This document shows, piece by piece, positions 1 through 59,660 of a DNA stretch of 59,660 nt. The notes under the pieces are model-generated. The model ran no database searches. It was not told the origin of the DNA and worked only from the letters and a program-made list of their open reading frames with translations. Origin of the DNA: a bacterium (lineage in GTDB: Bacteria; Vulcanimicrobiota; Vulcanimicrobiia; Vulcanimicrobiales; Vulcanimicrobiaceae); assembly GCA_021778415.1 (NCBI GenBank), contig JAJYCL010000018.1, positions 1 through 59,660 on the forward strand, read 5' to 3'. The position numbers and the translations under genes are program-made. Numbering within the stretch: the first letter of the stretch is position 1; every line of letters begins with the position of its first letter.

Positions 1-1491
1 TCTGAATCCACTCTTATGCATCCGGATTCAGCATCGGTCGAAGCCCAACTTGCGCGGCTTTCGTTTGAACCGTTTGTCGATATGGATGCGTCCGGTCGCC
101 TCATCCCGGTGCTCCTCGCCGAGATTCCGACGCGAGCAAACGGCGGAATTTCACATGATGGCCGGACGATCACCTATCATTTGCGGCATCTACGGTGGAG
201 TGATGGCGTTCCGCTAACGAGTGCCGATGTGCTCTGGACGTTACACGCAATTTTGGATCCGCGTAATCCCGTGCGTTCGCATGTTGGTTATGATCGTATT
301 GTTTCTGCGACAGCTCCGAATGCAACGACGGTGATTCTGCATTTGAAATCCGCATGGGCACCGGCGATCACGTCGTTTTTTAGCTATGGGACGTCGCCGC
401 AAGTCGTACTCCCGGCTCACATTTTGCAGTCGCAAGCGCCACTTGAACGTGCGGCCTTTAACGCCGATCCTAATGTCGTCGATGGGCCGTATCGCCTTGT
501 GTTTTGGCATCGAGGCGATGCGTTGCGCTATGAAGCCAATCCGCTTTTTGCCTCCGGACGGGTGCGTAGCGCGCAACTTGATGTCACAATTATCCCCGAT
601 CCCAATACGAATTTCACCTTATTGACGGCCGGGCAACTGGATTGGAATTTGATCGCGCCGTCGCAACGTGTTTCCGTTGAGCAGCATCGATGGCTCAGTA
701 TCGACACCGTACCGACATCCGTTGTCGCCGGACTCAGCATGAATGTACGCAGCCCCATTTTGCGCGACGCGCGCATTCGACGCGCTATTGCCATGTCGAT
801 CGATCGCAACGCGATCTCGCAGAAGATTACGCTTGGCGCCTATCGTGTGACGAACCAAGTGCAACCGCAGTTTTCATGGGCCTATGATGCGAACATAATG
901 CAGCCTGGCTTTCATCCGCACAAGGCGGATCAGGCCTTTGATGCTGCGGGTTATCGGCGAGGTCGTGATGGCATGCGTCGTGACGCGAGCGGCAAGATCT
1001 TGCATCTAGCGTACGTATCGTTTCCGGAATCAAGCACGGGTGTACGCATCGCGACGTTTGTGCAAGCAGCGCTTGCGGCTCGCGGCGTTTCGGTTACGGT
1101 AAAATCGGTGAGCAACGCGCAACTTTTTTTGCCCGTTGATGGCGTGCTGGCTAGCGGGCATTACGATCTTGCGTATGTCGTCTGGACGATGGGTGCGGAT
1201 CCCGACGATTCAGCGATCTATCGTTGCGGAGCGAGCGAAAATTTTATGCATTGGTGCAATCCGAAGATCGGTACGTTGGAAGATCGCGCGTTGAACGATA
1301 CGGAGCAGAGCAGCCGCCGCGCGGACTATGCAAAAATCGCCACGATCGTCGCGCACGATGTTCCCGTACTGTGGCTCTTTAACGCGCAGTATCTCTATGC
1401 GCATCGGTCGGATTTGCACGGATTCGCGCCTAACGCGTTTCTCCCAACGTGGAATGCCAACGCCTGGTACAAAACAAGACCGAGCCAGTAG
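1..1491 (+). CDS. Peptide-type ABC transporter solute-binding protein (SBP family 5), 5' end cut by window
   Basis: Extracytoplasmic binding protein of the oligopeptide/dipeptide/nickel family, which delivers substrate to an ABC permease. The frame is open to the first base, and the usual N-terminal signal peptide and lipobox are absent, so the start lies outside the window; ATG at 16 is internal. Family signatures are visible: the SDGVPLTSADV segment near residue 60, the D-x-x-I-R-R-A-I-A stretch after residue 250, and a C-terminal W-x-x-G-x-D-P-D region. About 496 residues remain, close to a full mature protein. No permease or ATPase follows; the next gene converges. The last seven codons form one arm of a terminator hairpin. 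Substrate cannot be read from sequence. Confidence 0.88.
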   Translation, partial: SESTLMHPDSASVEAQLARLSFEPFVDMDASGRLIPVLLAEIPTRANGGISHDGRTITYHLRHLRWSDGVPLTSADVLWTLHAILDPRNPVRSHVGYDRIVSATAPNATTVILHLKSAWAPAITSFFSYGTSPQVVLPAHILQSQAPLERAAFNADPNVVDGPYRLVFWHRGDALRYEANPLFASGRVRSAQLDVTIIPDPNTNFTLLTAGQLDWNLIAPSQRVSVEQHRWLSIDTVPTSVVAGLSMNVRSPILRDARIRRAIAMSIDRNAISQKITLGAYRVTNQVQPQFSWAYDANIMQPGFHPHKADQAFDAAGYRRGRDGMRRDASGKILHLAYVSFPESSTGVRIATFVQAALAARGVSVTVKSVSNAQLFLPVDGVLASGHYDLAYVVWTMGADPDDSAIYRCGASENFMHWCNPKIGTLEDRALNDTEQSSRRADYAKIATIVAHDVPVLWLFNAQYLYAHRSDLHGFAPNAFLPTWNANAWYKTRPSQ

Positions 1492-1505
1492 GCTCGGTCT
1501 TGTTT
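1472..1505. terminator. Bidirectional intrinsic terminator overlapping a stop codon
   Basis: A perfect 15-bp stem (1472-1486 with 1491-1505) closes a 4-base loop. It has A-rich and T-rich ends on both strands. The TAG stop of the solute-binding protein (1489-1491) sits in the loop, so the 5' arm is coding. On the other strand it lies 25 bases beyond the phasin stop, so it can end both convergent transcripts. Confidence 0.85.
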
Positions 1506-1530
1506 GTACGAAACTCCGTGGAGGTGGAGT

Positions 1531-1848
1531 CTAGTTCTTGGCTGCCTGCGCCATGCGCGTGGCCGCTTCGGTGAACTGCTTCTGGCCGTTGACTGCGAAA
1601 TCGGCAAGCTTGAGCATGTACTCTTTGCGAAGTTCGACGATTTGATTCGTGAACGCGAAGGTCTTCTCGACGAGCTCGGTTGCGCTCGGGATTTCAACTT
1701 TCGAAAGATCGGTCGTGGTCGGCAGCGGCATGGTGGCCGCGAGCTGGCTGAACGACGTCAGGGCATTCACATTGAGCTCTTGCATTTGCTTGAGGCCGGC
1801 GAGAAGTTCGCTTTGGGTTTTCTCAAGGAATTCGGTGTACGTTGACAT
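1531..1848 (-). CDS. Phasin family protein (PHA granule-associated)
   Basis: Small amphipathic protein of about 105 residues, expected to coat polyhydroxyalkanoate granules. The sequence is helix-rich with few cysteines and no membrane segment. It has the phasin-like pattern of a short N-terminal helix, a linker rich in P, T and S, and a long helix carrying F-T-N-Q-I-V-E-L-R-K-E-Y. ATG at 1848 is chosen because GGGAG lies 8 bases upstream and the likely promoter (-10 at 1890-1895) would place transcription start downstream of the longer ATG at 1899. It ends the PHA gene run (phaB, phaC, HTH, phasin) but has its own promoter, consistent with the high granule-protein demand known for this family. 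Confidence 0.8.
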   Translation of the reverse strand: MSTYTEFLEKTQSELLAGLKQMQELNVNALTSFSQLAATMPLPTTTDLSKVEIPSATELVEKTFAFTNQIVELRKEYMLKLADFAVNGQKQFTEAATRMAQAAKN

Positions 1849-1889
1849 TGTTTTGCTCTCTCCCACTAAAAGGTGGCTGGTATGTGCTA

Positions 1890-1919
1890 AGTATACCAAG
1901 CAATCGCGGGGTTTGTCAA
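1890..1919 (-). promoter_or_regulatory. Sigma-70-type promoter of the phasin gene
   Basis: On the minus strand, a perfect TTGACA (1914-1919) is followed after 18 bases by TATACT (1890-1895). Transcription would begin near 1883, about 35 bases before the phasin ATG. The -35 box contains the TGA stop of the upstream HTH gene (1916-1918). This is the best promoter match I found in the window. Confidence 0.8.
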
Positions 1920-2266
1920 CGGGGTGCGACGAAGCCTCGATAGATCCTGATCATCGTCTCTTTCTGGTCGGAGGAGAGATTGGGATCCAGCTTGATCGAG
2001 GATTCTACCTTGCCCGCCGAATCCGCGGCGATATCCTTATCTAAGAGGCCAGCCTGGGCAAAGAAGGTCTCCGCCTGGAGCTGGAGGGCGTTTGCGATAT
2101 TCTTGAGCACTTCGGCCGAAGGCTTGTGAATGCCGCGTTCGATCTGGCTCAGATAGGGATTCGAGACGTTGGCTAAGGCCGAAAGTTGGCGAAGCGAAAG
2201 ATTGGCAAGTTCGCGCTGGGTACGAATAAACGCCCCGATGCCGTGGAAAATCTGATCCTCGTTCAT
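1916..2266 (-). CDS. XRE-family helix-turn-helix regulator in the PHA cluster
   Basis: DNA-binding protein of 116 residues. A Cro/C1-type HTH spans about residues 8-63, with recognition-helix region S-N-P-Y-L-S-Q-I-E-R-G. The polar C-terminal tail of about 50 residues contains D-P-N-L-S-S-D-Q-K-E. ATG at 2266 is chosen because it overlaps the phaC stop as ATGA and AGGAGGT precedes it; a longer frame to 2413 would lie inside phaC. Coupling to phaC and placement just before the phasin promoter suggest control of PHA genes, the role PhaR plays elsewhere, although the fold is different. Target sites are unknown. Confidence 0.85.
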   Translation of the reverse strand: MNEDQIFHGIGAFIRTQRELANLSLRQLSALANVSNPYLSQIERGIHKPSAEVLKNIANALQLQAETFFAQAGLLDKDIAADSAGKVESSIKLDPNLSSDQKETMIRIYRGFVAPR

Positions 2267-3987
2267 ACATGGACCTCCTGTGCGGGGTGGCCGATCGGCT
2301 CCCCAGTTTCGTTGCGGACGTAGCGCCCGGGGGCGGCTTCGCCTTCTGGAATTGCGTAGGGCGCGCGTTGGTCGCCGCCGTAGTCGGCGGCCCAGACCGC
2401 CCAATCTTCCCACCAGCTCCCCGGCTTCTTTTCGGCCGACGCACGCCAGAGTTCGGGGGATTCGCCCTTGGTGACCATCGATTTCGTCCAGTGAGCGGCC
2501 TTACCGCCACCCGGTGGATTGACTATGCCGGCGATATGACCGGCGTTGGTGAGCACATACTTTGCGGGGCCACCGGTCAGTTGCGTGGTTTGATACGTCG
2601 TGTGCCAGGGAGCGATATGATCGGCCTCGGCGCCAAGGACGTAGAGCGGAGTTTGCACCTTGGACATATCGATCGGCGTATCGCAGATCGTGAACGTCCC
2701 TTTGCTGATTTCATTATTGAGATAGCACGAGCGTAAATACTGCGAGTGCATCGCAGCCGGCATGCGTGTTGAATCGCCGTTCCAGGTGAGAATATCGAAC
2801 GACGGGGGCTTCTTGCCCATATACCAATTCGAAACGACGTAGCTCCAGATTAAATCGTTTGCACGCATCCAATCGAAGGTTCGCGCCATTTCCGAGGATT
2901 CCAAGAAACCGCGTTCGTTCATCGTCTTTTCGAGTTGAGAAACAGATTTCTCGTCGGTGAAGACGCCGAGATCACCGGGTTCCGAGAAATCGACGAGCGT
3001 ATTTGTAAACGTCGCCGAGGCAATCTTGTGCGCTTGACCGTGCGTGTGCAGATATGAGAGCGCAATGGCACTCATTGTGCCGCCAAGACATAGGGCCGCG
3101 ATATTGAGATCCGGTGCGCCGGTAATGCGCAAGACTTCGTCGATGGCCGTGAGCAAGCCGAGACGCAAATAATCGTCCATCTTGAAATTGCGCATCGTCT
3201 CATCGGGATTGCGATACGAGATCATGAACGTTTGATGCCCGTGTTTGACTGCCCACTCAACGAACGAACGTCCCGGAGCCAGATCCATGATGTAATATTT
3301 ATTGATCCACGGCGGGCTACAGAGCAGCGGTCGTTCGTGGACGGTTTCTGTTTGCGGCGTGTAGGCGATAAGCTCGATCAACTCGTTACGGAAGACGACG
3401 GTCCCCGGCGTAGCAGCCATGTTTTCGCCGAGCGTAAACGGCGAACTGTCGACTTGCTTTGGATAGCCACCGTTGTTTTTGACATCGTCGAGAAATTGTT
3501 GTAGGCCATCGACGAGCGATTTTCCGCCCGATTCCATCGCGGTTTTCACCACGGCTGGATTCATCCACGGAGTGTTTGACGGTGCAATGGCGTCAAGCAT
3601 CATGGTCAGTGCAAAGCGCGCTTTGCGACGCGTAGCTTCGGGGAGACGTGAACTGTCGATGACTTGTAATGCGGATTGTCGGCGGACTAAATATTGCTCG
3701 ACGGTCCCAAGGAGAAAGGGATTCGTTTTCCACGCAGGATCGGCGAAGCGTTTATCGCCTTGCATCGCGCTCACCGGAGCAATCTCTTCGCCCTGCATGC
3801 GACGCATGGTGTTCATCGCAACGGCCTGCTCGCTCATCATCAACGATGACATCCACGTCGTCATACGCATCGGATCAGTCATCAGTTCTTGCATGACGTC
3901 TTTGAGGGCGTCGTTCATTGATGCTGGATCGACTGCGGCCATATCCATGCCGTAGTTAAAATCTTCAAATGGCATTGCGTTTACCAT
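2263..3987 (-). CDS. phaC: Poly(3-hydroxyalkanoate) synthase, class I-like
   Basis: Polymerises (R)-3-hydroxyacyl-CoA into PHA at the granule surface. At 574 residues it has class I length. The alpha/beta-hydrolase core carries the nucleophile Cys at about residue 300 in A-A-L-C-L-G-G. The Asp is at about 456 (G-A-E-A-D-H-I-A-P-W) and the His at about 484 (N-A-G-H-I-A-G). The first small residue of the lipase-like box is Ala rather than the common Gly. The conserved P-P-W-I-N-K-Y-Y-I-M-D-L block is present near 225-236. The start overlaps the phaB stop (TAATG) and its stop overlaps the HTH gene start, so translation is coupled. The size and lack of a phaE partner argue against class III. Confidence 0.95.
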   Translation of the reverse strand: MVNAMPFEDFNYGMDMAAVDPASMNDALKDVMQELMTDPMRMTTWMSSLMMSEQAVAMNTMRRMQGEEIAPVSAMQGDKRFADPAWKTNPFLLGTVEQYLVRRQSALQVIDSSRLPEATRRKARFALTMMLDAIAPSNTPWMNPAVVKTAMESGGKSLVDGLQQFLDDVKNNGGYPKQVDSSPFTLGENMAATPGTVVFRNELIELIAYTPQTETVHERPLLCSPPWINKYYIMDLAPGRSFVEWAVKHGHQTFMISYRNPDETMRNFKMDDYLRLGLLTAIDEVLRITGAPDLNIAALCLGGTMSAIALSYLHTHGQAHKIASATFTNTLVDFSEPGDLGVFTDEKSVSQLEKTMNERGFLESSEMARTFDWMRANDLIWSYVVSNWYMGKKPPSFDILTWNGDSTRMPAAMHSQYLRSCYLNNEISKGTFTICDTPIDMSKVQTPLYVLGAEADHIAPWHTTYQTTQLTGGPAKYVLTNAGHIAGIVNPPGGGKAAHWTKSMVTKGESPELWRASAEKKPGSWWEDWAVWAADYGGDQRAPYAIPEGEAAPGRYVRNETGEPIGHPAQEVHV

Positions 3988-4742
3988 TACATGTACATGC
4001 CTCCGTTAACATCGTACACAGCTCCGGTAATGAACGCGGAGCCTTCATCGACAAGGAAGCGTACGACGCGAGCGATCTCATCAGGTTGCCCGAGACGGCC
4101 TTGCGGCGTGCGGCTCTTCGCAATATCGATGGCCGCTTGCGGCATAAGTGCGACCATTTCAGTGTTGGTAAAGCCGGGAGCTACGGCGTTGGCGGTAATG
4201 TTGTAGCGAGCCGTTTCCAGCGCAGCGGTTTTTGTGAGGCCGAGAATACCGGCTTTGGCCGAGGCGTAGTTTGCCTGGCCGAAATTTCCGGTGTGTCCGA
4301 CGACCGAACTGATATTGACGATGCGCCCGAAATTGCGTTCTATCATGTGATCGAGCGCCGCTTTGATCATAAAAAATGGTCCTGAAAGATTCACGTTCAG
4401 GACCGTCTGCCAATCACTTACCGTCATTTTGCGAATGGTTTTATCAAGCGTGATACCGGCGTTATTGACGAGGATATCGAGTTGGCCATGATCCGCGATG
4501 ATTTTTTCAACGAGTCCGGCACAGCTGGTAAAATCGCTGACGTTGCCTTCGTAGAAATGCACGCGAGATGCCGAGCCGTTGAGCGAGGCGCGTAGCGTCT
4601 CGGTTCGGTCCCGGTCGGCCTCAAGGCCGAAAACGGCGACCGTCGCGCCGTCATTTGCGAGGATGCGGCTGATAGCGCCGCCGATGCCACGAGAGCCGCC
4701 GGTGACGACAGCGACGCGGCCGGAAAGAGGTCCATTTGCCAT
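3987..4742 (-). CDS. phaB: Acetoacetyl-CoA reductase (SDR, PhaB/FabG type)
   Basis: NADPH-dependent short-chain dehydrogenase that makes (R)-3-hydroxybutyryl-CoA for PhaC. It has 251 residues with TGGSRGIG at 14-21, NNAG at 93-96, and catalytic Ser146, Tyr159 and Lys163. It ends in N-G-G-M-Y-M, close to the N-G-G-(L/M)-x-M end common in PhaB. The start at 4742 has GGGAG just upstream. It overlaps phaC by one base, which favours PhaB over a fatty-acid FabG. No beta-ketothiolase (phaA) is present in the window. Confidence 0.9.
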   Translation of the reverse strand: MANGPLSGRVAVVTGGSRGIGGAISRILANDGATVAVFGLEADRDRTETLRASLNGSASRVHFYEGNVSDFTSCAGLVEKIIADHGQLDILVNNAGITLDKTIRKMTVSDWQTVLNVNLSGPFFMIKAALDHMIERNFGRIVNISSVVGHTGNFGQANYASAKAGILGLTKTAALETARYNITANAVAPGFTNTEMVALMPQAAIDIAKSRTPQGRLGQPDEIARVVRFLVDEGSAFITGAVYDVNGGMYM

Positions 4743-4774
4743 AGACTCCCTTGCTTCGGTTGAACGCTATTCTT

Positions 4775-4793
4775 ACCTAGCAATTCGCTAGGT
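4775..4793. promoter_or_regulatory. Perfect 7-bp inverted repeat upstream of phaB
   Basis: ACCTAGC and GCTAGGT are separated by 5 bases in the gap between the thioesterase stop and the phaB start, 33 bases before the phaB ATG. It lacks a T-tract, so an operator (for instance for the XRE protein of this cluster) is likelier than a terminator. This is unproven. Confidence 0.4.
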
Positions 4794-4821
4794 TCTTAAC
4801 CAAGCGCTTGCGAGACCGGGG

Positions 4822-5205
4822 CTAGGTGGTGGAAATGGCCGTTGGCTTTCCATGCTCGTCGACGGCGACCATGACGAACCGAGAGACCGTGGAGAGGCGA
4901 CGCTCCCCGCTGCGCGGATGCTCCGCCCAGAGCTCGACGTCGATCGTGAGCGAGGTGCGGCCGACGGCAACAACCCGGGCAATCGTTTCAGCAAACTCCC
5001 CGACAAAAATCGGTTGCTTAAAATCCGTGCGATCCATGGAGGCGGTGACGACTTGGGTTCGGCAGGCGCGCATCGCCGCGATCCCGGCGGTAATATCCAT
5101 CATCGAGAGCGCCTTGCCGCCAAAAAGCGTTCCTAAGGCGTTGGCATCGTTCGGAAAGACGATTTCGGTGCGGCGTTCGACGACGCCGATGTGTGGACTC
5201 GACAT
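4822..5205 (-). CDS. Acyl-CoA thioesterase, YciA/BFIT hotdog family
   Basis: Hydrolyses acyl-CoA to free acid and CoA. The 127 residues form a single hotdog domain with the family signature N-D-A-N-A-L-G-T-L-F-G-G-K near residues 19-31 and the M-D-I-T-A-G-I-A-A central helix. The C-terminal half carries the V-G-R-T-S-L-T-I-D-V-E-L-W-A strand typical of this group. It precedes phaB on the same strand by 79 bases and may act on PHA or fatty-acid intermediates. No clear Shine-Dalgarno precedes ATG 5205, so the transcript may be leaderless or weakly translated. Confidence 0.88.
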   Translation of the reverse strand: MSSPHIGVVERRTEIVFPNDANALGTLFGGKALSMMDITAGIAAMRACRTQVVTASMDRTDFKQPIFVGEFAETIARVVAVGRTSLTIDVELWAEHPRSGERRLSTVSRFVMVAVDEHGKPTAISTT

Positions 5206-5242
5206 TGCGGTCAGGCTAACATAGACGAAGATGCGTTGTCAT

Positions 5243-5257
5243 CTGCGTCGAACGCAG
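5243..5257. promoter_or_regulatory. 6-bp inverted repeat between divergent thioesterase and FMN-reductase genes
   Basis: CTGCGT and ACGCAG are separated by CGA, 5 bases before the FMN reductase start. It could be an operator or a translational hairpin. It is short and could be chance. Confidence 0.25.
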
Positions 5258-5262
5258 GTGCG

Positions 5263-5835
5263 ATGTTTATTCCATTGTTGTATGGTTCGGTGCGTACCGA
5301 CCGCCAGGGCATTCGCGCAGCGCGCTATTTGGCAAAGCGACTCGCGCAGCGCGGTTGCCAAGCGCCCATCATCGATCCGATGGAGTATTCGTTGCCCTTG
5401 CTCGATAAGATGTATAAGGAATTTGCACCCGGCACGGCGCCCGCCGTTATGGAAGAGCTCGCCGAGATGTATCGACGAGCCGATGGATTTATTATCGTTT
5501 CGGGTGAATATAATCACAGTATTCCTCCAGCACTTTCGAACCTCATCGATCATTTTATGGAAGAATATTTTTGGCGTCCTGCCGGCATTGCGTGCTATTC
5601 GGGTGGTCGTTTCGGCGGAGTGCGCGCTGCAATGCAACTCCGCGCGATGCTCCCCGAAGTTGGGATGATTACAATACCGTCGTTACTGCCAATCGCTTCT
5701 ATCGGAACCGCATTTGACGAAAACGATGAGCCGACCGCGGCCTATATCGACGAGCAAACAACCAAATTTTTCGATGAATTCATGTGGTTCGTTCAGGCAT
5801 GCAAAGCGCAGCGCGCGCACGGAACACCGTACTAA
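5263..5835 (+). CDS. NADPH-dependent FMN reductase (flavodoxin-like)
   Basis: Flavoprotein oxidoreductase of about 190 residues. The phosphate loop G-S-V-R-T-D-R-Q-G begins near residue 8, and the isoalloxazine-contact motif G-E-Y-N-H-S-I-P-P-A-L near 84-94 is diagnostic of the NADPH-dependent FMN reductase/chromate-quinone reductase fold. ATG 5263 is preferred over the upstream ATG at 5191, which would overlap the divergent thioesterase and add a non-homologous leader. A weak CAGGTG precedes it. Substrate could be quinones, azo compounds or metals; the sequence does not decide. Confidence 0.85.
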   Translation: MFIPLLYGSVRTDRQGIRAARYLAKRLAQRGCQAPIIDPMEYSLPLLDKMYKEFAPGTAPAVMEELAEMYRRADGFIIVSGEYNHSIPPALSNLIDHFMEEYFWRPAGIACYSGGRFGGVRAAMQLRAMLPEVGMITIPSLLPIASIGTAFDENDEPTAAYIDEQTTKFFDEFMWFVQACKAQRAHGTPY

Positions 5836-5874
5836 TAGCGAATGCGCCCGTAACGAATTCGAGAGTGTGCGCCG

Positions 5875-6606
5875 CTACCGTGCGCGGTAGAGCGCGGAAA
5901 CCTCACCGGAGTTAAGCACCTTGTTCCAAAGTGCGACGTCGTCGATGCAGCCGCGGAACCATCTGCCGCTAAATACGGTGCTTGCACCGATGGTGAATGC
6001 CGTCGTTTTGTTCGGCGTGCCACCTTCGGCGTCCATGGCCGCAAGTTTCCCGTCCCAGAAGATCGCGCGGCGACCGGCTGCATCGAACGTGACGACGATC
6101 ATGTGCCAATGGTTCAGCAGCGTATTCGACGCAGGTTTGAACTCGGTGTGCGCACCGCTTGCCGTGTAGAAACGTAGTGCATCGTCGGTCTCGAACTGTA
6201 CGTCAAAATCGTTCCCTGTATTCGACTCCCCGGCGACGTAGAAATAGTGATCGGCTTTGGACGGTAGCTCCTGGAGGTTTACCCAAGCCATGATGCTACC
6301 GCTGCTTCCGATACCGCCGACCTGTGTCGTCGTGATCATGCCGTCGGTGCCATTGAGTTTTAGGCAATGGTTGTTTTGCCGGACTGGTGCGCCGGGCGCA
6401 GCGATGAACACTCCGCCCTGGCTCGTGTAGGAGGTCGTTCCAACCTCGCTTTTTCCGTGCGTTGCCTGCAACGTGTAGTAGGCGATCGGATTCGTTGCGA
6501 TAACGGCTGCGGTGAATCGCTGGGGCGTTGCAGGGCGGGCCGCCGATGGAGTCAGCAGCAATGCTACCGCGAGAGCTGGAAGCGCAAAGGTCGAATAGCC
6601 TTTCAT
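5875..6606 (-). CDS. Secreted LamG/concanavalin-like domain protein
   Basis: 243-residue exported protein with a signal peptide (M-K-G-Y then a hydrophobic core, cleavage near A-R-P-A at about 26). The rest is one LamG-like jellyroll, with the G-S-I-M-A-W-V-N strand and the H-W-H-M-I-V-V-T-F-D core. The closing I-D-D-V-A-L-W-N-K-V-L-N-S-G-E-V strand is the hallmark of this lectin-like fold. AAGGAG precedes ATG 6606. Such domains bind carbohydrate or act as adhesion modules, but no catalytic domain is attached. It converges on the FMN reductase gene. Partner and ligand are unknown. Confidence 0.75.
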   Translation of the reverse strand: MKGYSTFALPALAVALLLTPSAARPATPQRFTAAVIATNPIAYYTLQATHGKSEVGTTSYTSQGGVFIAAPGAPVRQNNHCLKLNGTDGMITTTQVGGIGSSGSIMAWVNLQELPSKADHYFYVAGESNTGNDFDVQFETDDALRFYTASGAHTEFKPASNTLLNHWHMIVVTFDAAGRRAIFWDGKLAAMDAEGGTPNKTTAFTIGASTVFSGRWFRGCIDDVALWNKVLNSGEVSALYRAR

Positions 6607-6863
6607 AAACCTATTTTCTCCTTAAATGAACGTAGCAATTTCAATGTACTGAAAGCAGTGAGGAATTCAGTGGCAGAGATACCCGTGCGTCGGCTCGCAG
6701 AAATGCTTCGCTGGCCTGTTTTTCGGCCCTGCTCCGCGCGCGTTTGCCGGGGATTTCATCGTGCCGTCGGCAAGGGCGGTAGTCGCCAGGCGCGCGGTTG
6801 ATGGGCGGGGAGCCGAATCAGCAGCGGAGTTGCAAAGTTATCTGGTGAATCCGGGACTCATTC

Positions 6864-7628
6864 ATGGAGTTGTCGCTACGCGGACATCGCGCACTTGTTC
6901 TTGGAGCATCCAGCGGTATCGGTGAGGCGATTGCGCTTTCGCTTGCGGGCGAAGGAGCATCGCTTGTTCTGGCTGCGCGACGGAGAAGTCGTCTCAATGA
7001 TGTCGTCGCTCGCGCAACATCCCTCGGGGCGACGTCAGCGCAGGCAATGAGCGTCGATCTCACCGATGCGCAATCGGTGACGGCATTTTGTTCCGATGTT
7101 GCCGCCTGCAAACCGGACATTCTTATTCTCAACGGTGGCGGGCCGACTCCCGGTGCGTTTGCCTCGTTATCGATGGACGATTGGGATCGTGCGTACATCG
7201 GTACGCTACGATCTCTCATCGAGATCACGTATGCGGCGTTGCCGGCGATGCGCGAGGCGCAGTGGGGACGTATAGTGGCGTTGACATCTACATCGGTAAA
7301 GCAGCCGATTGCGCATCTTCCGCTTTCGAATGTTTTTCGTAGCGGGCTTGTTGCCGCGATGAAAACGATTGCCGGCGATGAAGCGCCCAATGGTATTACC
7401 GTGAATACCATTGCTACCGGACGCGTCCGTACGGAACGACTTCGCGAGCTCTACACCGACGACGCAACGATGGATGCGGCAGCTGCGACGGAAATACCGA
7501 TCGGTCGCGTTGCGGAGCCCGAAGAGTTTGCTCCGATCGTAACGTTTCTCGCTTCACCGAGAGCGGCGTACATCACCGGGCAGACCATTGCCGTCGACGG
7601 CGGCCTCACTCGCGGAATCTTCGGGTAG
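6864..7628 (+). CDS. Atypical short-chain dehydrogenase/reductase lacking the Tyr-Lys pair
   Basis: 254 residues with a Rossmann fold: G-A-S-S-G-I-G at 14-20, G-R-I-V-A-L near 135-140, and the SDR C-terminal I-T-G-Q-T-I-A-V-D-G-G. In the active site Ser142 is present, but alignment to a classical FabG puts Ser155 where Tyr belongs and Arg159 where Lys belongs. NNAG is changed to N-G-G-G. A related SDR subfamily with S-N-S-L-R-A at this position exists, so it may be a natural variant with altered or lost redox activity. The gene opens a plus-strand run with a Rieske ferredoxin 3 bases downstream. Confidence 0.82.
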   Translation: MELSLRGHRALVLGASSGIGEAIALSLAGEGASLVLAARRRSRLNDVVARATSLGATSAQAMSVDLTDAQSVTAFCSDVAACKPDILILNGGGPTPGAFASLSMDDWDRAYIGTLRSLIEITYAALPAMREAQWGRIVALTSTSVKQPIAHLPLSNVFRSGLVAAMKTIAGDEAPNGITVNTIATGRVRTERLRELYTDDATMDAAAATEIPIGRVAEPEEFAPIVTFLASPRAAYITGQTIAVDGGLTRGIFG

Positions 7629-7631
7629 GCA

Positions 7632-7955
7632 TTGGCTTCGTACCACCCGGTCTGCTCCGTCGACGCCCTGGCCGTCGGTTCGGCTCGGGCGGTCACCGTC
7701 GGAACCCATAGCGTGGCGCTGTTTCGCTTGGAAGACGGATATTATGCGCTCGAAGATGCGTGCCCGCATCAGGGGGCACCGATTAGCGACGGCTACCTGG
7801 ATCATGGTGAAGTCACATGCTCTTGGCACGCTTGGTGTTTTGATATCCGCAGCGGACGAATGATCCTCGGAGACCTTTGCGTCATCCCTCGCTTTGATGT
7901 CCGTATCGAAAACGCGATGGTGTTGGTTTGTGATGAGCCGGGAGAAAAAGTGTGA
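7632..7955 (+). CDS. Rieske-type [2Fe-2S] ferredoxin
   Basis: Small soluble Rieske protein of 107 residues resembling NirD or dioxygenase ferredoxins. The cluster ligands are C-P-H near residue 47 and C-S-W-H about 18 residues later. There is no signal sequence or membrane anchor, and no disulfide cysteines of the bc1 type. It starts at TTG 7632, three bases after the SDR stop, with no ATG option upstream. Its stop overlaps the next start (GTGA). It probably passes electrons to a partner; no oxygenase is adjacent, so the partner is unknown. Confidence 0.85.
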   Translation: MASYHPVCSVDALAVGSARAVTVGTHSVALFRLEDGYYALEDACPHQGAPISDGYLDHGEVTCSWHAWCFDIRSGRMILGDLCVIPRFDVRIENAMVLVCDEPGEKV

Positions 7956-8461
7956 TTGAGCGATCCGAGTATGCCTGGGACGGCCTTTTGGGGACCGCCG
8001 GCGGCCCCTCATTTGCCGCCGGGCTCACGTCGCTTGCACAAAAGCGCGACGTCCCGCTCGATGCTTTGGCCCAGGCCGCTGAGGTGGACCCGGAGGTCAT
8101 ACGAGCCCTCTGCGCCGGAGAACTCCGCGTGGGGGTCAGCTTCTTGGCCCGTCTTGCTCGCGCGTTGCGCGCCCGTCCCATCGATTTTTTGCAGCAGACG
8201 AATCTGCTCTCTTTGGAGGTCTATGCCTTCGGCCTCGACCCACTCTATTTCGTCCCTGAGGGCCCGGTCCGGCATCAAGCTCGCATCTATATGCGGGAGA
8301 TTAATCCCCGCCATCAGGTCCCCGAAGCCGATATGACCCGTCGAAACCCGACGATTGTCACCCTGGCCGAGGACTCGCTCCTCGATCCGCTGGGGCGCCT
8401 GGAACTCGAAATTACCTACCTTTTACGGGTGGCAGTCCAAGGGACCGGAGGGACGCTCTAA
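7952..8461 (+). CDS. Putative HTH (XRE-like) protein
   Basis: 169 residues, start GTG at 7952 overlapping the Rieske stop. Residues about 30-75 read as a divergent lambda-repressor-like HTH: L-D-A-L-A-Q-A-A-E-V-D-P, then I-R-A-L-C-A-G-E, then L-A-R-L-A-R-A-L-R. The C-terminal 90 residues (Y-F-V-P-E-G-P-V-R-H-Q-A-R and I-T-Y-L-L-R-V-A-V near the end) match no family I recognise. Codon use and coupling fit a genuine gene. It may regulate the SDR-Rieske operon or act as a small accessory protein. Confidence 0.6.
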   Translation: MIERSEYAWDGLLGTAGGPSFAAGLTSLAQKRDVPLDALAQAAEVDPEVIRALCAGELRVGVSFLARLARALRARPIDFLQQTNLLSLEVYAFGLDPLYFVPEGPVRHQARIYMREINPRHQVPEADMTRRNPTIVTLAEDSLLDPLGRLELEITYLLRVAVQGTGGTL

Positions 8462-8485
8462 GCGCAGGGGGAACCGAGCGCGGCT

Positions 8486-9043
8486 ATGCAAGGACTGGAT
8501 AAACGTATCGCGGTGCTCGTCGCCGACGGTTTTGAAGAGATCGATTTGGTCGAGCCGCAGCGTGCGCTCGAAGACGCCGGAGCCATCGTGACGATCGTTG
8601 GAATCTCCGAGCGCGCTCGTCAGAAGATTCGTGCGAAGCGCGGACTCGACGAAGGCACGGCCGTGAAAGCAGAAGAGCTTGTTGCGGATTGTACCGCCGA
8701 TGATTTCGATGCGCTGTTGATTCCCGGTGGATTATCGCCGGATCGCCTGCGTACCGATCCTGAAGTACAGCGCTTCGTCCATGAAATCGATGAGGCCAAG
8801 AAGCCGCTGTTCGCCATCGGTCATGGTGCGCAGGTGTTGATTTCGGCGAAGCTCGTTCGTAGTCGTCAACTTACCGGCGCGCCATCGATTGCCGATGACA
8901 TTCGCAATGCCGGTGGATTGTTTCGCGATCAGCCGACGGCGACCGACAGTAATTGGATTACGACGCGCGGCGGTGAGGATCTACCGCTGTTCAATCGCAC
9001 GATGCTTGAAAAGCTTGCTGCAACGGGTGCGGCAATCGCGTAG
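8486..9043 (+). CDS. DJ-1/PfpI superfamily protein without nucleophilic Cys
   Basis: 185-residue flavodoxin-like protein of the PfpI/YhbO/DJ-1 group, whose members act as deglycases, chaperones or peptidases. Conserved features are A-D-G-F-E-E-I-D at 13-20 and L-L-I-P-G-G at 77-82. The nucleophile-elbow segment reads A-I-G-H-G-A-Q, where active members have A-I-C-H-G. The codon at the Cys position is GGT (Gly112), one base from TGT. The following His is retained. Without the Cys the canonical chemistry should be absent, so it may be a binding or redox-insensitive paralogue. It is last in the plus-strand run. Confidence 0.88.
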   Translation: MQGLDKRIAVLVADGFEEIDLVEPQRALEDAGAIVTIVGISERARQKIRAKRGLDEGTAVKAEELVADCTADDFDALLIPGGLSPDRLRTDPEVQRFVHEIDEAKKPLFAIGHGAQVLISAKLVRSRQLTGAPSIADDIRNAGGLFRDQPTATDSNWITTRGGEDLPLFNRTMLEKLAATGAAIA

Positions 9044-9054
9044 CGATTGCGTCG

Positions 9055-10179
9055 TTATTCGACGTTTTCTAAACGAGGGTTGGGGCGCTCCGGGCGCCCC
9101 ACCTTGTGACATTCGTGCCACTCGCCATTCTTTTCAATCGCCACAATGTCGGCGGTGAAATCGTAGGCGCCCGACCCGGAAAAGAAGGCGCTTCCCACGG
9201 CATAGGCATCGACCGGGACCTGTAGCCGCTCGAAATTCCCAATGCGCATCGGATCAAATCCGCCACTGACCACAATGCGGACATCGTGAAATCCCTCGGA
9301 ATCAAGTGCCGCTCGTACGTTGCGAACGAGTTGCGGCGTGACGCCCGTCGGTGTAAAGGTGCCCATCTCTTCCCATAATGAGCGATCGACCATCGTTCCC
9401 GACGTGTCGAGGCGAACGCCCCAAAGTCGATCGCCTAGCGCTCGTGCAACGTCGACCGATGTGCGAACGCAATCGTTATCGAAATCGACGAGAGCGATAA
9501 GATGAACGTCGTCCGGCATGTACTCCGCAAATTTTTGCGTAGCGAGAATGGTGTCGCCGCCATACGCGGCGATCAGCGAATGAGGGACGGTCCCCATTCC
9601 GTGTGCGCCCCACCACTCTGCATTCGCGTCCGTTGAAACACCCAATGCGCCTGAAATATATGCGGCATAGCCATCGCCGGTTTGAACGAGATGGTGATCG
9701 AAACGTGCCGGAAAAAAGAGAACGGTTTTACCGCGTGCTGCGTCGATAATTGCCCGCGCGTTCGATGCAATACGTGTGCGACGCGAAAAAATGCCCAGAT
9801 AGCACGTTTCAAGATGGGCGAACAACGCGTAGTCGCCTTCGATCATCATGACCGTTTCGTAGGGCTCAACGCGATCGCCATCGTGTAACGCCGAAACGCG
9901 CATCTCCGGCCACCCATCGCTCCATGATCCGTCGGGAAGACGACGACCGCTGCAAAGCTTGAGCACCGCGATCGACTCATCGATGCCGCACAGCACCGCG
10001 TTCGTGCGCTGAAATACTTGCATGCGAACCCGTGGATGATGATGGTCGAGTTCTAAGATCGCACGCGAGCGATTAAAATACATATCCGAATAGTACCCGT
10101 CGCGCATTTTCTCGACGGGTAGACCGAAGATATCTGGGTTAAGCCGTGTGCGTTGCACTCTGCCCGGAAAATCGTGCAT
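9055..10179 (-). CDS. pncB: Nicotinate phosphoribosyltransferase
   Basis: Converts nicotinate and PRPP to nicotinate mononucleotide in NAD salvage. About 374 residues with the NAPRTase/QPRTase barrel. Visible blocks include Y-Y-S-D-M-Y-F at the N-terminus, F-F-P-A-R-F-D-H, G-A-H-G-M-G-T-V-P-H-S-L-I, L-V-D-F-D-N-D and V-V-S-G-G-F-D-P. ATG 10179 avoids overlap with the divergent polX. A longer TTG start at 10209 would overlap it by 11 bases and cannot be excluded. A GC-rich 7-bp hairpin at 9082-9100, inside the 3' end of the frame, could also stop transcription from the plus-strand gene before it. Confidence 0.9.
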   Translation of the reverse strand: MHDFPGRVQRTRLNPDIFGLPVEKMRDGYYSDMYFNRSRAILELDHHHPRVRMQVFQRTNAVLCGIDESIAVLKLCSGRRLPDGSWSDGWPEMRVSALHDGDRVEPYETVMMIEGDYALFAHLETCYLGIFSRRTRIASNARAIIDAARGKTVLFFPARFDHHLVQTGDGYAAYISGALGVSTDANAEWWGAHGMGTVPHSLIAAYGGDTILATQKFAEYMPDDVHLIALVDFDNDCVRTSVDVARALGDRLWGVRLDTSGTMVDRSLWEEMGTFTPTGVTPQLVRNVRAALDSEGFHDVRIVVSGGFDPMRIGNFERLQVPVDAYAVGSAFFSGSGAYDFTADIVAIEKNGEWHECHKVGRPERPNPRLENVE

Positions 10180-10198
10180 AAGGTCGAAGAAATCCTTC

Positions 10199-11926
10199 GT
10201 GCTCAGCAATTCCGACGTCGCCGCAAAGCTCTTGGCTATTCGCCATCTCCTCGAACTCCGCGGCGACGCGAGTTATCGCTATGGAGCGTATGAGCGCGCG
10301 GCCGCAACGATAGAACATGGGCCGCCGCTCGCGGATGTGATCGAAAAGCAGTCCCTGCGGTCGCTCCCGGGCATCGGAGACTCGCTTGCCGTGACGATTG
10401 AAGCGCTTGCGCGAACCGGAACGGCTCCGGTACTCGACGAGCTCGTGAGCGTTTTCCCCGAGTCGATTTTGGGCTTACTGGAGCTCGACGGCATGGGGGC
10501 AAAGACGGTCAAACGCCTGTATCACGAATACGGCATCTCTTCTCTGGCTCAACTTGATACGGCTTTGCGCGATGGTCGGCTTGTCGGCGTCCCACGCATC
10601 GGCGAGAAAACGTTGCAAATCTGGCGACGTGGGCTCCTCCGTGCGCGGCGCAAAAAAACGATGCTTGGTCTCGCCCTCGATGTCGCTACGGATGCGATGA
10701 AGTATCTGCAATCGAGTGGCATCCTACTAGAGCATTTGGTCTACGCGGGGAGCCTGCGTCGAGCCGAGCCGCTTGTTGGCGATATCGATTTGATTTGCAC
10801 CACCGAGCACGCCGAGGCCGTTATGGCGCACTTTACCGCGTGGAAACGCGCCAGCGATATCGTCGCCGATGGGCCGACCAAAGCCAGCGTGTGGCTCGAA
10901 GATGGTCTGCAAATCGACCTTCGCGTACTCCCCGATGATCGCTTTGGCAATTTATTGCAGCATTTCACCGGAAGCCGGGAACATAACATACTGTTGCGTG
11001 AGTATGCCTTACGTCGCGGCGTCTCTATCAGTGAGAATGGTTGTACCGAACTCGCTACGGGCGTATCACATCGTTTTCGTAGCGAAGAAGAACTCTACGC
11101 GTTTCTTGGATTGTCGTATATTCCGCCGGAATTGCGTGTGGGTGGAGATGAAATCGAGCGAGCACTTGCTGGGACGATACCCGCGCTGCTCGAGATCAAC
11201 GATCTTCTCGGGGATTTTCACATGCATTCGACATGGAGCGACGGTGATGATTCGCTTGAGTCGATGATTCGCGCTTGCGCCGCACGCGGTTACAAGTATC
11301 ATGCGATCAGCGATCACAGTCCGGGGCGGGGTTCTTCGTACGGAGTGACGGCGACGCAATTGCGCGAGCGCAACGCGCATATTCGCGCCCTCGGCCAGCG
11401 CTACGGAATAACGACGCTTTGCGCAAGTGAAGTTGATATTCTCGCCGATGGGACCCTCGATTACGACGATGCTACGCTCGCCGAACTGGATTTCGTCATC
11501 GCCTCGGTACACAACGCGTTTTCGCAATCGTCCGAAGAGATGACGGCTCGTCTTATCAGAGCGTGCGAGAATCCTTACGTCAATGTGATCGGACATCCGA
11601 CGGGTCGAATGCTCGATGGATTCCCCGGGTACGTTTTCGATTACGATGCGGTCTTTTCAGCGGCAGCGCGAACGGGGACGGCATTGGAGATCGATGGGCA
11701 GGTACAGAGGCTGGATTTACCGTCGAACCTTGCGCGGCGCGCTCAGGAATTAGGCTGTATACTAACGACCGATAGCGATGCACACCGTACGAGCGATCTC
11801 TCGGCAATAGAGCTTGCCGTTTCTCAAGCGCGACGCGCCGGTTTGCGTCGTGAAGATGTGTTAAATACCAGGTCGCTCGATGAGGTGCGATCGTTTGTTG
11901 CGCAAAAGCGGAGGTTGACGCGGTGA
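10199..11926 (+). CDS. polX: Family X DNA polymerase with C-terminal PHP domain
   Basis: Gap-filling repair polymerase of 575 residues. Helix-hairpin-helix segments lie at about residues 50-130 (L-P-G-I-G-D-S and L-D-G-M-G-A-K). The nucleotidyltransferase palm has G-S-L-R-R near 184 and the metal pair V-G-D-I-D-L at about 195-197. A PHP domain from about 340 has F-H-M-H-S-T-W-S-D-G and I-S-D-H-S, which in bacterial PolX supplies metal-dependent nuclease activity. GTG 10199 gives the usual N-terminus; ATG 10148 would lie inside the divergent gene. The stop overlaps the next gene as GTGA. Confidence 0.93.
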   Translation: MLSNSDVAAKLLAIRHLLELRGDASYRYGAYERAAATIEHGPPLADVIEKQSLRSLPGIGDSLAVTIEALARTGTAPVLDELVSVFPESILGLLELDGMGAKTVKRLYHEYGISSLAQLDTALRDGRLVGVPRIGEKTLQIWRRGLLRARRKKTMLGLALDVATDAMKYLQSSGILLEHLVYAGSLRRAEPLVGDIDLICTTEHAEAVMAHFTAWKRASDIVADGPTKASVWLEDGLQIDLRVLPDDRFGNLLQHFTGSREHNILLREYALRRGVSISENGCTELATGVSHRFRSEEELYAFLGLSYIPPELRVGGDEIERALAGTIPALLEINDLLGDFHMHSTWSDGDDSLESMIRACAARGYKYHAISDHSPGRGSSYGVTATQLRERNAHIRALGQRYGITTLCASEVDILADGTLDYDDATLAELDFVIASVHNAFSQSSEEMTARLIRACENPYVNVIGHPTGRMLDGFPGYVFDYDAVFSAAARTGTALEIDGQVQRLDLPSNLARRAQELGCILTTDSDAHRTSDLSAIELAVSQARRAGLRREDVLNTRSLDEVRSFVAQKRRLTR

Positions 11927-12711
11927 TTTCACAACGAACCATTTTTACCGATGATGGTATTGCCTGCGGCTATCGCATTGCCGGGTCCGTCGAACGGACG
12001 GTTGTATTTGTTCACGGCGTCGGTTCGACGGCCGCCATTTGGGATCGACAACTCGAAGCACTTTCCGCTGACTATCGTTGTGTCGCCGTTGAATTGCGTG
12101 GGAATGGCGTTCCACGGCCGGAACCGCCCGCGGGGCATATCTCGCCGAAAGGTTTTGCGCGCGACGTTCTCGCCGTTGCCGATGTGATCGGCGTGGAAGC
12201 ATTTGATTTCGTCGGCTGTAGCCTCGGCGGCGTCGTCGGCTTCGAACTTGCTCGAATGGCCGGGCACCGCTTACGCTCGATGTGTATTCTTGGCAGCTTC
12301 GCCCGTTATCCGGATGCCGACGCCTACGCCGAGCGCATCACCCAAGCCGTCGCTACGGCCGGATCGATGCGAGCATTTGCCGAAATGCGGGCGGCGCAAC
12401 TCGGCTTGCCTCCCGATCGCCTCGAAGAAACGATTGAGCAGATGGCATGCAAAAACGTTTCCTGTTATGAAGCTGCAACGATTGCGACATGGACAAACGA
12501 TTATCGTGATACTTTATCGTCGATTCATGTGCCCACACTCGTTGCCTATGGCAAGAATGATGCCGTTGCTCCGGCTGCGCTGTCGCAAGAAATCGCGAAG
12601 GGAATCCCCGGCGCCCGACTCATCGAAATTCCCGATGCCGGCCATGTCGCGAATGCCGATAATCCTCGCGCATTTAACGCATTGCTTAAAGAGTTTTTGG
12701 CGTCGGTATAA
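11923..12711 (+). CDS. Alpha/beta hydrolase (3-oxoadipate enol-lactonase-like)
   Basis: 262-residue single-domain hydrolase. The oxyanion segment V-H-G-V-G-S-T lies near residue 30. The nucleophile elbow G-C-S-L-G-G is near 97-102, with Ser99 as nucleophile. The acid Asp is in Y-G-K-N-D-A-V-A-P and the His in D-A-G-H-V-A-N. The GTG start overlaps the polX stop by 4 bases. The 3' end overlaps the convergent fdhD by 26 bases. Closest to PcaD/esterase-type enzymes; no catabolic partners are adjacent, so the substrate is open. Confidence 0.85.
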   Translation: MISQRTIFTDDGIACGYRIAGSVERTVVFVHGVGSTAAIWDRQLEALSADYRCVAVELRGNGVPRPEPPAGHISPKGFARDVLAVADVIGVEAFDFVGCSLGGVVGFELARMAGHRLRSMCILGSFARYPDADAYAERITQAVATAGSMRAFAEMRAAQLGLPPDRLEETIEQMACKNVSCYEAATIATWTNDYRDTLSSIHVPTLVAYGKNDAVAPAALSQEIAKGIPGARLIEIPDAGHVANADNPRAFNALLKEFLASV

Positions 12712-13561
12712 TGCGCTGTTCCCCAGCATAGCAATTCGCGCGGCCATCGCGAACAAAGCCCAAGAGCGTGATGCCGAACGTTTTTGCCAGATCGACGGCT
12801 AACGAAGACGGCGCGGAGACGGAAGCTAGGATAGGTATTCGGGCGACGGCTGCTTTTGCAACAAGTTCGTAACTTGCGCGTCCGCTAACCAGCAGAATCG
12901 TGTTCGTAAGAGGAAGGCGATTCTCAATGAACGCCCAGCCGATGAGCTTATCGAGGGCGTTGTGCCGACCGACATCTTCTCGGGTTGCGAGCAACGTTCC
13001 ATCGCTGGTAAAGAGCGCTGCGGCATGCAAGCCGCCGGTACGTTCAAAAATGGATTGCGATGCACGCGCGACGGATGGCAGGCTGAGAATGGTTGCGATA
13101 TCCACGCGAAGTTGATCGTCGGAAAGTCGTTGTACTCCAAGGGTTTCGAGTCGATCGATCACGGCTCGACCGCAAATGCCGCAGGAACTCGTCATCGTAA
13201 AGTGGCGCTCAAACCGCTCGATATCGGGAAGCGCACTAGCGCGAATATCGATGTTGACGACGTTATAGCGTTGTTCGTCCGAGAGCTCGGCATCGAGGCA
13301 ATAACTGATCCCGATCATCTCATCGCGTGAAGTGATGAGCGATTCGCTGTACGCAAACCCGGCGGCAAGTTCAAAATCGTTTCCGGGAGTGCGCATCGTC
13401 ACCGCGAGCGTGCTACGTTGCGATCCGGCCCGTAGGCGCAATTCAAGAGGTTCTTCCGTAACGAGTTCGTCGGTTCGCCGATGTTCGCCGGTCCGATCGT
13501 AGGTAAGAATCGAACGCAAACGTGTGCGACCCGGTCGTTCATCTGCCGACGCTGCGCTCAT
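12686..13561 (-). CDS. fdhD: Formate dehydrogenase accessory sulfurtransferase
   Basis: FdhD transfers sulfur from a cysteine desulfurase to the Mo/W-bis-MGD cofactor, which formate dehydrogenases need for activity. 291 residues with the catalytic pair in S-S-C-G-I-C-G near residue 125. Conserved blocks T-R-E-D-V-G-R-H-N-A-L-D-K and L-L-V-S-G-R-A-S-Y-E also match the family. The start overlaps the stop of the NrfD subunit gene (ATGA), making it the last gene of the formate operon. It overlaps the end of the convergent hydrolase by 26 bases. Confidence 0.95.
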   Translation of the reverse strand: MSAASADERPGRTRLRSILTYDRTGEHRRTDELVTEEPLELRLRAGSQRSTLAVTMRTPGNDFELAAGFAYSESLITSRDEMIGISYCLDAELSDEQRYNVVNIDIRASALPDIERFERHFTMTSSCGICGRAVIDRLETLGVQRLSDDQLRVDIATILSLPSVARASQSIFERTGGLHAAALFTSDGTLLATREDVGRHNALDKLIGWAFIENRLPLTNTILLVSGRASYELVAKAAVARIPILASVSAPSSLAVDLAKTFGITLLGFVRDGRANCYAGEQRIIPTPKTL

Positions 13562-14469
13562 GTAGGCTGAGAAATTGCCGTCTGACGCACGGCGGCCGAT
13601 GCCTTTCCTGATTCGATGAATGTTTCGCGCAAGACGTATCCGCCAAGGAGCGTGAGCACGGATGCAACCACCGTGCGGGCCGCATCGACGGGTTTGGGTA
13701 ATGGAAGAATTTGGCCGAGGAGGTTAAGGGCGATCGGAACGGCGATGCCGCCGATGAGGGTTACCGTGCGAAATTTTTCCGCACGCGGGCCTTCAAACAT
13801 GGGCTTTCCGTAGTCACCTGAAACGCGGCGGAAATCCATCAGAATTGCGAATTCAACGGCAGAGGCAACCATCTCTAAACGCTCCGTCTTGACGCAGGCT
13901 TCGTGGTTTCCTTCGATGACACTCAGGAGGCTTGCTAGCGCGCACGCGCTCGCTGCTCCCGAAGAGATCGATGCGGCCGGAATATGGCGTTTGCCGGCGG
14001 CCCACAATGGCACGGCGGTGGCGCTAAGTAAGACTCCCGTGTACCCGGCGGTAAACGCGCCGAGAACGGCCTGGGCGAAGGTGAGCGCATGCGGCGCGAA
14101 ATGGCGCATCCATGACGGCAAAACGCCGCTTTGGGCGAGTTCGCGAACCATATTTGCACCCGCGGCGCCGCTGTAGAGAACCAAGCCCCACACACCGACG
14201 GACATCGGTGATTTGAGTTTCACGATGCGCATCATATGCAGGAAGCGTTCGGGGCGGCCAAGATGCGAGATGAGAATGGGCGGATTCACCGCAGCTAAGA
14301 GAAATGAGGCAATCCGCGTGGTGCGACGCAATTTGCGCATCGATTCATCACGTGGATCGCACAGCAACTGTATGAGTCCTAAGCCGCCCATAATCCCACC
14401 GAGGAAAAGATAGGTCGTTACGTTCGCGCCCCAGTGCGGTGCCTTGAGCAGCGGCTTTTCGTCGTTCAT
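13558..14469 (-). CDS. NrfD/PsrC-type membrane subunit of formate dehydrogenase
   Basis: Quinone-reactive membrane anchor, 303 residues with about eight hydrophobic helices. The N-terminus (A-P-H-W-G-A-N-V-T-T-Y-L-F-L-G-G) and the L-I-S-H-L-G-R-P-E-R-F loop are NrfD signatures. NrfD proteins bind no haem, unlike the FdnI cytochrome subunit, and pass electrons between an iron-sulfur subunit and menaquinone. It follows the FdhB gene by 3 bases and overlaps fdhD. The assignment to the FDH complex comes from this context. Confidence 0.9.
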   Translation of the reverse strand: MNDEKPLLKAPHWGANVTTYLFLGGIMGGLGLIQLLCDPRDESMRKLRRTTRIASFLLAAVNPPILISHLGRPERFLHMMRIVKLKSPMSVGVWGLVLYSGAAGANMVRELAQSGVLPSWMRHFAPHALTFAQAVLGAFTAGYTGVLLSATAVPLWAAGKRHIPAASISSGAASACALASLLSVIEGNHEACVKTERLEMVASAVEFAILMDFRRVSGDYGKPMFEGPRAEKFRTVTLIGGIAVPIALNLLGQILPLPKPVDAARTVVASVLTLLGGYVLRETFIESGKASAAVRQTAISQPT

Positions 14470-14472
14470 GCT

Positions 14473-15318
14473 CTATGCGCTCCGAAAAATCGCCCAGCCG
14501 GCGATTGCAAGACCCACGGCAATGACTGCCGCGGCGGCGTATCCATCGGGCTGTCGCGTTGAGGGGAGTACGGGGCGTTCCGGAAGATTATATACCGATG
14601 GTCGATCTTTAAGTAAAAAGAACGCGTTGAGTGTGCCGATGCCACCGCCGATATCGTCGGCGCCGTAGAGCTGTGCCGATGTTTCTCCGCGTGCATGCAA
14701 CGTTGTCACGCGCTCTTTGGCTCGTTCGCGCAAAGTAGCGACGTCACCGAATTGGATCGAGTCCGTCGGACAGGCTTTCGCACATGCCGGCACCATGCCA
14801 AGGGTTTGTCGATCATAGCAAAGCGTACATTTTCCGGCGACGCCACCGGTATGCGCGAGCGCCGTCTTGCTTGCATCGAGCCGACTCTCCTGAAGGTTTG
14901 CCGTCGAATATTTCGCCGTTCCTCCGAGTGAATCGATGAGATCGACCACCCCGAACGGGCAGGACACAACGCAATATCCGCAGCCGTTGCACACGTCGGG
15001 TTGAATATACACCGAACCAAATTCGTTGCGAATAATAGCACCCGTTGGGCAGGCTTCTAAGCATCCGGCGTTCTCACAGTGTTTGCAGACATCGCTCGAC
15101 ATGAGCCAGCGATCCTCAACGCCGTCTGGGGTTGCTGCAATTTGTTCCACGAACGCAACGTGTCGCCATGTCGTGCCCGAGAGTTCAACGGTGTTGTCGT
15201 AGGAATCTCCGGTAAAGGAAAAGCCGTCGGATGGGAGTTCATTCCATTGCTTACAAGCAACTTCGCAGGCCTTGCAGCCGATGCATAGCGTCGTATCGGT
15301 GAAAAATCCCGTTGCCAT
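14473..15318 (-). CDS. Formate dehydrogenase iron-sulfur (beta) subunit
   Basis: Electron-transfer subunit of 281 residues with four cysteine groups for [4Fe-4S] clusters: C-I-G-C-K-A-C near 12; C-K-H-C-E-N-A-G-C; C-N-G-C-G-Y-C; and a C-T-L-C plus C-A-K-A-C set. A hydrophobic C-terminal helix at about 258-277 likely anchors it to the membrane, as in FdnH/FdoH. The stop of fdhA and this start abut (15319/15318). No Tat signal is present, as expected for beta subunits. Confidence 0.93.
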   Translation of the reverse strand: MATGFFTDTTLCIGCKACEVACKQWNELPSDGFSFTGDSYDNTVELSGTTWRHVAFVEQIAATPDGVEDRWLMSSDVCKHCENAGCLEACPTGAIIRNEFGSVYIQPDVCNGCGYCVVSCPFGVVDLIDSLGGTAKYSTANLQESRLDASKTALAHTGGVAGKCTLCYDRQTLGMVPACAKACPTDSIQFGDVATLRERAKERVTTLHARGETSAQLYGADDIGGGIGTLNAFFLLKDRPSVYNLPERPVLPSTRQPDGYAAAAVIAVGLAIAGWAIFRSA

Positions 15319-18300
15319 CTACTGCGCTCCATGGGCGACGGATTCGCCGATCGTTGTTCGCATTTGTGCCGGGACGGCCATCTCGATATCCGGCGTTGCA
15401 AGCGGTGCCCGTCGTCCGGCACGAATGTTGCACGTGAGCGATTTTGATTCATGGATCGAGACGTTGGGATCCATGGAGAGTGCGATGAGTTCGCCCGGTG
15501 AATCTCCACGCGCAAAACCCATCCGGCCATAGTTATACGGGATACCGATTTGATGCACGCGCTTGCCATTGATGCGAAGCGGGCGCATGCGGCCGCTGAC
15601 AAGTGCTTTTGCTTCCATCTCGCCGAGCGCCGTCGAAATCACCATATACTCTCCGTTGCGTATGCCCTTTTCAACGGCGAGTTCGGGATCGAGTTCGCAG
15701 AAGGCTTCCGGTTGAAGCTCGGCGAGCCACGGAATGTAGCGCGTCATAATGCCGGACATCTCGGTGATGCGATAGGTCGTGAGCACATACGGATAATCGT
15801 GCGGGCTATCATTGTAGCGGTTATCCGGACGACGCCATTGCCGCATCATCGGATTCACTTCTTGAGCATAGAGCGCATTGTGAATCGGCGATTGTAGCGG
15901 CTCATAATGCGCCGGAATCGGCGCGTCTTTGAGTTCGCCTGCCGGAACAAAAAGCTGTGCGCGGCCTTGCGCGAGCATGATGAATGGATCGGCACCGGAA
16001 TGTGCATCCATGCCCGATGCTCCGGCAATCGCGGGAGTATCGGGGGCTTTTGTCTTGGGGAAATCCGGGACGTCAACACCCGTCCATTCGCCTTTGGTCT
16101 CATCCCACCAGACGTATTTTTTTCGTTCGCTCCACGGGCGACCGAGCGGATCGGCTGATGCGCGATTATAGAGCGTCCGACGATTTGCCGGCCACGCCCA
16201 GCCCCAACCAAGGGAAGTACTATCGTCTCCTACGCGTGAGCGCGCGCGATTCGTCGTTGCATCGGGGAAAACGCCGGTGTAGATCCAGACCCCCGATGCC
16301 GTGCTACCGTCATCTTTAAGATCGGCAAACGATGCCACTTGCTCGCCGGTTGCAGTAACGTATCCGTTAATCTCTTGCAACACCTTGCGCGCCGAGGGTT
16401 CACCGGGTTCACCGGGTTCATCGGGGTCATCGTACTCCCACGTCATATCGAGAATCGGACGATCTTTTTCATCGCTTGAATCGGCGTAGAGTGCTTTCAG
16501 ACGCTTGCCTAACTCATAGAAATACCACAGATCGGTTTTTGATGTTCCGGCCGGCTCAAGGGCCTTATCATGCCATTGCAGCATACGGCTCGTTTGCGTC
16601 ATCGTGCCTTCTTTTTCCAGCACCGTTGCGGCCGGAAGGAAGAAGCACTCGGTGGCAATGGTGGATGGATCGGCACCTTCTCGATTCCAAAACGACGACG
16701 TTTCATTTTCAAACGAATCGATATTGACAAACCATTCTAGGCGTTCCATAGCACTGCGCACGAGCTCGGCATTTTGCCCTGAAGCTCCGGGGTTTTGACC
16801 AATGACGAAATAGCCGCGCACGTTGCCGTCTTTCATCGCAAATGTCGTCGGTAACATCGAGTGATCCCCGATCAACTGCGGGAGATACGAAAAACAAAAA
16901 TCGTTCTCCGGTGTCGCAGCTTTTCCGTAAAACGCCTTGAGTTGCGAAACGACGTATTTCGGCATATTGGCCCACCAACCGGTCTTTTTCTGATTGCTGG
17001 CGAGATACTCGGCAAGCGTGCTCTCCGTGCGTAGCGCCGACGGCATCGGCAGATAGCCCGGTAGTAAATCGTAGAGCGTCGCAATGTCCGTTGCGCCCTG
17101 AATATCGGCGTGTCCCCGAAGTGCCATAATTCCGCCCCCGGGACGGCCGATATTTCCGAGCAGCAATTGGACTAACGCTGAGCATCGGACGAATTGTACG
17201 CCGGATGAGTGCTGCGTCCAGCCGACGGCATACGCGAATGCCGTGGTGCGTTCTCTGCCGCTATTCGCTGCAAGAATTTCGGCAATGTGCGTAAACGTTG
17301 CGACGGGAATGCCGCACGTATTTTCGACCATCTCAGGCGTGTAACGCGCGTAATGACGTCGTAAGACATTGAGCACGCAGCGCGGATGTTCGAAGGTTTC
17401 GTCGGTGACGATCTGCCCCTGTGCGTCGCGCTCGAAATCCCAAGATGTCGTATCGTAGCTTCCCGACGCTGCGTCCCAGCCCGAGAAGAGCCCGTCGAGA
17501 TCATCCGTATCCTGAAAATCTTGCCGAACGACGAATGATGCGTTGGTATACGCGCTTACGTACTCATGAAAATAGCGCTTGTTTTCGATCAGCCAAGAGA
17601 CGAGCGCACCGAGAAAAACGATGTCGGTACCGCTGCGAATCGGTGCAAAGATATCGGCGAGAGCCGACGTGCGGGTAAAGCGCGGATCGATATGGATGAT
17701 CGTGGCGCCGCGTTCCTTGGCCTGCATGACAAAGCGAAACGCCACCGGATGTGCTTCGGCAAAATTCGAACCTTGAATCAGAATACAATCTGCGTTGGCG
17801 AGATCGGGCACCCAGGCCGTCGCGCCGCCGCGCCCCATCGAGGTGCCTAGACCAGGCACCGTCGAGGAGTGTCATATTCGTGCTTGATTTTCAATTGAGA
17901 CAACACCGATGCTGTGCATGAGCTTGCCCAAGAGATAATTTTCTTCAATCCCAAAAGTGGCACCGCCGAGCGAGGCGATGGCGCGCGTATGGTTGACGCG
18001 CTTGCCATTCCACTCGCGAACGAACGTTTCGTCGCGAGTCGTTTTGATCAGCGAAGCAATGCGCTCCATCGCCCACGAGAGCGGTCGTTCTTCCCAACGA
18101 TGCGAAAACGGCGCACGGTATTTCACCGTTGTCCATCGCGCATCGTTGACCGTCATGCCGAAAATTGCCGATCCCTTCGGGCAAAGATGACCGGCATTGA
18201 TCGGACTCTCCGGATTGCCTTCGACATCGAGAAGCATCCCGGTGCTATCCGTATAGGCGACGGTTGAACAACCGACCGCGCAATACGGGCAAACAGAGAC

Positions 18301-18444
18301 GGTTGCTTTGGCGCCATTGATGCGACCACGCAGTGTTTTCGTCCGCTCGGAAGCGAGGTTGGGTAGCATCCCAACCCGCTTGCCGATTTCGCTTTGTACG
18401 TCGCGAAGAATCCCTTGGGTCACATCGATTGTCGTCTTAGCCAT
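15319..18444 (-). CDS. fdhA: Formate dehydrogenase catalytic subunit, selenocysteine-containing
   Basis: Oxidises formate to CO2 at a Mo/W-bis-MGD centre. The 1041-residue frame is interrupted once by UGA at 17874-17872, after ...N-Q-A-R-I and before H. This is the place where E. coli FdnG has Sec (N-Q-A-R-V-U-H), and a SECIS hairpin follows, so UGA is read as Sec191 rather than as a stop. The N-terminus binds a [4Fe-4S] cluster (C-P-Y-C-A-V-G-C, then L-C-P-K-G). The C-terminus has the MGD-binding domain. The start at 18444 has GGGGTGA upstream and an in-frame TGA six bases before it, so the N-terminus is complete and lacks a Tat signal. Separate shorter calls at 17872-18444 and 15319-17859 would be annotation artefacts. 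Confidence 0.95.
16396..16431 (-). repeat. Four degenerate 9-bp tandem units inside fdhA
   Basis: Units follow the plus-strand pattern GGGTTCACC, GGGTTCACC, GGGTTCATC, GGGGTCATC. They encode the acidic D-D-P-D-E-P-G-E-P-G-E-P stretch in a surface loop of FdhA. They keep the frame, so copy-number change would be tolerated. Confidence 0.8.
17838..17865 (-). promoter_or_regulatory. Bacterial SECIS element of fdhA
   Basis: On the transcript, starting 18 bases after UGA, is the apical loop GGUCU, closed by a 7-bp stem GGUGCCU/AGGCACC. A single bulged C separates this from an outer 4-bp stem UCGA/UCGA. Known E. coli fdhF SECIS has the same GGUCU loop 18 bases after its UGA and a bulged U on the 5' side, the features SelB recognises. 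Confidence 0.9.
17872..17874 (-). other. In-frame UGA recoded as selenocysteine (residue 191 of FdhA)
   Basis: The minus-strand codon TGA is flanked by ATA and CAC. The frame continues for 850 residues with clear formate dehydrogenase homology on both sides and no length change, so this is neither a frameshift nor a decayed gene. Confidence 0.93.
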
Positions 18445-18459
18445 TGCTCACCCCTACTC

Positions 18460-19785
18460 TTAGTGAGAAAGCACGGGTGCATCGCTTGGTGGTTTTTTAA
18501 CGAAGAACGGAATGATTGCGGCAACTACGAGAATGATGGCGATGGGGAGAATTGCACCGGAAAACGATCCGGTGGCATCTTTAATGCGCGCCGCAATGAA
18601 TGGCCCAACGAAACCGGCGACACCCCATGCGGTGAGAATCATCCCGTAATTTTGACCGAGTGATTTCGTTCCGAAGAAATCGGCGTTCAAGGACGGCATA
18701 ACGCCGAATCCGCCGCCGTAGCAGAGCAAGACGATGGCAAAGGCGATTCCGACGGAGACGAGATCGTGAAGGTTAAGCATGACGAAGAAGGTGACGGCCT
18801 GAATCGCATACATCACGGTATAGGTCATCGTGCGACCGAGTCGATCCGAAACGGCACCCCAGAAGATACGGCCTAGGCCGTTAAAGAGCGCGACGAGTCC
18901 GAAAACGGGAGCGATAATCGCCGGCCCAAGTTTGGTGAGTTCGCTATAGACGGCGACGGCATTAGAGATGATCGCCACGCCTCCGAGGACGTTGAGAAAA
19001 AGCAGAATCCACAAGCCATAAAACTGTGGCGTTCGTAGTGCTTGGCTAGGCGTATACCCCGACGCTGCTCCTGCCGCTGCCGTGAAGCCGCCGACACTAT
19101 AGTTTGCCGGTGGATTATCCATCACTAATGCACAGAGCCCGCCGATAATGGCAAAGACAATACCGGAGACGACAAAGACCATCATCACGGCGTGAATTTG
19201 TTCCGGTGTCAGTGATAAGTTCGTGGGATCGAATGTGGTGCCGGCTTTGATCGCTGCATCCTTCGCTTTCAAAAACGCCGCTGCGGCACCGGCCGCACCT
19301 TTGAACGAGGCGATTCGCGGAATGATCTGGTTATACACGAACGCTCCGAGACCAAATCCCATGACGACCAGACCGCTGCCTAAGCCGCGTCGATCCGGAA
19401 ACCATTTCGTGACCATCGCGACCGGGGTGATGTAGGCCATGCCATTTCCGAAGCCGCCAATGACGCCAAAGAAAATGTCGAGCCAGAGCTTTCCGAACGT
19501 CGGCGTGCCGAGACCGGCGAGTAAGACGCCAACGCCCCAAATGATTGCCCCGACGACCGTCACGGTGCGGGGGCCGACGCGATCTTGCCAGCGTCCACCG
19601 AAGACGGCGCCGAAACCTAGGAATAAGAGTGCCAATTCGAATGGAAGCGTCGCATCTTGAACGGACCAATTAAATCCGGCGACGAGCGACTGGGTGAAGA
19701 TTCCCCATGAATAGACCGTGCCAAGGCAGAGCATCACAATGACGCCTGCGATGGCAATCACCCAACGATTGGGAGTCGATGCCAT
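18460..19785 (-). CDS. OFA-family formate/oxalate MFS transporter
   Basis: Major facilitator of about 441 residues with 12 predicted helices. OFA features include the N-terminal G-T-V-Y-S-W-G-I-F motif, the G-G-F-G-N-G-M-A-Y-I-T-P block and K-W-F-P-D-R-R-G. ATG 19785 (M-A-S-T-P-N-R-W) is chosen because AGGAG lies 8 bases before it; ATG 19803 overlaps that site. It lies 15 bases upstream of fdhA on the same strand, so the likely substrate is formate. Oxalate is the family alternative, but no oxalate decarboxylase or oxalyl-CoA genes are seen. Confidence 0.9.
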   Translation of the reverse strand: MASTPNRWVIAIAGVIVMLCLGTVYSWGIFTQSLVAGFNWSVQDATLPFELALLFLGFGAVFGGRWQDRVGPRTVTVVGAIIWGVGVLLAGLGTPTFGKLWLDIFFGVIGGFGNGMAYITPVAMVTKWFPDRRGLGSGLVVMGFGLGAFVYNQIIPRIASFKGAAGAAAAFLKAKDAAIKAGTTFDPTNLSLTPEQIHAVMMVFVVSGIVFAIIGGLCALVMDNPPANYSVGGFTAAAGAASGYTPSQALRTPQFYGLWILLFLNVLGGVAIISNAVAVYSELTKLGPAIIAPVFGLVALFNGLGRIFWGAVSDRLGRTMTYTVMYAIQAVTFFVMLNLHDLVSVGIAFAIVLLCYGGGFGVMPSLNADFFGTKSLGQNYGMILTAWGVAGFVGPFIAARIKDATGSFSGAILPIAIILVVAAIIPFFVKKPPSDAPVLSH

Positions 19786-19916
19786 GAACGTCTCTCCTTC
19801 CATGCACTATCGCTAGTGCAAGCGCGGACGGCTACGGCGGCAGATGCCCCGCATACCCATCGTAACCGCTTCGCGTCGAGTCGAGATTCGCTTGCCATGC
19901 ACGACTACGCAAGCGC

Positions 19917-22169
19917 TTACTTTTGCAAGCGAGAGAGCCTTGCGAGTATGGCGTTGAGGATGCTTGGATCGGCCGCATCGGGGCGGGACCAGTCGATGCG
20001 AGCGCTTCGCCGTGCGCCGGGAGTCTGTGCGGTATTTCGCTCGTGCAACGAAAAGCGATTGGCCAGAGCGTTGTACGGCTTTGCCAGCGGTTGCGCGGTG
20101 AACGCCGCATACAACGGTGGCGCCACGCGATCGTTGAGCGTGAGCGGCGACAATCCGAGAATAATCTCGATGGTGTGTAAGACCGACGCTTGATCATAGG
20201 CGTGGTGATCGAGGCCGCCGCGCGCATAGGGCGAGGCAACATACAGCGTGGAGCGTTGATCGGAAACGTGATCGGGTCCGTTTTGTGCATCGTCCTCAAC
20301 AACGAAAATCGCCGTCGATTTCCAATAGGGCGAGTGCGACACGGCAGCAACGAGATGGCCGAGCGCAAGGTCATTTGTCGCGACATACGATCTCGGTGAG
20401 AGTGCTCCGGCTTTTGTTGCCATCGTGTGATCGTTGGGAAGATAGACGATCTCGAGTTGCGGCAGCGTGTGGTGCGTGACGAACCCGTTGAATTCTCGTT
20501 GCCACTCCGCTTCTCGATTAAGATCGCTATAGTTGAGATCCCAGCCGACGTAATGCGGATCGACGTGGCCGAGTAACGCCGGGAATTTTACCGTTACGAG
20601 ACCTTGCGGAGTGCGTGGATCGACATCCTCGCCATAATCACGGTAGGTAATATGCGCGCGCGCAGCTGCATCCCAAAGGTAGCCGTTTGCCGGAACATCC
20701 GGTGCATGGGCATCTTGAAAGTCATACGCATTGCGGCGGCCTGCGTAGTTCGCCGGCCAAAAGCGTTCGACATAATCGTTTGCAATGGCCGCATCCGTCC
20801 AGTTGTGGCCGTCGGCACTCACTCGTGAATCAACCGAAAAGCGATCGAAGATGCCGTATTGTGTTTCCAGTGCGTGTTGATTCGGCGTGACAGCGGCGCC
20901 GAAATAGGCAAGCGCGGCATCGCCATCTGCGCCCGCGAGATCACCGAGCACTTGATCGTAGGAGCGATTTTCTTTGATGATGTAGATAACGTGATGTAGC
21001 GGGCCATGTGCGCGAATGGGGCTGTCGATGGAGTGCCGATACGCCGAGGTGAGATGCGCATAGCCATTGATCGCAGCATCGGTATTCGCCGATTGATGCT
21101 GTTCGACCGTACGAAGATCGATCGCGGCAACCGCCCCGTTTAATGACGACGCCGTATACCCAGCGTACTTCCGGTGAATCGGATCGAACTGCGGATTGCT
21201 TGGTGGTGCGTGGTTTCCGTTTCCGATGCTCACGAAAAGTTGTGATGCGGAAAGCGCGACACCGGTTGGATACCAACCCGCGGGAATGAGGGAGACATGG
21301 CCGTCCCTTGCCACGCGCGCGACGGCATTGCGCCCAGCCAAACTTACGTAGATGATTCCCGCCGGCGAGACGGCGAGCGCATTCGGAATTGGTTCGGCTC
21401 CCAGAATCCCGCGATGCGTGACATCTAAGGGAATGCTCGCCTCCGGAGCGAGCGTAGAAAGTGAAAATCTGACGAGTTGCGTTCCATCGCAGGGAAGAAC
21501 GAGCAATTGCGTTGTCGTCGTCGTTATAGCGCACGGGTGGCCGGCGACTGCGATTCGGTGCTGTGCATAGGTGCGCACATTGACGATTGCAATTGCGTTT
21601 CCACCACGAAGTGCTACGAAGAGACGTTGACCGGAAAAAGCGAGATCGGCCGGATGCGAACCGACGGGAATCACCGTTGGAAGCGACGTCGGGTTGGTGA
21701 GCGTTCGCAGCGAAACGGTTCCACTTTGATCGTTTGCACTGGCCAGCATTGTGGCAGCTGGAGTGATTGCGATGGCAACAGGCCATGTGCGTGCCCCGGT
21801 TGCCAAGAGCGATGTATTTCCGGTCACGGTATCGATGCGAACGACTGCGTTTTGATTTGCGCCCGGAACAAGAACGCTCGTATCATCGAGCCAAACCGGA
21901 CGACCAAACGCCCCTTTGAGCGCAACGACGCGTTCTGTCGCCAGTGTCGCCGTCGAAAGAATGCGAACCGCCGGAGGGAGGTAGCCACCCTCGACGACGG
22001 CGAGATGTTTTCCGTCCGGTGAAAGCGCAAGACCCTGCGGAAAATTTCCCACGGTTGCAACACGCCCGCTGATGGGCGCTAGCTGCCAGCCGTTCGGGAG
22101 CGTGATATTCGATGCCGGAACAGCGGCAATCAAGAGCATCGCCAGAGCAAGAAATGCACGTACCTTCAT
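19917..22169 (-). CDS. Secreted YVTN beta-propeller / phosphoesterase fusion protein
   Basis: 750 residues with a signal peptide (cleavage near residue 20). Residues about 35-345 form a YncE-like propeller with repeats such as F-P-Q-G-L-A-L-S-P-D-G-K and the I-P-V-G-S-H-P-A-D-L-A-F blade. Residues about 385-690 form a phosphoesterase domain of the phospholipase-C/acid-phosphatase type. Its metal segment is I-K-E-N-R-S-Y-D-Q-V-L-G-D, and F-V-V-E-D-D-A-Q and an S-D-Q-R-S block occur later. This architecture is widespread in environmental bacteria. Likely role: periplasmic or extracellular phosphate release; substrate not decided. It is monocistronic, between the OFA gene and ilvE. Confidence 0.85.
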   Translation of the reverse strand: MKVRAFLALAMLLIAAVPASNITLPNGWQLAPISGRVATVGNFPQGLALSPDGKHLAVVEGGYLPPAVRILSTATLATERVVALKGAFGRPVWLDDTSVLVPGANQNAVVRIDTVTGNTSLLATGARTWPVAIAITPAATMLASANDQSGTVSLRTLTNPTSLPTVIPVGSHPADLAFSGQRLFVALRGGNAIAIVNVRTYAQHRIAVAGHPCAITTTTTQLLVLPCDGTQLVRFSLSTLAPEASIPLDVTHRGILGAEPIPNALAVSPAGIIYVSLAGRNAVARVARDGHVSLIPAGWYPTGVALSASQLFVSIGNGNHAPPSNPQFDPIHRKYAGYTASSLNGAVAAIDLRTVEQHQSANTDAAINGYAHLTSAYRHSIDSPIRAHGPLHHVIYIIKENRSYDQVLGDLAGADGDAALAYFGAAVTPNQHALETQYGIFDRFSVDSRVSADGHNWTDAAIANDYVERFWPANYAGRRNAYDFQDAHAPDVPANGYLWDAAARAHITYRDYGEDVDPRTPQGLVTVKFPALLGHVDPHYVGWDLNYSDLNREAEWQREFNGFVTHHTLPQLEIVYLPNDHTMATKAGALSPRSYVATNDLALGHLVAAVSHSPYWKSTAIFVVEDDAQNGPDHVSDQRSTLYVASPYARGGLDHHAYDQASVLHTIEIILGLSPLTLNDRVAPPLYAAFTAQPLAKPYNALANRFSLHERNTAQTPGARRSARIDWSRPDAADPSILNAILARLSRLQK

Positions 22170-22252
22170 AATGAGATGAGGCTACGCGAAGTGTGGTGGG
22201 GCACCTGTTTTTCGAGGGTAAGGCGAGCATAGACCGAGAAGGGTGAGAAACC

Positions 22253-23176
22253 ATGGATCAAGAGACGATTGTATTTTCCAACGGTGATTTTGTCCGCTAT
22301 GCGGATGCAAAAGTCGGCCTAATGACGCACGGCTTACAGTACGGAACCGGATGTTTTGAGGGTATCCGTGGCTTCTGGGTTCCCGAAGATAACGAACTCT
22401 ATCTCTTTCAATTAAAAGAACATTATGATCGATTAACAACGTCGGCGAAAATTCTCACGATGAAACTGCCGTACGATACGGCAAAACTAATCGAATTGAC
22501 GGTGGAACTCTGTCGGCGGAACACAATCAAGGGCGACGTCTATATTCGGCCCTTTATCTGTAAATCGGCAGAAGACGTCGGCGTGCGATTACACGATGCG
22601 CCCGAGCTCTTTGCAATCGTGCCCGTCCCGTATGCTCCGTATGTGAAAAAGCCGAACGGTTTGGATGTGGCGGTGAGCGCGTGGCGTCGTGCAGATGATA
22701 CGATGGCTCCGCCGCGCGCGAAGATCACCGGTTTGTATATCAATTCCGCTCTGGCAAAGAGCCAGGCCGTTGCCGATGGATACGATGAAGCGATTTTTCT
22801 CTCAAGCGACGGCCACGTTTCCGAAGCGTCCGCCGCAAATATTTTTATGGTTCGCGACGGGGCATTGCTCACGCCCGATCCATCGCAGAACGTTCTCGAA
22901 GGATGCACCCGTAAAGCCATCCTGACGATTGCGAAAAAAAATCTCGGCATGGAAATCATCGAACGTTCCGTCGATCGCGGCGAGCTCTATGCGGCTGACG
23001 AAATCTTTCTTACGGGCACTGCACTCGGGATCGTTCCGGTTGCATCAGTCGATCGTCGCACTGTCGGAACAGGCACCGTCGGCCCAATAACGACGCAACT
23101 TCGCACCATTTACGAGCAATGCGTTCGTAACCGAGATGCCAACTACCACCACTGGATCACAAAAGTGTACGCGTAG
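22253..23176 (+). CDS. ilvE: Branched-chain amino acid aminotransferase (class IV PLP)
   Basis: Last step of Leu/Ile/Val synthesis, or first of breakdown. 307 residues with H-G-L-Q-Y-G-T-G-C-F-E-G-I-R near 26-39. The PLP Lys is in R-A-K-I-T-G-L-Y near 156. The family signature E-A-I-F-L-S-S-D-G-H-V-S-E-A-S-A-A-N-I-F-M-V follows it. AAGGGTGAG lies before the ATG. It stands alone, with a terminator about 140 bases downstream. D-amino-acid or ADC-lyase relatives are less likely given the N-terminal motif. Confidence 0.93.
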   Translation: MDQETIVFSNGDFVRYADAKVGLMTHGLQYGTGCFEGIRGFWVPEDNELYLFQLKEHYDRLTTSAKILTMKLPYDTAKLIELTVELCRRNTIKGDVYIRPFICKSAEDVGVRLHDAPELFAIVPVPYAPYVKKPNGLDVAVSAWRRADDTMAPPRAKITGLYINSALAKSQAVADGYDEAIFLSSDGHVSEASAANIFMVRDGALLTPDPSQNVLEGCTRKAILTIAKKNLGMEIIERSVDRGELYAADEIFLTGTALGIVPVASVDRRTVGTGTVGPITTQLRTIYEQCVRNRDANYHHWITKVYA

Positions 23177-23288
23177 CCGATCCTGCACATCGGAGCGTGC
23201 TTACGTTTGGTTTTTTCGCATCTGCCTTTGCTAAGCATTCGGGCTACGTCTAAACAGCTACAATTCCGGCGATGCTTGCAGGACCAAG

Positions 23289-23297
23289 CCCCCCCCC
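23289..23297 (+). repeat. C9 homopolymer upstream of the lipoprotein gene
   Basis: Nine consecutive C residues, 62 bases before the lipoprotein GTG and just before a terminator hairpin. Runs of this length are prone to slippage; a phase-variation role is possible but not shown. Confidence 0.75.
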
Positions 23298-23312
23298 GTG
23301 GAAACCAAGCGC

Positions 23313-23340
23313 ACGGCGGACGAGCCGCCGTTTTTTATTT
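23313..23340 (+). terminator. Intrinsic terminator after ilvE
   Basis: The 7-bp GC stem ACGGCGG/CCGCCGT with a 5-base loop runs into six T and, after one A, more T. It lies 137 bases past the ilvE stop and 18 bases before the lipoprotein start, so it could also act as a leader attenuator for that gene. Confidence 0.85.
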
Positions 23341-23358
23341 TTCTACTAGGAGTCTATT

Positions 23359-24129
23359 GTGAATTTTCATCCCTTACGAGCGACGCTCGTTTTTCTGTTT
23401 GCCGCGAGCCTTGCAGCGTGCAGCGGCGGTGCCGGATTGACGCCCAGTGTTCCGAGTACCATGAATCCAGTAACGGCCCATATTGTTGCCGCAGGGACGT
23501 GTCACCAAACCAAAATGACGGCAGGCCGGACTGCGATGGACATAAACTGTACCGATTGCACCACGACGAACCCCTGCCCTTCAGGATGTTCTCCGGGTGA
23601 CACCGTTTGTGCCATTAATCCGCAGCCTCCGACCGGATGCGCCGGAATGGGTCTTCCAGACGGATGCATGACTCCACCAGGCGGCGGCTGCCTCGCTGGC
23701 GATCCGAATTGCGGCGGAACACCGTGTCACCCGATCTCATCGTGTGTCGCGTTAAACGCATCGTGCCCGAACGCACTATCGATAAATACGACTAGCGACG
23801 GGACCAATGTGCATAACAGTCAAATTAGTGAGGTCTTATCCCTCTGGGAAAATGCGCCGTCGGGAAACTTTGAATTTGCCTATGAATATCAAACGTATGG
23901 AGGGTCGGAATACATTCAGTTTAACTATAACGTTTCGGTGGCAATTGGCCCGATTGCCATCGGAAACTCAGTCGGCCCTCTTTACTACATGAATGGTTCC
24001 TGGCTTACGACACTTCAAAAGCTCTTGGGGACAGTCCACAAAACGACGAACGATCTCCCTGCACCGTTTAATCAACTGGGGAAATTTCAGGTGAGACAAC
24101 TGCCCTGTGTCGCTTCAAATGCAGGTTGA
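23359..24129 (+). CDS. Cys-rich lipoprotein of unknown function
   Basis: 256 residues, GTG start at 23359 with AGGAG 8 bases upstream. The N-terminus is a lipoprotein signal ending L-A-A-C (lipid-bearing Cys at about 21). Residues about 45-135 hold roughly 16 cysteines among G, P, T and N, in patterns such as C-T-D-C, C-P-S-G-C and C-G-G-T-P-C. These resemble a disulfide-braced stalk or metal-binding region. The C-terminal half is a soluble domain rich in Y, F and N with a C near the end. I recognise no family. It is translationally coupled to the next small ORF. Confidence 0.75.
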   Translation: MNFHPLRATLVFLFAASLAACSGGAGLTPSVPSTMNPVTAHIVAAGTCHQTKMTAGRTAMDINCTDCTTTNPCPSGCSPGDTVCAINPQPPTGCAGMGLPDGCMTPPGGGCLAGDPNCGGTPCHPISSCVALNASCPNALSINTTSDGTNVHNSQISEVLSLWENAPSGNFEFAYEYQTYGGSEYIQFNYNVSVAIGPIAIGNSVGPLYYMNGSWLTTLQKLLGTVHKTTNDLPAPFNQLGKFQVRQLPCVASNAG

Positions 24130-24131
24130 TT

Positions 24132-24578
24132 ATGTTACCTGCATTTGTTATAGCTCAAGTTTTGCAACTTCCATCTACTAACACAAGGATAGCGATACAG
24201 CTTTGTCATGATGAACAAACCCCATTTGGAAGTGGGTATCCGCTTGCAGACCCCTTCGCCGTGAAACATGATTTAAATGAGGTCGTTTCGGTAAAAACGA
24301 TCAAATTACGTGGCGCGATGAAAATATTGGCTTACGTTGTCGCTCTCAAAAATGGCAATCAATATCTTCAGCCGGAGCCTTCGTCGCAATTGTCGGAAGG
24401 CGCGCGTCGTGCGCTGATTTCTACTGCGTCCACGCAAGGGTTTCTTTCGGAAAATGCGATTTCATCGTTTAAGGTTGGTCTCAACTCGAACGCGAAAATA
24501 ATGTATCGAATTCATCCAACGAGAGGTGTGTTCGCTTCGCATGGGCTTATCGTCATGCCATGCACACCTCGAAGATAG
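24132..24578 (+). CDS. Small hypothetical protein downstream of the lipoprotein
   Basis: About 148 residues from ATG 24132, or 150 from TTG 24126, which overlaps the lipoprotein stop. A short hydrophobic N-terminus (L-P-A-F-V-I-A-Q-V-L-Q-L) could be a weak signal or anchor. The rest is soluble, with Q-Y-L-Q-P-E-P-S-S-Q and a single late Cys. No family recognised. The tight junction with the lipoprotein and a hairpin 33 bases past the stop support a two-gene unit, but base composition here is more AT-rich than in neighbours. Confidence 0.5.
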   Translation: MLPAFVIAQVLQLPSTNTRIAIQLCHDEQTPFGSGYPLADPFAVKHDLNEVVSVKTIKLRGAMKILAYVVALKNGNQYLQPEPSSQLSEGARRALISTASTQGFLSENAISSFKVGLNSNAKIMYRIHPTRGVFASHGLIVMPCTPRR

Positions 24579-24610
24579 AATCGCCAAATAAGTAGACGAT
24601 CGGATGACAA

Positions 24611-24644
24611 TAATGGAAGTCGAAACCTGGTTCGACTTCCATTA
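24611..24644. terminator. 14-bp hairpin between convergent genes
   Basis: TAATGGAAGTCGAA pairs perfectly with 24631-24644 around a 6-base loop. No long T-run follows on either strand, so termination would rest on stem strength. The position between two convergent stops fits a shared terminator. Confidence 0.6.
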
Positions 24645-24706
24645 ACGCTTCTGGTTACAACTGCCATGCAAGTGCGAAAATGAATTGTAGCCGATAAGGG
24701 GCTGCG

Positions 24707-25657
24707 CTATCTGCCGGCCCCGCTCGTCCAGCTTGAGATATCGGGGGAATCAAGCGGTACTTCACCTGGAAACTCGGTGATCCCGGATTGGAGTCTCCAC
24801 TGTGCGAGTAATTCTTCGGAGTGATACGTCGTTGCCGAGAGATCGCGAATCCACACGCGACCAAGTTGACGGTCATCTAATCCCGTCGTCATCACCGCTA
24901 TGGCATAGGGTGCATTGGGTTCGTAGACGATGCCGACGTCATTGAGTGTGTCGTGAAACGACCCGGTTTTATGCGCAATAAGCGTACCGGATGGAAGCGG
25001 TTCCGGGAGCAGCGAATCGAATTCATCGTGTTCTAAAATCGCGATCATTTCATGCGAGGCCCAAGGATCGACGAGCTTTCCGCGTGCCATCATCGCTAAG
25101 AGACGCACCATATCCGCCGGCGTGGAGCGAAGCGCGGTGCGAACGGACCAATGATTGGTGCGAATCGGCCCGGTGAGCACCGTGTGTTCAAGGCCGAGGG
25201 AGAGCATCGTTGCATTGACATTCGTCCGCCCGACCAAGCGAAGAAGCATATTTGCGGCTGTGTTATCGCTGACATCGATCATGTCGCGCAACAGTTGGCT
25301 CACCGTATAGGGCGCACCCGACGGGGCGTGCGCGAGCTCGCCGTAGCCGTCGTCACGATCGGTGTTCCGTACATGAACGATGGTGTGAAAATCAAAACGC
25401 CCGGCTTCAAGCTGACGAAAAACTTCGACCATGATCGGAACTTTGATCGTCGATGCTGCCGGCATCGGTGTCGCCGCACGGACGCCTACGCGATATCCCG
25501 TCGTGAGATCCTCGATATCGACCGCGACTTGCCCCGGAGCGTGCGCTGCAAGCGCATCAATGCGCGCGTGAAGGAGGGCGATTGGCTCCGGCACGGCGAG
25601 GGCGGGCAGCGGAGCGAGGAGGAGAAGGGTGAGAACGGCGGTGACAATTCGGCTCAA
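24707..25657 (-). CDS. Secreted class-A-like serine hydrolase (beta-lactamase fold) lacking Glu166
   Basis: 316 residues with a signal peptide (cleavage near A-L-A at 21). The penicillin-interactive motifs are S69-T-I-K72, S130-D-N and K230-T-G. In class A beta-lactamases Glu166 lies 36 residues after the SDN Ser; here that stretch reads L-T-G-P-I-R-T-N, with no Glu. It is therefore more likely a DD-peptidase or other acyl-serine hydrolase than an efficient beta-lactamase. The start overlaps the stop of the BMP permease gene (ATGA), making it the fifth gene of that transporter operon. Confidence 0.85.
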   Translation of the reverse strand: MSRIVTAVLTLLLLAPLPALAVPEPIALLHARIDALAAHAPGQVAVDIEDLTTGYRVGVRAATPMPAASTIKVPIMVEVFRQLEAGRFDFHTIVHVRNTDRDDGYGELAHAPSGAPYTVSQLLRDMIDVSDNTAANMLLRLVGRTNVNATMLSLGLEHTVLTGPIRTNHWSVRTALRSTPADMVRLLAMMARGKLVDPWASHEMIAILEHDEFDSLLPEPLPSGTLIAHKTGSFHDTLNDVGIVYEPNAPYAIAVMTTGLDDRQLGRVWIRDLSATTYHSEELLAQWRLQSGITEFPGEVPLDSPDISSWTSGAGR

Positions 25658-26517
25658 TACGGTACTCCATCGGCCACGGGTGCCGCCTTGCGCCCGGCAG
25701 CACCGACAAGGGCGATGAGGGCGGCGACATACGGTAAGGCTTCAAAGACATCCGTTGGCAGCCAAGAGATATGTCCCTGCAATTGGATCTGCAATGCTTG
25801 GAGTAGGCCGAACAGTAAGCAGGCTGCAAAGGCGCCCAGCGGATTCCAGCGGCCGAAGATAATTGCGGCTAGCGCAATAAAGCCGCGGCCAGCCGTCATA
25901 CCATCGCTGTAGAGATTCAATTCTCCCACCGAGAGAAAAGCGCCGGCAAAACCTGCGAACGCCCCGCTCATGGTGACCGCCATGACACGAAGGGCAAGCG
26001 GGTTGAGCCCTGCCGCTGCAACGGCTTTGGGATTCTCGCCGCAGGCACGAATGCGTAAACCCCATGGCGTCGCCGAAAGAAACCATTGCATCCCAACGGC
26101 GGCGACGGGTGCAAGCCAAACGAGGTAGCGATAATTTTCGCCCATTGAATGAACTTGCGGCGATGCACCCGGCTGATTGAAGAGCAGCATTAATCCGTAG
26201 GCCGCGCCACCAAGGCAGAGGATGTTGAGCCCCGTGCCGGCGACGATCTGATCAACTTTGAAGCGCGTCGCAAGAAAGCCGAGGAGCCAGCCGACGATAG
26301 CGCCGCCGATGATGCCGATGAGCAAGCCGAACAGCGGTTGTCCGGTGTAATACGTTGCCACCGCAGCGGAAAACGCTCCGGCCGTCATCATGCCTTCAAG
26401 GCCGATATTGATCACGCCGGAACGTTCGGATAATGTGCCGCCGAGTGCGGCATAAATCATCGGCGTCGCTTTCACGAAAGTGAGCCAAACCACGCCGATA
26501 AGCAATGCGAGCGTCAT
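25654..26517 (-). CDS. BMP/nucleoside-type ABC transporter permease 2
   Basis: 287-residue inner-membrane permease of the branched-chain/simple-sugar permease family (YufQ/NupQ group). It has about nine hydrophobic helices. The conserved block S-G-V-I-N-I-G-L-E-G-M-M near 33-44 and the F-G-R-W-N-P segment late in the protein are typical of the nucleoside importers. Both ends overlap neighbours by 4 bases. It pairs with the permease encoded just upstream. Confidence 0.92.
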   Translation of the reverse strand: MTLALLIGVVWLTFVKATPMIYAALGGTLSERSGVINIGLEGMMTAGAFSAAVATYYTGQPLFGLLIGIIGGAIVGWLLGFLATRFKVDQIVAGTGLNILCLGGAAYGLMLLFNQPGASPQVHSMGENYRYLVWLAPVAAVGMQWFLSATPWGLRIRACGENPKAVAAAGLNPLALRVMAVTMSGAFAGFAGAFLSVGELNLYSDGMTAGRGFIALAAIIFGRWNPLGAFAACLLFGLLQALQIQLQGHISWLPTDVFEALPYVAALIALVGAAGRKAAPVADGVPY

Positions 26518-27530
26518 ACTGCAGCCGTCCTTTTGGTGACGATATACCGGCGCGCAGCAAGCACTAAAATAATCGCGCCTTCGATGACATGAATAGCATC
26601 TTTGGGAACTTGCGCCGACGCTTGCATGGCCAGGCCGCCGGATTCAAGTGCCCCGAAGCCAAGTGCAGCAACGCAAATCCAAAACGGATTCAGCTCTCCC
26701 ACTAACGCCACGGCAATTGCCGTGAACCCATAGCCCGGTGAAAGCGCCGTATTAAAGCGATGCAGCATCCCGCCGACAATCGTGGCTCCGCCAAGTCCGG
26801 CGCATGCACCGGAGAGGCCAAGTGCGATGATCGATAAGCGCGCAATGTTGACGCCGCTCCGCCGTGCCGCTTCCGGTGCGTCGCCCATTGCGCGCAGATC
26901 GAAGCCGAACACCGTCTTTTGCAACACGATAAAAATGACAACCGCTAATCCAATGGCCAGGAGTGGAGCGATGGAAAGCCGCGTGCCGGGGAGTAACGAT
27001 GGCAAGAATGCCACCGGAAGCAGCGGTGCCGTTTCAGCACCGGATGCCAGCGGGCTTTTCCATGGACCGTTGACGAGCGCAAGGGCAACAAAGCCGGCAA
27101 CAAAATTGAGCATCAGCGTTGCGATCACTTCGCTGGCACCGAAGCGCGCTTTCATCCAACCGGCAATAGCGCCCCAGATTCCGCCACCGAGCATCCCCGC
27201 AACGAGCATCGCCGAGATCGCAATGATCGGCGGAGCATTGAAATTCGCACCGAGCGCACCGGCAAAAAGACCGCCCATAATGAGTTGCCCTTCCGCTCCG
27301 ATGTTAAAGAGGCCGGAGCGAAAGGCAAGGCAGATTCCGAGCGCCGGAAAGAGCAGTGCCGTCGTTTGCACGAGCGTCTCGCCGATTTCCGATCGGCCGC
27401 CAAACGCGCCGAACAGTAATGCCGAAAAGCCGTCGATCGGACTGACACCGGCGAGCAGCATTGTTAGCGAACCGATGATCAGGACGATGCCAATGGCAAT
27501 GATCGGCTCGAGTTGTAAACGATGCTTCAT
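26514..27530 (-). CDS. BMP/nucleoside-type ABC transporter permease 1
   Basis: 338-residue permease of the YufP/NupP group. It has an N-terminal helix, then the L-F-N-I-G-A-E-G-Q-L-I-M-G-G signature near 75-88, and the R-S-G-V-N-I-A-R cytoplasmic loop near 225. About 9-10 helices are visible. Overlaps of 4 bases on both sides show translational coupling with the ATPase and permease 2. Confidence 0.92.
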   Translation of the reverse strand: MKHRLQLEPIIAIGIVLIIGSLTMLLAGVSPIDGFSALLFGAFGGRSEIGETLVQTTALLFPALGICLAFRSGLFNIGAEGQLIMGGLFAGALGANFNAPPIIAISAMLVAGMLGGGIWGAIAGWMKARFGASEVIATLMLNFVAGFVALALVNGPWKSPLASGAETAPLLPVAFLPSLLPGTRLSIAPLLAIGLAVVIFIVLQKTVFGFDLRAMGDAPEAARRSGVNIARLSIIALGLSGACAGLGGATIVGGMLHRFNTALSPGYGFTAIAVALVGELNPFWICVAALGFGALESGGLAMQASAQVPKDAIHVIEGAIILVLAARRYIVTKRTAAV

Positions 27531-28954
27531 GTTCCTCCCGCCATTAAACGGCCGATACGAGCTCGATCCAGCGTTGCTCGTGTGAACGTCCCGCGAATTT
27601 CTCCGCGGAAAAGCACGAGGACGCGATCGGCGACTGCTAATATTTCATCCAAATCAAAGGAGATCAGCAGAATGGCAATACCGTCGTTGCGCGCTTGAAT
27701 CAGTCGCGACTGAACGAGAGCGGCCGCTCCCACATCGATACCGCGTGTTGGATTATAGGCGAGTAAAAAATGAGGGGAATCGAGTAGCGATCGTCCGACG
27801 ACAATTTTTTGCTGGTTGCCACCGGAGAGCGAGCGAAGCGGAAGATCGATATTCGTCGGGCGAACATCGAAATCGCGGACGACGGTCTCTGCGGCTTGCC
27901 GCATCGTCGTTCGGTTGAGCCAACCGCGAGGGGCATTTGCGGCCGCATGTTGGCGTGAAAGCAACATGTTTTCACAGACGGACCATCCGGGAACGACGGC
28001 TTCGCGTAATCGGTCCTGGGGAATTGCAGCGATCCGCGGATCTTTGACCGCAAACGTCACCGAGCCATCGAAATCGCACAGGCCAAGGATGGCATCGGCG
28101 ATGGCTGTTTGTCCGTTGCCTTCGACGCCGGCAATCCCGACGATTTCACCCGAACCGACATCCATGGCAAGGTGTGAGACGGTCGAATCATCGACTTGGG
28201 CCGTGAGATCGGTGACGTGCAAGCACGGGAGAACATCGTGCGCCTTTCGGCTCGCTAATGCCGGAATTTCACCACCGATCATCATCGTTGCGATTTCGCC
28301 TATCGAGGTTTCTGCCGTCTCCTTCGTTGCGATCATGCTCCCGTGGCGCAGCACCGTTACGCGGCTGGCGTAGTCGAGCACTTCTTGTAATTTATGCGTG
28401 ACGACGAGAACGGCGGTACCATGAGTACTGAGCGCAACGACGATGCGAAAAAACGAGGCGATTTCATCCGGAGCAAGTGCCGCCGTCGGTTCATCGAGTA
28501 GGAGAACGGAGGGGCGACGTTCGAGTTCGCGCAGGAGTTCGACGCGCTGTTGGACGCCGACGGGAAGTGTATCGACGTAGGCATCGACATCGAGATCGAG
28601 CCCGTATTCACTGGCGCGTTCGGCAACGGAACGTCGTGCGGTCTGTGTGTCCAAGCGCAATCCTTTGCGCGGTTCGCGGCCGAGAATTATATTCTCCCAT
28701 ACACGCAATCGTCCGATGAGTTCAAAATGTTGATGCACGAGACCGACCGCGCCGATGGCTTCGACCGTGCCTTCGTCGGCGGCAAGCTCGCCATAGGCAA
28801 TTGCCGCAAGCGTAGATTTTCCGGCGCCATTTTCACCGACGAGTGCATGAATCTCACCGACGCGAACATCGAGATCAACGCCGCGAAGCGATTGCACGGG
28901 GCCAAAATGTTTATGAATATTGCGCAGGCGAAGTGCGATGTTCGGATCGGTCAA
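27527..28954 (-). CDS. BMP/nucleoside-type ABC transporter ATPase, tandem domains
   Basis: 475 residues with two ABC cassettes. The first has Walker A G-E-N-G-A-G-K-S-T near 38, a divergent signature V-G-V-Q-Q-R-V-E and Walker B L-L-L-D-E-P. The second has a degenerate Walker A (G-V-E-G-N-G-Q-T) near 260, intact signature L-S-G-G-N-Q-Q-K, and Walker B with Asn (L-L-A-Y-N-P-T). One competent site and one degenerate site are usual in this sugar/nucleoside class. It is coupled to both neighbours by ATGA overlaps. Confidence 0.93.
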   Translation of the reverse strand: MTDPNIALRLRNIHKHFGPVQSLRGVDLDVRVGEIHALVGENGAGKSTLAAIAYGELAADEGTVEAIGAVGLVHQHFELIGRLRVWENIILGREPRKGLRLDTQTARRSVAERASEYGLDLDVDAYVDTLPVGVQQRVELLRELERRPSVLLLDEPTAALAPDEIASFFRIVVALSTHGTAVLVVTHKLQEVLDYASRVTVLRHGSMIATKETAETSIGEIATMMIGGEIPALASRKAHDVLPCLHVTDLTAQVDDSTVSHLAMDVGSGEIVGIAGVEGNGQTAIADAILGLCDFDGSVTFAVKDPRIAAIPQDRLREAVVPGWSVCENMLLSRQHAAANAPRGWLNRTTMRQAAETVVRDFDVRPTNIDLPLRSLSGGNQQKIVVGRSLLDSPHFLLAYNPTRGIDVGAAALVQSRLIQARNDGIAILLISFDLDEILAVADRVLVLFRGEIRGTFTRATLDRARIGRLMAGGT

Positions 28955-29973
28955 AGGGGCACCGTCTTAAATGTACTGAGGGCTTCGCGCGTATCGGGGG
29001 GCACGATACGTCCATCGATGATCGCGCGTTTGATTGCGGCGAGCCGAGCCAAATTCGCTTTGCCGATCTCGTGCTTCGTATAAGCGAAGTTCGTCAAACT
29101 GATGGCACCGTCTTTGAGGCCGAGCTCTAAGTGGCCCTGAAGCGGTTGGTGGAGCTGGATCGCTCGAGCGACATCAAAGACGGCGACATCGACGCGTTTG
29201 ACCATCGATGTCAATACTTTTCCGGGAACGAGGCTATCCTGGTTGGAATCGACGCCGATGACGAAATCGTGGCGATGATTTTTGACTTCATCCATCACCC
29301 CGAGGCCGGCTTTTCCAGCCGCCGCATAGATGATATCGTCTCCGCTGTTATACAGGACACCGGCGATTTCTTTGCCGGCTGCAACGTCTTCAAATGACCC
29401 GATATATTTCACGTCGACATGAATCGACGGGTCGATCTCGCGAGCCCCGGCGATGTAGCCGGCTTCAAATTTGCGCAAGAGCGGAATATCTTGTCCGCCC
29501 ATAAAGGCGATGCGATGCGTCTTGCTGACCATCGCAGCTAACGCGCCGGCAAGAAACGATCCGTCTTGTTCCTTAAACGTCACCGATAAAACATTTGGCT
29601 CATCGACGACGGCGTCGACAATGGCATAGTGTTGCTGCGGATTTCCCTTCGCAACATCATCGAGATCGCGGCTCATCAAGAATCCGATGGCGTAGACCAT
29701 ATTGAAGTGGCCGCTCGAAAGTGCGATGAGATTCGGTTGGTAATCGGCAGCCGAGCGCGATTGCAAGACTTGAATATACGCGCCTAAGGATTTGCGTGCG
29801 GCAAGTAGCCCGCGATAGGCCGAATCGTTAAACGATTTATCGCCGAGTCCACCGATATCGGTCACCATCCCGAGTTCGAGTTGACCCGGATGAGGGCCGA
29901 CGCGACGCGTGCAAGCCACCGGGCCTAGCAGCACGGCGGTCGCGACGAGGGCAAGAAGTACCAGCCTGCGCAT
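28951..29973 (-). CDS. BMP-family (Med) substrate-binding lipoprotein
   Basis: 340 residues from ATG 29973; longer frames add an Arg-rich leader without homology. The signal ends G-P-V-A-C, an imperfect lipobox. The mature part has the PBP1/BMP signatures G-M-V-T-D-I-G-G-L-G-D-K-S-F-N-D-S-A-Y near 43-61 and V-I-G-V-D-S-N-Q-D late. Relatives bind nucleosides, purines or autoinducer-type ligands. It is the first gene of the five-gene transporter operon and is divergent from the DUF5069 gene 58 bases away, where the promoter should lie. Confidence 0.9.
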   Translation of the reverse strand: MRRLVLLALVATAVLLGPVACTRRVGPHPGQLELGMVTDIGGLGDKSFNDSAYRGLLAARKSLGAYIQVLQSRSAADYQPNLIALSSGHFNMVYAIGFLMSRDLDDVAKGNPQQHYAIVDAVVDEPNVLSVTFKEQDGSFLAGALAAMVSKTHRIAFMGGQDIPLLRKFEAGYIAGAREIDPSIHVDVKYIGSFEDVAAGKEIAGVLYNSGDDIIYAAAGKAGLGVMDEVKNHRHDFVIGVDSNQDSLVPGKVLTSMVKRVDVAVFDVARAIQLHQPLQGHLELGLKDGAISLTNFAYTKHEIGKANLARLAAIKRAIIDGRIVPPDTREALSTFKTVPL

Positions 29974-30031
29974 TTCGCCACAAGTACGCACAACCGGAAG
30001 CCGATGCCTTCGTCGCGAATGTGCCGCTGCT

Positions 30032-30484
30032 ATGGAATCTGTGAACCTTCGGGATTCGGTCCCGCGTCGCTGGAGCGAGCAACTCGGCGGAATACGCTGG
30101 TTGCCTCGGCTCATCGATAAGGCCCGGTCGGCGATTGAGGGTCAGCTGGGCGCCTATCTTTTTGGGCAATCCCCGGTCGACACCGCGTTGCTCAAAGCGC
30201 TTGGCCTTTCTCATCGAGCGTTCGCTTCGATGGTTCGCGATGCTTCCGATGATACGGCGGTGTTGAGCGCACTACAGGCGGCGGTCCCGGATGGCCTCGA
30301 GCGCGCGCGTGCGTGGAGTGCTCGGCTTCCCCGTTCGCATCGTCTCTTTTTAATGATCATCGATATCGATGATGGCTACACCGGCGGACCGTTGGCAAAA
30401 CGTCTGATGAATCTGCTTTCGAATCCTTTTACTGCCGTTGTGAAACGTGCGAAGCCATCTCGCGCTGCGGAGTTTTCACCGTGA
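30032..30484 (+). CDS. DUF5069-containing protein
   Basis: About 150 residues from ATG 30032. Residues 1-85 match the DUF5069 pattern: an R-D-S-V-P-R-R-W start, G-G-I-x-W-L-P-R-L-I-D-K-A-R, G-Q-L-G-A-Y-L-F-G and the D-x-x-L-L-K-A-L-G-L helix. The C-terminal 65 residues are less conserved. Function of the domain is unknown. The stop overlaps the arginase start (GTGA), so the two are coupled, hinting at a role near arginine or urea metabolism. Confidence 0.75.
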   Translation: MESVNLRDSVPRRWSEQLGGIRWLPRLIDKARSAIEGQLGAYLFGQSPVDTALLKALGLSHRAFASMVRDASDDTAVLSALQAAVPDGLERARAWSARLPRSHRLFLMIIDIDDGYTGGPLAKRLMNLLSNPFTAVVKRAKPSRAAEFSP

Positions 30485-31350
30485 ATCATCGAGTTGATAT
30501 TTTCGGCGTTCCGATGGATCTCGGCGCAAGTCGGCGGGGTGTCGATATGGGGCCTTCGGCAGTTCGCTATGCGAGGCTACACGATAAACTTCGTAGTATC
30601 GGGATCGAGCAGATTATCGATCACGGCAACCTCCACGTTCCGATTCGCGAAGCGCTCACCGTCGATAATGCCCAGGCAAAATATCTCGATGTGATTCGCG
30701 CCGTCTGCGATGAACTCGCAGGTTTGGTGGATACGAGCGTGCGCGAAGGTGGTTTTCCCGTTGTCGTCGGCGGCGATCATTCAATTGCGATGGGAACGCT
30801 CGAAGGTTTAACGCGAACGCGCGGCGCGGCACCCGGCATCGTGTGGATTGATGCGCACAGCGATATCAACAGCCCGCAGAGTTCACCATCGGGGAACGTC
30901 CATGGAATGCCGTTGTGGTTTGCATTAGAAAATGGCTTTGCACTTCGCGATCATACGGTGCAGATCGGATTGCGCGATGTCGATGTCCATGAGAAAAAAA
31001 TATTGCGCGAATCGGGTGTGAAAGCATTCTCGATGACGGATGTCGATAAACTCGGGATGATGCGCGTGATGGAAGAAGCCATTGCTATTGCCGGCGCGGG
31101 TTCACGCCCGATTCATGTGTCATTCGATATGGATGGCATCGATCCGAGCGAAGCACCGGGGACCGGCACGCAAGTCAAAGGCGGCCTTTCCTATCGTGAA
31201 GCGCATTTGGCCATGGAGATGCTCGCCGAATCGGGGTTGCTTGGCAGTATCGAAACTGTGGAAATCAATCCCATTCTCGATGAGCGGAACAAAACGGCCG
31301 CCCTCGCCGTCGGCTTGATCTGCTCAGGCTTGGGGAAATCCATTTTATAA
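30481..31350 (+). CDS. rocF: Arginase
   Basis: Hydrolyses L-arginine to ornithine and urea with a dinuclear Mn centre. 289 residues. Metal motifs are G-G-D-H-S near 97-101, I-D-A-H-S-D near 122-127 and D-M-D-G-I-D-P-S near 219-226. The G-N-V-H-G-M-P loop and the terminal E-I-N-P-I-L-D block favour arginase over agmatinase. GTG 30481 overlaps the DUF5069 stop. No urease or ornithine aminotransferase is in the window. Confidence 0.93.
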   Translation: MNHRVDIFGVPMDLGASRRGVDMGPSAVRYARLHDKLRSIGIEQIIDHGNLHVPIREALTVDNAQAKYLDVIRAVCDELAGLVDTSVREGGFPVVVGGDHSIAMGTLEGLTRTRGAAPGIVWIDAHSDINSPQSSPSGNVHGMPLWFALENGFALRDHTVQIGLRDVDVHEKKILRESGVKAFSMTDVDKLGMMRVMEEAIAIAGAGSRPIHVSFDMDGIDPSEAPGTGTQVKGGLSYREAHLAMEMLAESGLLGSIETVEINPILDERNKTAALAVGLICSGLGKSIL

Positions 31351-31474
31351 GGAGCGAGAGGAAGCCCATCCTTCACGTCGTATCGATGCGCCTTTGAGCG
31401 CGCCGTTCTTCCTAACTCAATGATCGTAATCCTCAGGCGGCTCTTTATAGCAGTGTTTTACGAGGAGTTAGGTT

Positions 31475-32575
31475 ATGCGATCTCTTAGCCGTATTGCTCT
31501 CGCGCTCGCAATTTTCGTTGCAATGAGCATTCCCGCGTTCGCGCAAAATCGCGGACATGGTTCGATATACTACTCGCAATCTGGACACCGCATCGGTTGG
31601 GCGCGGAGTCTGTCCAATGATAATGATGCAAACCATGTCGCGTTTGCGATGTGTCAAGGCGGCCAGATCGATGCCCGGTCGCTCAACGCGTTTAGCAATA
31701 AGCAAGGTGGTGTCTCCGCAACGGGCGCCGGGCCGGATCTCAATGTCGTCCTCAATGATTGTAGAAAAGTCATTAAATTCGATTCGAGTGCGAATCACCA
31801 ATGCGCCGGATTTGGCTATACACTTGATGGTCGTTTCTCCCGTGGCGTGCGCATGCGCGATGCAAATGGAGTGAGGAACAACCTCTCGTCTTGGCCCCAA
31901 GCATTTGTCGTGTGCAATGACGATGCTTCGGTCAGCGGATTCGATCGGTTCGTCCATGCGCTCGGCAATCTCGCGACTGCCTTGGGTGGCAATCGGCAAA
32001 ATTCCAACACACCCGTCAACCCGGTAGGATCGGTTTCGACGATTTCGTTTACGAACACGGCAAACTTGTCGATTTCGTTCAACCTCAAGTGCGATACCGA
32101 AACAACGTATCACCCATTCTCGATTGCCCCGAATACGACGCAGACATATGATTCGGCAAATTGGGGAGTGTCGTGCACGACCTATAACGTGCAGTTGATC
32201 ACGTCGAACAGCGACGGCAGTCAGACCCAAAATCAGCGGACTGAGCCGGCAGGTGGCCCGTATGCCATCGTCTTTAACGGCGATTCCTACGATATCGGCG
32301 CTGGATTAGCCCAGGCTGCACTCGTGGTTATCAATGATACGCAGCAATCGGTTGCCTTCTCGGTGGCATGTCCGAATGGTAACCCGACGATGCTCACTGT
32401 CGCCGTCGGAAGCCGCACGTCGAACATTCTCCCGTGTAGCCAGGGCGCGTTATTAACGCTGCAAACAGGCACCAACGCGAGTTCGACGACGAAAATTTAT
32501 CCCGTGAGTAATGGGCAGACGTATCATATTCACATTGATCCGAACCTCCAGTTGCTGACGCTCGTTCACACGTAG
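31475..32575 (+). CDS. Secreted protein with DUF4189-like N-terminal domain
   Basis: 366 residues with a clear signal peptide ending A-F-A at about 23. Residues 30-150 resemble DUF4189: G-W-A-R-S-L-S, a Cys-containing A-M-C-Q-G-G, V-I-K-F-D-S-S-A and N-H-Q-C-A-G-F-G-Y. Two beta-rich segments follow (about 185-275 and 275-365), each with a paired-Cys pattern (K-C...S-C and A-C...P-C), which look like a domain duplication. GAGGAG precedes the ATG. The stop overlaps the next gene start. Function unknown; likely periplasmic or surface. Confidence 0.7.
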   Translation: MRSLSRIALALAIFVAMSIPAFAQNRGHGSIYYSQSGHRIGWARSLSNDNDANHVAFAMCQGGQIDARSLNAFSNKQGGVSATGAGPDLNVVLNDCRKVIKFDSSANHQCAGFGYTLDGRFSRGVRMRDANGVRNNLSSWPQAFVVCNDDASVSGFDRFVHALGNLATALGGNRQNSNTPVNPVGSVSTISFTNTANLSISFNLKCDTETTYHPFSIAPNTTQTYDSANWGVSCTTYNVQLITSNSDGSQTQNQRTEPAGGPYAIVFNGDSYDIGAGLAQAALVVINDTQQSVAFSVACPNGNPTMLTVAVGSRTSNILPCSQGALLTLQTGTNASSTTKIYPVSNGQTYHIHIDPNLQLLTLVHT

Positions 32576-33384
32576 TGAATCTCTACGCGATTCCACCGTA
32601 TGTCTTGCTCGCGGTGGCAATTGTCGTCGCACCGATCGTTGTCTGCAGCGGCCAATGGTACGTCCATGGCCGTCTGCAGCTGCGAGCGTTCTTAGCAGAT
32701 AACGACGTCGCCGGATTCATCATCGCCGTCGTCGGAACATTATACGCCGTGCTCCTTGGCTTCATGACGGTGCAAGTGTGGCAACATTATGAGACGGCAC
32801 GCTTACATGTTTGGGCTGAGACCTCAAGTGCCGCAGATGTGTGGCACGATGCCGTTGGTTTGCCTGCAGCCGACCGTTCGCGTGTTCGTACCGATATGCT
32901 CAGCTATGCGCGCACGATGATCGACGATGAATGGCCGGCCATGAAATCCGGCCGGTTCGCGGTTCGCGGTGACGAACTGATCATGGATGCGACGACGGTC
33001 GTCGGCCAGTTGGTGCCGGCAAATGCGGGTGTCAGTAACGCGCAAAGTGCAGTCCTTGCACGACTCAATGAGCTTCATGATGCGCGGGCGACCCGTTTGG
33101 CGACGAACGCCGAGGCAATTTCCGGCTTCCAATGGACGGTACTTTTTATCGGCGCTATCGTCGTGCTTGCGTTTTGCTACGTTTTCAGCGTCTCAAACCT
33201 GGGATCGCATCTTTTGATGACTGCTTCGGTGACGATATTAATCGCCACGATGTTCGTGTTGCTCTTCGAACTGCAGTATCCGTTTCGCAGTCAACTTGGC
33301 ATTACGACGGAAGCGTGGAACGTCTTGATTACACACATCGATTCGATGGATCGCATGCCCGGTCCAATGTCCCAAATGCACTAA
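32575..33384 (+). CDS. DUF4239 (bestrophin-like) membrane protein
   Basis: 269 residues with N-terminal helices at about 8-28 and 45-67. A long soluble helical middle follows (T-S-S-A-A-D-V-W-H-D-A-V through H-D-A-R-A-T-R). Two C-terminal helices lie at about 187-207 and 213-232. The G-T-L-Y-A-V-L-L-G-F segment and the overall plan match DUF4239. GTG 32575 overlaps the upstream stop by one base, so it is coupled to the secreted DUF4189-like protein. Channel function is suggested only by the family name. Confidence 0.75.
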   Translation: MNLYAIPPYVLLAVAIVVAPIVVCSGQWYVHGRLQLRAFLADNDVAGFIIAVVGTLYAVLLGFMTVQVWQHYETARLHVWAETSSAADVWHDAVGLPAADRSRVRTDMLSYARTMIDDEWPAMKSGRFAVRGDELIMDATTVVGQLVPANAGVSNAQSAVLARLNELHDARATRLATNAEAISGFQWTVLFIGAIVVLAFCYVFSVSNLGSHLLMTASVTILIATMFVLLFELQYPFRSQLGITTEAWNVLITHIDSMDRMPGPMSQMH

Positions 33385-33412
33385 ATGGTCGATCGTTAAC
33401 GCGCAAACGGCG

Positions 33413-34090
33413 CTATAACGTGATTGTTGCCGTGCCGGCGCAGGGGAAGCCGCCGCCGCAGTACGATGGATCCCAGGTTGCATCGCTGAGCATATGCGTA
33501 ATTTCGCTCTCGGTTGCGGCATCGATTGGCGGTGCGAAGCGAACGCGTTTGGTCTTTCCGTCGTCGCCTACCTCAACCGTGAGCGTGACGTGAACGCCGA
33601 GGGCGAGAAGTTTGCGTTTGACACCGGGATCGAGCACCGGCGTTTTTTCATCGGCACCAAAGGGCAACATGCCGACGACCCCGGGGCGCGGTGTCGCAGC
33701 CGCGACGGCTGCGGCCGCAGCGGGCGAAGCAATCGGCGCGGGCGTTGCCGTGACGTCGGGTCGCACGGGCGTCTTCGGCTGCGGGCTGGCGGGCGGTTGC
33801 GTCACGCGACGTCCGACGACCGGCGCGTGCTTGGGCGTGTGGACAACAAGAGCGAGCTCGGCGCGGCGTTGGCCTGGCGTCGGCCGCGGCGTTGGCGGCG
33901 GGGTTGGTTGGAAGTGCGGATGCGCAGCCGGATGCGGATGTTCGATACGCAGAAAAGAAATCGTGACGAACGTGGGTCGCGTATCGGCGGCGGGGTGCAT
34001 CCGGGGCACCAGTGCCGCGAAAAGGCCATGCACTACTAGGGAGGCCACGATTGCCCCCGCAAGTCGTCGGCGATCAACTCTCCAGCGCAT
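33413..34090 (-). CDS. TonB-like energy transducer protein
   Basis: About 225 residues from ATG 34090. It has a basic N-terminus and one membrane helix (A-I-V-A-S-L-V-V-H-G-L-F-A-A-L). A long periplasmic linker rich in P, H, T and A follows. The C-terminal domain of about 75 residues has L-T-V-E-V-G-D-D-G-K-T-K-R-V. That is the TonB family plan, although the C-terminal domain is divergent and ExbB/ExbD are not adjacent. Upstream frame to 34225 lacks homology and overlaps the divergent glutaredoxin gene. Confidence 0.7.
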   Translation of the reverse strand: MRWRVDRRRLAGAIVASLVVHGLFAALVPRMHPAADTRPTFVTISFLRIEHPHPAAHPHFQPTPPPTPRPTPGQRRAELALVVHTPKHAPVVGRRVTQPPASPQPKTPVRPDVTATPAPIASPAAAAAVAAATPRPGVVGMLPFGADEKTPVLDPGVKRKLLALGVHVTLTVEVGDDGKTKRVRFAPPIDAATESEITHMLSDATWDPSYCGGGFPCAGTATITL

Positions 34091-34151
34091 GGGCGTTTGA
34101 CGTTCTTGGCAAGAGGCGGGAGCGGTTCCTTCGCCTAAGCGTGCTCGTGCT

Positions 34152-34403
34152 ATGACGCCAACCGATATTGTTTTATACCAAGCAGAATGGTGCCCGTATT
34201 GTGCGCGAGTCCGCGCCGTGCTCACCGATCTTCTGCTCGATTATCACTGCGTGAACGTCCCGCGAGATCATGGTCAACGAACCATTTGTAAGGAACTCTT
34301 CGGGGTGACCGGGATTCCGTCGATGATCGATGGCGATACCAGTATCGCCGATGACGACGATGCGATTATCGCCTATCTACGCGAAAAATACGGTAAGAAG
34401 TAG
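34152..34403 (+). CDS. Glutaredoxin-like thiol-disulfide protein
   Basis: 83 residues, one thioredoxin fold. The active site is W-C14-P-Y-C17, the cis-Pro loop T-G-I-P-S-M lies near 53-58, and the C-terminal helix ends in Y-L-R-E-K-Y. Size and C-P-Y-C fit dithiol glutaredoxins (GrxC/NrdH type). Its 3' end overlaps the convergent DUF92 gene by 27 bases. Confidence 0.88.
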   Translation: MTPTDIVLYQAEWCPYCARVRAVLTDLLLDYHCVNVPRDHGQRTICKELFGVTGIPSMIDGDTSIADDDDAIIAYLREKYGKK

Positions 34404-35159
34404 CGCCGCGAGCGCGCCGCTTGATGTCGCAATCGCGTTCACTGCATCGTTGCCGAATCCGGAAAGACCACCGATAACACGCGTCGTCATGCCGCAGTCG
34501 TGCGGATTTGTTTCGCACAGACGTCCGCATGCGTCGCAATAGCGACGTTCTTGCAGCGTTGCACCGAGGATGGAATCGAGCAACGCACCGAAGATTCCGG
34601 CTAACGCAATGGTAAAAAACGCACCGAGTCCGACGCTCGCCGTCGCGGCGGCGACAACTGCTGCGCCAGCGAATTCGGCGATCGTTCCCGCAAAGCTAAC
34701 GCCGCCGGAAAGGCCGGTCGGCACAGGTTTGCTCGTAAGGATGTGACGCGGTACACCGCGCATCAGCGTCCCGATTTCGGTTCCCCAAGTATCGGCTGCC
34801 GCCGCTGCAAAGGCTCCGGCGAAGGCAACGTCGGCAAGATCGGCGCGGTGAAAAAGCGCGCCGAAAATGAGTGCGCATGCGGAGATGCCGCCATTTGCGA
34901 GCACTTGGGCGGCATCGCGGGCGCCGTGTTTGCCGATATCGGTGAGCCTGCGCTTGCGCGCTCGACCGATGCGCGAGAGTACGATCGCCGGAAGGAAGAA
35001 CGCAAACAGGACGAGCGCGCCAGGCCATCCGGCAAGACCCATCGTGATCGAACCGATGAGCAGCGCTGCAATCGCGCCGCTGCGTGTGAGAGTTCGCAAT
35101 CGCCACGCCGCAAGCGCGATAAGTGCTGCGAGCGGAACGGCGATGGCAAAACTCGTCAT
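34377..35159 (-). CDS. DUF92 (VTE6/phytyl-phosphate kinase-like) membrane protein
   Basis: About 260 residues from ATG 35159, whose ATGA overlaps the CobA-HemD stop. Six or so helices are visible. Conserved DUF92 elements are T-R-S-G-A-I-A-A near 23, A-D-T-W-G-T-E-I-G near 140, the G-L-S-G-G-V-S-F-x-G-T block and D-S-I-L-G-A-T-L-Q. The Cys-rich loop C-D-A-C-G-R-L-C-E near 210 is a family trait. Plant VTE6 phosphorylates phytyl phosphate; bacterial members may act on isoprenoid phosphates. It is last in the tetrapyrrole operon. Confidence 0.85.
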   Translation of the reverse strand: MTSFAIAVPLAALIALAAWRLRTLTRSGAIAALLIGSITMGLAGWPGALVLFAFFLPAIVLSRIGRARKRRLTDIGKHGARDAAQVLANGGISACALIFGALFHRADLADVAFAGAFAAAAADTWGTEIGTLMRGVPRHILTSKPVPTGLSGGVSFAGTIAEFAGAAVVAAATASVGLGAFFTIALAGIFGALLDSILGATLQERRYCDACGRLCETNPHDCGMTTRVIGGLSGFGNDAVNAIATSSGALAALLLTVFFA

Positions 35160-36670
35160 GTTGTGGTGGTGAACGTGGCTGAAATGGCGTCGAGGAGCGC
35201 ATCGGTATCGGCGGTATCCGAGAGAACATCGACAGGAAGTCCGTTCTCTTTCGCCGCCGCAGCCGTAATTGGGCCGATGCAGGCGATGCATTTGCCCGCG
35301 GCTGCTCGTAGCGACGCATCACGTCCGCCCAAGAGTTGCACGAAAGCAGTCACCGTCGATGCGCTGGTAAACGTCAGAATATCGGCCTTGGCAACCTTGT
35401 CGGCGTACGCCGCATCGTCGACCGCATGGGTCGCATACGCGGCAACATCGCTCACAGTACGTTGTGCTGCGCGCAACCGTTCCGGGAGGACATCGCGTGC
35501 ATCCTGAGCGCGAAACAGCAGCATGTGATCGCCAGGTGTTGTCGCCGCAATCAGTGCTGCTGCAAGCTCTTCGCCGACGGCAACCTTGGGAACGAGATCG
35601 GCGTCGATGCCGTAGTCTCTCAGTGCTGCGGCAGTCTTTGCGCCGATTGCTGCAATCTTCTGGCTGCCGAGCGCTCGTGCATCACGCTGCGATGCGTGCA
35701 GCAGATCAAAAAACCGTTCGACACCATTGCGCGAGGTAAAGACAATCCAGGTGTATGGTGCAAGTGCCGCAACCGCCGCTTCGGATGCTTGCGGATCATC
35801 CGGAGGACCGATGCGAATCGTCGAACCGAGAATCGGCTCGATCCCTCGCCGATACAGGGCGCGAGCAAACTCGTGCGCTGCTTTTGCCGGGCGCGTAATC
35901 AGGATACGTTTGCCGAAGAGCGGATCGCGATCGAACCAGCGGAGTTCTTCGCGAACGCGCACGACATCGCCGATAATCACAATCGCCGGTGCTTTCATTG
36001 CTTCGCGCACACAGATCATCGCGATATCGGCAAGTGTCCCCGTCACGGTTCGCTGCGAGGGACGCGTTCCGTTAGCGATGACGGCACAACTCGTCTGAGC
36101 CGATAGCCCGGCTTCAATAAGCTGCGCCGATATCGATGCAAGATTGCCCATTGCCATGAGCAGAACAAGGGTGCGATGCGGATCTGCGAGCTTGCTCCAA
36201 TCGATCGTCGATTCCGGTTTCGTCGGATCTTCATGCCCCGTCATTACCGTAAAAGCGGTATTGTAATCACGATGAGTGACGGGAATGCCCGCATAGGCAG
36301 GCGCTGCGATCGACGATGAAATACCGGGAACGATCTCAAACGGAATGTTGGCGGCATGTAACCGCTGCGCTTCTTCGCCGCCGCGACCAAACACAAATGG
36401 GTCGCCACCCTTAAGGCGCACGACGCGATAGCCGTCGCGTGCTTTTGCGATCATCAACGCTTCGATCTCTTCTTGCGGCATCTCGTGCTTGCCGCCGCGT
36501 TTGCCAACGTAGATCGATTCGCAGTCACTTGGCGCCAAGGCCACGATCACATCGCTCGCGAGGGCGTCATAGAGAAGAACTTCGGCGTCGGCCAGGGCTT
36601 CGGCCGCGCGCATTGTCAGCAGTCCGGGATCACCGGGCCCTGCTCCAACGAGCCAAACTTTACCCGACAA
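35156..36670 (-). CDS. CobA-HemD fusion: uroporphyrinogen-III C-methyltransferase and synthase
   Basis: 504 residues. Residues 1-245 are a SAM-dependent methyltransferase making precorrin-2: V-G-A-G-P-G-D-P-G near 8-16, G-K-R-G-G-K near 56, R-L-K-G-G-D-P-F-V-F-G-R-G near 84-96. Residues 250-500 are a full-length two-domain uroporphyrinogen-III synthase (I-L-I-T-R-P-A at its start, I-V-F-T-S-R-N-G-V, I-G-P-I-T-A-A-A-A near the end). The fusion places branch-point enzymes to sirohaem and haem together. TTG 36670 overlaps the hemA stop by 11 bases. Such fusions are known in Clostridia and other phyla. Confidence 0.93.
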   Translation of the reverse strand: MSGKVWLVGAGPGDPGLLTMRAAEALADAEVLLYDALASDVIVALAPSDCESIYVGKRGGKHEMPQEEIEALMIAKARDGYRVVRLKGGDPFVFGRGGEEAQRLHAANIPFEIVPGISSSIAAPAYAGIPVTHRDYNTAFTVMTGHEDPTKPESTIDWSKLADPHRTLVLLMAMGNLASISAQLIEAGLSAQTSCAVIANGTRPSQRTVTGTLADIAMICVREAMKAPAIVIIGDVVRVREELRWFDRDPLFGKRILITRPAKAAHEFARALYRRGIEPILGSTIRIGPPDDPQASEAAVAALAPYTWIVFTSRNGVERFFDLLHASQRDARALGSQKIAAIGAKTAAALRDYGIDADLVPKVAVGEELAAALIAATTPGDHMLLFRAQDARDVLPERLRAAQRTVSDVAAYATHAVDDAAYADKVAKADILTFTSASTVTAFVQLLGGRDASLRAAAGKCIACIGPITAAAAKENGLPVDVLSDTADTDALLDAISATFTTTT

Positions 36671-37964
36671 TGCTATCGAGTTGCGCGACTAAATCGAATT
36701 CGAACAGTTCGTCGATCACCTTGGCATCGTTGAGTGCTTGCACCGGATCGGCAATGGCCTTGGCGCGGACACGCTCGATCGCCGGATGCAGTAATCGCGA
36801 GACAATCGTCATCGTTGCACCGATGATCACTTCGCGTTCGTGATCGTTGAGCGTTGGCAGGCGAGCAAAGATGCGCTCGACTTCCGCTGCACGGATCGCT
36901 TCTGCGCGCTGGGTGAGCGACGAAATCGTCGGAACGGCTGCACGCGCGCGATACCAAAGCGCAAAACGGTCGACATGCCGGGCAATCAATCGCTCGACTT
37001 CCGGGATTGCTTCTCGACGTTGCTCCAATTTCGCATCGACGACGGATTTGAGGCCATCGATGTCGACAAGCGTGACATTGGGAATCTCGACGACATCGGG
37101 AGCGACATCGCGCGGCACGGCAATATCGACGAGGAAGAGTGGACGATGGGGGCGCTGGGCCATCGCGTGCGCAACGCTTTCTCGCGTGAGGACAAAGTGC
37201 GAGGCGCCGGTTGACGTCATTATCGCATCGGCGGCGACGAGTGCCTCGGAAAGATCGGAGAAATCCAGCGCCGAGCCATAACCGATCTCGGCGAGCAGCG
37301 CCGCCGCGCGAGCGTGCGTGCGATTAACGATAATAATATTTGCGACGCCTTCATCTTTGAGACGACGCACTGCCGTGCGCCCCATTTTCCCGGCGCCGAG
37401 AATGGCGATGGTTTTGCCGACAAGCGTCCCGAGGCGTTCGCGTGCAAGTTCGATTGCGGCAGTGGCGACGGACGCGGAAGCTGCACCGATTGCCGTGCGC
37501 GTTCTTGCTTCCTTTCCGGCCGTCATCGCGTCGCGAAACAAGCGGTGTAAACTCACCCCGAGACTGCGTGCGCTCTGCGCTTGAACGAACGCATCTTTGA
37601 CTTGCCCGAGAATCTCCGCTTCACCGATGAGCATCGAATCGAGTCCCGTCGTTACCCGAAACAAATGCTCGCTTGCGGCCGCTCCAAGATGCGTATAAAG
37701 AAACGATTCGAGATCGTACCCAATAGCACGGTGCCCGAAGTTCGAAAGAAATTTTTTGAGCTGCGCGGCGCCTTCTTCGAAGTCGTCGACTTCGGCATAA
37801 ATTTCCAGGCGACCGCAGGTTTGCAGCATCGCCGCTTCCCGGACTGCCGGATAATCGCGGAGCGCAACGAGCGCCTCGCCAAGTCGCGATGGCGGAAACG
37901 CATGGCGCTCGCGCACGTCGACCGGCGCGGTTTGATGGGAGAGTCCGAGACAAACTAGGGACAC
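36660..37964 (-). CDS. hemA: Glutamyl-tRNA reductase
   Basis: First committed step of C5 tetrapyrrole synthesis: reduces Glu-tRNA to glutamate-1-semialdehyde. 434 residues. The N-terminal catalytic domain has L-Q-T-C-G-R with nucleophile Cys at about 50. The NADPH domain has G-A-G-K-M-G-R near 188-194. A long C-terminal dimerisation helix follows. GTG 37964 gives the usual M-S-L-V-C-L-G-L-S-H start. It follows hemL by 55 bases and overlaps cobA-hemD. Confidence 0.95.
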   Translation of the reverse strand: MSLVCLGLSHQTAPVDVRERHAFPPSRLGEALVALRDYPAVREAAMLQTCGRLEIYAEVDDFEEGAAQLKKFLSNFGHRAIGYDLESFLYTHLGAAASEHLFRVTTGLDSMLIGEAEILGQVKDAFVQAQSARSLGVSLHRLFRDAMTAGKEARTRTAIGAASASVATAAIELARERLGTLVGKTIAILGAGKMGRTAVRRLKDEGVANIIIVNRTHARAAALLAEIGYGSALDFSDLSEALVAADAIMTSTGASHFVLTRESVAHAMAQRPHRPLFLVDIAVPRDVAPDVVEIPNVTLVDIDGLKSVVDAKLEQRREAIPEVERLIARHVDRFALWYRARAAVPTISSLTQRAEAIRAAEVERIFARLPTLNDHEREVIIGATMTIVSRLLHPAIERVRAKAIADPVQALNDAKVIDELFEFDLVAQLDSIVG

Positions 37965-38019
37965 GAGGTCTCTAGGGTACGGCGAATCGGCACGAGCACC
38001 CTACGGATTTTGCGGCAGG

Positions 38020-39306
38020 CTACAGTATTTCGGTGAGCGCCTCGTCGGCGGCGGCCAGGGTCGCTTCAATATCTCGTGTCGTATGGGCCGTGGAAAGAAA
38101 GGCCGTCTCAAACGCCGCCGGGGCGAGATAGATGCCGCGATCCAGCATGGCATGAAAGAATCGGGCATAGAGCGCCGTGTCGGTACTCTTGGCCGAATCC
38201 AGATCCGTAACCGGGCCCTTCGTGAAAAAGACGCCCCACATGGAGCCTGCGTAGGCTCCACAATGCGGCACGCCGTGCTTTTCGAGGAGAAGATCGAAAC
38301 CCTCGACCAGGACACGAGCAAGCACTTCGAGGCGCTCGTACAGGGTGGCATCATCGCGGATAAGTTTGAGCGTCGCGATGCCGGCGGCCATCGCCAGGGG
38401 ATTGCCGGAGAGCGTGCCGGCATGGAAGATCGAGCCGTCCGGGGTGAGTTGCTCCATAATCTCGGCTTGGCCGCCGAAGGCGCCCACCGGCAGGCCGCCA
38501 CCGATGACTTTCCCGAGAATCGTCAGATCCGGGCGAATGTGTTCGCGCTCTTGCACGCCGCCCCGGGCGATGCGAAAGCCGGTCATGACTTCATCAAAAA
38601 CTAAGAGCGCACCGTTGCGCGTGCAAAGATCGCGCAACGCGGCGAGATAGCCGGGAAGTGCCGGAACGAAACCCATGTTGCCGGCGTACGGCTCGACAAA
38701 AATTGCGGCGATGGTGTTCGGATTTTCAGCGAACGCACGCTCGACGGCGGCAACGTCGTTAAACGGGAGCACGAGCGTATCGCGCGCGGTCCCTTCGGTG
38801 ACACCGGGCGAATTGGGAACGCCGAGCGTCAGCGCACTCGAACCGGCGGAGATCAGAAAGGTATCGGCGGCACCGTGATAACAGCCGGCAAATTTGATGA
38901 TTTTATCGCGACCGGTTGCACCGCGCGCCAAACGCACGGCGGATTGCGCCGCTTCCGTTCCACTTGACGTGAAGCGCAGTCGTTCGATCGACGGCACCAT
39001 TGCGATGATCAATTCGGCCAGTTCGGATTCCGCGTTCGTCGGCGTGCCGAAGGAACTGCCCTTTGCCGCAGCCTGCGTGATCGCACGCACGACGCTTGGG
39101 TGCGCGTGCCCGAGAAGCAACGGGCCCCAGGAAAGGACGTAATCGATATACTCGTGCCCATCGACATCGCGCAAGGTCGCGCCGAGGCCCGACTCCATAA
39201 AAATCGGATTGCCGCCGACCGCCTTAAAGGCGCGTACGGATGAATTCACGCCACCGGCGATGACATTGCGCGCACGTGCGAATGCGGCGATCGAACGTTC
39301 TCTCAT
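38020..39306 (-). CDS. hemL: Glutamate-1-semialdehyde 2,1-aminomutase
   Basis: PLP enzyme making 5-aminolevulinate. 428 residues with G-G-V-N-S-S-V-R-A-F near 18-27, the F-D-E-V-M-T-G-F-R block and PLP Lys in L-G-K-V-I-G-G-G near 262-270. It is nearly identical in layout to bacterial HemL. The start overlaps the mobA stop as ATGA. Confidence 0.96.
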   Translation of the reverse strand: MRERSIAAFARARNVIAGGVNSSVRAFKAVGGNPIFMESGLGATLRDVDGHEYIDYVLSWGPLLLGHAHPSVVRAITQAAAKGSSFGTPTNAESELAELIIAMVPSIERLRFTSSGTEAAQSAVRLARGATGRDKIIKFAGCYHGAADTFLISAGSSALTLGVPNSPGVTEGTARDTLVLPFNDVAAVERAFAENPNTIAAIFVEPYAGNMGFVPALPGYLAALRDLCTRNGALLVFDEVMTGFRIARGGVQEREHIRPDLTILGKVIGGGLPVGAFGGQAEIMEQLTPDGSIFHAGTLSGNPLAMAAGIATLKLIRDDATLYERLEVLARVLVEGFDLLLEKHGVPHCGAYAGSMWGVFFTKGPVTDLDSAKSTDTALYARFFHAMLDRGIYLAPAAFETAFLSTAHTTRDIEATLAAADEALTEIL

Positions 39307-39884
39307 GAGGGGCCTTCCACGCGCGAAAAATAGCGTTGTGCATCTTGAAAATAATTGATGTTCGCGACGATGTCGCCGCCGATGGAGACATCGCGCAGGT
39401 CCATCGCTGCGACTAGTGCGGCAACGGATCGTTCGCCGCGATCAAAGAGCGGGCGTCCGAGGCGAAGGACTGCACTGCGATTGTACACGGCAAGGAGTGG
39501 TTCGCGCCGACCGTTGTAGGTCGCGATAACCCCGTCGTCATCGTCGGTAATCGCCGCAGCCAACGTCGCAAGAGTCGCTGCGGTGACCAACGGCATATCT
39601 CCCGCCACGACGGCAACATGCGATGACTCGAGTTGATCGAACGACGAAAGCATCGCGCCAAGCGGCCCGCTTCCCGGATATTCGTCAATGAGAATCCGGC
39701 AATCCATCGCGGCATCGAAGGTGAGCGAGAGATCGCTTCTCCCGGCAATCGTAAGCGGCGCAAAGCCGGTGAGGTTGTGCAATACGCGCAAAAGCAATGG
39801 GACGCCATCGAGACGAACGTCGAGTTTTCCGGGAAAACGTTTGGCTTGCCCGCCGGCAAGCACAAGGGTTGCAAAACTAGGCAT
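39303..39884 (-). CDS. mobA: Molybdenum cofactor guanylyltransferase-like protein (MobA family)
   Basis: 193 residues from ATG 39884. Nucleotidyltransferase motifs: L-V-L-A-G-G-Q-A-K-R-F near 7-17, P-G-K-L-D-V, S-G-P-L-G-A-M near 72-78, G-D-M-P-L-V and R-E-P-L-L-A-V-Y. MobA attaches GMP to molybdopterin, and bis-MGD is required by formate dehydrogenase. It sits between hemB and hemL with overlaps of 8 and 4 bases, an odd place for a Mo-cofactor gene. A related nucleotidyltransferase activity cannot be ruled out. Confidence 0.8.
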   Translation of the reverse strand: MPSFATLVLAGGQAKRFPGKLDVRLDGVPLLLRVLHNLTGFAPLTIAGRSDLSLTFDAAMDCRILIDEYPGSGPLGAMLSSFDQLESSHVAVVAGDMPLVTAATLATLAAAITDDDDGVIATYNGRREPLLAVYNRSAVLRLGRPLFDRGERSVAALVAAMDLRDVSIGGDIVANINYFQDAQRYFSRVEGPS

Positions 39885-40842
39885 GACGCCGTGCGAAATC
39901 TTCGGCGAAATACGTGATGATAATGTCGGCACCGGCGCGAACAAAACCAATGAGCATTTCGTCGATTGCGCGATCTTCATCGAGCCAACCGTTGAGCGCA
40001 GCCGCTTTGATCATCGCGTATTCGCCGCTCACATTATAGACGGCAAGGGGCGTATCGAAGGCATCGCGTGCCGCGCGAACGATATCGAGATACGGCATCG
40101 CCGGCTTGACCATGACGATATCTGCGCCTTCCTCGATATCGAGGGCAATCTCATGTAACGCTTCACGCGCATTGGGCGGATCCATTTGATAGCTGCGACG
40201 ATCCCCAAATGCGGGTGTCGAGCCCGCGGCCTCGCGAAATGGCCCGTAGAATGCCGACGCATATTTTGCGCTGTACGACATAATCACCGTATCGTGATGG
40301 CCGCTCTCATCGAGTGCCGAACGGAGGGCCCCGACGCGGCCATCCATCATGTCGCTCGGCGCGATGATATCGACGCCACTGCGAGCATAGGTGAGTGCGA
40401 CGCGGGCGAGTAGGGCAACCGTGGAATCGTTATCGACCTCGCCATGCTCGGTGAGCAAGCCGCAATGCCCGTGATCGGTGTATTCGCAATTACAGAGATC
40501 GGCGATGACCGTGAGTTCCGGCACGGCATCCTTGATCGCACGAATCGTCAATTGCACGATGCCGGATTCAGCTTCGTTCGATGATGCAACGGCATCTTTG
40601 TGCGCGGGAATTCCGAAAAGCAGTACGCCGCCAATTCCTACTGCGTGAAGTTCTTTGGCTTTTGCAACGCATTGTGCGAGTGTCATGCGTTCGATGCCGG
40701 GCATCGATGAAATCGGCCCCGCATCGTGCGCGCGCTCGCAAACAAAAAGCGGTTGCACCAGCATATCGCGACGAAGATGGTTCTCGCGAATGAACGAACG
40801 TAGCGATGCGGTGCGGCGCAGGCGCCGTGGACGGTGAATCAT
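39877..40842 (-). CDS. hemB: Delta-aminolevulinic acid dehydratase (porphobilinogen synthase)
   Basis: Condenses two 5-aminolevulinates to porphobilinogen. 321 residues from ATG 40842, overlapping the short hemD-like gene by 4 bases. Zn-type Cys cluster D-L-C-N-C-E-Y-T-D-H-G-H-C-G near 118-131. Catalytic lysines lie in S-A-K-Y-A-S-A-F-Y-G-P-F and M-V-K-P-A-M-P-Y. The longer frame to 41052 would overlap the neighbour and adds an Arg-rich non-homologous leader. Confidence 0.95.
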   Translation of the reverse strand: MIHRPRRLRRTASLRSFIRENHLRRDMLVQPLFVCERAHDAGPISSMPGIERMTLAQCVAKAKELHAVGIGGVLLFGIPAHKDAVASSNEAESGIVQLTIRAIKDAVPELTVIADLCNCEYTDHGHCGLLTEHGEVDNDSTVALLARVALTYARSGVDIIAPSDMMDGRVGALRSALDESGHHDTVIMSYSAKYASAFYGPFREAAGSTPAFGDRRSYQMDPPNAREALHEIALDIEEGADIVMVKPAMPYLDIVRAARDAFDTPLAVYNVSGEYAMIKAAALNGWLDEDRAIDEMLIGFVRAGADIIITYFAEDFARRHA

Positions 40843-41171
40843 TGCGCGAGGTATTCGCCGACGAGTGCTGCGAACGCTTCGAGGGTTGGTTCGGAGGCGA
40901 CGGCATCGGGTTTGTAGCCTGCCGCTTCGGCGGCGGCGGCAGATCGAGGCCCCATCGCGAGGATGATCGGACGGCTGGAAAGTGCATGCAAGGTTGGAAG
41001 GGCGATCTCCATCGCCGCGGCAGCCGGGATGAGGACGATCTGCGGTCGGCATGCGATAGCGGCGGATGCCGAGACTTCCACCACGTTGGCACCCATATCA
41101 CGCAGAAGGATCGCCAACCGCGACGGTTTTTCTCGCGTGCGCGGGAGCAGGATGACCGGTGCTTCAGGCAT
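40839..41171 (-). CDS. Half-length uroporphyrinogen-III synthase-like protein
   Basis: Only 110 residues, where HemD is usually about 250. The N-terminal 30 residues (I-L-L-P-R-T-R-E-K, L-R-D-M-G-A-N-V-V-E) match the start of HemD. The last 60 (I-L-A-M-G-P-R-S-A-A-A-A-E-A-A-G, then S-E-P-T-L-E-A-F) match its end. In the known fold these two segments form domain 1, and the missing middle is domain 2. Start and stop are coupled to hemC and hemB (8- and 4-base overlaps) and the frame is clean, so this looks like a compact maintained gene, not a decayed one. A full HemD is fused to CobA in the same operon. Confidence 0.75.
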   Translation of the reverse strand: MPEAPVILLPRTREKPSRLAILLRDMGANVVEVSASAAIACRPQIVLIPAAAAMEIALPTLHALSSRPIILAMGPRSAAAAEAAGYKPDAVASEPTLEAFAALVGEYLAQ

Positions 41172-42723
41172 TGCGCGCAAGGCTGAGATCTTGCCCGATA
41201 CGCACGCCGACGGCGTGGGCATCCTCGAGCGTCTCGACCGCATGAACGCTTTGGAGTCGCACGATCGCGCCGTTGGCATTGAGGGCCGCAGCCCAGACGT
41301 GCATCGTGGTGTCGGTCACGACGGCGTGAATGCCGATCGGTGCGTTACAACCGGCCTGCAGTTCTGCAAGTGCGGCACGTTCGCAGGTGACGGCGAACGC
41401 CGTGTCGCGATGGTTGATCGCCGCAAAAAGTTCGTGCCGTAACTCCGCGTCATCGGAACGAATTTCGATTGCGAGTGCGCCTTGGCCGACTGCCGGAACA
41501 AGATCGTCGATTGCAAAGGCGTGTGTATGCGTCGCCGAAATACCTAAACGACGTAAACCGGCCATGGCGAGAATGATCGCGTCGTAGTCACCATCGCGCA
41601 GTTTGCGCAAGCGTGTATCGATGTTCCCGCGAATATCGGCAAATACCAGATCCGGTCGTCGCTGTCGCAATTGCGCGACGCGTCGCGGTGAGGATGTTCC
41701 GATTCGTGCGCCGATTGGAAGGGCATCCACACTCGCATACCGTTCCGAACACAATGCATCACGCGGATCCTCGCGCTGCGAAATTGCCGCAAGTGAAAAG
41801 CCGGCTGCGAGCGAACTCGGGAGATCTTTTGCCGAATGGACTGCGTAATCGGCGCGTCGCTCGGCCAGCGCATGTTCGAGCTCTTTCACAAAGACATTTT
41901 CGCCGACGGCGGCGATGGGACGATCCACGGTGGTATCGCCACGCGTTGTGATTTGCAAGAGCGTCGTTGCAATGCCGCGTTGGGCTAATCGTGCGGCGAC
42001 CATTTTTGTCTGCGTTAGCGCTAAGGCGGAACCGCGCGTTGCACAGACGACCGACGAATGTACGCGGCTCACCGGCGTATGCAAGGCATTATGCGCTTCT
42101 TCGACGGCATTCTCGGCTTCATGCAGCGACATGTTTGCAAGGAGGGAGATATCGCGATGGGCCAAATCGCGCATGACCTCCGCGCGTTGTTCTGCTGGAA
42201 TCGTGATCTTCACCAAATCACGCATGAGCGCTAAGGTGCGGCCGGCTGCCGCGTACTCCGGGCCAAAGTGCGCGCGAATTTCCTCGGCCAAACGAAGAGC
42301 GTATGCCGGAGTGCTGCCGCCGGAATCGACCGTAAAGGTAAGTTCGTCGTTGCGCACGGTGGCCAGCATCGTGACATCGCCGCGTTCGGGATGAACGGCA
42401 TCGCAGCACAAGATGCCGTTGAGTTGCGCGAGCGTGACGACCGCGGCGTTCGTTGCATCGTTGTTCGTGGCAACGACGACGAACGTACAGCCATCGAGAT
42501 CCCCGGATTCAAACGCACGTTCAATGCGTTCGCCCCCGGAGCGTTCGATGAGTGTTCGAAGTTGCGGATCGATCTGCGGGGCAATGATGCGCAACCGAGC
42601 GCCCGCATCGATGAGAGATTGTGCCTTGCGAAGAGCGACTGCGCCGCCTCCGACGATAGCGGCCAGACGATCCGTCAGGCGAAGTGAGACCGGAAGCGAC
42701 ATGATAGCGCAAGAGTTCCGCAT
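41164..42723 (-). CDS. hemC: Fusion of precorrin-2 dehydrogenase (CysG/SirC-type) and hydroxymethylbilane synthase
   Basis: 519 residues. Residues about 10-205 are a sirohaem-synthase N-terminal module: A-I-V-G-G-G-A-V-A-L-R-K near 22-33, V-V-V-A-T-N-N-D, V-D-S-G-G-S-T-P-A-Y, oxidising precorrin-2 and possibly inserting iron. Residues about 225-519 are HemC: R-G-S-A-L-A-L, H-S-A-K-D-L-P-S, the G-T-S-S-P-R-R loop, and cofactor Cys in L-Q-A-G-C-N-A-P-I-G. GGGAGG lies 12 bases before ATG 42723; ATG 42702 is an alternative. First gene of the tetrapyrrole operon. Confidence 0.93.
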   Translation of the reverse strand: MRNSCAIMSLPVSLRLTDRLAAIVGGGAVALRKAQSLIDAGARLRIIAPQIDPQLRTLIERSGGERIERAFESGDLDGCTFVVVATNNDATNAAVVTLAQLNGILCCDAVHPERGDVTMLATVRNDELTFTVDSGGSTPAYALRLAEEIRAHFGPEYAAAGRTLALMRDLVKITIPAEQRAEVMRDLAHRDISLLANMSLHEAENAVEEAHNALHTPVSRVHSSVVCATRGSALALTQTKMVAARLAQRGIATTLLQITTRGDTTVDRPIAAVGENVFVKELEHALAERRADYAVHSAKDLPSSLAAGFSLAAISQREDPRDALCSERYASVDALPIGARIGTSSPRRVAQLRQRRPDLVFADIRGNIDTRLRKLRDGDYDAIILAMAGLRRLGISATHTHAFAIDDLVPAVGQGALAIEIRSDDAELRHELFAAINHRDTAFAVTCERAALAELQAGCNAPIGIHAVVTDTTMHVWAAALNANGAIVRLQSVHAVETLEDAHAVGVRIGQDLSLARNA

Positions 42724-42748
42724 TGCGACGCCAAACCTCCCGCGTTAC

Positions 42749-44392
42749 ATGCAAAGATATCTGCGTGCGCCGTTTGTCGGAGCTCTCGTCGCCGCGTTCG
42801 CGACGCTTCCCGGTCTTGGTGTTGGAACGCTCTGGGATAATAGCGAGACCGCATACGGCGAGGTCGCTCGCGAGATTCTCCTCACGCATGACTGGGTCGT
42901 CATGCATCTCAATGCCGTACCGTGGTTCGTGCAGCCGCCGCTGTATTTTTGGCTCGCAGCCCTTTGCGCGAAGATGTTCGGAGTCTCGACCCTTGCGATG
43001 CGACTTCCGGCAGCTCTAGCCACGATTGCGATGGGCGCTTTCATCGGCTCTTCGATTGCCCGCCAGATTGGCTCGCGCGTCGGCATCTACGCCAGCGTCG
43101 TGCTCTCGACGTGCTTGATGCAGGCGGTGATGGGGCGCATGGCTATTATGGATGCCTTGCTCGATCTGTTTGTCATGGTCAGCATCGTGCTCTTGTTCGA
43201 GGCGTTGGAATCGGGGAGCACGAGGCTTTTCGTCCTTGGAGCGATTTCAGCCGGATTCGGATTTCTCGCCAAAGGCCCGGTTGCTCCGGTGGTGGATCTT
43301 TTGGTGATCGTGCCGTATGCGTTCTGGAATCATCGCGTCGAAGAAATTCGCCTTCCCTCGATTCGGGCGGTGGTCTTGGGCCTGCTGGGTTTTCTCGTCG
43401 TTATAGCACCGTGGATGATCGCGTTGGGAGTGCGCGTAGGGCCGGGTGCGTTAATGACGCTGATCGGACATTACACGATCGGTCGCTATACCGGCGTCAT
43501 TGAAAATCAGGCTGGGCCGGTGTGGTATTACCTCCCCGTCATCGTGCTCGGATTTTTCCCGTGGGTGGCGTTTCTCCCGAGTGCCGCAGTCTTTGCCTGG
43601 CGTTCGTTGCATCGCTTCGACGGTGCGCGGGGGCGCATACTGCGCTTAGGTATTGTCTGGGCAATTCTGCCGCTCGTGTTCTTTAGTTTTGCTCGCACGA
43701 AATTGCCGAATTATATCGCCCTCGAATTTCCGGCATTTGCGCTCCTCGTCGCGCTCTATTTTGATGAGGTCGTTGAACGCGGCTCGCGTCGTGCCGCGTG
43801 GCTTTCCGCGGCAGCTGTTCCGATCGCGATTGCGTGTGCGGCGATCGGGGTGATGATTTTTGCGCAATCCAATCGCATCACCGATGAGGCCGTCCTCGTG
43901 TCGCGCGATCTCATTGCCTTCGGCGGTTCGATTTTTGTCGGTGCTGTCGTGACCGCCGTGTGTTTTGCCCGTCGTTCGTGGCAAGGCATTGCTCCGTACG
44001 GCCTGGGTTTGGCGACGATGTTGGCGATGGATGTGCTGGCGATATTTGCGCTCGGACATGCCGAGCGTTTCAAACCGGTTCCAGTCCTGGCCGGCGTGAT
44101 CGATGCTCACCTTCGGCCAGGCGATGTCGTTGCGATTCAAGGTATCTCCGGCGGAAATGCCTTGATGTTTTATGCGCGTCCGCCGGTGGCCATGCTCGCC
44201 GGGCCGGATGAAATTCCTAAGGGTGAGAACGTCGATCCGCGAGCGACAATCTGCCATGCCTCGCGCTCCTGGGTGATTACGTCGGCGAAGCGTCCGAACC
44301 CCGATCCCACGTATGGGCGCACGCGAACGGTTGTGGCGCGCAGCGGTCGCGCTGTGTTGTTTCTCTACGACGGCCCAGCCTGTCGCTCGTAG
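42749..44392 (+). CDS. GT39/ArnT-like membrane glycosyltransferase
   Basis: About 547 residues with a dozen hydrophobic helices. The first periplasmic loop has the family acidic motif L-W-D-N-S-E-T-A-Y-G-E. P-W-F-V-Q-P-P-L-Y-F-W-L and the F-L-A-K-G-P-V-A-P segment also match. Such enzymes move a sugar from polyprenyl-phosphate to lipid A, protein or polymer. ATG 42749 is taken; ATG 42701 is possible but would overlap the divergent hemC fusion start. It ends in a strong terminator. Confidence 0.85.
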   Translation: MQRYLRAPFVGALVAAFATLPGLGVGTLWDNSETAYGEVAREILLTHDWVVMHLNAVPWFVQPPLYFWLAALCAKMFGVSTLAMRLPAALATIAMGAFIGSSIARQIGSRVGIYASVVLSTCLMQAVMGRMAIMDALLDLFVMVSIVLLFEALESGSTRLFVLGAISAGFGFLAKGPVAPVVDLLVIVPYAFWNHRVEEIRLPSIRAVVLGLLGFLVVIAPWMIALGVRVGPGALMTLIGHYTIGRYTGVIENQAGPVWYYLPVIVLGFFPWVAFLPSAAVFAWRSLHRFDGARGRILRLGIVWAILPLVFFSFARTKLPNYIALEFPAFALLVALYFDEVVERGSRRAAWLSAAAVPIAIACAAIGVMIFAQSNRITDEAVLVSRDLIAFGGSIFVGAVVTAVCFARRSWQGIAPYGLGLATMLAMDVLAIFALGHAERFKPVPVLAGVIDAHLRPGDVVAIQGISGGNALMFYARPPVAMLAGPDEIPKGENVDPRATICHASRSWVITSAKRPNPDPTYGRTRTVVARSGRAVLFLYDGPACRS

Positions 44393-44402
44393 CGACACGA
44401 GT

Positions 44403-44438
44403 AAAAAAAGAACCGTGCATCCGCACGGTTCTTTTTTT
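44403..44438. terminator. Strong bidirectional terminator
   Basis: A 16-bp perfect stem (44403-44418 with 44423-44438) surrounds a 4-base loop, with a 7-base A arm and a 7-base T arm. It separates the convergent glycosyltransferase and cytochrome b genes and can serve both. Confidence 0.93.
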
Positions 44439-44459
44439 ATTGGTTCGCGTTACGCGAGC

Positions 44460-45935
44460 TTATTTGAATCCGTTGACCGCTTTGACGTCCACGGCTGCGG
44501 CTTTGTTCGGCCCGAGACCGCCGCGAATATAGGTGATGACATCGGCGATCTGCTGATTGGTAAGATTGCCTTTCCACGCAGGCATCATGCCGTTGTAATC
44601 GGATGAGCCGACATGGATTTTTCCTTGGAGCCCGTTGAGCAGAATACCGATGACTTTGCCCGGATCTCCGGTCACCGTCGCGTTGCCTGCAAGCGGCGGA
44701 AACGCGCCCGGCATGCCTTCGCCGTTTGCACCGTGGCACGATGAGCAATTCTGTTTATAGACGGATGCGCCGGGCATCGGTCCTGCCGGTGCGCCTGCAG
44801 CCCCGGTCGCGCCGGCGACGGCGGGAGCCATGGTCGCCGCGTTTGCTTCGGCGAGAATTTGCGCTTGCGGTTTGGATGGAGGCGCGGCTGCTTCTTTTGC
44901 GGTTATCGAAATTTGACTGTAGATCGAGAGGCCGACAATCACCGCGACGGTGATGACGGTGCCCCAGATAATCGGCAGGCGAGCGCCGATGTTGCGTGTC
45001 GTGCTGCGATCGATCCACGGCAGTGCAAAAACGACAAGAATGAATAGCGTCGGTACGACGATGGTCGCCAGCAATTCAAACTGTGCCGGCACCAGCGTGA
45101 GCATACCGAAGAGTGAAAGAAAGTACCAGGCCGGATACGGAATAAACGTTGTAACGGTTGGATCGGCTTTTTCATCGAGGAATGGCGGCGCAAAATATGC
45201 CAATGCGTAGATCACCGCAAAGACGGCGATCGCGCCGACGGTGTCCATGAAAATTTGATCCGGGAAGAATCGTCCGACTTTGAGTTTACGCGGATCATCG
45301 CTGATCGGGCCGGCTCCGCCGTTGTGGCGGAAAATCGCGAGATGCATACCGACGAGCGCAATAAGGACGGCCGGCATCAACCACACGTGCAAACCGAAGA
45401 AACGATTGATCGTCTCCGTGCCCATCGTGCCGCCGCCTTGGGCGATATTTTGCATCAGTGATCCGGCAATGGGCGCCGTGCCGGTGATATTGAGTGCGAC
45501 TTGCGAGGCAAAGTACGCGTTCATATCCCATGGCAAGAGATAGCCCGTTAGGCCGAGCACCAAGGTGACGACGAGCAGCACGACGCCGACGACCCATTGC
45601 AACTCGCGCGGAGATTTATATGCTCCCCAAATCAAGACTTGCAAGAGGTGCAAGAAGACCAGCGCAATCATTGCCGACGAGCCCCAATAGTGCAGCGAAA
45701 GCACCATGTGCTGGAACGGATTATTGTAAATGGCGACGGTCGATTCCCACGCGGTTGCAGCCGATGGGGCATAGAAGAACGTGAGGAAGATGCCCGTTGC
45801 GATCTGCATGATCATCGCGAACATCGTTGCGGAGCCGAAGACATACCAGTAGCTTGCGCCGCCGGGAATATCTTCGGTCAGGAAATCTTTGGCCATCGTG
45901 ACGAGGCCGGTGCGGCTATCAAGCCAATTCAACAT
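44460..45935 (-). CDS. Cytochrome b (b6-type) fused to a C-terminal cytochrome c domain
   Basis: Quinol-oxidising subunit of a Rieske/cytochrome b complex, 491 residues. Haem b ligands appear as His82, His96, His183 and His198; the 14 residues between the last pair are typical of b6-type proteins. About 8-9 helices run to residue 340. An A/P-rich linker of about 45 residues follows, then a mono-haem c domain with C397-S-S-C-H401 and a Met ligand candidate in M-M-P-A-W. The Qo motif reads P268-A-W-Y271, not PEWY or PDWY. The gene follows the Rieske gene by 18 bases. No separate cytochrome f or c1 is present, so the fused domain likely replaces it. Confidence 0.93.
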   Translation of the reverse strand: MLNWLDSRTGLVTMAKDFLTEDIPGGASYWYVFGSATMFAMIMQIATGIFLTFFYAPSAATAWESTVAIYNNPFQHMVLSLHYWGSSAMIALVFLHLLQVLIWGAYKSPRELQWVVGVVLLVVTLVLGLTGYLLPWDMNAYFASQVALNITGTAPIAGSLMQNIAQGGGTMGTETINRFFGLHVWLMPAVLIALVGMHLAIFRHNGGAGPISDDPRKLKVGRFFPDQIFMDTVGAIAVFAVIYALAYFAPPFLDEKADPTVTTFIPYPAWYFLSLFGMLTLVPAQFELLATIVVPTLFILVVFALPWIDRSTTRNIGARLPIIWGTVITVAVIVGLSIYSQISITAKEAAAPPSKPQAQILAEANAATMAPAVAGATGAAGAPAGPMPGASVYKQNCSSCHGANGEGMPGAFPPLAGNATVTGDPGKVIGILLNGLQGKIHVGSSDYNGMMPAWKGNLTNQQIADVITYIRGGLGPNKAAAVDVKAVNGFK

Positions 45936-45953
45936 CGCGCAAATTCCTTACGA

Positions 45954-46619
45954 TTACGACTGGTACGAAATGACGATGCGATCAGGCACCGTGCTCTTGT
46001 AACGGATCCACGTGATCTCGGCGATGCCGGATTTTTCTTGCAACGGTAATGGATCTAAACCGCGATCGGCGGGACCCGCGAGATGCTCGCCTTCGAACGT
46101 AAACGTCGATCCGTGGCAGGGGCACAGAAACTTCGTTTGCACATCGTTCCAGGCAAAACGGCATCCCAAGTGCGGGCAGATCGGGCTGAAGATGACGAAG
46201 CCCATGTTGATCGCTTCGTAGGGCACCGTGGCTGCGCCCGGTCCGAAGAGATCGGGTCGCGAGGCTTTGAATTTTGCCGGGTCGGTTTTAATGCCCCAGA
46301 CATATTCGGCGTTGGCCTGCTCCGGGAGGTACGCATCTTTGCCCTTGAGGACAAAATTGAGCTTGACCGGCTTGTTGGTGGCGTCTTGCAGCGCCTTCCA
46401 CTCGTCGGCACTCAAGGGGGCCCATTCGCCTTTGCCGGTGCCGCCAAGGGGCAGGAGCGATCCGACGATAGGAATGGCAAGGCCCAGGCCGATGATACCG
46501 CCGAGAACGTTGACCGCGCCGACCATGAATGTCCGGCGGCTGATCTCTTCGGGCGTTTCGGGATCCTGTGCCATGTAGATCGGGCCACCGGAAGTGGCCC
46601 CTGCAGCATGCTTAGACAC
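45954..46619 (-). CDS. Rieske iron-sulfur subunit of the cytochrome b complex
   Basis: 221 residues, GTG start with AGAGGT upstream. An S-R-R-T-F-M twin-arginine-like motif near 28-33 precedes one membrane helix, so Tat-dependent insertion is likely. The cluster motifs are C-P-H-L-G-C near 147 and C-P-C-H-G-S about 18 residues later, including the disulfide cysteines of the bc-type class. Transfers electrons from quinol to the cytochrome c domain encoded next. Confidence 0.93.
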   Translation of the reverse strand: MSKHAAGATSGGPIYMAQDPETPEEISRRTFMVGAVNVLGGIIGLGLAIPIVGSLLPLGGTGKGEWAPLSADEWKALQDATNKPVKLNFVLKGKDAYLPEQANAEYVWGIKTDPAKFKASRPDLFGPGAATVPYEAINMGFVIFSPICPHLGCRFAWNDVQTKFLCPCHGSTFTFEGEHLAGPADRGLDPLPLQEKSGIAEITWIRYKSTVPDRIVISYQS

Positions 46620-46722
46620 GTATACCTCTGCGAAGCGAACGAGAAATGCGAAGGGTTTCCTTCGGTATGATTCTACTCGCGGCCTCGCGCTCTCTCCCCC
46701 GACTAACCTCGGACGGCCCTCT

Positions 46723-47592
46723 TCACATTTTGTAGCTGTGGAGGCCGCTGATCCAAATGTTCACGCCGAGATAGCAGAAGATGATCGAGATGAAGCCGAC
46801 CACAGCGACCCAGTTGCTCCCCACCCCGCGGAACTCGCGCCGCGTGTGGAGATGCATATACGCGGCAAAAATGATCCAAGAAAAAAGCGCGGCCGTCTCT
46901 TTGGGATCCCATTGCCAGTAGGCGCCCCAGGCTTCATGCGCCCACATCGCTCCGGTAATAATGCCCAGTGTCAGCAACGGTAAACCGACGGCGACGCTGC
47001 GATAGACGAGCACATCGAGTTGCGGCAACGACGGCAAAGAACTCAGCCACACGGAAACTTCCGTTGATCCGCCACCGACGGCGACGGCCGTGTTTTTGCG
47101 CTCGACGTAATAGCGCACGAGATAGAGCGCTGAAAAGACAAACGACACCAGGAATGCGCCGTAGGCCGAAACGACCAGCGGGACATGAATTTTCGCCCAA
47201 TACGATTGCAACGATGGGACGGGCGGCATCACGCCTTCGTTCCAGGTCACGCCGTAGGCCAAGAAAATCGCGGCGATCGCAAGGACGAAACCGCCGGCAA
47301 ACCAGAGTTTATATTTGATCGCGAAGACGATAAAAATCGCCACACTCATCGCCGCGAACAGCGACAGCGAGCCGTAGAGATTGAGTAACGGCCAAATGCC
47401 CGTTTCCGTGTAGCGTGCGATCAATTGCCCGAATTGCGCCAGACAGCCGGCGACGGCTAACGGTGCGCCGAGATGTTTGAGCCATTCGCTGCGCGTGAAG
47501 AAATAGGCGACGAGCGCGAGCGCGCCGATCATGTAGGAGAACAGCGCAATAATCATGAGCACGCCATCGAGGGACATAAAATGTGTGGTCAT
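46723..47592 (-). CDS. ccsA: Cytochrome c biogenesis protein CcsA/CcsB (system II haem channel)
   Basis: 289 residues with about eight helices. The WWD-type haem-handling segment reads W-A-H-E-A-W-G-A-Y-W-Q-W-D-P-K-E near 217-232. Works with ResB to export haem and ligate it to CxxCH proteins such as the cytochrome b-c fusion downstream. The start overlaps the resB stop as ATGA. A gap of about 100 bases follows before the Rieske gene, where a second promoter could lie. Confidence 0.93.
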   Translation of the reverse strand: MTTHFMSLDGVLMIIALFSYMIGALALVAYFFTRSEWLKHLGAPLAVAGCLAQFGQLIARYTETGIWPLLNLYGSLSLFAAMSVAIFIVFAIKYKLWFAGGFVLAIAAIFLAYGVTWNEGVMPPVPSLQSYWAKIHVPLVVSAYGAFLVSFVFSALYLVRYYVERKNTAVAVGGGSTEVSVWLSSLPSLPQLDVLVYRSVAVGLPLLTLGIITGAMWAHEAWGAYWQWDPKETAALFSWIIFAAYMHLHTRREFRGVGSNWVAVVGFISIIFCYLGVNIWISGLHSYKM

Positions 47593-48950
47593 CGTTGATC
47601 TCCAATTTCCGGTGAGGTTGCGAGCGCCGCGCAGAGTTCTTTAAACGGGGCCTCAAAAATATCGTAGCCTTTAATGGTCGTTGCCGCTAAGCCGACGTCG
47701 CACGTGCCATCGTGGCAATCGTCGACGCGAACGAAGAGCCGGGCCGGCAAGAAATAGAACGTAATGACGAGCCCAAGGAGCAGCAGCAGCGCGCCGATGA
47801 GCACGAGCGGAACGCCAGGGTCGTAGCGGTACTCGATGCCTGAGAGCAAGGTGGCCTTGCGCGGAACGATGCGCCAGCCGCCGCCGACATCGACCCAGCT
47901 CCCCATCGGCACCATGGTTTGCCCCAGCGGATTTCCTTCGGCCAAGACGGTGAGGATGACCGCCGGGTTATTGACCCGAGGATCTGGCGCAGGCAGGCCG
48001 GTCGCCTTATCCACCGTTGGGACGAACTGAGCGTATTGCAGGGAGCGAATCGAGCCGGGAAAGGCGAGCGTTTGCCCTTGCAGCAACGTATGCCCGGAGA
48101 GCCCGGGAACTGGTTTGCCGTCGTGCGTGACATCGAAGGCGATGCCGAAACCGTAACTTGCCTGATAATACAGCGTGCCATCGATATCGATCGGATGGTT
48201 GACGCGAATGGTCATCGGGCGTGCGATGCCGCTTTTGCCCGTCACCGTCACATGCGAGACATAATCCGTCGGCTGGTACACCATGCCGCTTTTCGTTGCA
48301 ATCGGTTTGATCGTGAAATTGAAACGATCCAGATGAATGCGCGCGCCGGTTTGCGGAATCCGCACGGTTTGTCCGACGAGGATCGCCGTCGTTCCCGAAA
48401 AACCGAGCCACCAATAGAGCGTCGTTCCCGCGGCGATCACGAGTATCGCCGTATGATTCACCAGAACGCCGATTCGCGCCCAATTAAAGCGATCGGCGAA
48501 TGACCATTCAACGCCGTCAAACGAGCGTTTCCGTATGTTCCATCCGTGCGAGGAAAAATACGCTTCAATGCGGGCTCGAATGCTCTCCGGCGTGCCGGTG
48601 ACGCGGAAATGTTCGTGCAATGGAATGGCGTCGATTTTCACCGGATTCAATCGTGGTAAGCGTCGCGGGATTACTTTTGCGAACGTCGCGGTAATCATCG
48701 AGAGAAGAACCAAACCGACGCTGATGAGATACCAAATGCTATGGTAAATATCGTCGAAGTGTAAGCGCAAAATCGCCCGCGAAAGTGCGGGCGGGTACAT
48801 GGCGGCATAGGCATCGGGCGGTTGATTTTGCTGCACCACGACGCCGATGAGGGTGAGCACTCCCCAGATTGCGAGCATGGAAACGCCGAACGCAACATTT
48901 GCGAAGATTCGGACGAATTCGGCTCGCGCCGAGCGAAATGCAGCAGCCAT
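47589..48950 (-). CDS. resB: Cytochrome c biogenesis protein ResB
   Basis: 453 residues, ResB-like: three N-terminal helices at about 15-35, 68-90 and 160-180. A large periplasmic domain follows (H-T-L-L-Q-G-Q-T-L, D-P-R-V-N-N-P-A-V-I-L), and one helix near 385-405. An F-N-F-T-I-K-P block and V-N-H-P-I-D-I-D-G-T-L-Y-Y-Q are family hallmarks. Partner of CcsA in system II. It lies 12 bases after tatC. Confidence 0.92.
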   Translation of the reverse strand: MAAAFRSARAEFVRIFANVAFGVSMLAIWGVLTLIGVVVQQNQPPDAYAAMYPPALSRAILRLHFDDIYHSIWYLISVGLVLLSMITATFAKVIPRRLPRLNPVKIDAIPLHEHFRVTGTPESIRARIEAYFSSHGWNIRKRSFDGVEWSFADRFNWARIGVLVNHTAILVIAAGTTLYWWLGFSGTTAILVGQTVRIPQTGARIHLDRFNFTIKPIATKSGMVYQPTDYVSHVTVTGKSGIARPMTIRVNHPIDIDGTLYYQASYGFGIAFDVTHDGKPVPGLSGHTLLQGQTLAFPGSIRSLQYAQFVPTVDKATGLPAPDPRVNNPAVILTVLAEGNPLGQTMVPMGSWVDVGGGWRIVPRKATLLSGIEYRYDPGVPLVLIGALLLLLGLVITFYFLPARLFVRVDDCHDGTCDVGLAATTIKGYDIFEAPFKELCAALATSPEIGDQR

Positions 48951-48962
48951 AGGTCTTCTACG

Positions 48963-49733
48963 CTACTCCCGGTTGGGCTGCGAGCGCCAAGACTTTTCGA
49001 ACAGGACGATGATCCAAATCGAGATTTCGTAGAGAATGTACAGCGGGCCGGCAAGCAGGGCCATCGTCATCGGGTTGCCATCGGGTGCTGCGATGCCTGC
49101 TGCGACAAAAAACGCAAAGAGCGCGTGGCGACGATAGCGTTTGAGAAAGTCCGCGCTGACAATTCCTAAGCGAGCAAGCCCGACGAGTACGACCGGCGTC
49201 TGAAAAATAATCGCAAAAAGCGCGAGGAGAATCAACACAAAATTCAAGGTGTCGGCGACGCCGAACGTCGGTACGGCAACGGCGTTGGTAATGCTCACAA
49301 GTGCTGCGACGACGCGCGGAATAACGACGAAATGGGCAAACGCCAAACCCGTCATTGCTAAGAGGATCGACGGAACGATAAAAGCGTAGACCATGCGTCG
49401 CGTGCGTGGATGTACCGCCGGAACGACAAACATCCACACTTGATAGAGCAGCATCGGTAAGCCGGCAACGATGCCGCCGATGATCGAAAACTTGAATTCG
49501 GTGAAGATCACATCGGCAGGACCGAATGCGTGCAATTGAATGCCGTGAAAATACGCATTGACGAGCCAGGGAATGGCAAATTGTGCGGGCCAAAAGAGCA
49601 AGATCGAGATAATGCCGACCGTGGCAATGCAATAAAGCAAGCGCGTGCGCAGTTCGCGCAGGTGCTCGATAAACGACATTTCCTTTTGGTCCCACGCCGA
49701 AGGCGAGGGGGTTTCCGGCTCTGCGGTCGTCAC
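48963..49733 (-). CDS. tatC: Twin-arginine translocase subunit TatC
   Basis: 256 residues with six helices. The N-terminal S-F-I-E-H-L-R-E-L-R-T-R segment near 20-31 is the signal-recognition site. F-T-E-F-K-F-S follows helix 1 and forms the conserved periplasmic loop. GTG start 3 bases after the tatA stop. It probably serves the Rieske protein in this operon; the formate dehydrogenase subunit here has no Tat signal. Confidence 0.95.
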   Translation of the reverse strand: MTTAEPETPSPSAWDQKEMSFIEHLRELRTRLLYCIATVGIISILLFWPAQFAIPWLVNAYFHGIQLHAFGPADVIFTEFKFSIIGGIVAGLPMLLYQVWMFVVPAVHPRTRRMVYAFIVPSILLAMTGLAFAHFVVIPRVVAALVSITNAVAVPTFGVADTLNFVLILLALFAIIFQTPVVLVGLARLGIVSADFLKRYRRHALFAFFVAAGIAAPDGNPMTMALLAGPLYILYEISIWIIVLFEKSWRSQPNRE

Positions 49734-49736
49734 CGG

Positions 49737-50000
49737 TTAGGCAGTGGGCGAGCCGTGCTCATCCTTACCCGCGGCCGTTGTCGGCCCCGTCGATTCGGCG
49801 GCCATGTGGGCTTCAAGATCGGTACGGGCTTTGGCGGCCGCTTGATCGGCCTCGATCTGGCCCATCATAAATTCTTTTTTTGCTTGTCCGGCACTTCGGG
49901 CGAGTTTTGGAAGCTTGTCGGCGCCGAAGAGCAAAGCTCCGAGCGCGACGATTGCGATGAGGATCGGTGCGTCGATAAAGGCGAAAAGTGGTTCAAACAT
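49737..50000 (-). CDS. tatA: Sec-independent translocase protein TatA/TatB
   Basis: 87 residues: one N-terminal helix, then the amphipathic hinge F-G-A-D-K-L-P-K-L-A-R-S-A-G near 25-38, and an acidic tail. The pattern matches TatA (F-G-x-x-K-L-P). No second TatA/B gene is visible, so the system here may be a minimal TatAC. Confidence 0.9.
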   Translation of the reverse strand: MFEPLFAFIDAPILIAIVALGALLFGADKLPKLARSAGQAKKEFMMGQIEADQAAAKARTDLEAHMAAESTGPTTAAGKDEHGSPTA

Positions 50001-50019
50001 GGTGGCTTATCCTTACGGT

Positions 50020-50964
50020 CTAGGCGAGCAATCCGGTTGCCAGGGCGATGAGTTCGGCGTGTGCCGGGCTTGGACCCAGGGGAGCCAGGGCACCCAGCGC
50101 GAGATCGACATGGGCCGCGATCTGGGCCCGAGTCGCGTCTAGGGCGCCGTTTTCACGAATAGTCGTCAGAATCTGGCCAGCGACGCTCGCATCGTCCTGC
50201 TTATACATACGCTCGACGAGGCCGGAGAAGTTCGCATTCCCGTCGCGTAGCGCCAAAATTAATGGGATGGTCATCTTATGTTCGGCGAGATCATTGCCGA
50301 CCGGTTTGCCGATCGTGGCCTCATCGGCGCACACGTCAAGAAGATCGTCGAGCATTTGAAACGCGATACCGAAATATTCGCCGTAGGAGCGCAACGCTTC
50401 TACGGATGCTGCATCCCCGCCGGCGGCAAGGGCTCCGCAGGCTGCCGATGCGGCAAAGAGCGAAGCGGTTTTCTTTCGCGCAACATCGATATAGTCGGGC
50501 ACGCCGACGTCGAGATTTCCCAGTGCGCGCAGCTGCAATACTTCACCATCGCAAATATCGGCAAGCGTCGCAGAAAGGATGTGTGGAATCGGTGCCGGAT
50601 ACGATGCCGTGACGTTTTTGAAAATCCACGCAAACAAATAATCGCCGGCTAAAACGCTGATTTTGTTGCCGAAATCCACGGCAGTGGCATTGACGCCGCG
50701 CCGCGTATCGGCACGATCCACCACGTCGTCGTGAATGAGCGTCGCCACATGAATGAGTTCCATGAACGCAGCGAGATGCAAGTGTTCCCGCGGGTCGGCG
50801 CCGCACGCGGAGGCCGCAAGCAAGGTCGTGCGTGGACGCAAGCGCTTTCCGCCGGCGGCAAGCATGCGGCGTACGGCTTCGGTGATCAGCGGATTATCGG
50901 TGGAAAACGAATTCGAGAAAAATGCCTCGACGAGCGAATGCAAATCGGCCTGGGATTCAATCAT
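50020..50964 (-). CDS. Polyprenyl diphosphate synthase (menaquinone side chain)
   Basis: 314-residue trans-prenyltransferase. First Asp-rich motif I-H-D-D-V-V-D-R-A-D near 77-86, second F-Q-M-L-D-D-L-L-D near 206-214, and G-G-K-R-L-R-P near 33-39. Makes a C35-C45 type side chain from IPP. The start overlaps menG (ATGA), so the product is most likely the menaquinone tail. Chain length cannot be read reliably. Confidence 0.92.
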   Translation of the reverse strand: MIESQADLHSLVEAFFSNSFSTDNPLITEAVRRMLAAGGKRLRPRTTLLAASACGADPREHLHLAAFMELIHVATLIHDDVVDRADTRRGVNATAVDFGNKISVLAGDYLFAWIFKNVTASYPAPIPHILSATLADICDGEVLQLRALGNLDVGVPDYIDVARKKTASLFAASAACGALAAGGDAASVEALRSYGEYFGIAFQMLDDLLDVCADEATIGKPVGNDLAEHKMTIPLILALRDGNANFSGLVERMYKQDDASVAGQILTTIRENGALDATRAQIAAHVDLALGALAPLGPSPAHAELIALATGLLA

Positions 50965-51686
50965 GGCTTCGTTCCCACGTGAATGGCAATGGCACCGCCC
51001 ATGAGACGAACATAGTGTGCATCAAGAAATCCTGCGGTGGTAAAGGCGTTGCGTAAGGCATCGGCATCCGGGTGATTGGTGAGCGAGTTCGGCAAATAGG
51101 TGTAGGCCTGGCGCGATCCGCCAACCAATCCGCCGACGAGCGGCACCATCTTGTAGAAGTAGAGATCGAAGAGCGATTTCCAAACGCGATTCGGCGCTTT
51201 GCTCACGTCGAGGTTCACAAAGCGCGCGCCGGGTTTGAGGACGCGCAACGCCTCCCCGAGAACGCGATCGATCTCCACGACATTCCGCAAGGAAAATCCC
51301 ATGGTGATCCCATCGAACGTTGCGTCCTCAAACGGCAACGCCATCGCGTCGCCTTCTAAAAACGTCGTTGTGCCGCGCGCTTCTTTCGGTGCGCGAGCGC
51401 GCGCTCCATCGAGCATCGGCACGCAAAAATCAAGGCCCGTCACATTCAGCGTCGGATCCGTCCGCAAGAGATGAAAGACGACGTCGCCGGTTCCGCAACA
51501 CAGATCGAGTATGCGCCCGCCGTGAGGCGGTGCGAGCAGGGCAATGGCTTGCTTGCGCCAGCCTTCATCCATACCGGCGGTGAGGACGCGATTGGCAACA
51601 TCGTATCGCGGCGCAATGCGCGCGAACATGTCGCGAACAAAGGCACCTTTTTCGGTTGGGGCGGGTAGCGTTGGTGGCGAGCTCAT
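50961..51686 (-). CDS. menG: Demethylmenaquinone methyltransferase (MenG/UbiE)
   Basis: SAM-dependent C-methylation, last step of menaquinone synthesis. 241 residues. Motif I is L-D-L-C-C-G-T-G-D near 60-68. The conserved N-terminal F-x-x-I-A-P-R-Y-D-V-A-N-R-V and G-F-S-L-R-N-V blocks identify UbiE/MenG. It heads the respiratory gene run and diverges from the PLD-like gene across 84 bases. Whether the quinone is MK or UQ is inferred from the absence of other Ubi genes here. Confidence 0.93.
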   Translation of the reverse strand: MSSPPTLPAPTEKGAFVRDMFARIAPRYDVANRVLTAGMDEGWRKQAIALLAPPHGGRILDLCCGTGDVVFHLLRTDPTLNVTGLDFCVPMLDGARARAPKEARGTTTFLEGDAMALPFEDATFDGITMGFSLRNVVEIDRVLGEALRVLKPGARFVNLDVSKAPNRVWKSLFDLYFYKMVPLVGGLVGGSRQAYTYLPNSLTNHPDADALRNAFTTAGFLDAHYVRLMGGAIAIHVGTKP

Positions 51687-51770
51687 GCGTGCGCCTCTGC
51701 TTGCGGTCGGGCGCGCTTCGTTCCTCTGCCGTCTTGTCGGAATGGACTTTTGTCGTGATCTGTCATTGCC

Positions 51771-52604
51771 ATGATTTCGTTGTCGTCAACCGGTGCGCTG
51801 AGCGCATCGTTGCGAGCCGCCAAGAGCATCGTGCTCTCCGCGTATATCTTGCCTCCAGGCTCGATCCTTCAGGCCGTCATCGCCGCAGCCAGGCGCGGGG
51901 CCGCCGTCACGGTGCGGCTTGAGGGGGCGCCCTATCGCGATCCGCAAGGCCGTCTTGCGGCCCTCAACGATGCCGCCGTCGCTACGCTCCGTGCAGCGGG
52001 CGCCGATGCACAGGAGGTCGACACAGGCACAAATGCCGCTCAGACGCTACATCTCAAGGCCGTCGTGATCGATGGGCGATCCAGTTTTTTCGATGATCGC
52101 AATTTTGCCCGCAGCGGGCTCGTTGTTGCCGATACGTCCGCCGCCGATGCTCGAGCGGTGGTTGCACAAACGCTGGGATCGGCCATGCCGCCGCATCGCA
52201 TAGCCTTGAGCAAAGCCGCCGCACTCGATGAGGAAGTCGATCTTATCGATGCTTCACGGCGCGGCCAGATATTGCGCGTCGGAAGTGAAGCGATTGGAAA
52301 TTGCGAGGTCACGCAGTCTTTAGAAGATGCCGCGATGCGCGGGGTGGATGTGCACGTGCGCGTCTGTCGATCGCTGGTCGCGTCGAATCTCTACGACCGC
52401 CGCGAAATCACGCGACTGCAAAACGTCGGCATCGATGTGCAACAAGATTCGAATCACGCCAAATACGCGTTGCTCGCAGATCGTGCGTGGATCGGAAGTG
52501 CGAATGCAACGCCGGGTTGTGCCACGCAAAGCGATTGGGGCATCGACGTGCGCGCCCCGGCACTGATAGCGCAACTGCGGCACCGTCTCGCCGCCAATGC
52601 CTAA
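51771..52604 (+). CDS. Phospholipase D-like (HKD) protein
   Basis: 277 residues with two HKD motifs: H-L-K-A-V-V-I-D near 95 (followed by F-D-D-R-N-F rather than the common G-S-x-N-F) and H-A-K-Y-A-L-L-A-D near 232 followed by I-G-S-A-N. Both His/Lys/Asp sets are present, so it may be a phospholipase, nuclease or transferase. No signal peptide is seen. Its stop interlocks with the convergent tatD stop over 4 bases. Confidence 0.85.
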   Translation: MISLSSTGALSASLRAAKSIVLSAYILPPGSILQAVIAAARRGAAVTVRLEGAPYRDPQGRLAALNDAAVATLRAAGADAQEVDTGTNAAQTLHLKAVVIDGRSSFFDDRNFARSGLVVADTSAADARAVVAQTLGSAMPPHRIALSKAAALDEEVDLIDASRRGQILRVGSEAIGNCEVTQSLEDAAMRGVDVHVRVCRSLVASNLYDRREITRLQNVGIDVQQDSNHAKYALLADRAWIGSANATPGCATQSDWGIDVRAPALIAQLRHRLAANA

Positions 52605-53368
52605 GGAAGCGAAAAGAGTTTTTTCGCGTTTGCCGTTGTCGTTGCGATGACGCTTGAGGGCGTTCTGCCCAGTTCCTGAGCGATGCGTTCTGCCGTGTGC
52701 GTCATATAGGACGATTCGTTGCGCTTGCCGCGAAACGGAATCGGCGCGAGATATGGCGCATCGGTTTCGAGGACGATGTGCGAAATGCCGACCTCGGCAA
52801 CGGCATCGCGCGTGGCTTGCGCTGTTTTAAACGTATAGACGCCGCCGATGCCCAGATACAATCCGAACTCTTCGGTGAATATCTTCGCCTGCGCGGTATC
52901 GCCGGTAAAGCAATGGATGACTCCGCGCATGTCGTTGGTCCATTCTCGTCGGAGTATCGCGAGAAAATCGTCGTAGGCATCGCGCTGATGAAAGATCACC
53001 GGTAGCCTTTCATTGCGCGCAATCGCGAGTTGTGCGCGAAGAATGCGAGCCTGTGCATCGCGCGGGCTGTGGTCGTAATAATAATCTAAACCCGTTTCAC
53101 CGATCGCAACGATTTTTTCATCGGCAACAAATGGTGCAAAGGCTGCTTCGAGATCGTCCGGCGCATCTTTTGCTTCATGCGGGTGGATGCCGACGGAGGC
53201 ATAACCGCCGTATGTTCGCGCCGTTGCGAGGGCTGCCGTGCTGTCGGCCATATCGCAGCCGACGTTGATAATGCAGGTCACACCGTGCTCTTGAGCGCGC
53301 GTGAAAACAGCGGCGCGATCATCGTTAAAGGCATCGCTGTGAAGATGCGCGTGCGTATCGACGATCAC
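52601..53368 (-). CDS. tatD: TatD-family metal-dependent DNase
   Basis: 255 residues. Metal ligands in D-T-H-A-H-L-H near 3-9, G-E-T-G-L-D-Y near 92, H-Q-R near 126, H-C-F-T-G near 150 and E-T-D-A-P-Y-L near 201. Standard TatD/YcfH length. Start overlaps the diguanylate cyclase stop. The metG-tatD-rsmI grouping is common in bacteria and fits the order here. Confidence 0.94.
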   Translation of the reverse strand: MIVDTHAHLHSDAFNDDRAAVFTRAQEHGVTCIINVGCDMADSTAALATARTYGGYASVGIHPHEAKDAPDDLEAAFAPFVADEKIVAIGETGLDYYYDHSPRDAQARILRAQLAIARNERLPVIFHQRDAYDDFLAILRREWTNDMRGVIHCFTGDTAQAKIFTEEFGLYLGIGGVYTFKTAQATRDAVAEVGISHIVLETDAPYLAPIPFRGKRNESSYMTHTAERIAQELGRTPSSVIATTTANAKKLFSLP

Positions 53369-55047
53369 GAGACGGCGAGATTTTCGACGAGACGATTGCG
53401 CCCGGCGTTCTTTGCTTCGTACAGTGCAAGATCCGAGCGGGCCAAGAGCGTATCGGGCGTGTCGCCGACACTTGCCGAGGCCGCACCGATGGACACCGTA
53501 ATCGGATCGCCATCGGCGTGGCGTAATCCGGAAAGCGAGACTGCCAAGCGAAGTCGTTCACCGACGGTGAGGGCAATATCACGCGTCGCTCCGGCCATAA
53601 CTACGAGAAATTCTTCGCCGCCGATGCGCCCGGCCACATCGATCTCGCGCACGGAAGCCGAGATGATCTTAGCAATTCGGCGTAAGACTTCGTCGCCTGC
53701 AGCGTGCCCGAGATTGTCGTTGACGCGTTTGAAATGATCGATGTCGAGGAGCAAAACGGAGCCTGCCGCAATCCCACCTGCTTCTAACATTTTGTTGAGT
53801 CGATCGACGATGGCACCACGGTTGGCAAGCCCGGTGAGTGCATCGGTCGTCGCCGCATTGCGCGTTGTCGCGATCATGCGAAGATCGACGATTAGCGGCG
53901 TGAGCTCCTGAGCACCAAGCACGAACTGGCGATGTTCATCGGATGAGAGTGATTCGTTGCGGCGATGCACGACGAGTGCGCCGACGAGCTCGCCATCCTG
54001 CGGCGAACGACACGCGTAGGCGTGAACGACATAAAAATCATCTTTAAGCGTTACTTCGTCATTGGAGGCATACTTGAGGCGGGCTAACGCTCGGCGGCGT
54101 AAATCGATTCCTGCGGGACTAATCGGCGGTCCGATCGTCGAGGCAATGAGCCAATCTTCGACGCGAGGATGCGTTGCGGCAATAATGGAGAGTGTTTCGT
54201 CCGCAACCGGGCCATGCAGCGTTCCGACGACGGCATTGATTTGCGGCAGCGGATCATGCGATCCGAGCATCGCAGCGACGGCATCGCGCACGAGCATCAA
54301 ACGATGATTTTCGACACGTAACTCTTCCAAACGTCGAAGGAGAATGGCGCAGATTACGACAGGCAACCACATCGCAACGGCAGTTACGATATGCCCTTCG
54401 CGCAGCACCGTCCAAATGATGAGGGCCCAAACGATACTCCCCGCTGCCGTCACCCAGAAACGCACGTCGCGAACGATGCGGCTCCACACGCGGGTCAGTC
54501 GGACACCGTTGACCATCGACGCCAGCGGCGCCGAGACGAAAAAGACAAAACAGATCGACGCAACGGTGAGGCAAAGCGCGAAAAACGCACCGTTCACGAG
54601 GGGGGAGGGCCCCGAAAACGGCCGATAGACCTCCGAAAGCGGAATGAGGATAAGGCCGACGAGCGTTCTGGCGATACCATGTCGCATGAGTTCAGCACCC
54701 GCCGGTCCGCGACGAATCAGCGCCGCGAGCGCAAAACCGGTGACGAGTGCCAGCGTTACTCCCGTTGCTAACGGCGCACCCGCGACAACAAAGAGCGGTG
54801 CTCCAACCGGAATGTCCAAGAAGAGCGCTTCAGCCGAGATGCCCGTTCGGCGCATACGCAATCCGCGAATCGAGATGGCATTCACGGCAACTAAGCAGAG
54901 GGCAAACGCCGCGCCGATGGTGAGCAACCAGGTAGAAAACGTGAACGACGTCCACGTCGCGTCCAAGGCAACCGTCAGTCCAACAAGGGCGATTCCACCA
55001 AAGACGAACGTCGCGATCGGCCGGCGCACCTGGCCGCGCATCATCAT
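53365..55047 (-). CDS. Membrane diguanylate cyclase (GGDEF)
   Basis: About 560 residues from ATG 55047, overlapping the metG stop. The N-terminal half has about six membrane helices, followed by a short coil (R-L-E-E-L-R-V-E-N-H-R-L). A GAF-like segment (about 275-385) precedes the GGDEF domain. The active motif is G-G-E-E-F; an R-E-I-D sits exactly five residues upstream, the inhibitory I-site pattern, so product feedback by c-di-GMP is expected. No EAL domain is attached. Confidence 0.92.
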   Translation of the reverse strand: MMMRGQVRRPIATFVFGGIALVGLTVALDATWTSFTFSTWLLTIGAAFALCLVAVNAISIRGLRMRRTGISAEALFLDIPVGAPLFVVAGAPLATGVTLALVTGFALAALIRRGPAGAELMRHGIARTLVGLILIPLSEVYRPFSGPSPLVNGAFFALCLTVASICFVFFVSAPLASMVNGVRLTRVWSRIVRDVRFWVTAAGSIVWALIIWTVLREGHIVTAVAMWLPVVICAILLRRLEELRVENHRLMLVRDAVAAMLGSHDPLPQINAVVGTLHGPVADETLSIIAATHPRVEDWLIASTIGPPISPAGIDLRRRALARLKYASNDEVTLKDDFYVVHAYACRSPQDGELVGALVVHRRNESLSSDEHRQFVLGAQELTPLIVDLRMIATTRNAATTDALTGLANRGAIVDRLNKMLEAGGIAAGSVLLLDIDHFKRVNDNLGHAAGDEVLRRIAKIISASVREIDVAGRIGGEEFLVVMAGATRDIALTVGERLRLAVSLSGLRHADGDPITVSIGAASASVGDTPDTLLARSDLALYEAKNAGRNRLVENLAVS

Positions 55048-56570
55048 GACGTCAATTCCAACCTTGGAAAGAGCGGAGCGCCGGTTCCGACATGGTGCCC
55101 AGGGAGAAGATCGTGCCACTGCAGTTCGCGGATCGATTGCAGTGCGATATCGTCAGTAAAGCCAAGCTGATGCCACATTTCGCGCGCGCGATCGGGCATA
55201 ATCGGCGCAAGCATGATCGCAAGCCAACGCAACCCGGCGATGAGATCGTACATCACGGTAGCGAGTCGCGCCTGTGCTTCCGAATCGTCGGTTGCCTTGG
55301 CCAGCGCCCATGGTTTGTGCTCGTCAATGGAGCGGTTTAAGCCGCTCACGAGCGTCCATGCATCTTCGAGTGCGTCACGGAAGCGAAGATCCAGAACGGC
55401 CTCGGTGTAGCGCGGGGGAAGAGTAGTAAACGCGTCCGAGAACGTCGTCGCTGTGCTGAGCGGAACAACTCCCGAGAAATATTTTGTGATCATCGAGATG
55501 GAGCGATTGAGCAAATTCCCGAGATCGTTGCCGAGATCGGCATTACGACGCGCGATAATTTTTTCTTCGGAATACGAGAAATCGCTTCCGAAGGGCGCTT
55601 CGCGTAGGAGAAAATAGCGAATCGTATCGGCCCCATAACGTTCGGCAAGGACGAAGGCGTCGACTGCGTTACCGAGGCTTTTTCCGATTTTTTGTCCGTC
55701 AACAGTGATCCATCCATGCGCGTAGACGAGTCGCGGTAGCTCAAGTCCTAACGCCATGAGCACCGCCGGCCAAACGATCGTATGAAAACGAGCGATTTCT
55801 TTTCCGACGAGTTGCACATCTGCGGGCCAGCGGGCGTGGAATGCAGCGTTGTCGCTTGACCAACCGATGGCCGAAATATAATTAAGCAGCGCATCGAACC
55901 AGACATAGATGACGCCGCTGCCATCGGCAATGGGAATGCCCCAATCAAATGCCGTGCGGGAAATGGAAAGATCTTCGAGGCCGCCTTCGAGAATGGCGAG
56001 CATCTCGTTGTAAGCCGAGCGCGGGCGAACCCATTCCGGATTGGCCCGGAAATGCTCGAGGAGACGTTGGCGATAGGCACTGAGGCGGAAGAACCACGAC
56101 TCTTCGGTGAGTCGCGTCACCGGGCGACCGCAGGTTGGGCAGTTGCCGTCGATGAGTTTGGATTCCAACCAGAACGTCTCGTCCGAAACGCAGTACCATC
56201 CCTCGTAGGTTCCGCGATAGACATCGCCATTGGCCCGAAGTTGTTCGAAAACTGCCGAAACGACGCGTTCGTGCCTGGGTTGCGTTGTGCGGATAAAATC
56301 GTCGTAGGCGCAATCGTAGCTGGCAAACAGTTGCTGCCAGCGTGGAACGAGCGCATCGCACCAGGCTTGCGGGCTCATGCCGGCGTGTTCAGCGGCCTCT
56401 GCGACTTTTTGCCCGTGTTCATCCGTTCCGGTGAGGAAAAAGGATGACCTGGATGTCCGCGCGGTGCGCGCGAGCACATCGGCCACAATGGTCGTATAGG
56501 CATGGCCGATATGCGGCTGGCCGCTAATATAGTAAATCGGCGTCGTGACGTAATAGGTGCGTTCGCTCAT
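55044..56570 (-). CDS. metG: Methionyl-tRNA synthetase
   Basis: 508 residues. Class I signatures: H-I-G-H near 21-24 and K-I-G-K-S-L-G-N near 294 in place of KMSKS. One zinc knuckle C-P-T-C-G near 144. The alpha-helical anticodon domain is present; the extra C-terminal tRNA-binding domain of longer MetRS is not. Followed with overlap by the cyclase and then tatD. Confidence 0.96.
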   Translation of the reverse strand: MSERTYYVTTPIYYISGQPHIGHAYTTIVADVLARTARTSRSSFFLTGTDEHGQKVAEAAEHAGMSPQAWCDALVPRWQQLFASYDCAYDDFIRTTQPRHERVVSAVFEQLRANGDVYRGTYEGWYCVSDETFWLESKLIDGNCPTCGRPVTRLTEESWFFRLSAYRQRLLEHFRANPEWVRPRSAYNEMLAILEGGLEDLSISRTAFDWGIPIADGSGVIYVWFDALLNYISAIGWSSDNAAFHARWPADVQLVGKEIARFHTIVWPAVLMALGLELPRLVYAHGWITVDGQKIGKSLGNAVDAFVLAERYGADTIRYFLLREAPFGSDFSYSEEKIIARRNADLGNDLGNLLNRSISMITKYFSGVVPLSTATTFSDAFTTLPPRYTEAVLDLRFRDALEDAWTLVSGLNRSIDEHKPWALAKATDDSEAQARLATVMYDLIAGLRWLAIMLAPIMPDRAREMWHQLGFTDDIALQSIRELQWHDLLPGHHVGTGAPLFPRLELTS

Positions 56571-56593
56571 AGGGATAGTACCCTGAGTTCGCG

Positions 56594-57430
56594 CTAGGGT
56601 GACTCTCTCTCCCGCAAGATATGTGCGCGCGCATAAATCGCACGACGTTCGCCCATGCCCTGGACGCTGAGCCGTTTTGCCGTTTGCGCCGCGCTCAATC
56701 CTTGGGAAAAATGATAGAGGATGGCGGAGTCGAGCTCGTCGGTCGTTGCTGCGGCTTTTGGCGCTTTGGGAGGCGGCTCGATCACGAAGGCGATCTCGCC
56801 CTTGAGTGTGTCGGGCAGGCTTGCGAGAAGTTCTTCGGCCGTTTGCAGCCGTTGCTCTTCGTGCATTTTCGTGTATTCGCGGAGAAAAAAGATACGAGCG
56901 CCGGGCGATTCCAGGGCCAGATCGCGCAACGCGGCCGTAAAACGGTGCGGCGCCTCATACCAAATCGACGGAACGCCCGAGTCTAATGCTCGTCGAAATG
57001 CGAGGCGTCGCGCCGATGTCGAACGGGGCGCAAAACCTTCGAAGGAAAAACGCGCAGAGTCAAAACCCGAGAGTGCGATTGCGCCGATCGCAGCGCACGG
57101 CCCCGGCAAGACGTCAATCGCAATGCCGGCCGCCCGCGCGGCAGCGACAAGCTGACTGCCCGGATCGCTGATTGCCGGTGTTCCCGCATCCGTCGTGACG
57201 GCAACAAGCCCGGTTCGCGCCGCGTCCAGAATCGCCGCGGTGACAAGCGTCGCATTTTGTTCGCGATAGGAACGCATCGGTTTACGCGGCAACGCCAGAC
57301 CCGCGAGCAGTCGAGCGGCAACGCGGGTATCTTCGGCAACGAGTAAATCGCAGTCGCGCAGCGTATCGAGCGCGCGTATGGTGATATCGCGAAGGTTGCC
57401 AAGCGGCGTTGGCACGAACACAAGCGGCAT
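56594..57430 (-). CDS. rsmI: 16S rRNA (cytidine-1402-2'-O)-methyltransferase RsmI
   Basis: 278 residues, SAM-dependent tetrapyrrole-methylase fold. T-P-L-G-N-L-R-D-I-T near 8-17, A-E-D-T-R near 35, G-T-P-A-I-S-D-P-G-S near 83-92, and S-F-E-G-F-A-P near 128. The C-terminal HTH-like tail is present. It lies 23 bases upstream of metG and may share a promoter with it. Confidence 0.95.
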   Translation of the reverse strand: MPLVFVPTPLGNLRDITIRALDTLRDCDLLVAEDTRVAARLLAGLALPRKPMRSYREQNATLVTAAILDAARTGLVAVTTDAGTPAISDPGSQLVAAARAAGIAIDVLPGPCAAIGAIALSGFDSARFSFEGFAPRSTSARRLAFRRALDSGVPSIWYEAPHRFTAALRDLALESPGARIFFLREYTKMHEEQRLQTAEELLASLPDTLKGEIAFVIEPPPKAPKAAATTDELDSAILYHFSQGLSAAQTAKRLSVQGMGERRAIYARAHILRERESP

Positions 57431-57448
57431 GAGTGTGACCTTCGACGT

Positions 57449-58831
57449 TTGGTGTCGTCTTCCGCGAGTGTTGGATCGCCGTTGAGCGATTCGCCCCTTG
57501 TTCCTCGTGGAAGCGACGAAGGCGCCATCGTTCCGCGCGATAGTGTGCAGGGCCGTGCGGCATCGAGCACGTCACTCGTCGTCGAAAGTGCCGATGGAGC
57601 GTTGCAGGCGACGCTGCGTTTTGTGCGGCGATATCGCTTTCGCGTTGAGTTCAGTCTCGAAGTCTTCAACGCCGGCGACGAACAATTATTGGCAACCATT
57701 TATGCGCGCACGAAAAACGGTCACGAAGTTCCGGTCGAACCGGTCGCGGTGTGGATCGGCGCTCGCACGGAAGCCTACGTCACGCTTGCACTCGGTGAGC
57801 TTGGTGCGTTTTCAACACAGACGCTCGTCGTGCGTCTTCAGGGGCCGAATGTTCATCGCCGCTTGGAAGCTGCCGTTCCGCCGTTACGCGGACCGCTCTG
57901 GGCAATCGGCGGTGCCGCTGTTGCAAGTCTGCTGTTTGTGTTGTTCGCGCATGCGCGCGTACACATCGAAACGATTGTGTTCCCCACGGTCGCCAATGCC
58001 GGAACGCAGGTGACGCTCCAGTATCAAACGCGCAATGCATCGCAGGTGAGTTGGGAACTCGACGATGCGACGCAACATCGCATTGATGGCGGTGTGCTCA
58101 AAGACCGGAGCGGAAGCATGCAAGTGCGTCTTCCCAATGCAACGCAAGCGCAACAATATATCGTCACGCTTCACGCACAAGGGCTACTCGGCGCCGATCA
58201 AGCGCGTGCAACGGTCGCGGCATTAGCGAATCCGACGCCGCAACCGCAACAACAACTTTCCATTCGATCCATCTCGGTCGACGACGCAAATCCGGGTGAC
58301 GGCGGTCGCGTGACGGTGCGGTATGAGACGAATGCAACGAGCGGTGTCGTACGCCTCATCGATGCTCAGGGCATCGTGTGGTCATCGGCTCCACTTTCCC
58401 CCGAAGGCGTCACGACGCTGCCGCTCCCATTTTTCGCCCAGCAAAAAGAGTTGCAAGCACAGGTTGTCGCCGTACGAGGAAAAGAGAAAACTCAGGCCGG
58501 CGTCGGCGTGGTCGTCCGTCCTGGTCCCAGCGCCGAAGCGTCGTCGGCACCGATCATTGGGCCCGGAACACCGGTCGTCGTGATTGCGTCAACCTTTGCT
58601 CGGGCGGGCGGTACGATCGATGTTGCCATTGATCGCCATCTCGATGAATTGCAGATCTCGCTCGTTGATTCGCGTGGCCGTACCATTGTCGCGCAGAACG
58701 TCAGCGGTGAGATTGGCATCGTCCACATTCACGTTCCGCAGGGTGTGCGCGGTCCCGTCGGAGTGATCGCCACCTACACGATCGGGAAGAGCCAGGCGTC
58801 GATTATCCGCCGAATTCCGATCGTACGGTAG
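57449..58831 (+). CDS. Single-pass membrane protein with Ig-like periplasmic domains
   Basis: 460 residues, TTG start at 57449 (GTG 57452 next). Residues about 40-135 form a beta domain (L-Q-A-T-L-R-F-V-R-R-Y-R-F-R-V) that would be cytoplasmic. One helix lies at 150-168 (W-A-I-G-G-A-A-V-A-S-L-L-F-V-L). Three beta-rich domains of about 90 residues follow (from 175, 270 and 370), each with an N-A-G/N-P-G/R-A-G turn. They resemble Ig-like folds of secretion or cell-wall proteins. No enzyme motif. Function unknown. Confidence 0.65.
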   Translation: MVSSSASVGSPLSDSPLVPRGSDEGAIVPRDSVQGRAASSTSLVVESADGALQATLRFVRRYRFRVEFSLEVFNAGDEQLLATIYARTKNGHEVPVEPVAVWIGARTEAYVTLALGELGAFSTQTLVVRLQGPNVHRRLEAAVPPLRGPLWAIGGAAVASLLFVLFAHARVHIETIVFPTVANAGTQVTLQYQTRNASQVSWELDDATQHRIDGGVLKDRSGSMQVRLPNATQAQQYIVTLHAQGLLGADQARATVAALANPTPQPQQQLSIRSISVDDANPGDGGRVTVRYETNATSGVVRLIDAQGIVWSSAPLSPEGVTTLPLPFFAQQKELQAQVVAVRGKEKTQAGVGVVVRPGPSAEASSAPIIGPGTPVVVIASTFARAGGTIDVAIDRHLDELQISLVDSRGRTIVAQNVSGEIGIVHIHVPQGVRGPVGVIATYTIGKSQASIIRRIPIVR

Positions 58832-58832
58832 G

Positions 58833-59501
58833 CTAATCCCCAGTCGGGATATTGCTACACGCGACGACGAGGGCATTCGTCGCCGGATCCGGCGGCAGCG
58901 GTGTCGGAAGTTGCGTCACATCCGGTGCAGTGCGCGGTCGCAACGATTGCGTGATCGCGGCATTGAGTTCCGGATAGCAATGCATCATGGTCGAGATATC
59001 CGGTGGAGCGGTAAAATTTTGTTGTGCAGTCAGCGTGGTCAGGGATCGCCCGAGCGTAGCGGTGAGATAGGTAGGGACGTTCGTCGTCGCCTGCATCTGC
59101 GAAAAATCGTGAAGCAAAAGCGCCGGCGAATCCAAGCCACCTCCCGAAATCTGCGTCATGCCGCCGTGACAGGATGAGGTCACGTTCGAGACCCTCCAAA
59201 ACGGTGCAGCCGACGGCCCCGGATAGGGTGCCGAATCACTGAGGGTTGCCGGCGGCGGAGTTTGGCAGGGTTGCGTTCCGACGGTGACATTGCTGCCGAG
59301 ATTGTTGTACATGGCAAACAAACTATATTCCATGTACGGTTGGACTTGATCGGAGATCATGCCGCTGTAGCGCACGGCACTTTGCATGCGTTCGTTGGCG
59401 ACGGCCGTTTGCACGCCCCAAATTGCCGCAAACAACGCAAACAGGAAAATCGGCAAAAAAATTGCCGTTTCGGTTAGCGACTGACCGCGCGACGCACGCA
59501 T
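58833..59501 (-). CDS. TadE/TadG-like pseudopilin assembly protein
   Basis: About 222 residues. The N-terminus R-G-Q-S-L-T-E-T-A-I-F-L-P-I-F is the TadE pattern: a short basic segment, then a hydrophobic helix containing a Glu. The rest is a periplasmic domain with several Cys and P/T-rich stretches. ATG 59501 overlaps the upstream stop as TAATG; ATG 59513 is an alternative. It converges on the Ig-like gene with 1 base between. Confidence 0.75.
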   Translation of the reverse strand: MRASRGQSLTETAIFLPIFLFALFAAIWGVQTAVANERMQSAVRYSGMISDQVQPYMEYSLFAMYNNLGSNVTVGTQPCQTPPPATLSDSAPYPGPSAAPFWRVSNVTSSCHGGMTQISGGGLDSPALLLHDFSQMQATTNVPTYLTATLGRSLTTLTAQQNFTAPPDISTMMHCYPELNAAITQSLRPRTAPDVTQLPTPLPPDPATNALVVACSNIPTGD

Positions 59502-59660
59502 TAGGATTTGCATGCAAAACTCGTTCCCGGCGTGAGTTGCCCCTTATATGGCAGAATCGGAATAGAACTCCACCAACCCGTTTGTTCGGAAAATTCGTCG
59601 TTATTCACGTTTTCCGAAAATGCATTGGACGTTGGAAACGCCTGATTCGGGTTTCCGCCG
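59501..59660 (-). CDS. C-terminal fragment of a gene upstream of the TadE-like gene
   Basis: An open frame enters from the right window edge and stops at TAA 59503-59501, giving 52 residues (W-W-S-S-I-P-I-L-P-Y-K-G near its middle, a late Cys). Coupling to the TadE-like start suggests another Tad pilus or secreted protein. Too little remains to name it. Confidence 0.55.
   Translation of the reverse strand, partial: GGNPNQAFPTSNAFSENVNNDEFSEQTGWWSSIPILPYKGQLTPGTSFACKS

Follow-up and report, generated by a model that had tools for sequence, protein, structure and literature searches.

The window analyzed here, a stretch of 59,660 nucleotides, almost certainly encodes an ordinary bacterial selenoprotein formate dehydrogenase (FDH) of the FDH-N (FdnG) family, with the in-frame UGA at codon 191 of its catalytic subunit gene predicted to be read as selenocysteine (Sec). 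The evidence comprises the reading frame, the codon itself, a conserved RNA helix downstream of it, the Sel genes of the host genome and a conserved operon (Table 1).

The catalytic subunit gene and its UGA codon

Translation of 18444-15319(-) with TGA read as Sec yielded a single frame of 1041 codons, the sole interruption being UGA at codon 191, in the context ENQARI-U-HSSTVPGLG. An earlier reading of the DNA (the first-pass annotation) had described one frame interrupted by UGA alone, at N-Q-A-R-I-U-H, and had anticipated that automatic callers would split the gene; both points were borne out, with standard ORF calling dividing the alpha (catalytic) subunit into pieces of 190 aa and 846 aa. 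The span that it assigned (17838-18444) took in the 5' part of this gene as far as the SECIS, and not the whole gene.

Profile searches of the alpha subunit revealed a score of 989.9 bits against TIGR01553 (FDH-N type; curated cut-off 814.2; residues 31-1008) and of 1389.5 bits against the actinobacterial formate dehydrogenase model NF041513, slightly below its cut-off of 1400. The Pfam domains Molybdop_Fe4S4 (PF04879), Molybdopterin (PF00384) and Molydop_binding (PF01568) were also identified. Among solved structures, the best matches were to selenocysteine formate dehydrogenases, at E 4e-237, and to E. coli formate dehydrogenase N (1kqf). The alignment to the closest solved alpha subunit, that of Desulfovibrio vulgaris FdhAB (W/Sec; 6sdr, 6sdv, 8bqg, 8cm4), spanned residues 33-1008 and took in the catalytic residue; PDB entries of this kind, 6sdr and 8bqg among them, are here assumed to be the D. 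vulgaris formate dehydrogenase. In a structure-sequence alignment, residue 191, part of the active-site motif U191-H, fell on the catalytic Sec of D. vulgaris FdhA. The initial identification as a selenocysteine formate dehydrogenase with UGA at the known Sec position was thus upheld by the TIGR01553 score and by this alignment.

Across the closest 80 relatives with a named genome of origin, we tallied by hand the codon homologous to 191. TGA was present in 60/80 and TAG in 20/80, and a Cys codon in 0/80. By record title, the TAG carriers were Geodermatophilaceae (Blastococcus, Geodermatophilus, Goekera) plus one record labelled as an unverified Bacillus, and the TAG-type Geodermatophilaceae formate dehydrogenases keep the same SECIS downstream. 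UAG-Sec has reportedly been described in Geodermatophilaceae. The Actinomycetota NF041513 group, which has UGA- and UAG-Sec members, contains related actinobacterial, chloroflexotal and acidobacterial enzymes with the same SECIS; in contrast to its UAG members, the window enzyme uses UGA, and it groups apart, in a clade (support 98-100) formed by metagenome-assembled genomes (MAGs) of Vulcanimicrobiota (Eremiobacterota) and of unclassified bacteria. Sec at stop codons other than UGA is already known (review PMC10778597).

Table 1. Location of the features described in the text, in window positions unless a contig (C) or locus (L) of the analysis is given.
Feature	Location	Strand	Details
MFS carrier, lactate / oxalate-formate antiporter group	18460..19803	-	NF049980 362.7 bits, cut-off 320; upstream of alpha
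fdhA/fdnG-type formate dehydrogenase catalytic (alpha) subunit	15319..18444	-	1041 aa, predicted Sec at residue 191; TIGR01553, Pfam and structure match
Predicted Sec UGA, codon 191	17872..17874	-	Translation; homologous codon TGA/TAG in closest relatives, never Cys
SECIS hairpin	17833..17868	-	7-bp apical helix GGUGCCU/AGGCACC, loop GGUCU, lower stem with bulged C; fold, covariation, Rfam, R1
Apical loop GGUCU	17849..17853	-	18 nt after UGA
FdhB-type iron-sulfur (beta) subunit	14473..15318	-	TIGR01582 165 bits, under cut-off; Fer4 domains; hydrophobic C-terminal segment
NrfD-type membrane subunit	13558..14469	-	PF03916 67.8 bits
FdhD sulfurtransferase, needed for formate dehydrogenase maturation	12686..13561	-	PF02634; NF001943 above cut-off
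selA	C8:42082-43146		419.7 bits
selB	Directly after selA, running off the end of C8; remainder at the end of C59		SelB winged-helix domain PF09107 in the C59 piece
tRNA-Sec	C59:2674-2763		68.5 bits, gathering score 47; anticodon UCA
selD	C12:85315-86238		352.9 bits; own in-frame TGA, motif SSCAG-U-AGKL
Loci with TAG at the Sec codon	L058-L060, L062, L066-L068, L070, L072, L074, L078, L079, L083, L084, L086, L090, L093, L094, L096, L100

The SECIS hairpin

The 36-nt hairpin downstream of the UGA folded at -20.4 kcal/mol (z -3.56), and 1/200 shuffles was equally stable; this fold check, proposed in advance, favored the element. Against Rfam SECIS_3 (RF01989) the hairpin scored 34.8 bits (E 3.5e-6), under the gathering score of 63 bits. 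A published bacterial SECIS model has limits that include an upper stem of 4-16 bp, a loop 16-37 nt from the UGA and an MFE of <= -7.5 kcal/mol (PMC13188914). All four limits of this model are satisfied by the 5-nt GGUCU loop, the 7-bp stem, the 18-nt spacing and the folding energy. A further model, R1, was built on 34 FDH hairpins with the window sequence among them. The window hairpin was the only R1 match in the genome (67.3 bits, for a sequence that is itself one of the 34), E. coli fdhF was matched weakly (13 bits), and R1 did not detect the selD site of the same genome. Other SECIS types would escape this genome search, given that R1 derives from FDH hairpins.

Conservation of the helix was analyzed across 69 distinct sequences, with positions numbered so that the UGA is 0-2. 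Pair 17-29 was standard in 69/69 sequences, with six pair types (shuffling expectation 31.8), as was pair 20-26 (shuffling expectation 60.7). Both connect third codon positions, those of Val and Gly codons in the case of 17-29, and the pairing is therefore not explained by protein coding. Compensatory changes between wobble positions thus keep the apical helix across the 69 distinct relatives. The helix was 95.8% paired over the 34 chosen sequences, compared with 33-57% for slid-helix controls, and its outermost pair, 14-32, was paired in 53/69. The loop was GGUCU in 54 sequences, AGUCU in 9 and AGUUU in 6. We also considered a conserved outer stem below the bulge and rejected it, with pairs such as 8-38, 9-36 and 11-34 forming in 9 to 26 of the 69 only. 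Relatives thus do not keep the lower stem into which the window's sequence folds by itself, and our claim is limited to the 7-bp apical helix.

The first-pass annotation had called this SECIS near-canonical, on the grounds of a GGUCU loop exactly 18 bases from the UGA, as in E. coli fdhF, and a 5'-side bulge. The loop and its spacing were confirmed on the MG1655 sequence (GGTCT, 18 nt), and the hairpin lies immediately downstream of the UGA in both genes; E. coli fdnG carries an AGTCT loop in the same register in MG1655. The bulge also exists, as C13 at the base of the apical helix, but it is not the bulge of E. coli. In fdhF the bulged nucleotide is U17, inside the apical helix, where it has a functional role. 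Position 17 of the window hairpin is a G paired with C29, the best covarying pair of the helix, with compensatory variation in relatives; C13 is therefore not the equivalent of the fdhF U17, and the helix is uninterrupted. If the fdhF type is defined by a bulged U17 in the apical helix, the window hairpin does not belong to it. The loop and spacing are canonical and the bulge is not.

Selenocysteine machinery and its distribution in the phylum

The host genome is an Eremiobacterota (Vulcanimicrobiota) MAG of 2.59 Mb in 61 contigs, with 95.6% completeness. The presence of selA, selB, selC and selD elsewhere in this genome had been predicted from the window, with absence of the whole Sel machinery named as evidence to the contrary; we found all four, and the host accordingly has the Sec-decoding trait as judged by gene content. 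The selB gene is broken across two contig ends, and its larger piece scored below the TIGR00475 cut-off. In this genome selD is a selenoprotein gene too, with UGA at L019:1531-1533 (C12). A small possible loop, GGC-UGGU-GCC, has its GG in the FDH SECIS register after this UGA; the fold is weak, and no Rfam SECIS match was found at the site.

The nearest relatives of the window protein came from MAGs titled Eremiobacterota, Vulcanimicrobiota or simply bacterium. In the tree, the protein grouped within a 16-row clade of such MAG rows (support 98), inside a larger group that included Chloroflexota and Pseudomonadota rows. Further Eremiobacterota copies were placed elsewhere in the tree, which indicates more than one gene lineage within the phylum. 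Among 148 sampled genomes of the phylum, the FDH family was identified in 72/148 (match threshold E <= 1e-100), and every match covering residue 191 had an in-frame TGA. SelA was found in 120/148 genomes, including 70/72 of those with the FDH; the two FDH genomes lacking it, G096 and G127, are 83% and 70% complete, respectively. The host comes from a poorly studied phylum in which sel genes are present, in line with the earlier suggestion of selenoprotein synthesis in a deep-branching phylum.

SelD was found in 117/148 genomes. By hand count, approximately 74/119 SelD places had an in-frame TGA and 45 had none (some of the 45 being fragments), indicating that SelD switches between Sec and other residues across Eremiobacterota; this alternation is a possible system in which to study Sec/Cys exchange. 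In approximately 50 sampled genomes SelA was accompanied by no match to the window's formate dehydrogenase at E 1e-100, and these genomes probably encode other selenoproteins or FDHs of greater divergence. At G045:C35:49190-52141 lies a frame with two in-frame TGA codons, that of a distant formate dehydrogenase relative (41% identity). No paper joining Eremiobacterota or WPS-2 with selenocysteine was found in the literature searched, most subscription journals lying outside that search.

Predicted complex, alternative readings and significance

The minus-strand gene order is MFS carrier, FdhA-Sec, FdhB, NrfD-type membrane subunit and FdhD. Where close relatives had enough flanking sequence, the beta, NrfD-type and FdhD genes almost always lay downstream of alpha; in most of these relatives the carrier lay upstream of it. 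The window complex resembles E. coli FdnGHI in its TIGR01553 alpha subunit of similar length, its Sec codon at the catalytic site, its FdhB-type partner and its loop at 18 nt. However, E. coli FdnG has the twin-arginine motif SRRQFFK, whereas no twin-arginine motif was seen in the translated N-terminus of the window alpha subunit, and the cytochrome b gamma subunit FdnI is replaced by an NrfD-type protein (PF03916). Defined by a cytochrome b gamma subunit and a Tat-exported alpha subunit, the FdnGHI type does not include the window operon. The operon also differs from D. vulgaris FdhAB, adding an NrfD-type membrane subunit to an alpha subunit that has no twin-arginine motif.

In the mechanism we propose, SelB carrying Sec-tRNA(Sec) would bind the hairpin just 3' of the UGA and codon 191 would be read as selenocysteine. 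The Mo/W-bis-MGD centre with its Sec ligand would then oxidise formate, the substrate suggested by homology, or reduce CO2. Electrons would pass through the FdhB iron-sulfur clusters to the NrfD-type membrane subunit, with quinone as the probable acceptor. From the NrfD-type subunit and the alpha subunit without a twin-arginine motif, we infer a cytoplasm-facing complex that delivers electrons to quinone via NrfD. FdhD would activate the formate dehydrogenase, and a possible role of the MFS carrier is uptake of formate or of a small acid akin to it. Genes read by eye at 44460-49733 (a cytochrome b/c fusion, a Rieske protein and cytochrome c maturation-like genes) are a plausible downstream route for the quinol electrons. 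Also by eye, a tetrapyrrole-like cluster (hemA-, hemL-, hemB-, hemC- and cobA/hemD-like) was seen at 36660-42723 (-), with a MobA-like nucleotidyltransferase within it at 39303-39980.

Three other explanations of the UGA were weighed. That a Cys codon was misread in sequencing or assembly, with the hairpin a coincidence, might be suspected in a window that comes from a MAG and at a TGA one base away from TGC or TGT. The conserved codon and SECIS refute this doubt, which the first-pass annotation itself raised, and the probability of such an error is negligible: TGA or TAG occupies the site in 80/80 of the closest relatives, all phylum matches spanning it have an in-frame TGA, and compensatory third-position changes preserve the hairpin. 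The UGA, being kept in relatives, is not a sequencing error. A decaying pseudogene cut by a nonsense mutation would likewise give the two ORFs that standard gene callers report, yet it is refuted by the same conservation and is just as improbable. The protein matches functional families over its full length with no further lesion in 1041 codons, its operon partners are intact, relatives have the same codon and the Sel gene set is complete. Insertion of a residue other than Sec, such as Trp or Cys placed there by near-cognate readthrough or under a reassigned code, is very improbable. It draws on the fact that Sec at residue 191 is predicted from sequence and not from a peptide; it is opposed by a dedicated tRNA-Sec (UCA) together with SelA, SelB and SelD, by the SECIS, by the position of the codon at a known Sec ligand and by the other examined genes of the window, which are full-length under table 11 with TGA as stop.

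The function of the enzyme could also be read differently, as a Sec molybdopterin oxidoreductase whose principal activity is CO2 reduction, or conversion of some other small substrate, and not respiratory formate oxidation. The membrane partner is of the NrfD type and not a cytochrome b, the neighboring carrier has its best score with lactate-type MFS proteins, and enzymes of the FDH-N family are reversible, all of which would suit such a role. However, the best-matching families and structures are formate dehydrogenases and FdhD is encoded within the operon, and we consider this alternative unlikely. A Sec-containing formate dehydrogenase of the FDH-N family is the reading we prefer.

The chemistry of this enzyme is textbook, and the modest news lies in the absence of the U17 bulge and in a host from a little-studied phylum. 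Among bacterial selenoproteins, formate dehydrogenase and SelD are named as those of widest occurrence (PMC5029168), with formate dehydrogenase foremost (PMC5029168, PMC13188914), and the known pattern is therefore extended and not changed. Recognition of the Sec codon corrects an annotation error to be expected from gene callers across the phylum, the splitting of each such gene into two ORFs. Sec decoding is probably widespread in this poorly studied phylum, given the frequencies of SelA and SelD. Tentatively, and with somewhat more doubt than belief, we propose a broader picture in which Sec decoding is common and largely unreported in Eremiobacterota, their formate dehydrogenases face the cytoplasm and are NrfD-anchored, and their SECIS helix is fully paired with no bulged U. 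If this is true, the fully paired apical helix would imply that SelB recognises the hairpin somewhat differently. The finding connects the largely uncultured Eremiobacterota with selenium supply and with the use of formate for energy.
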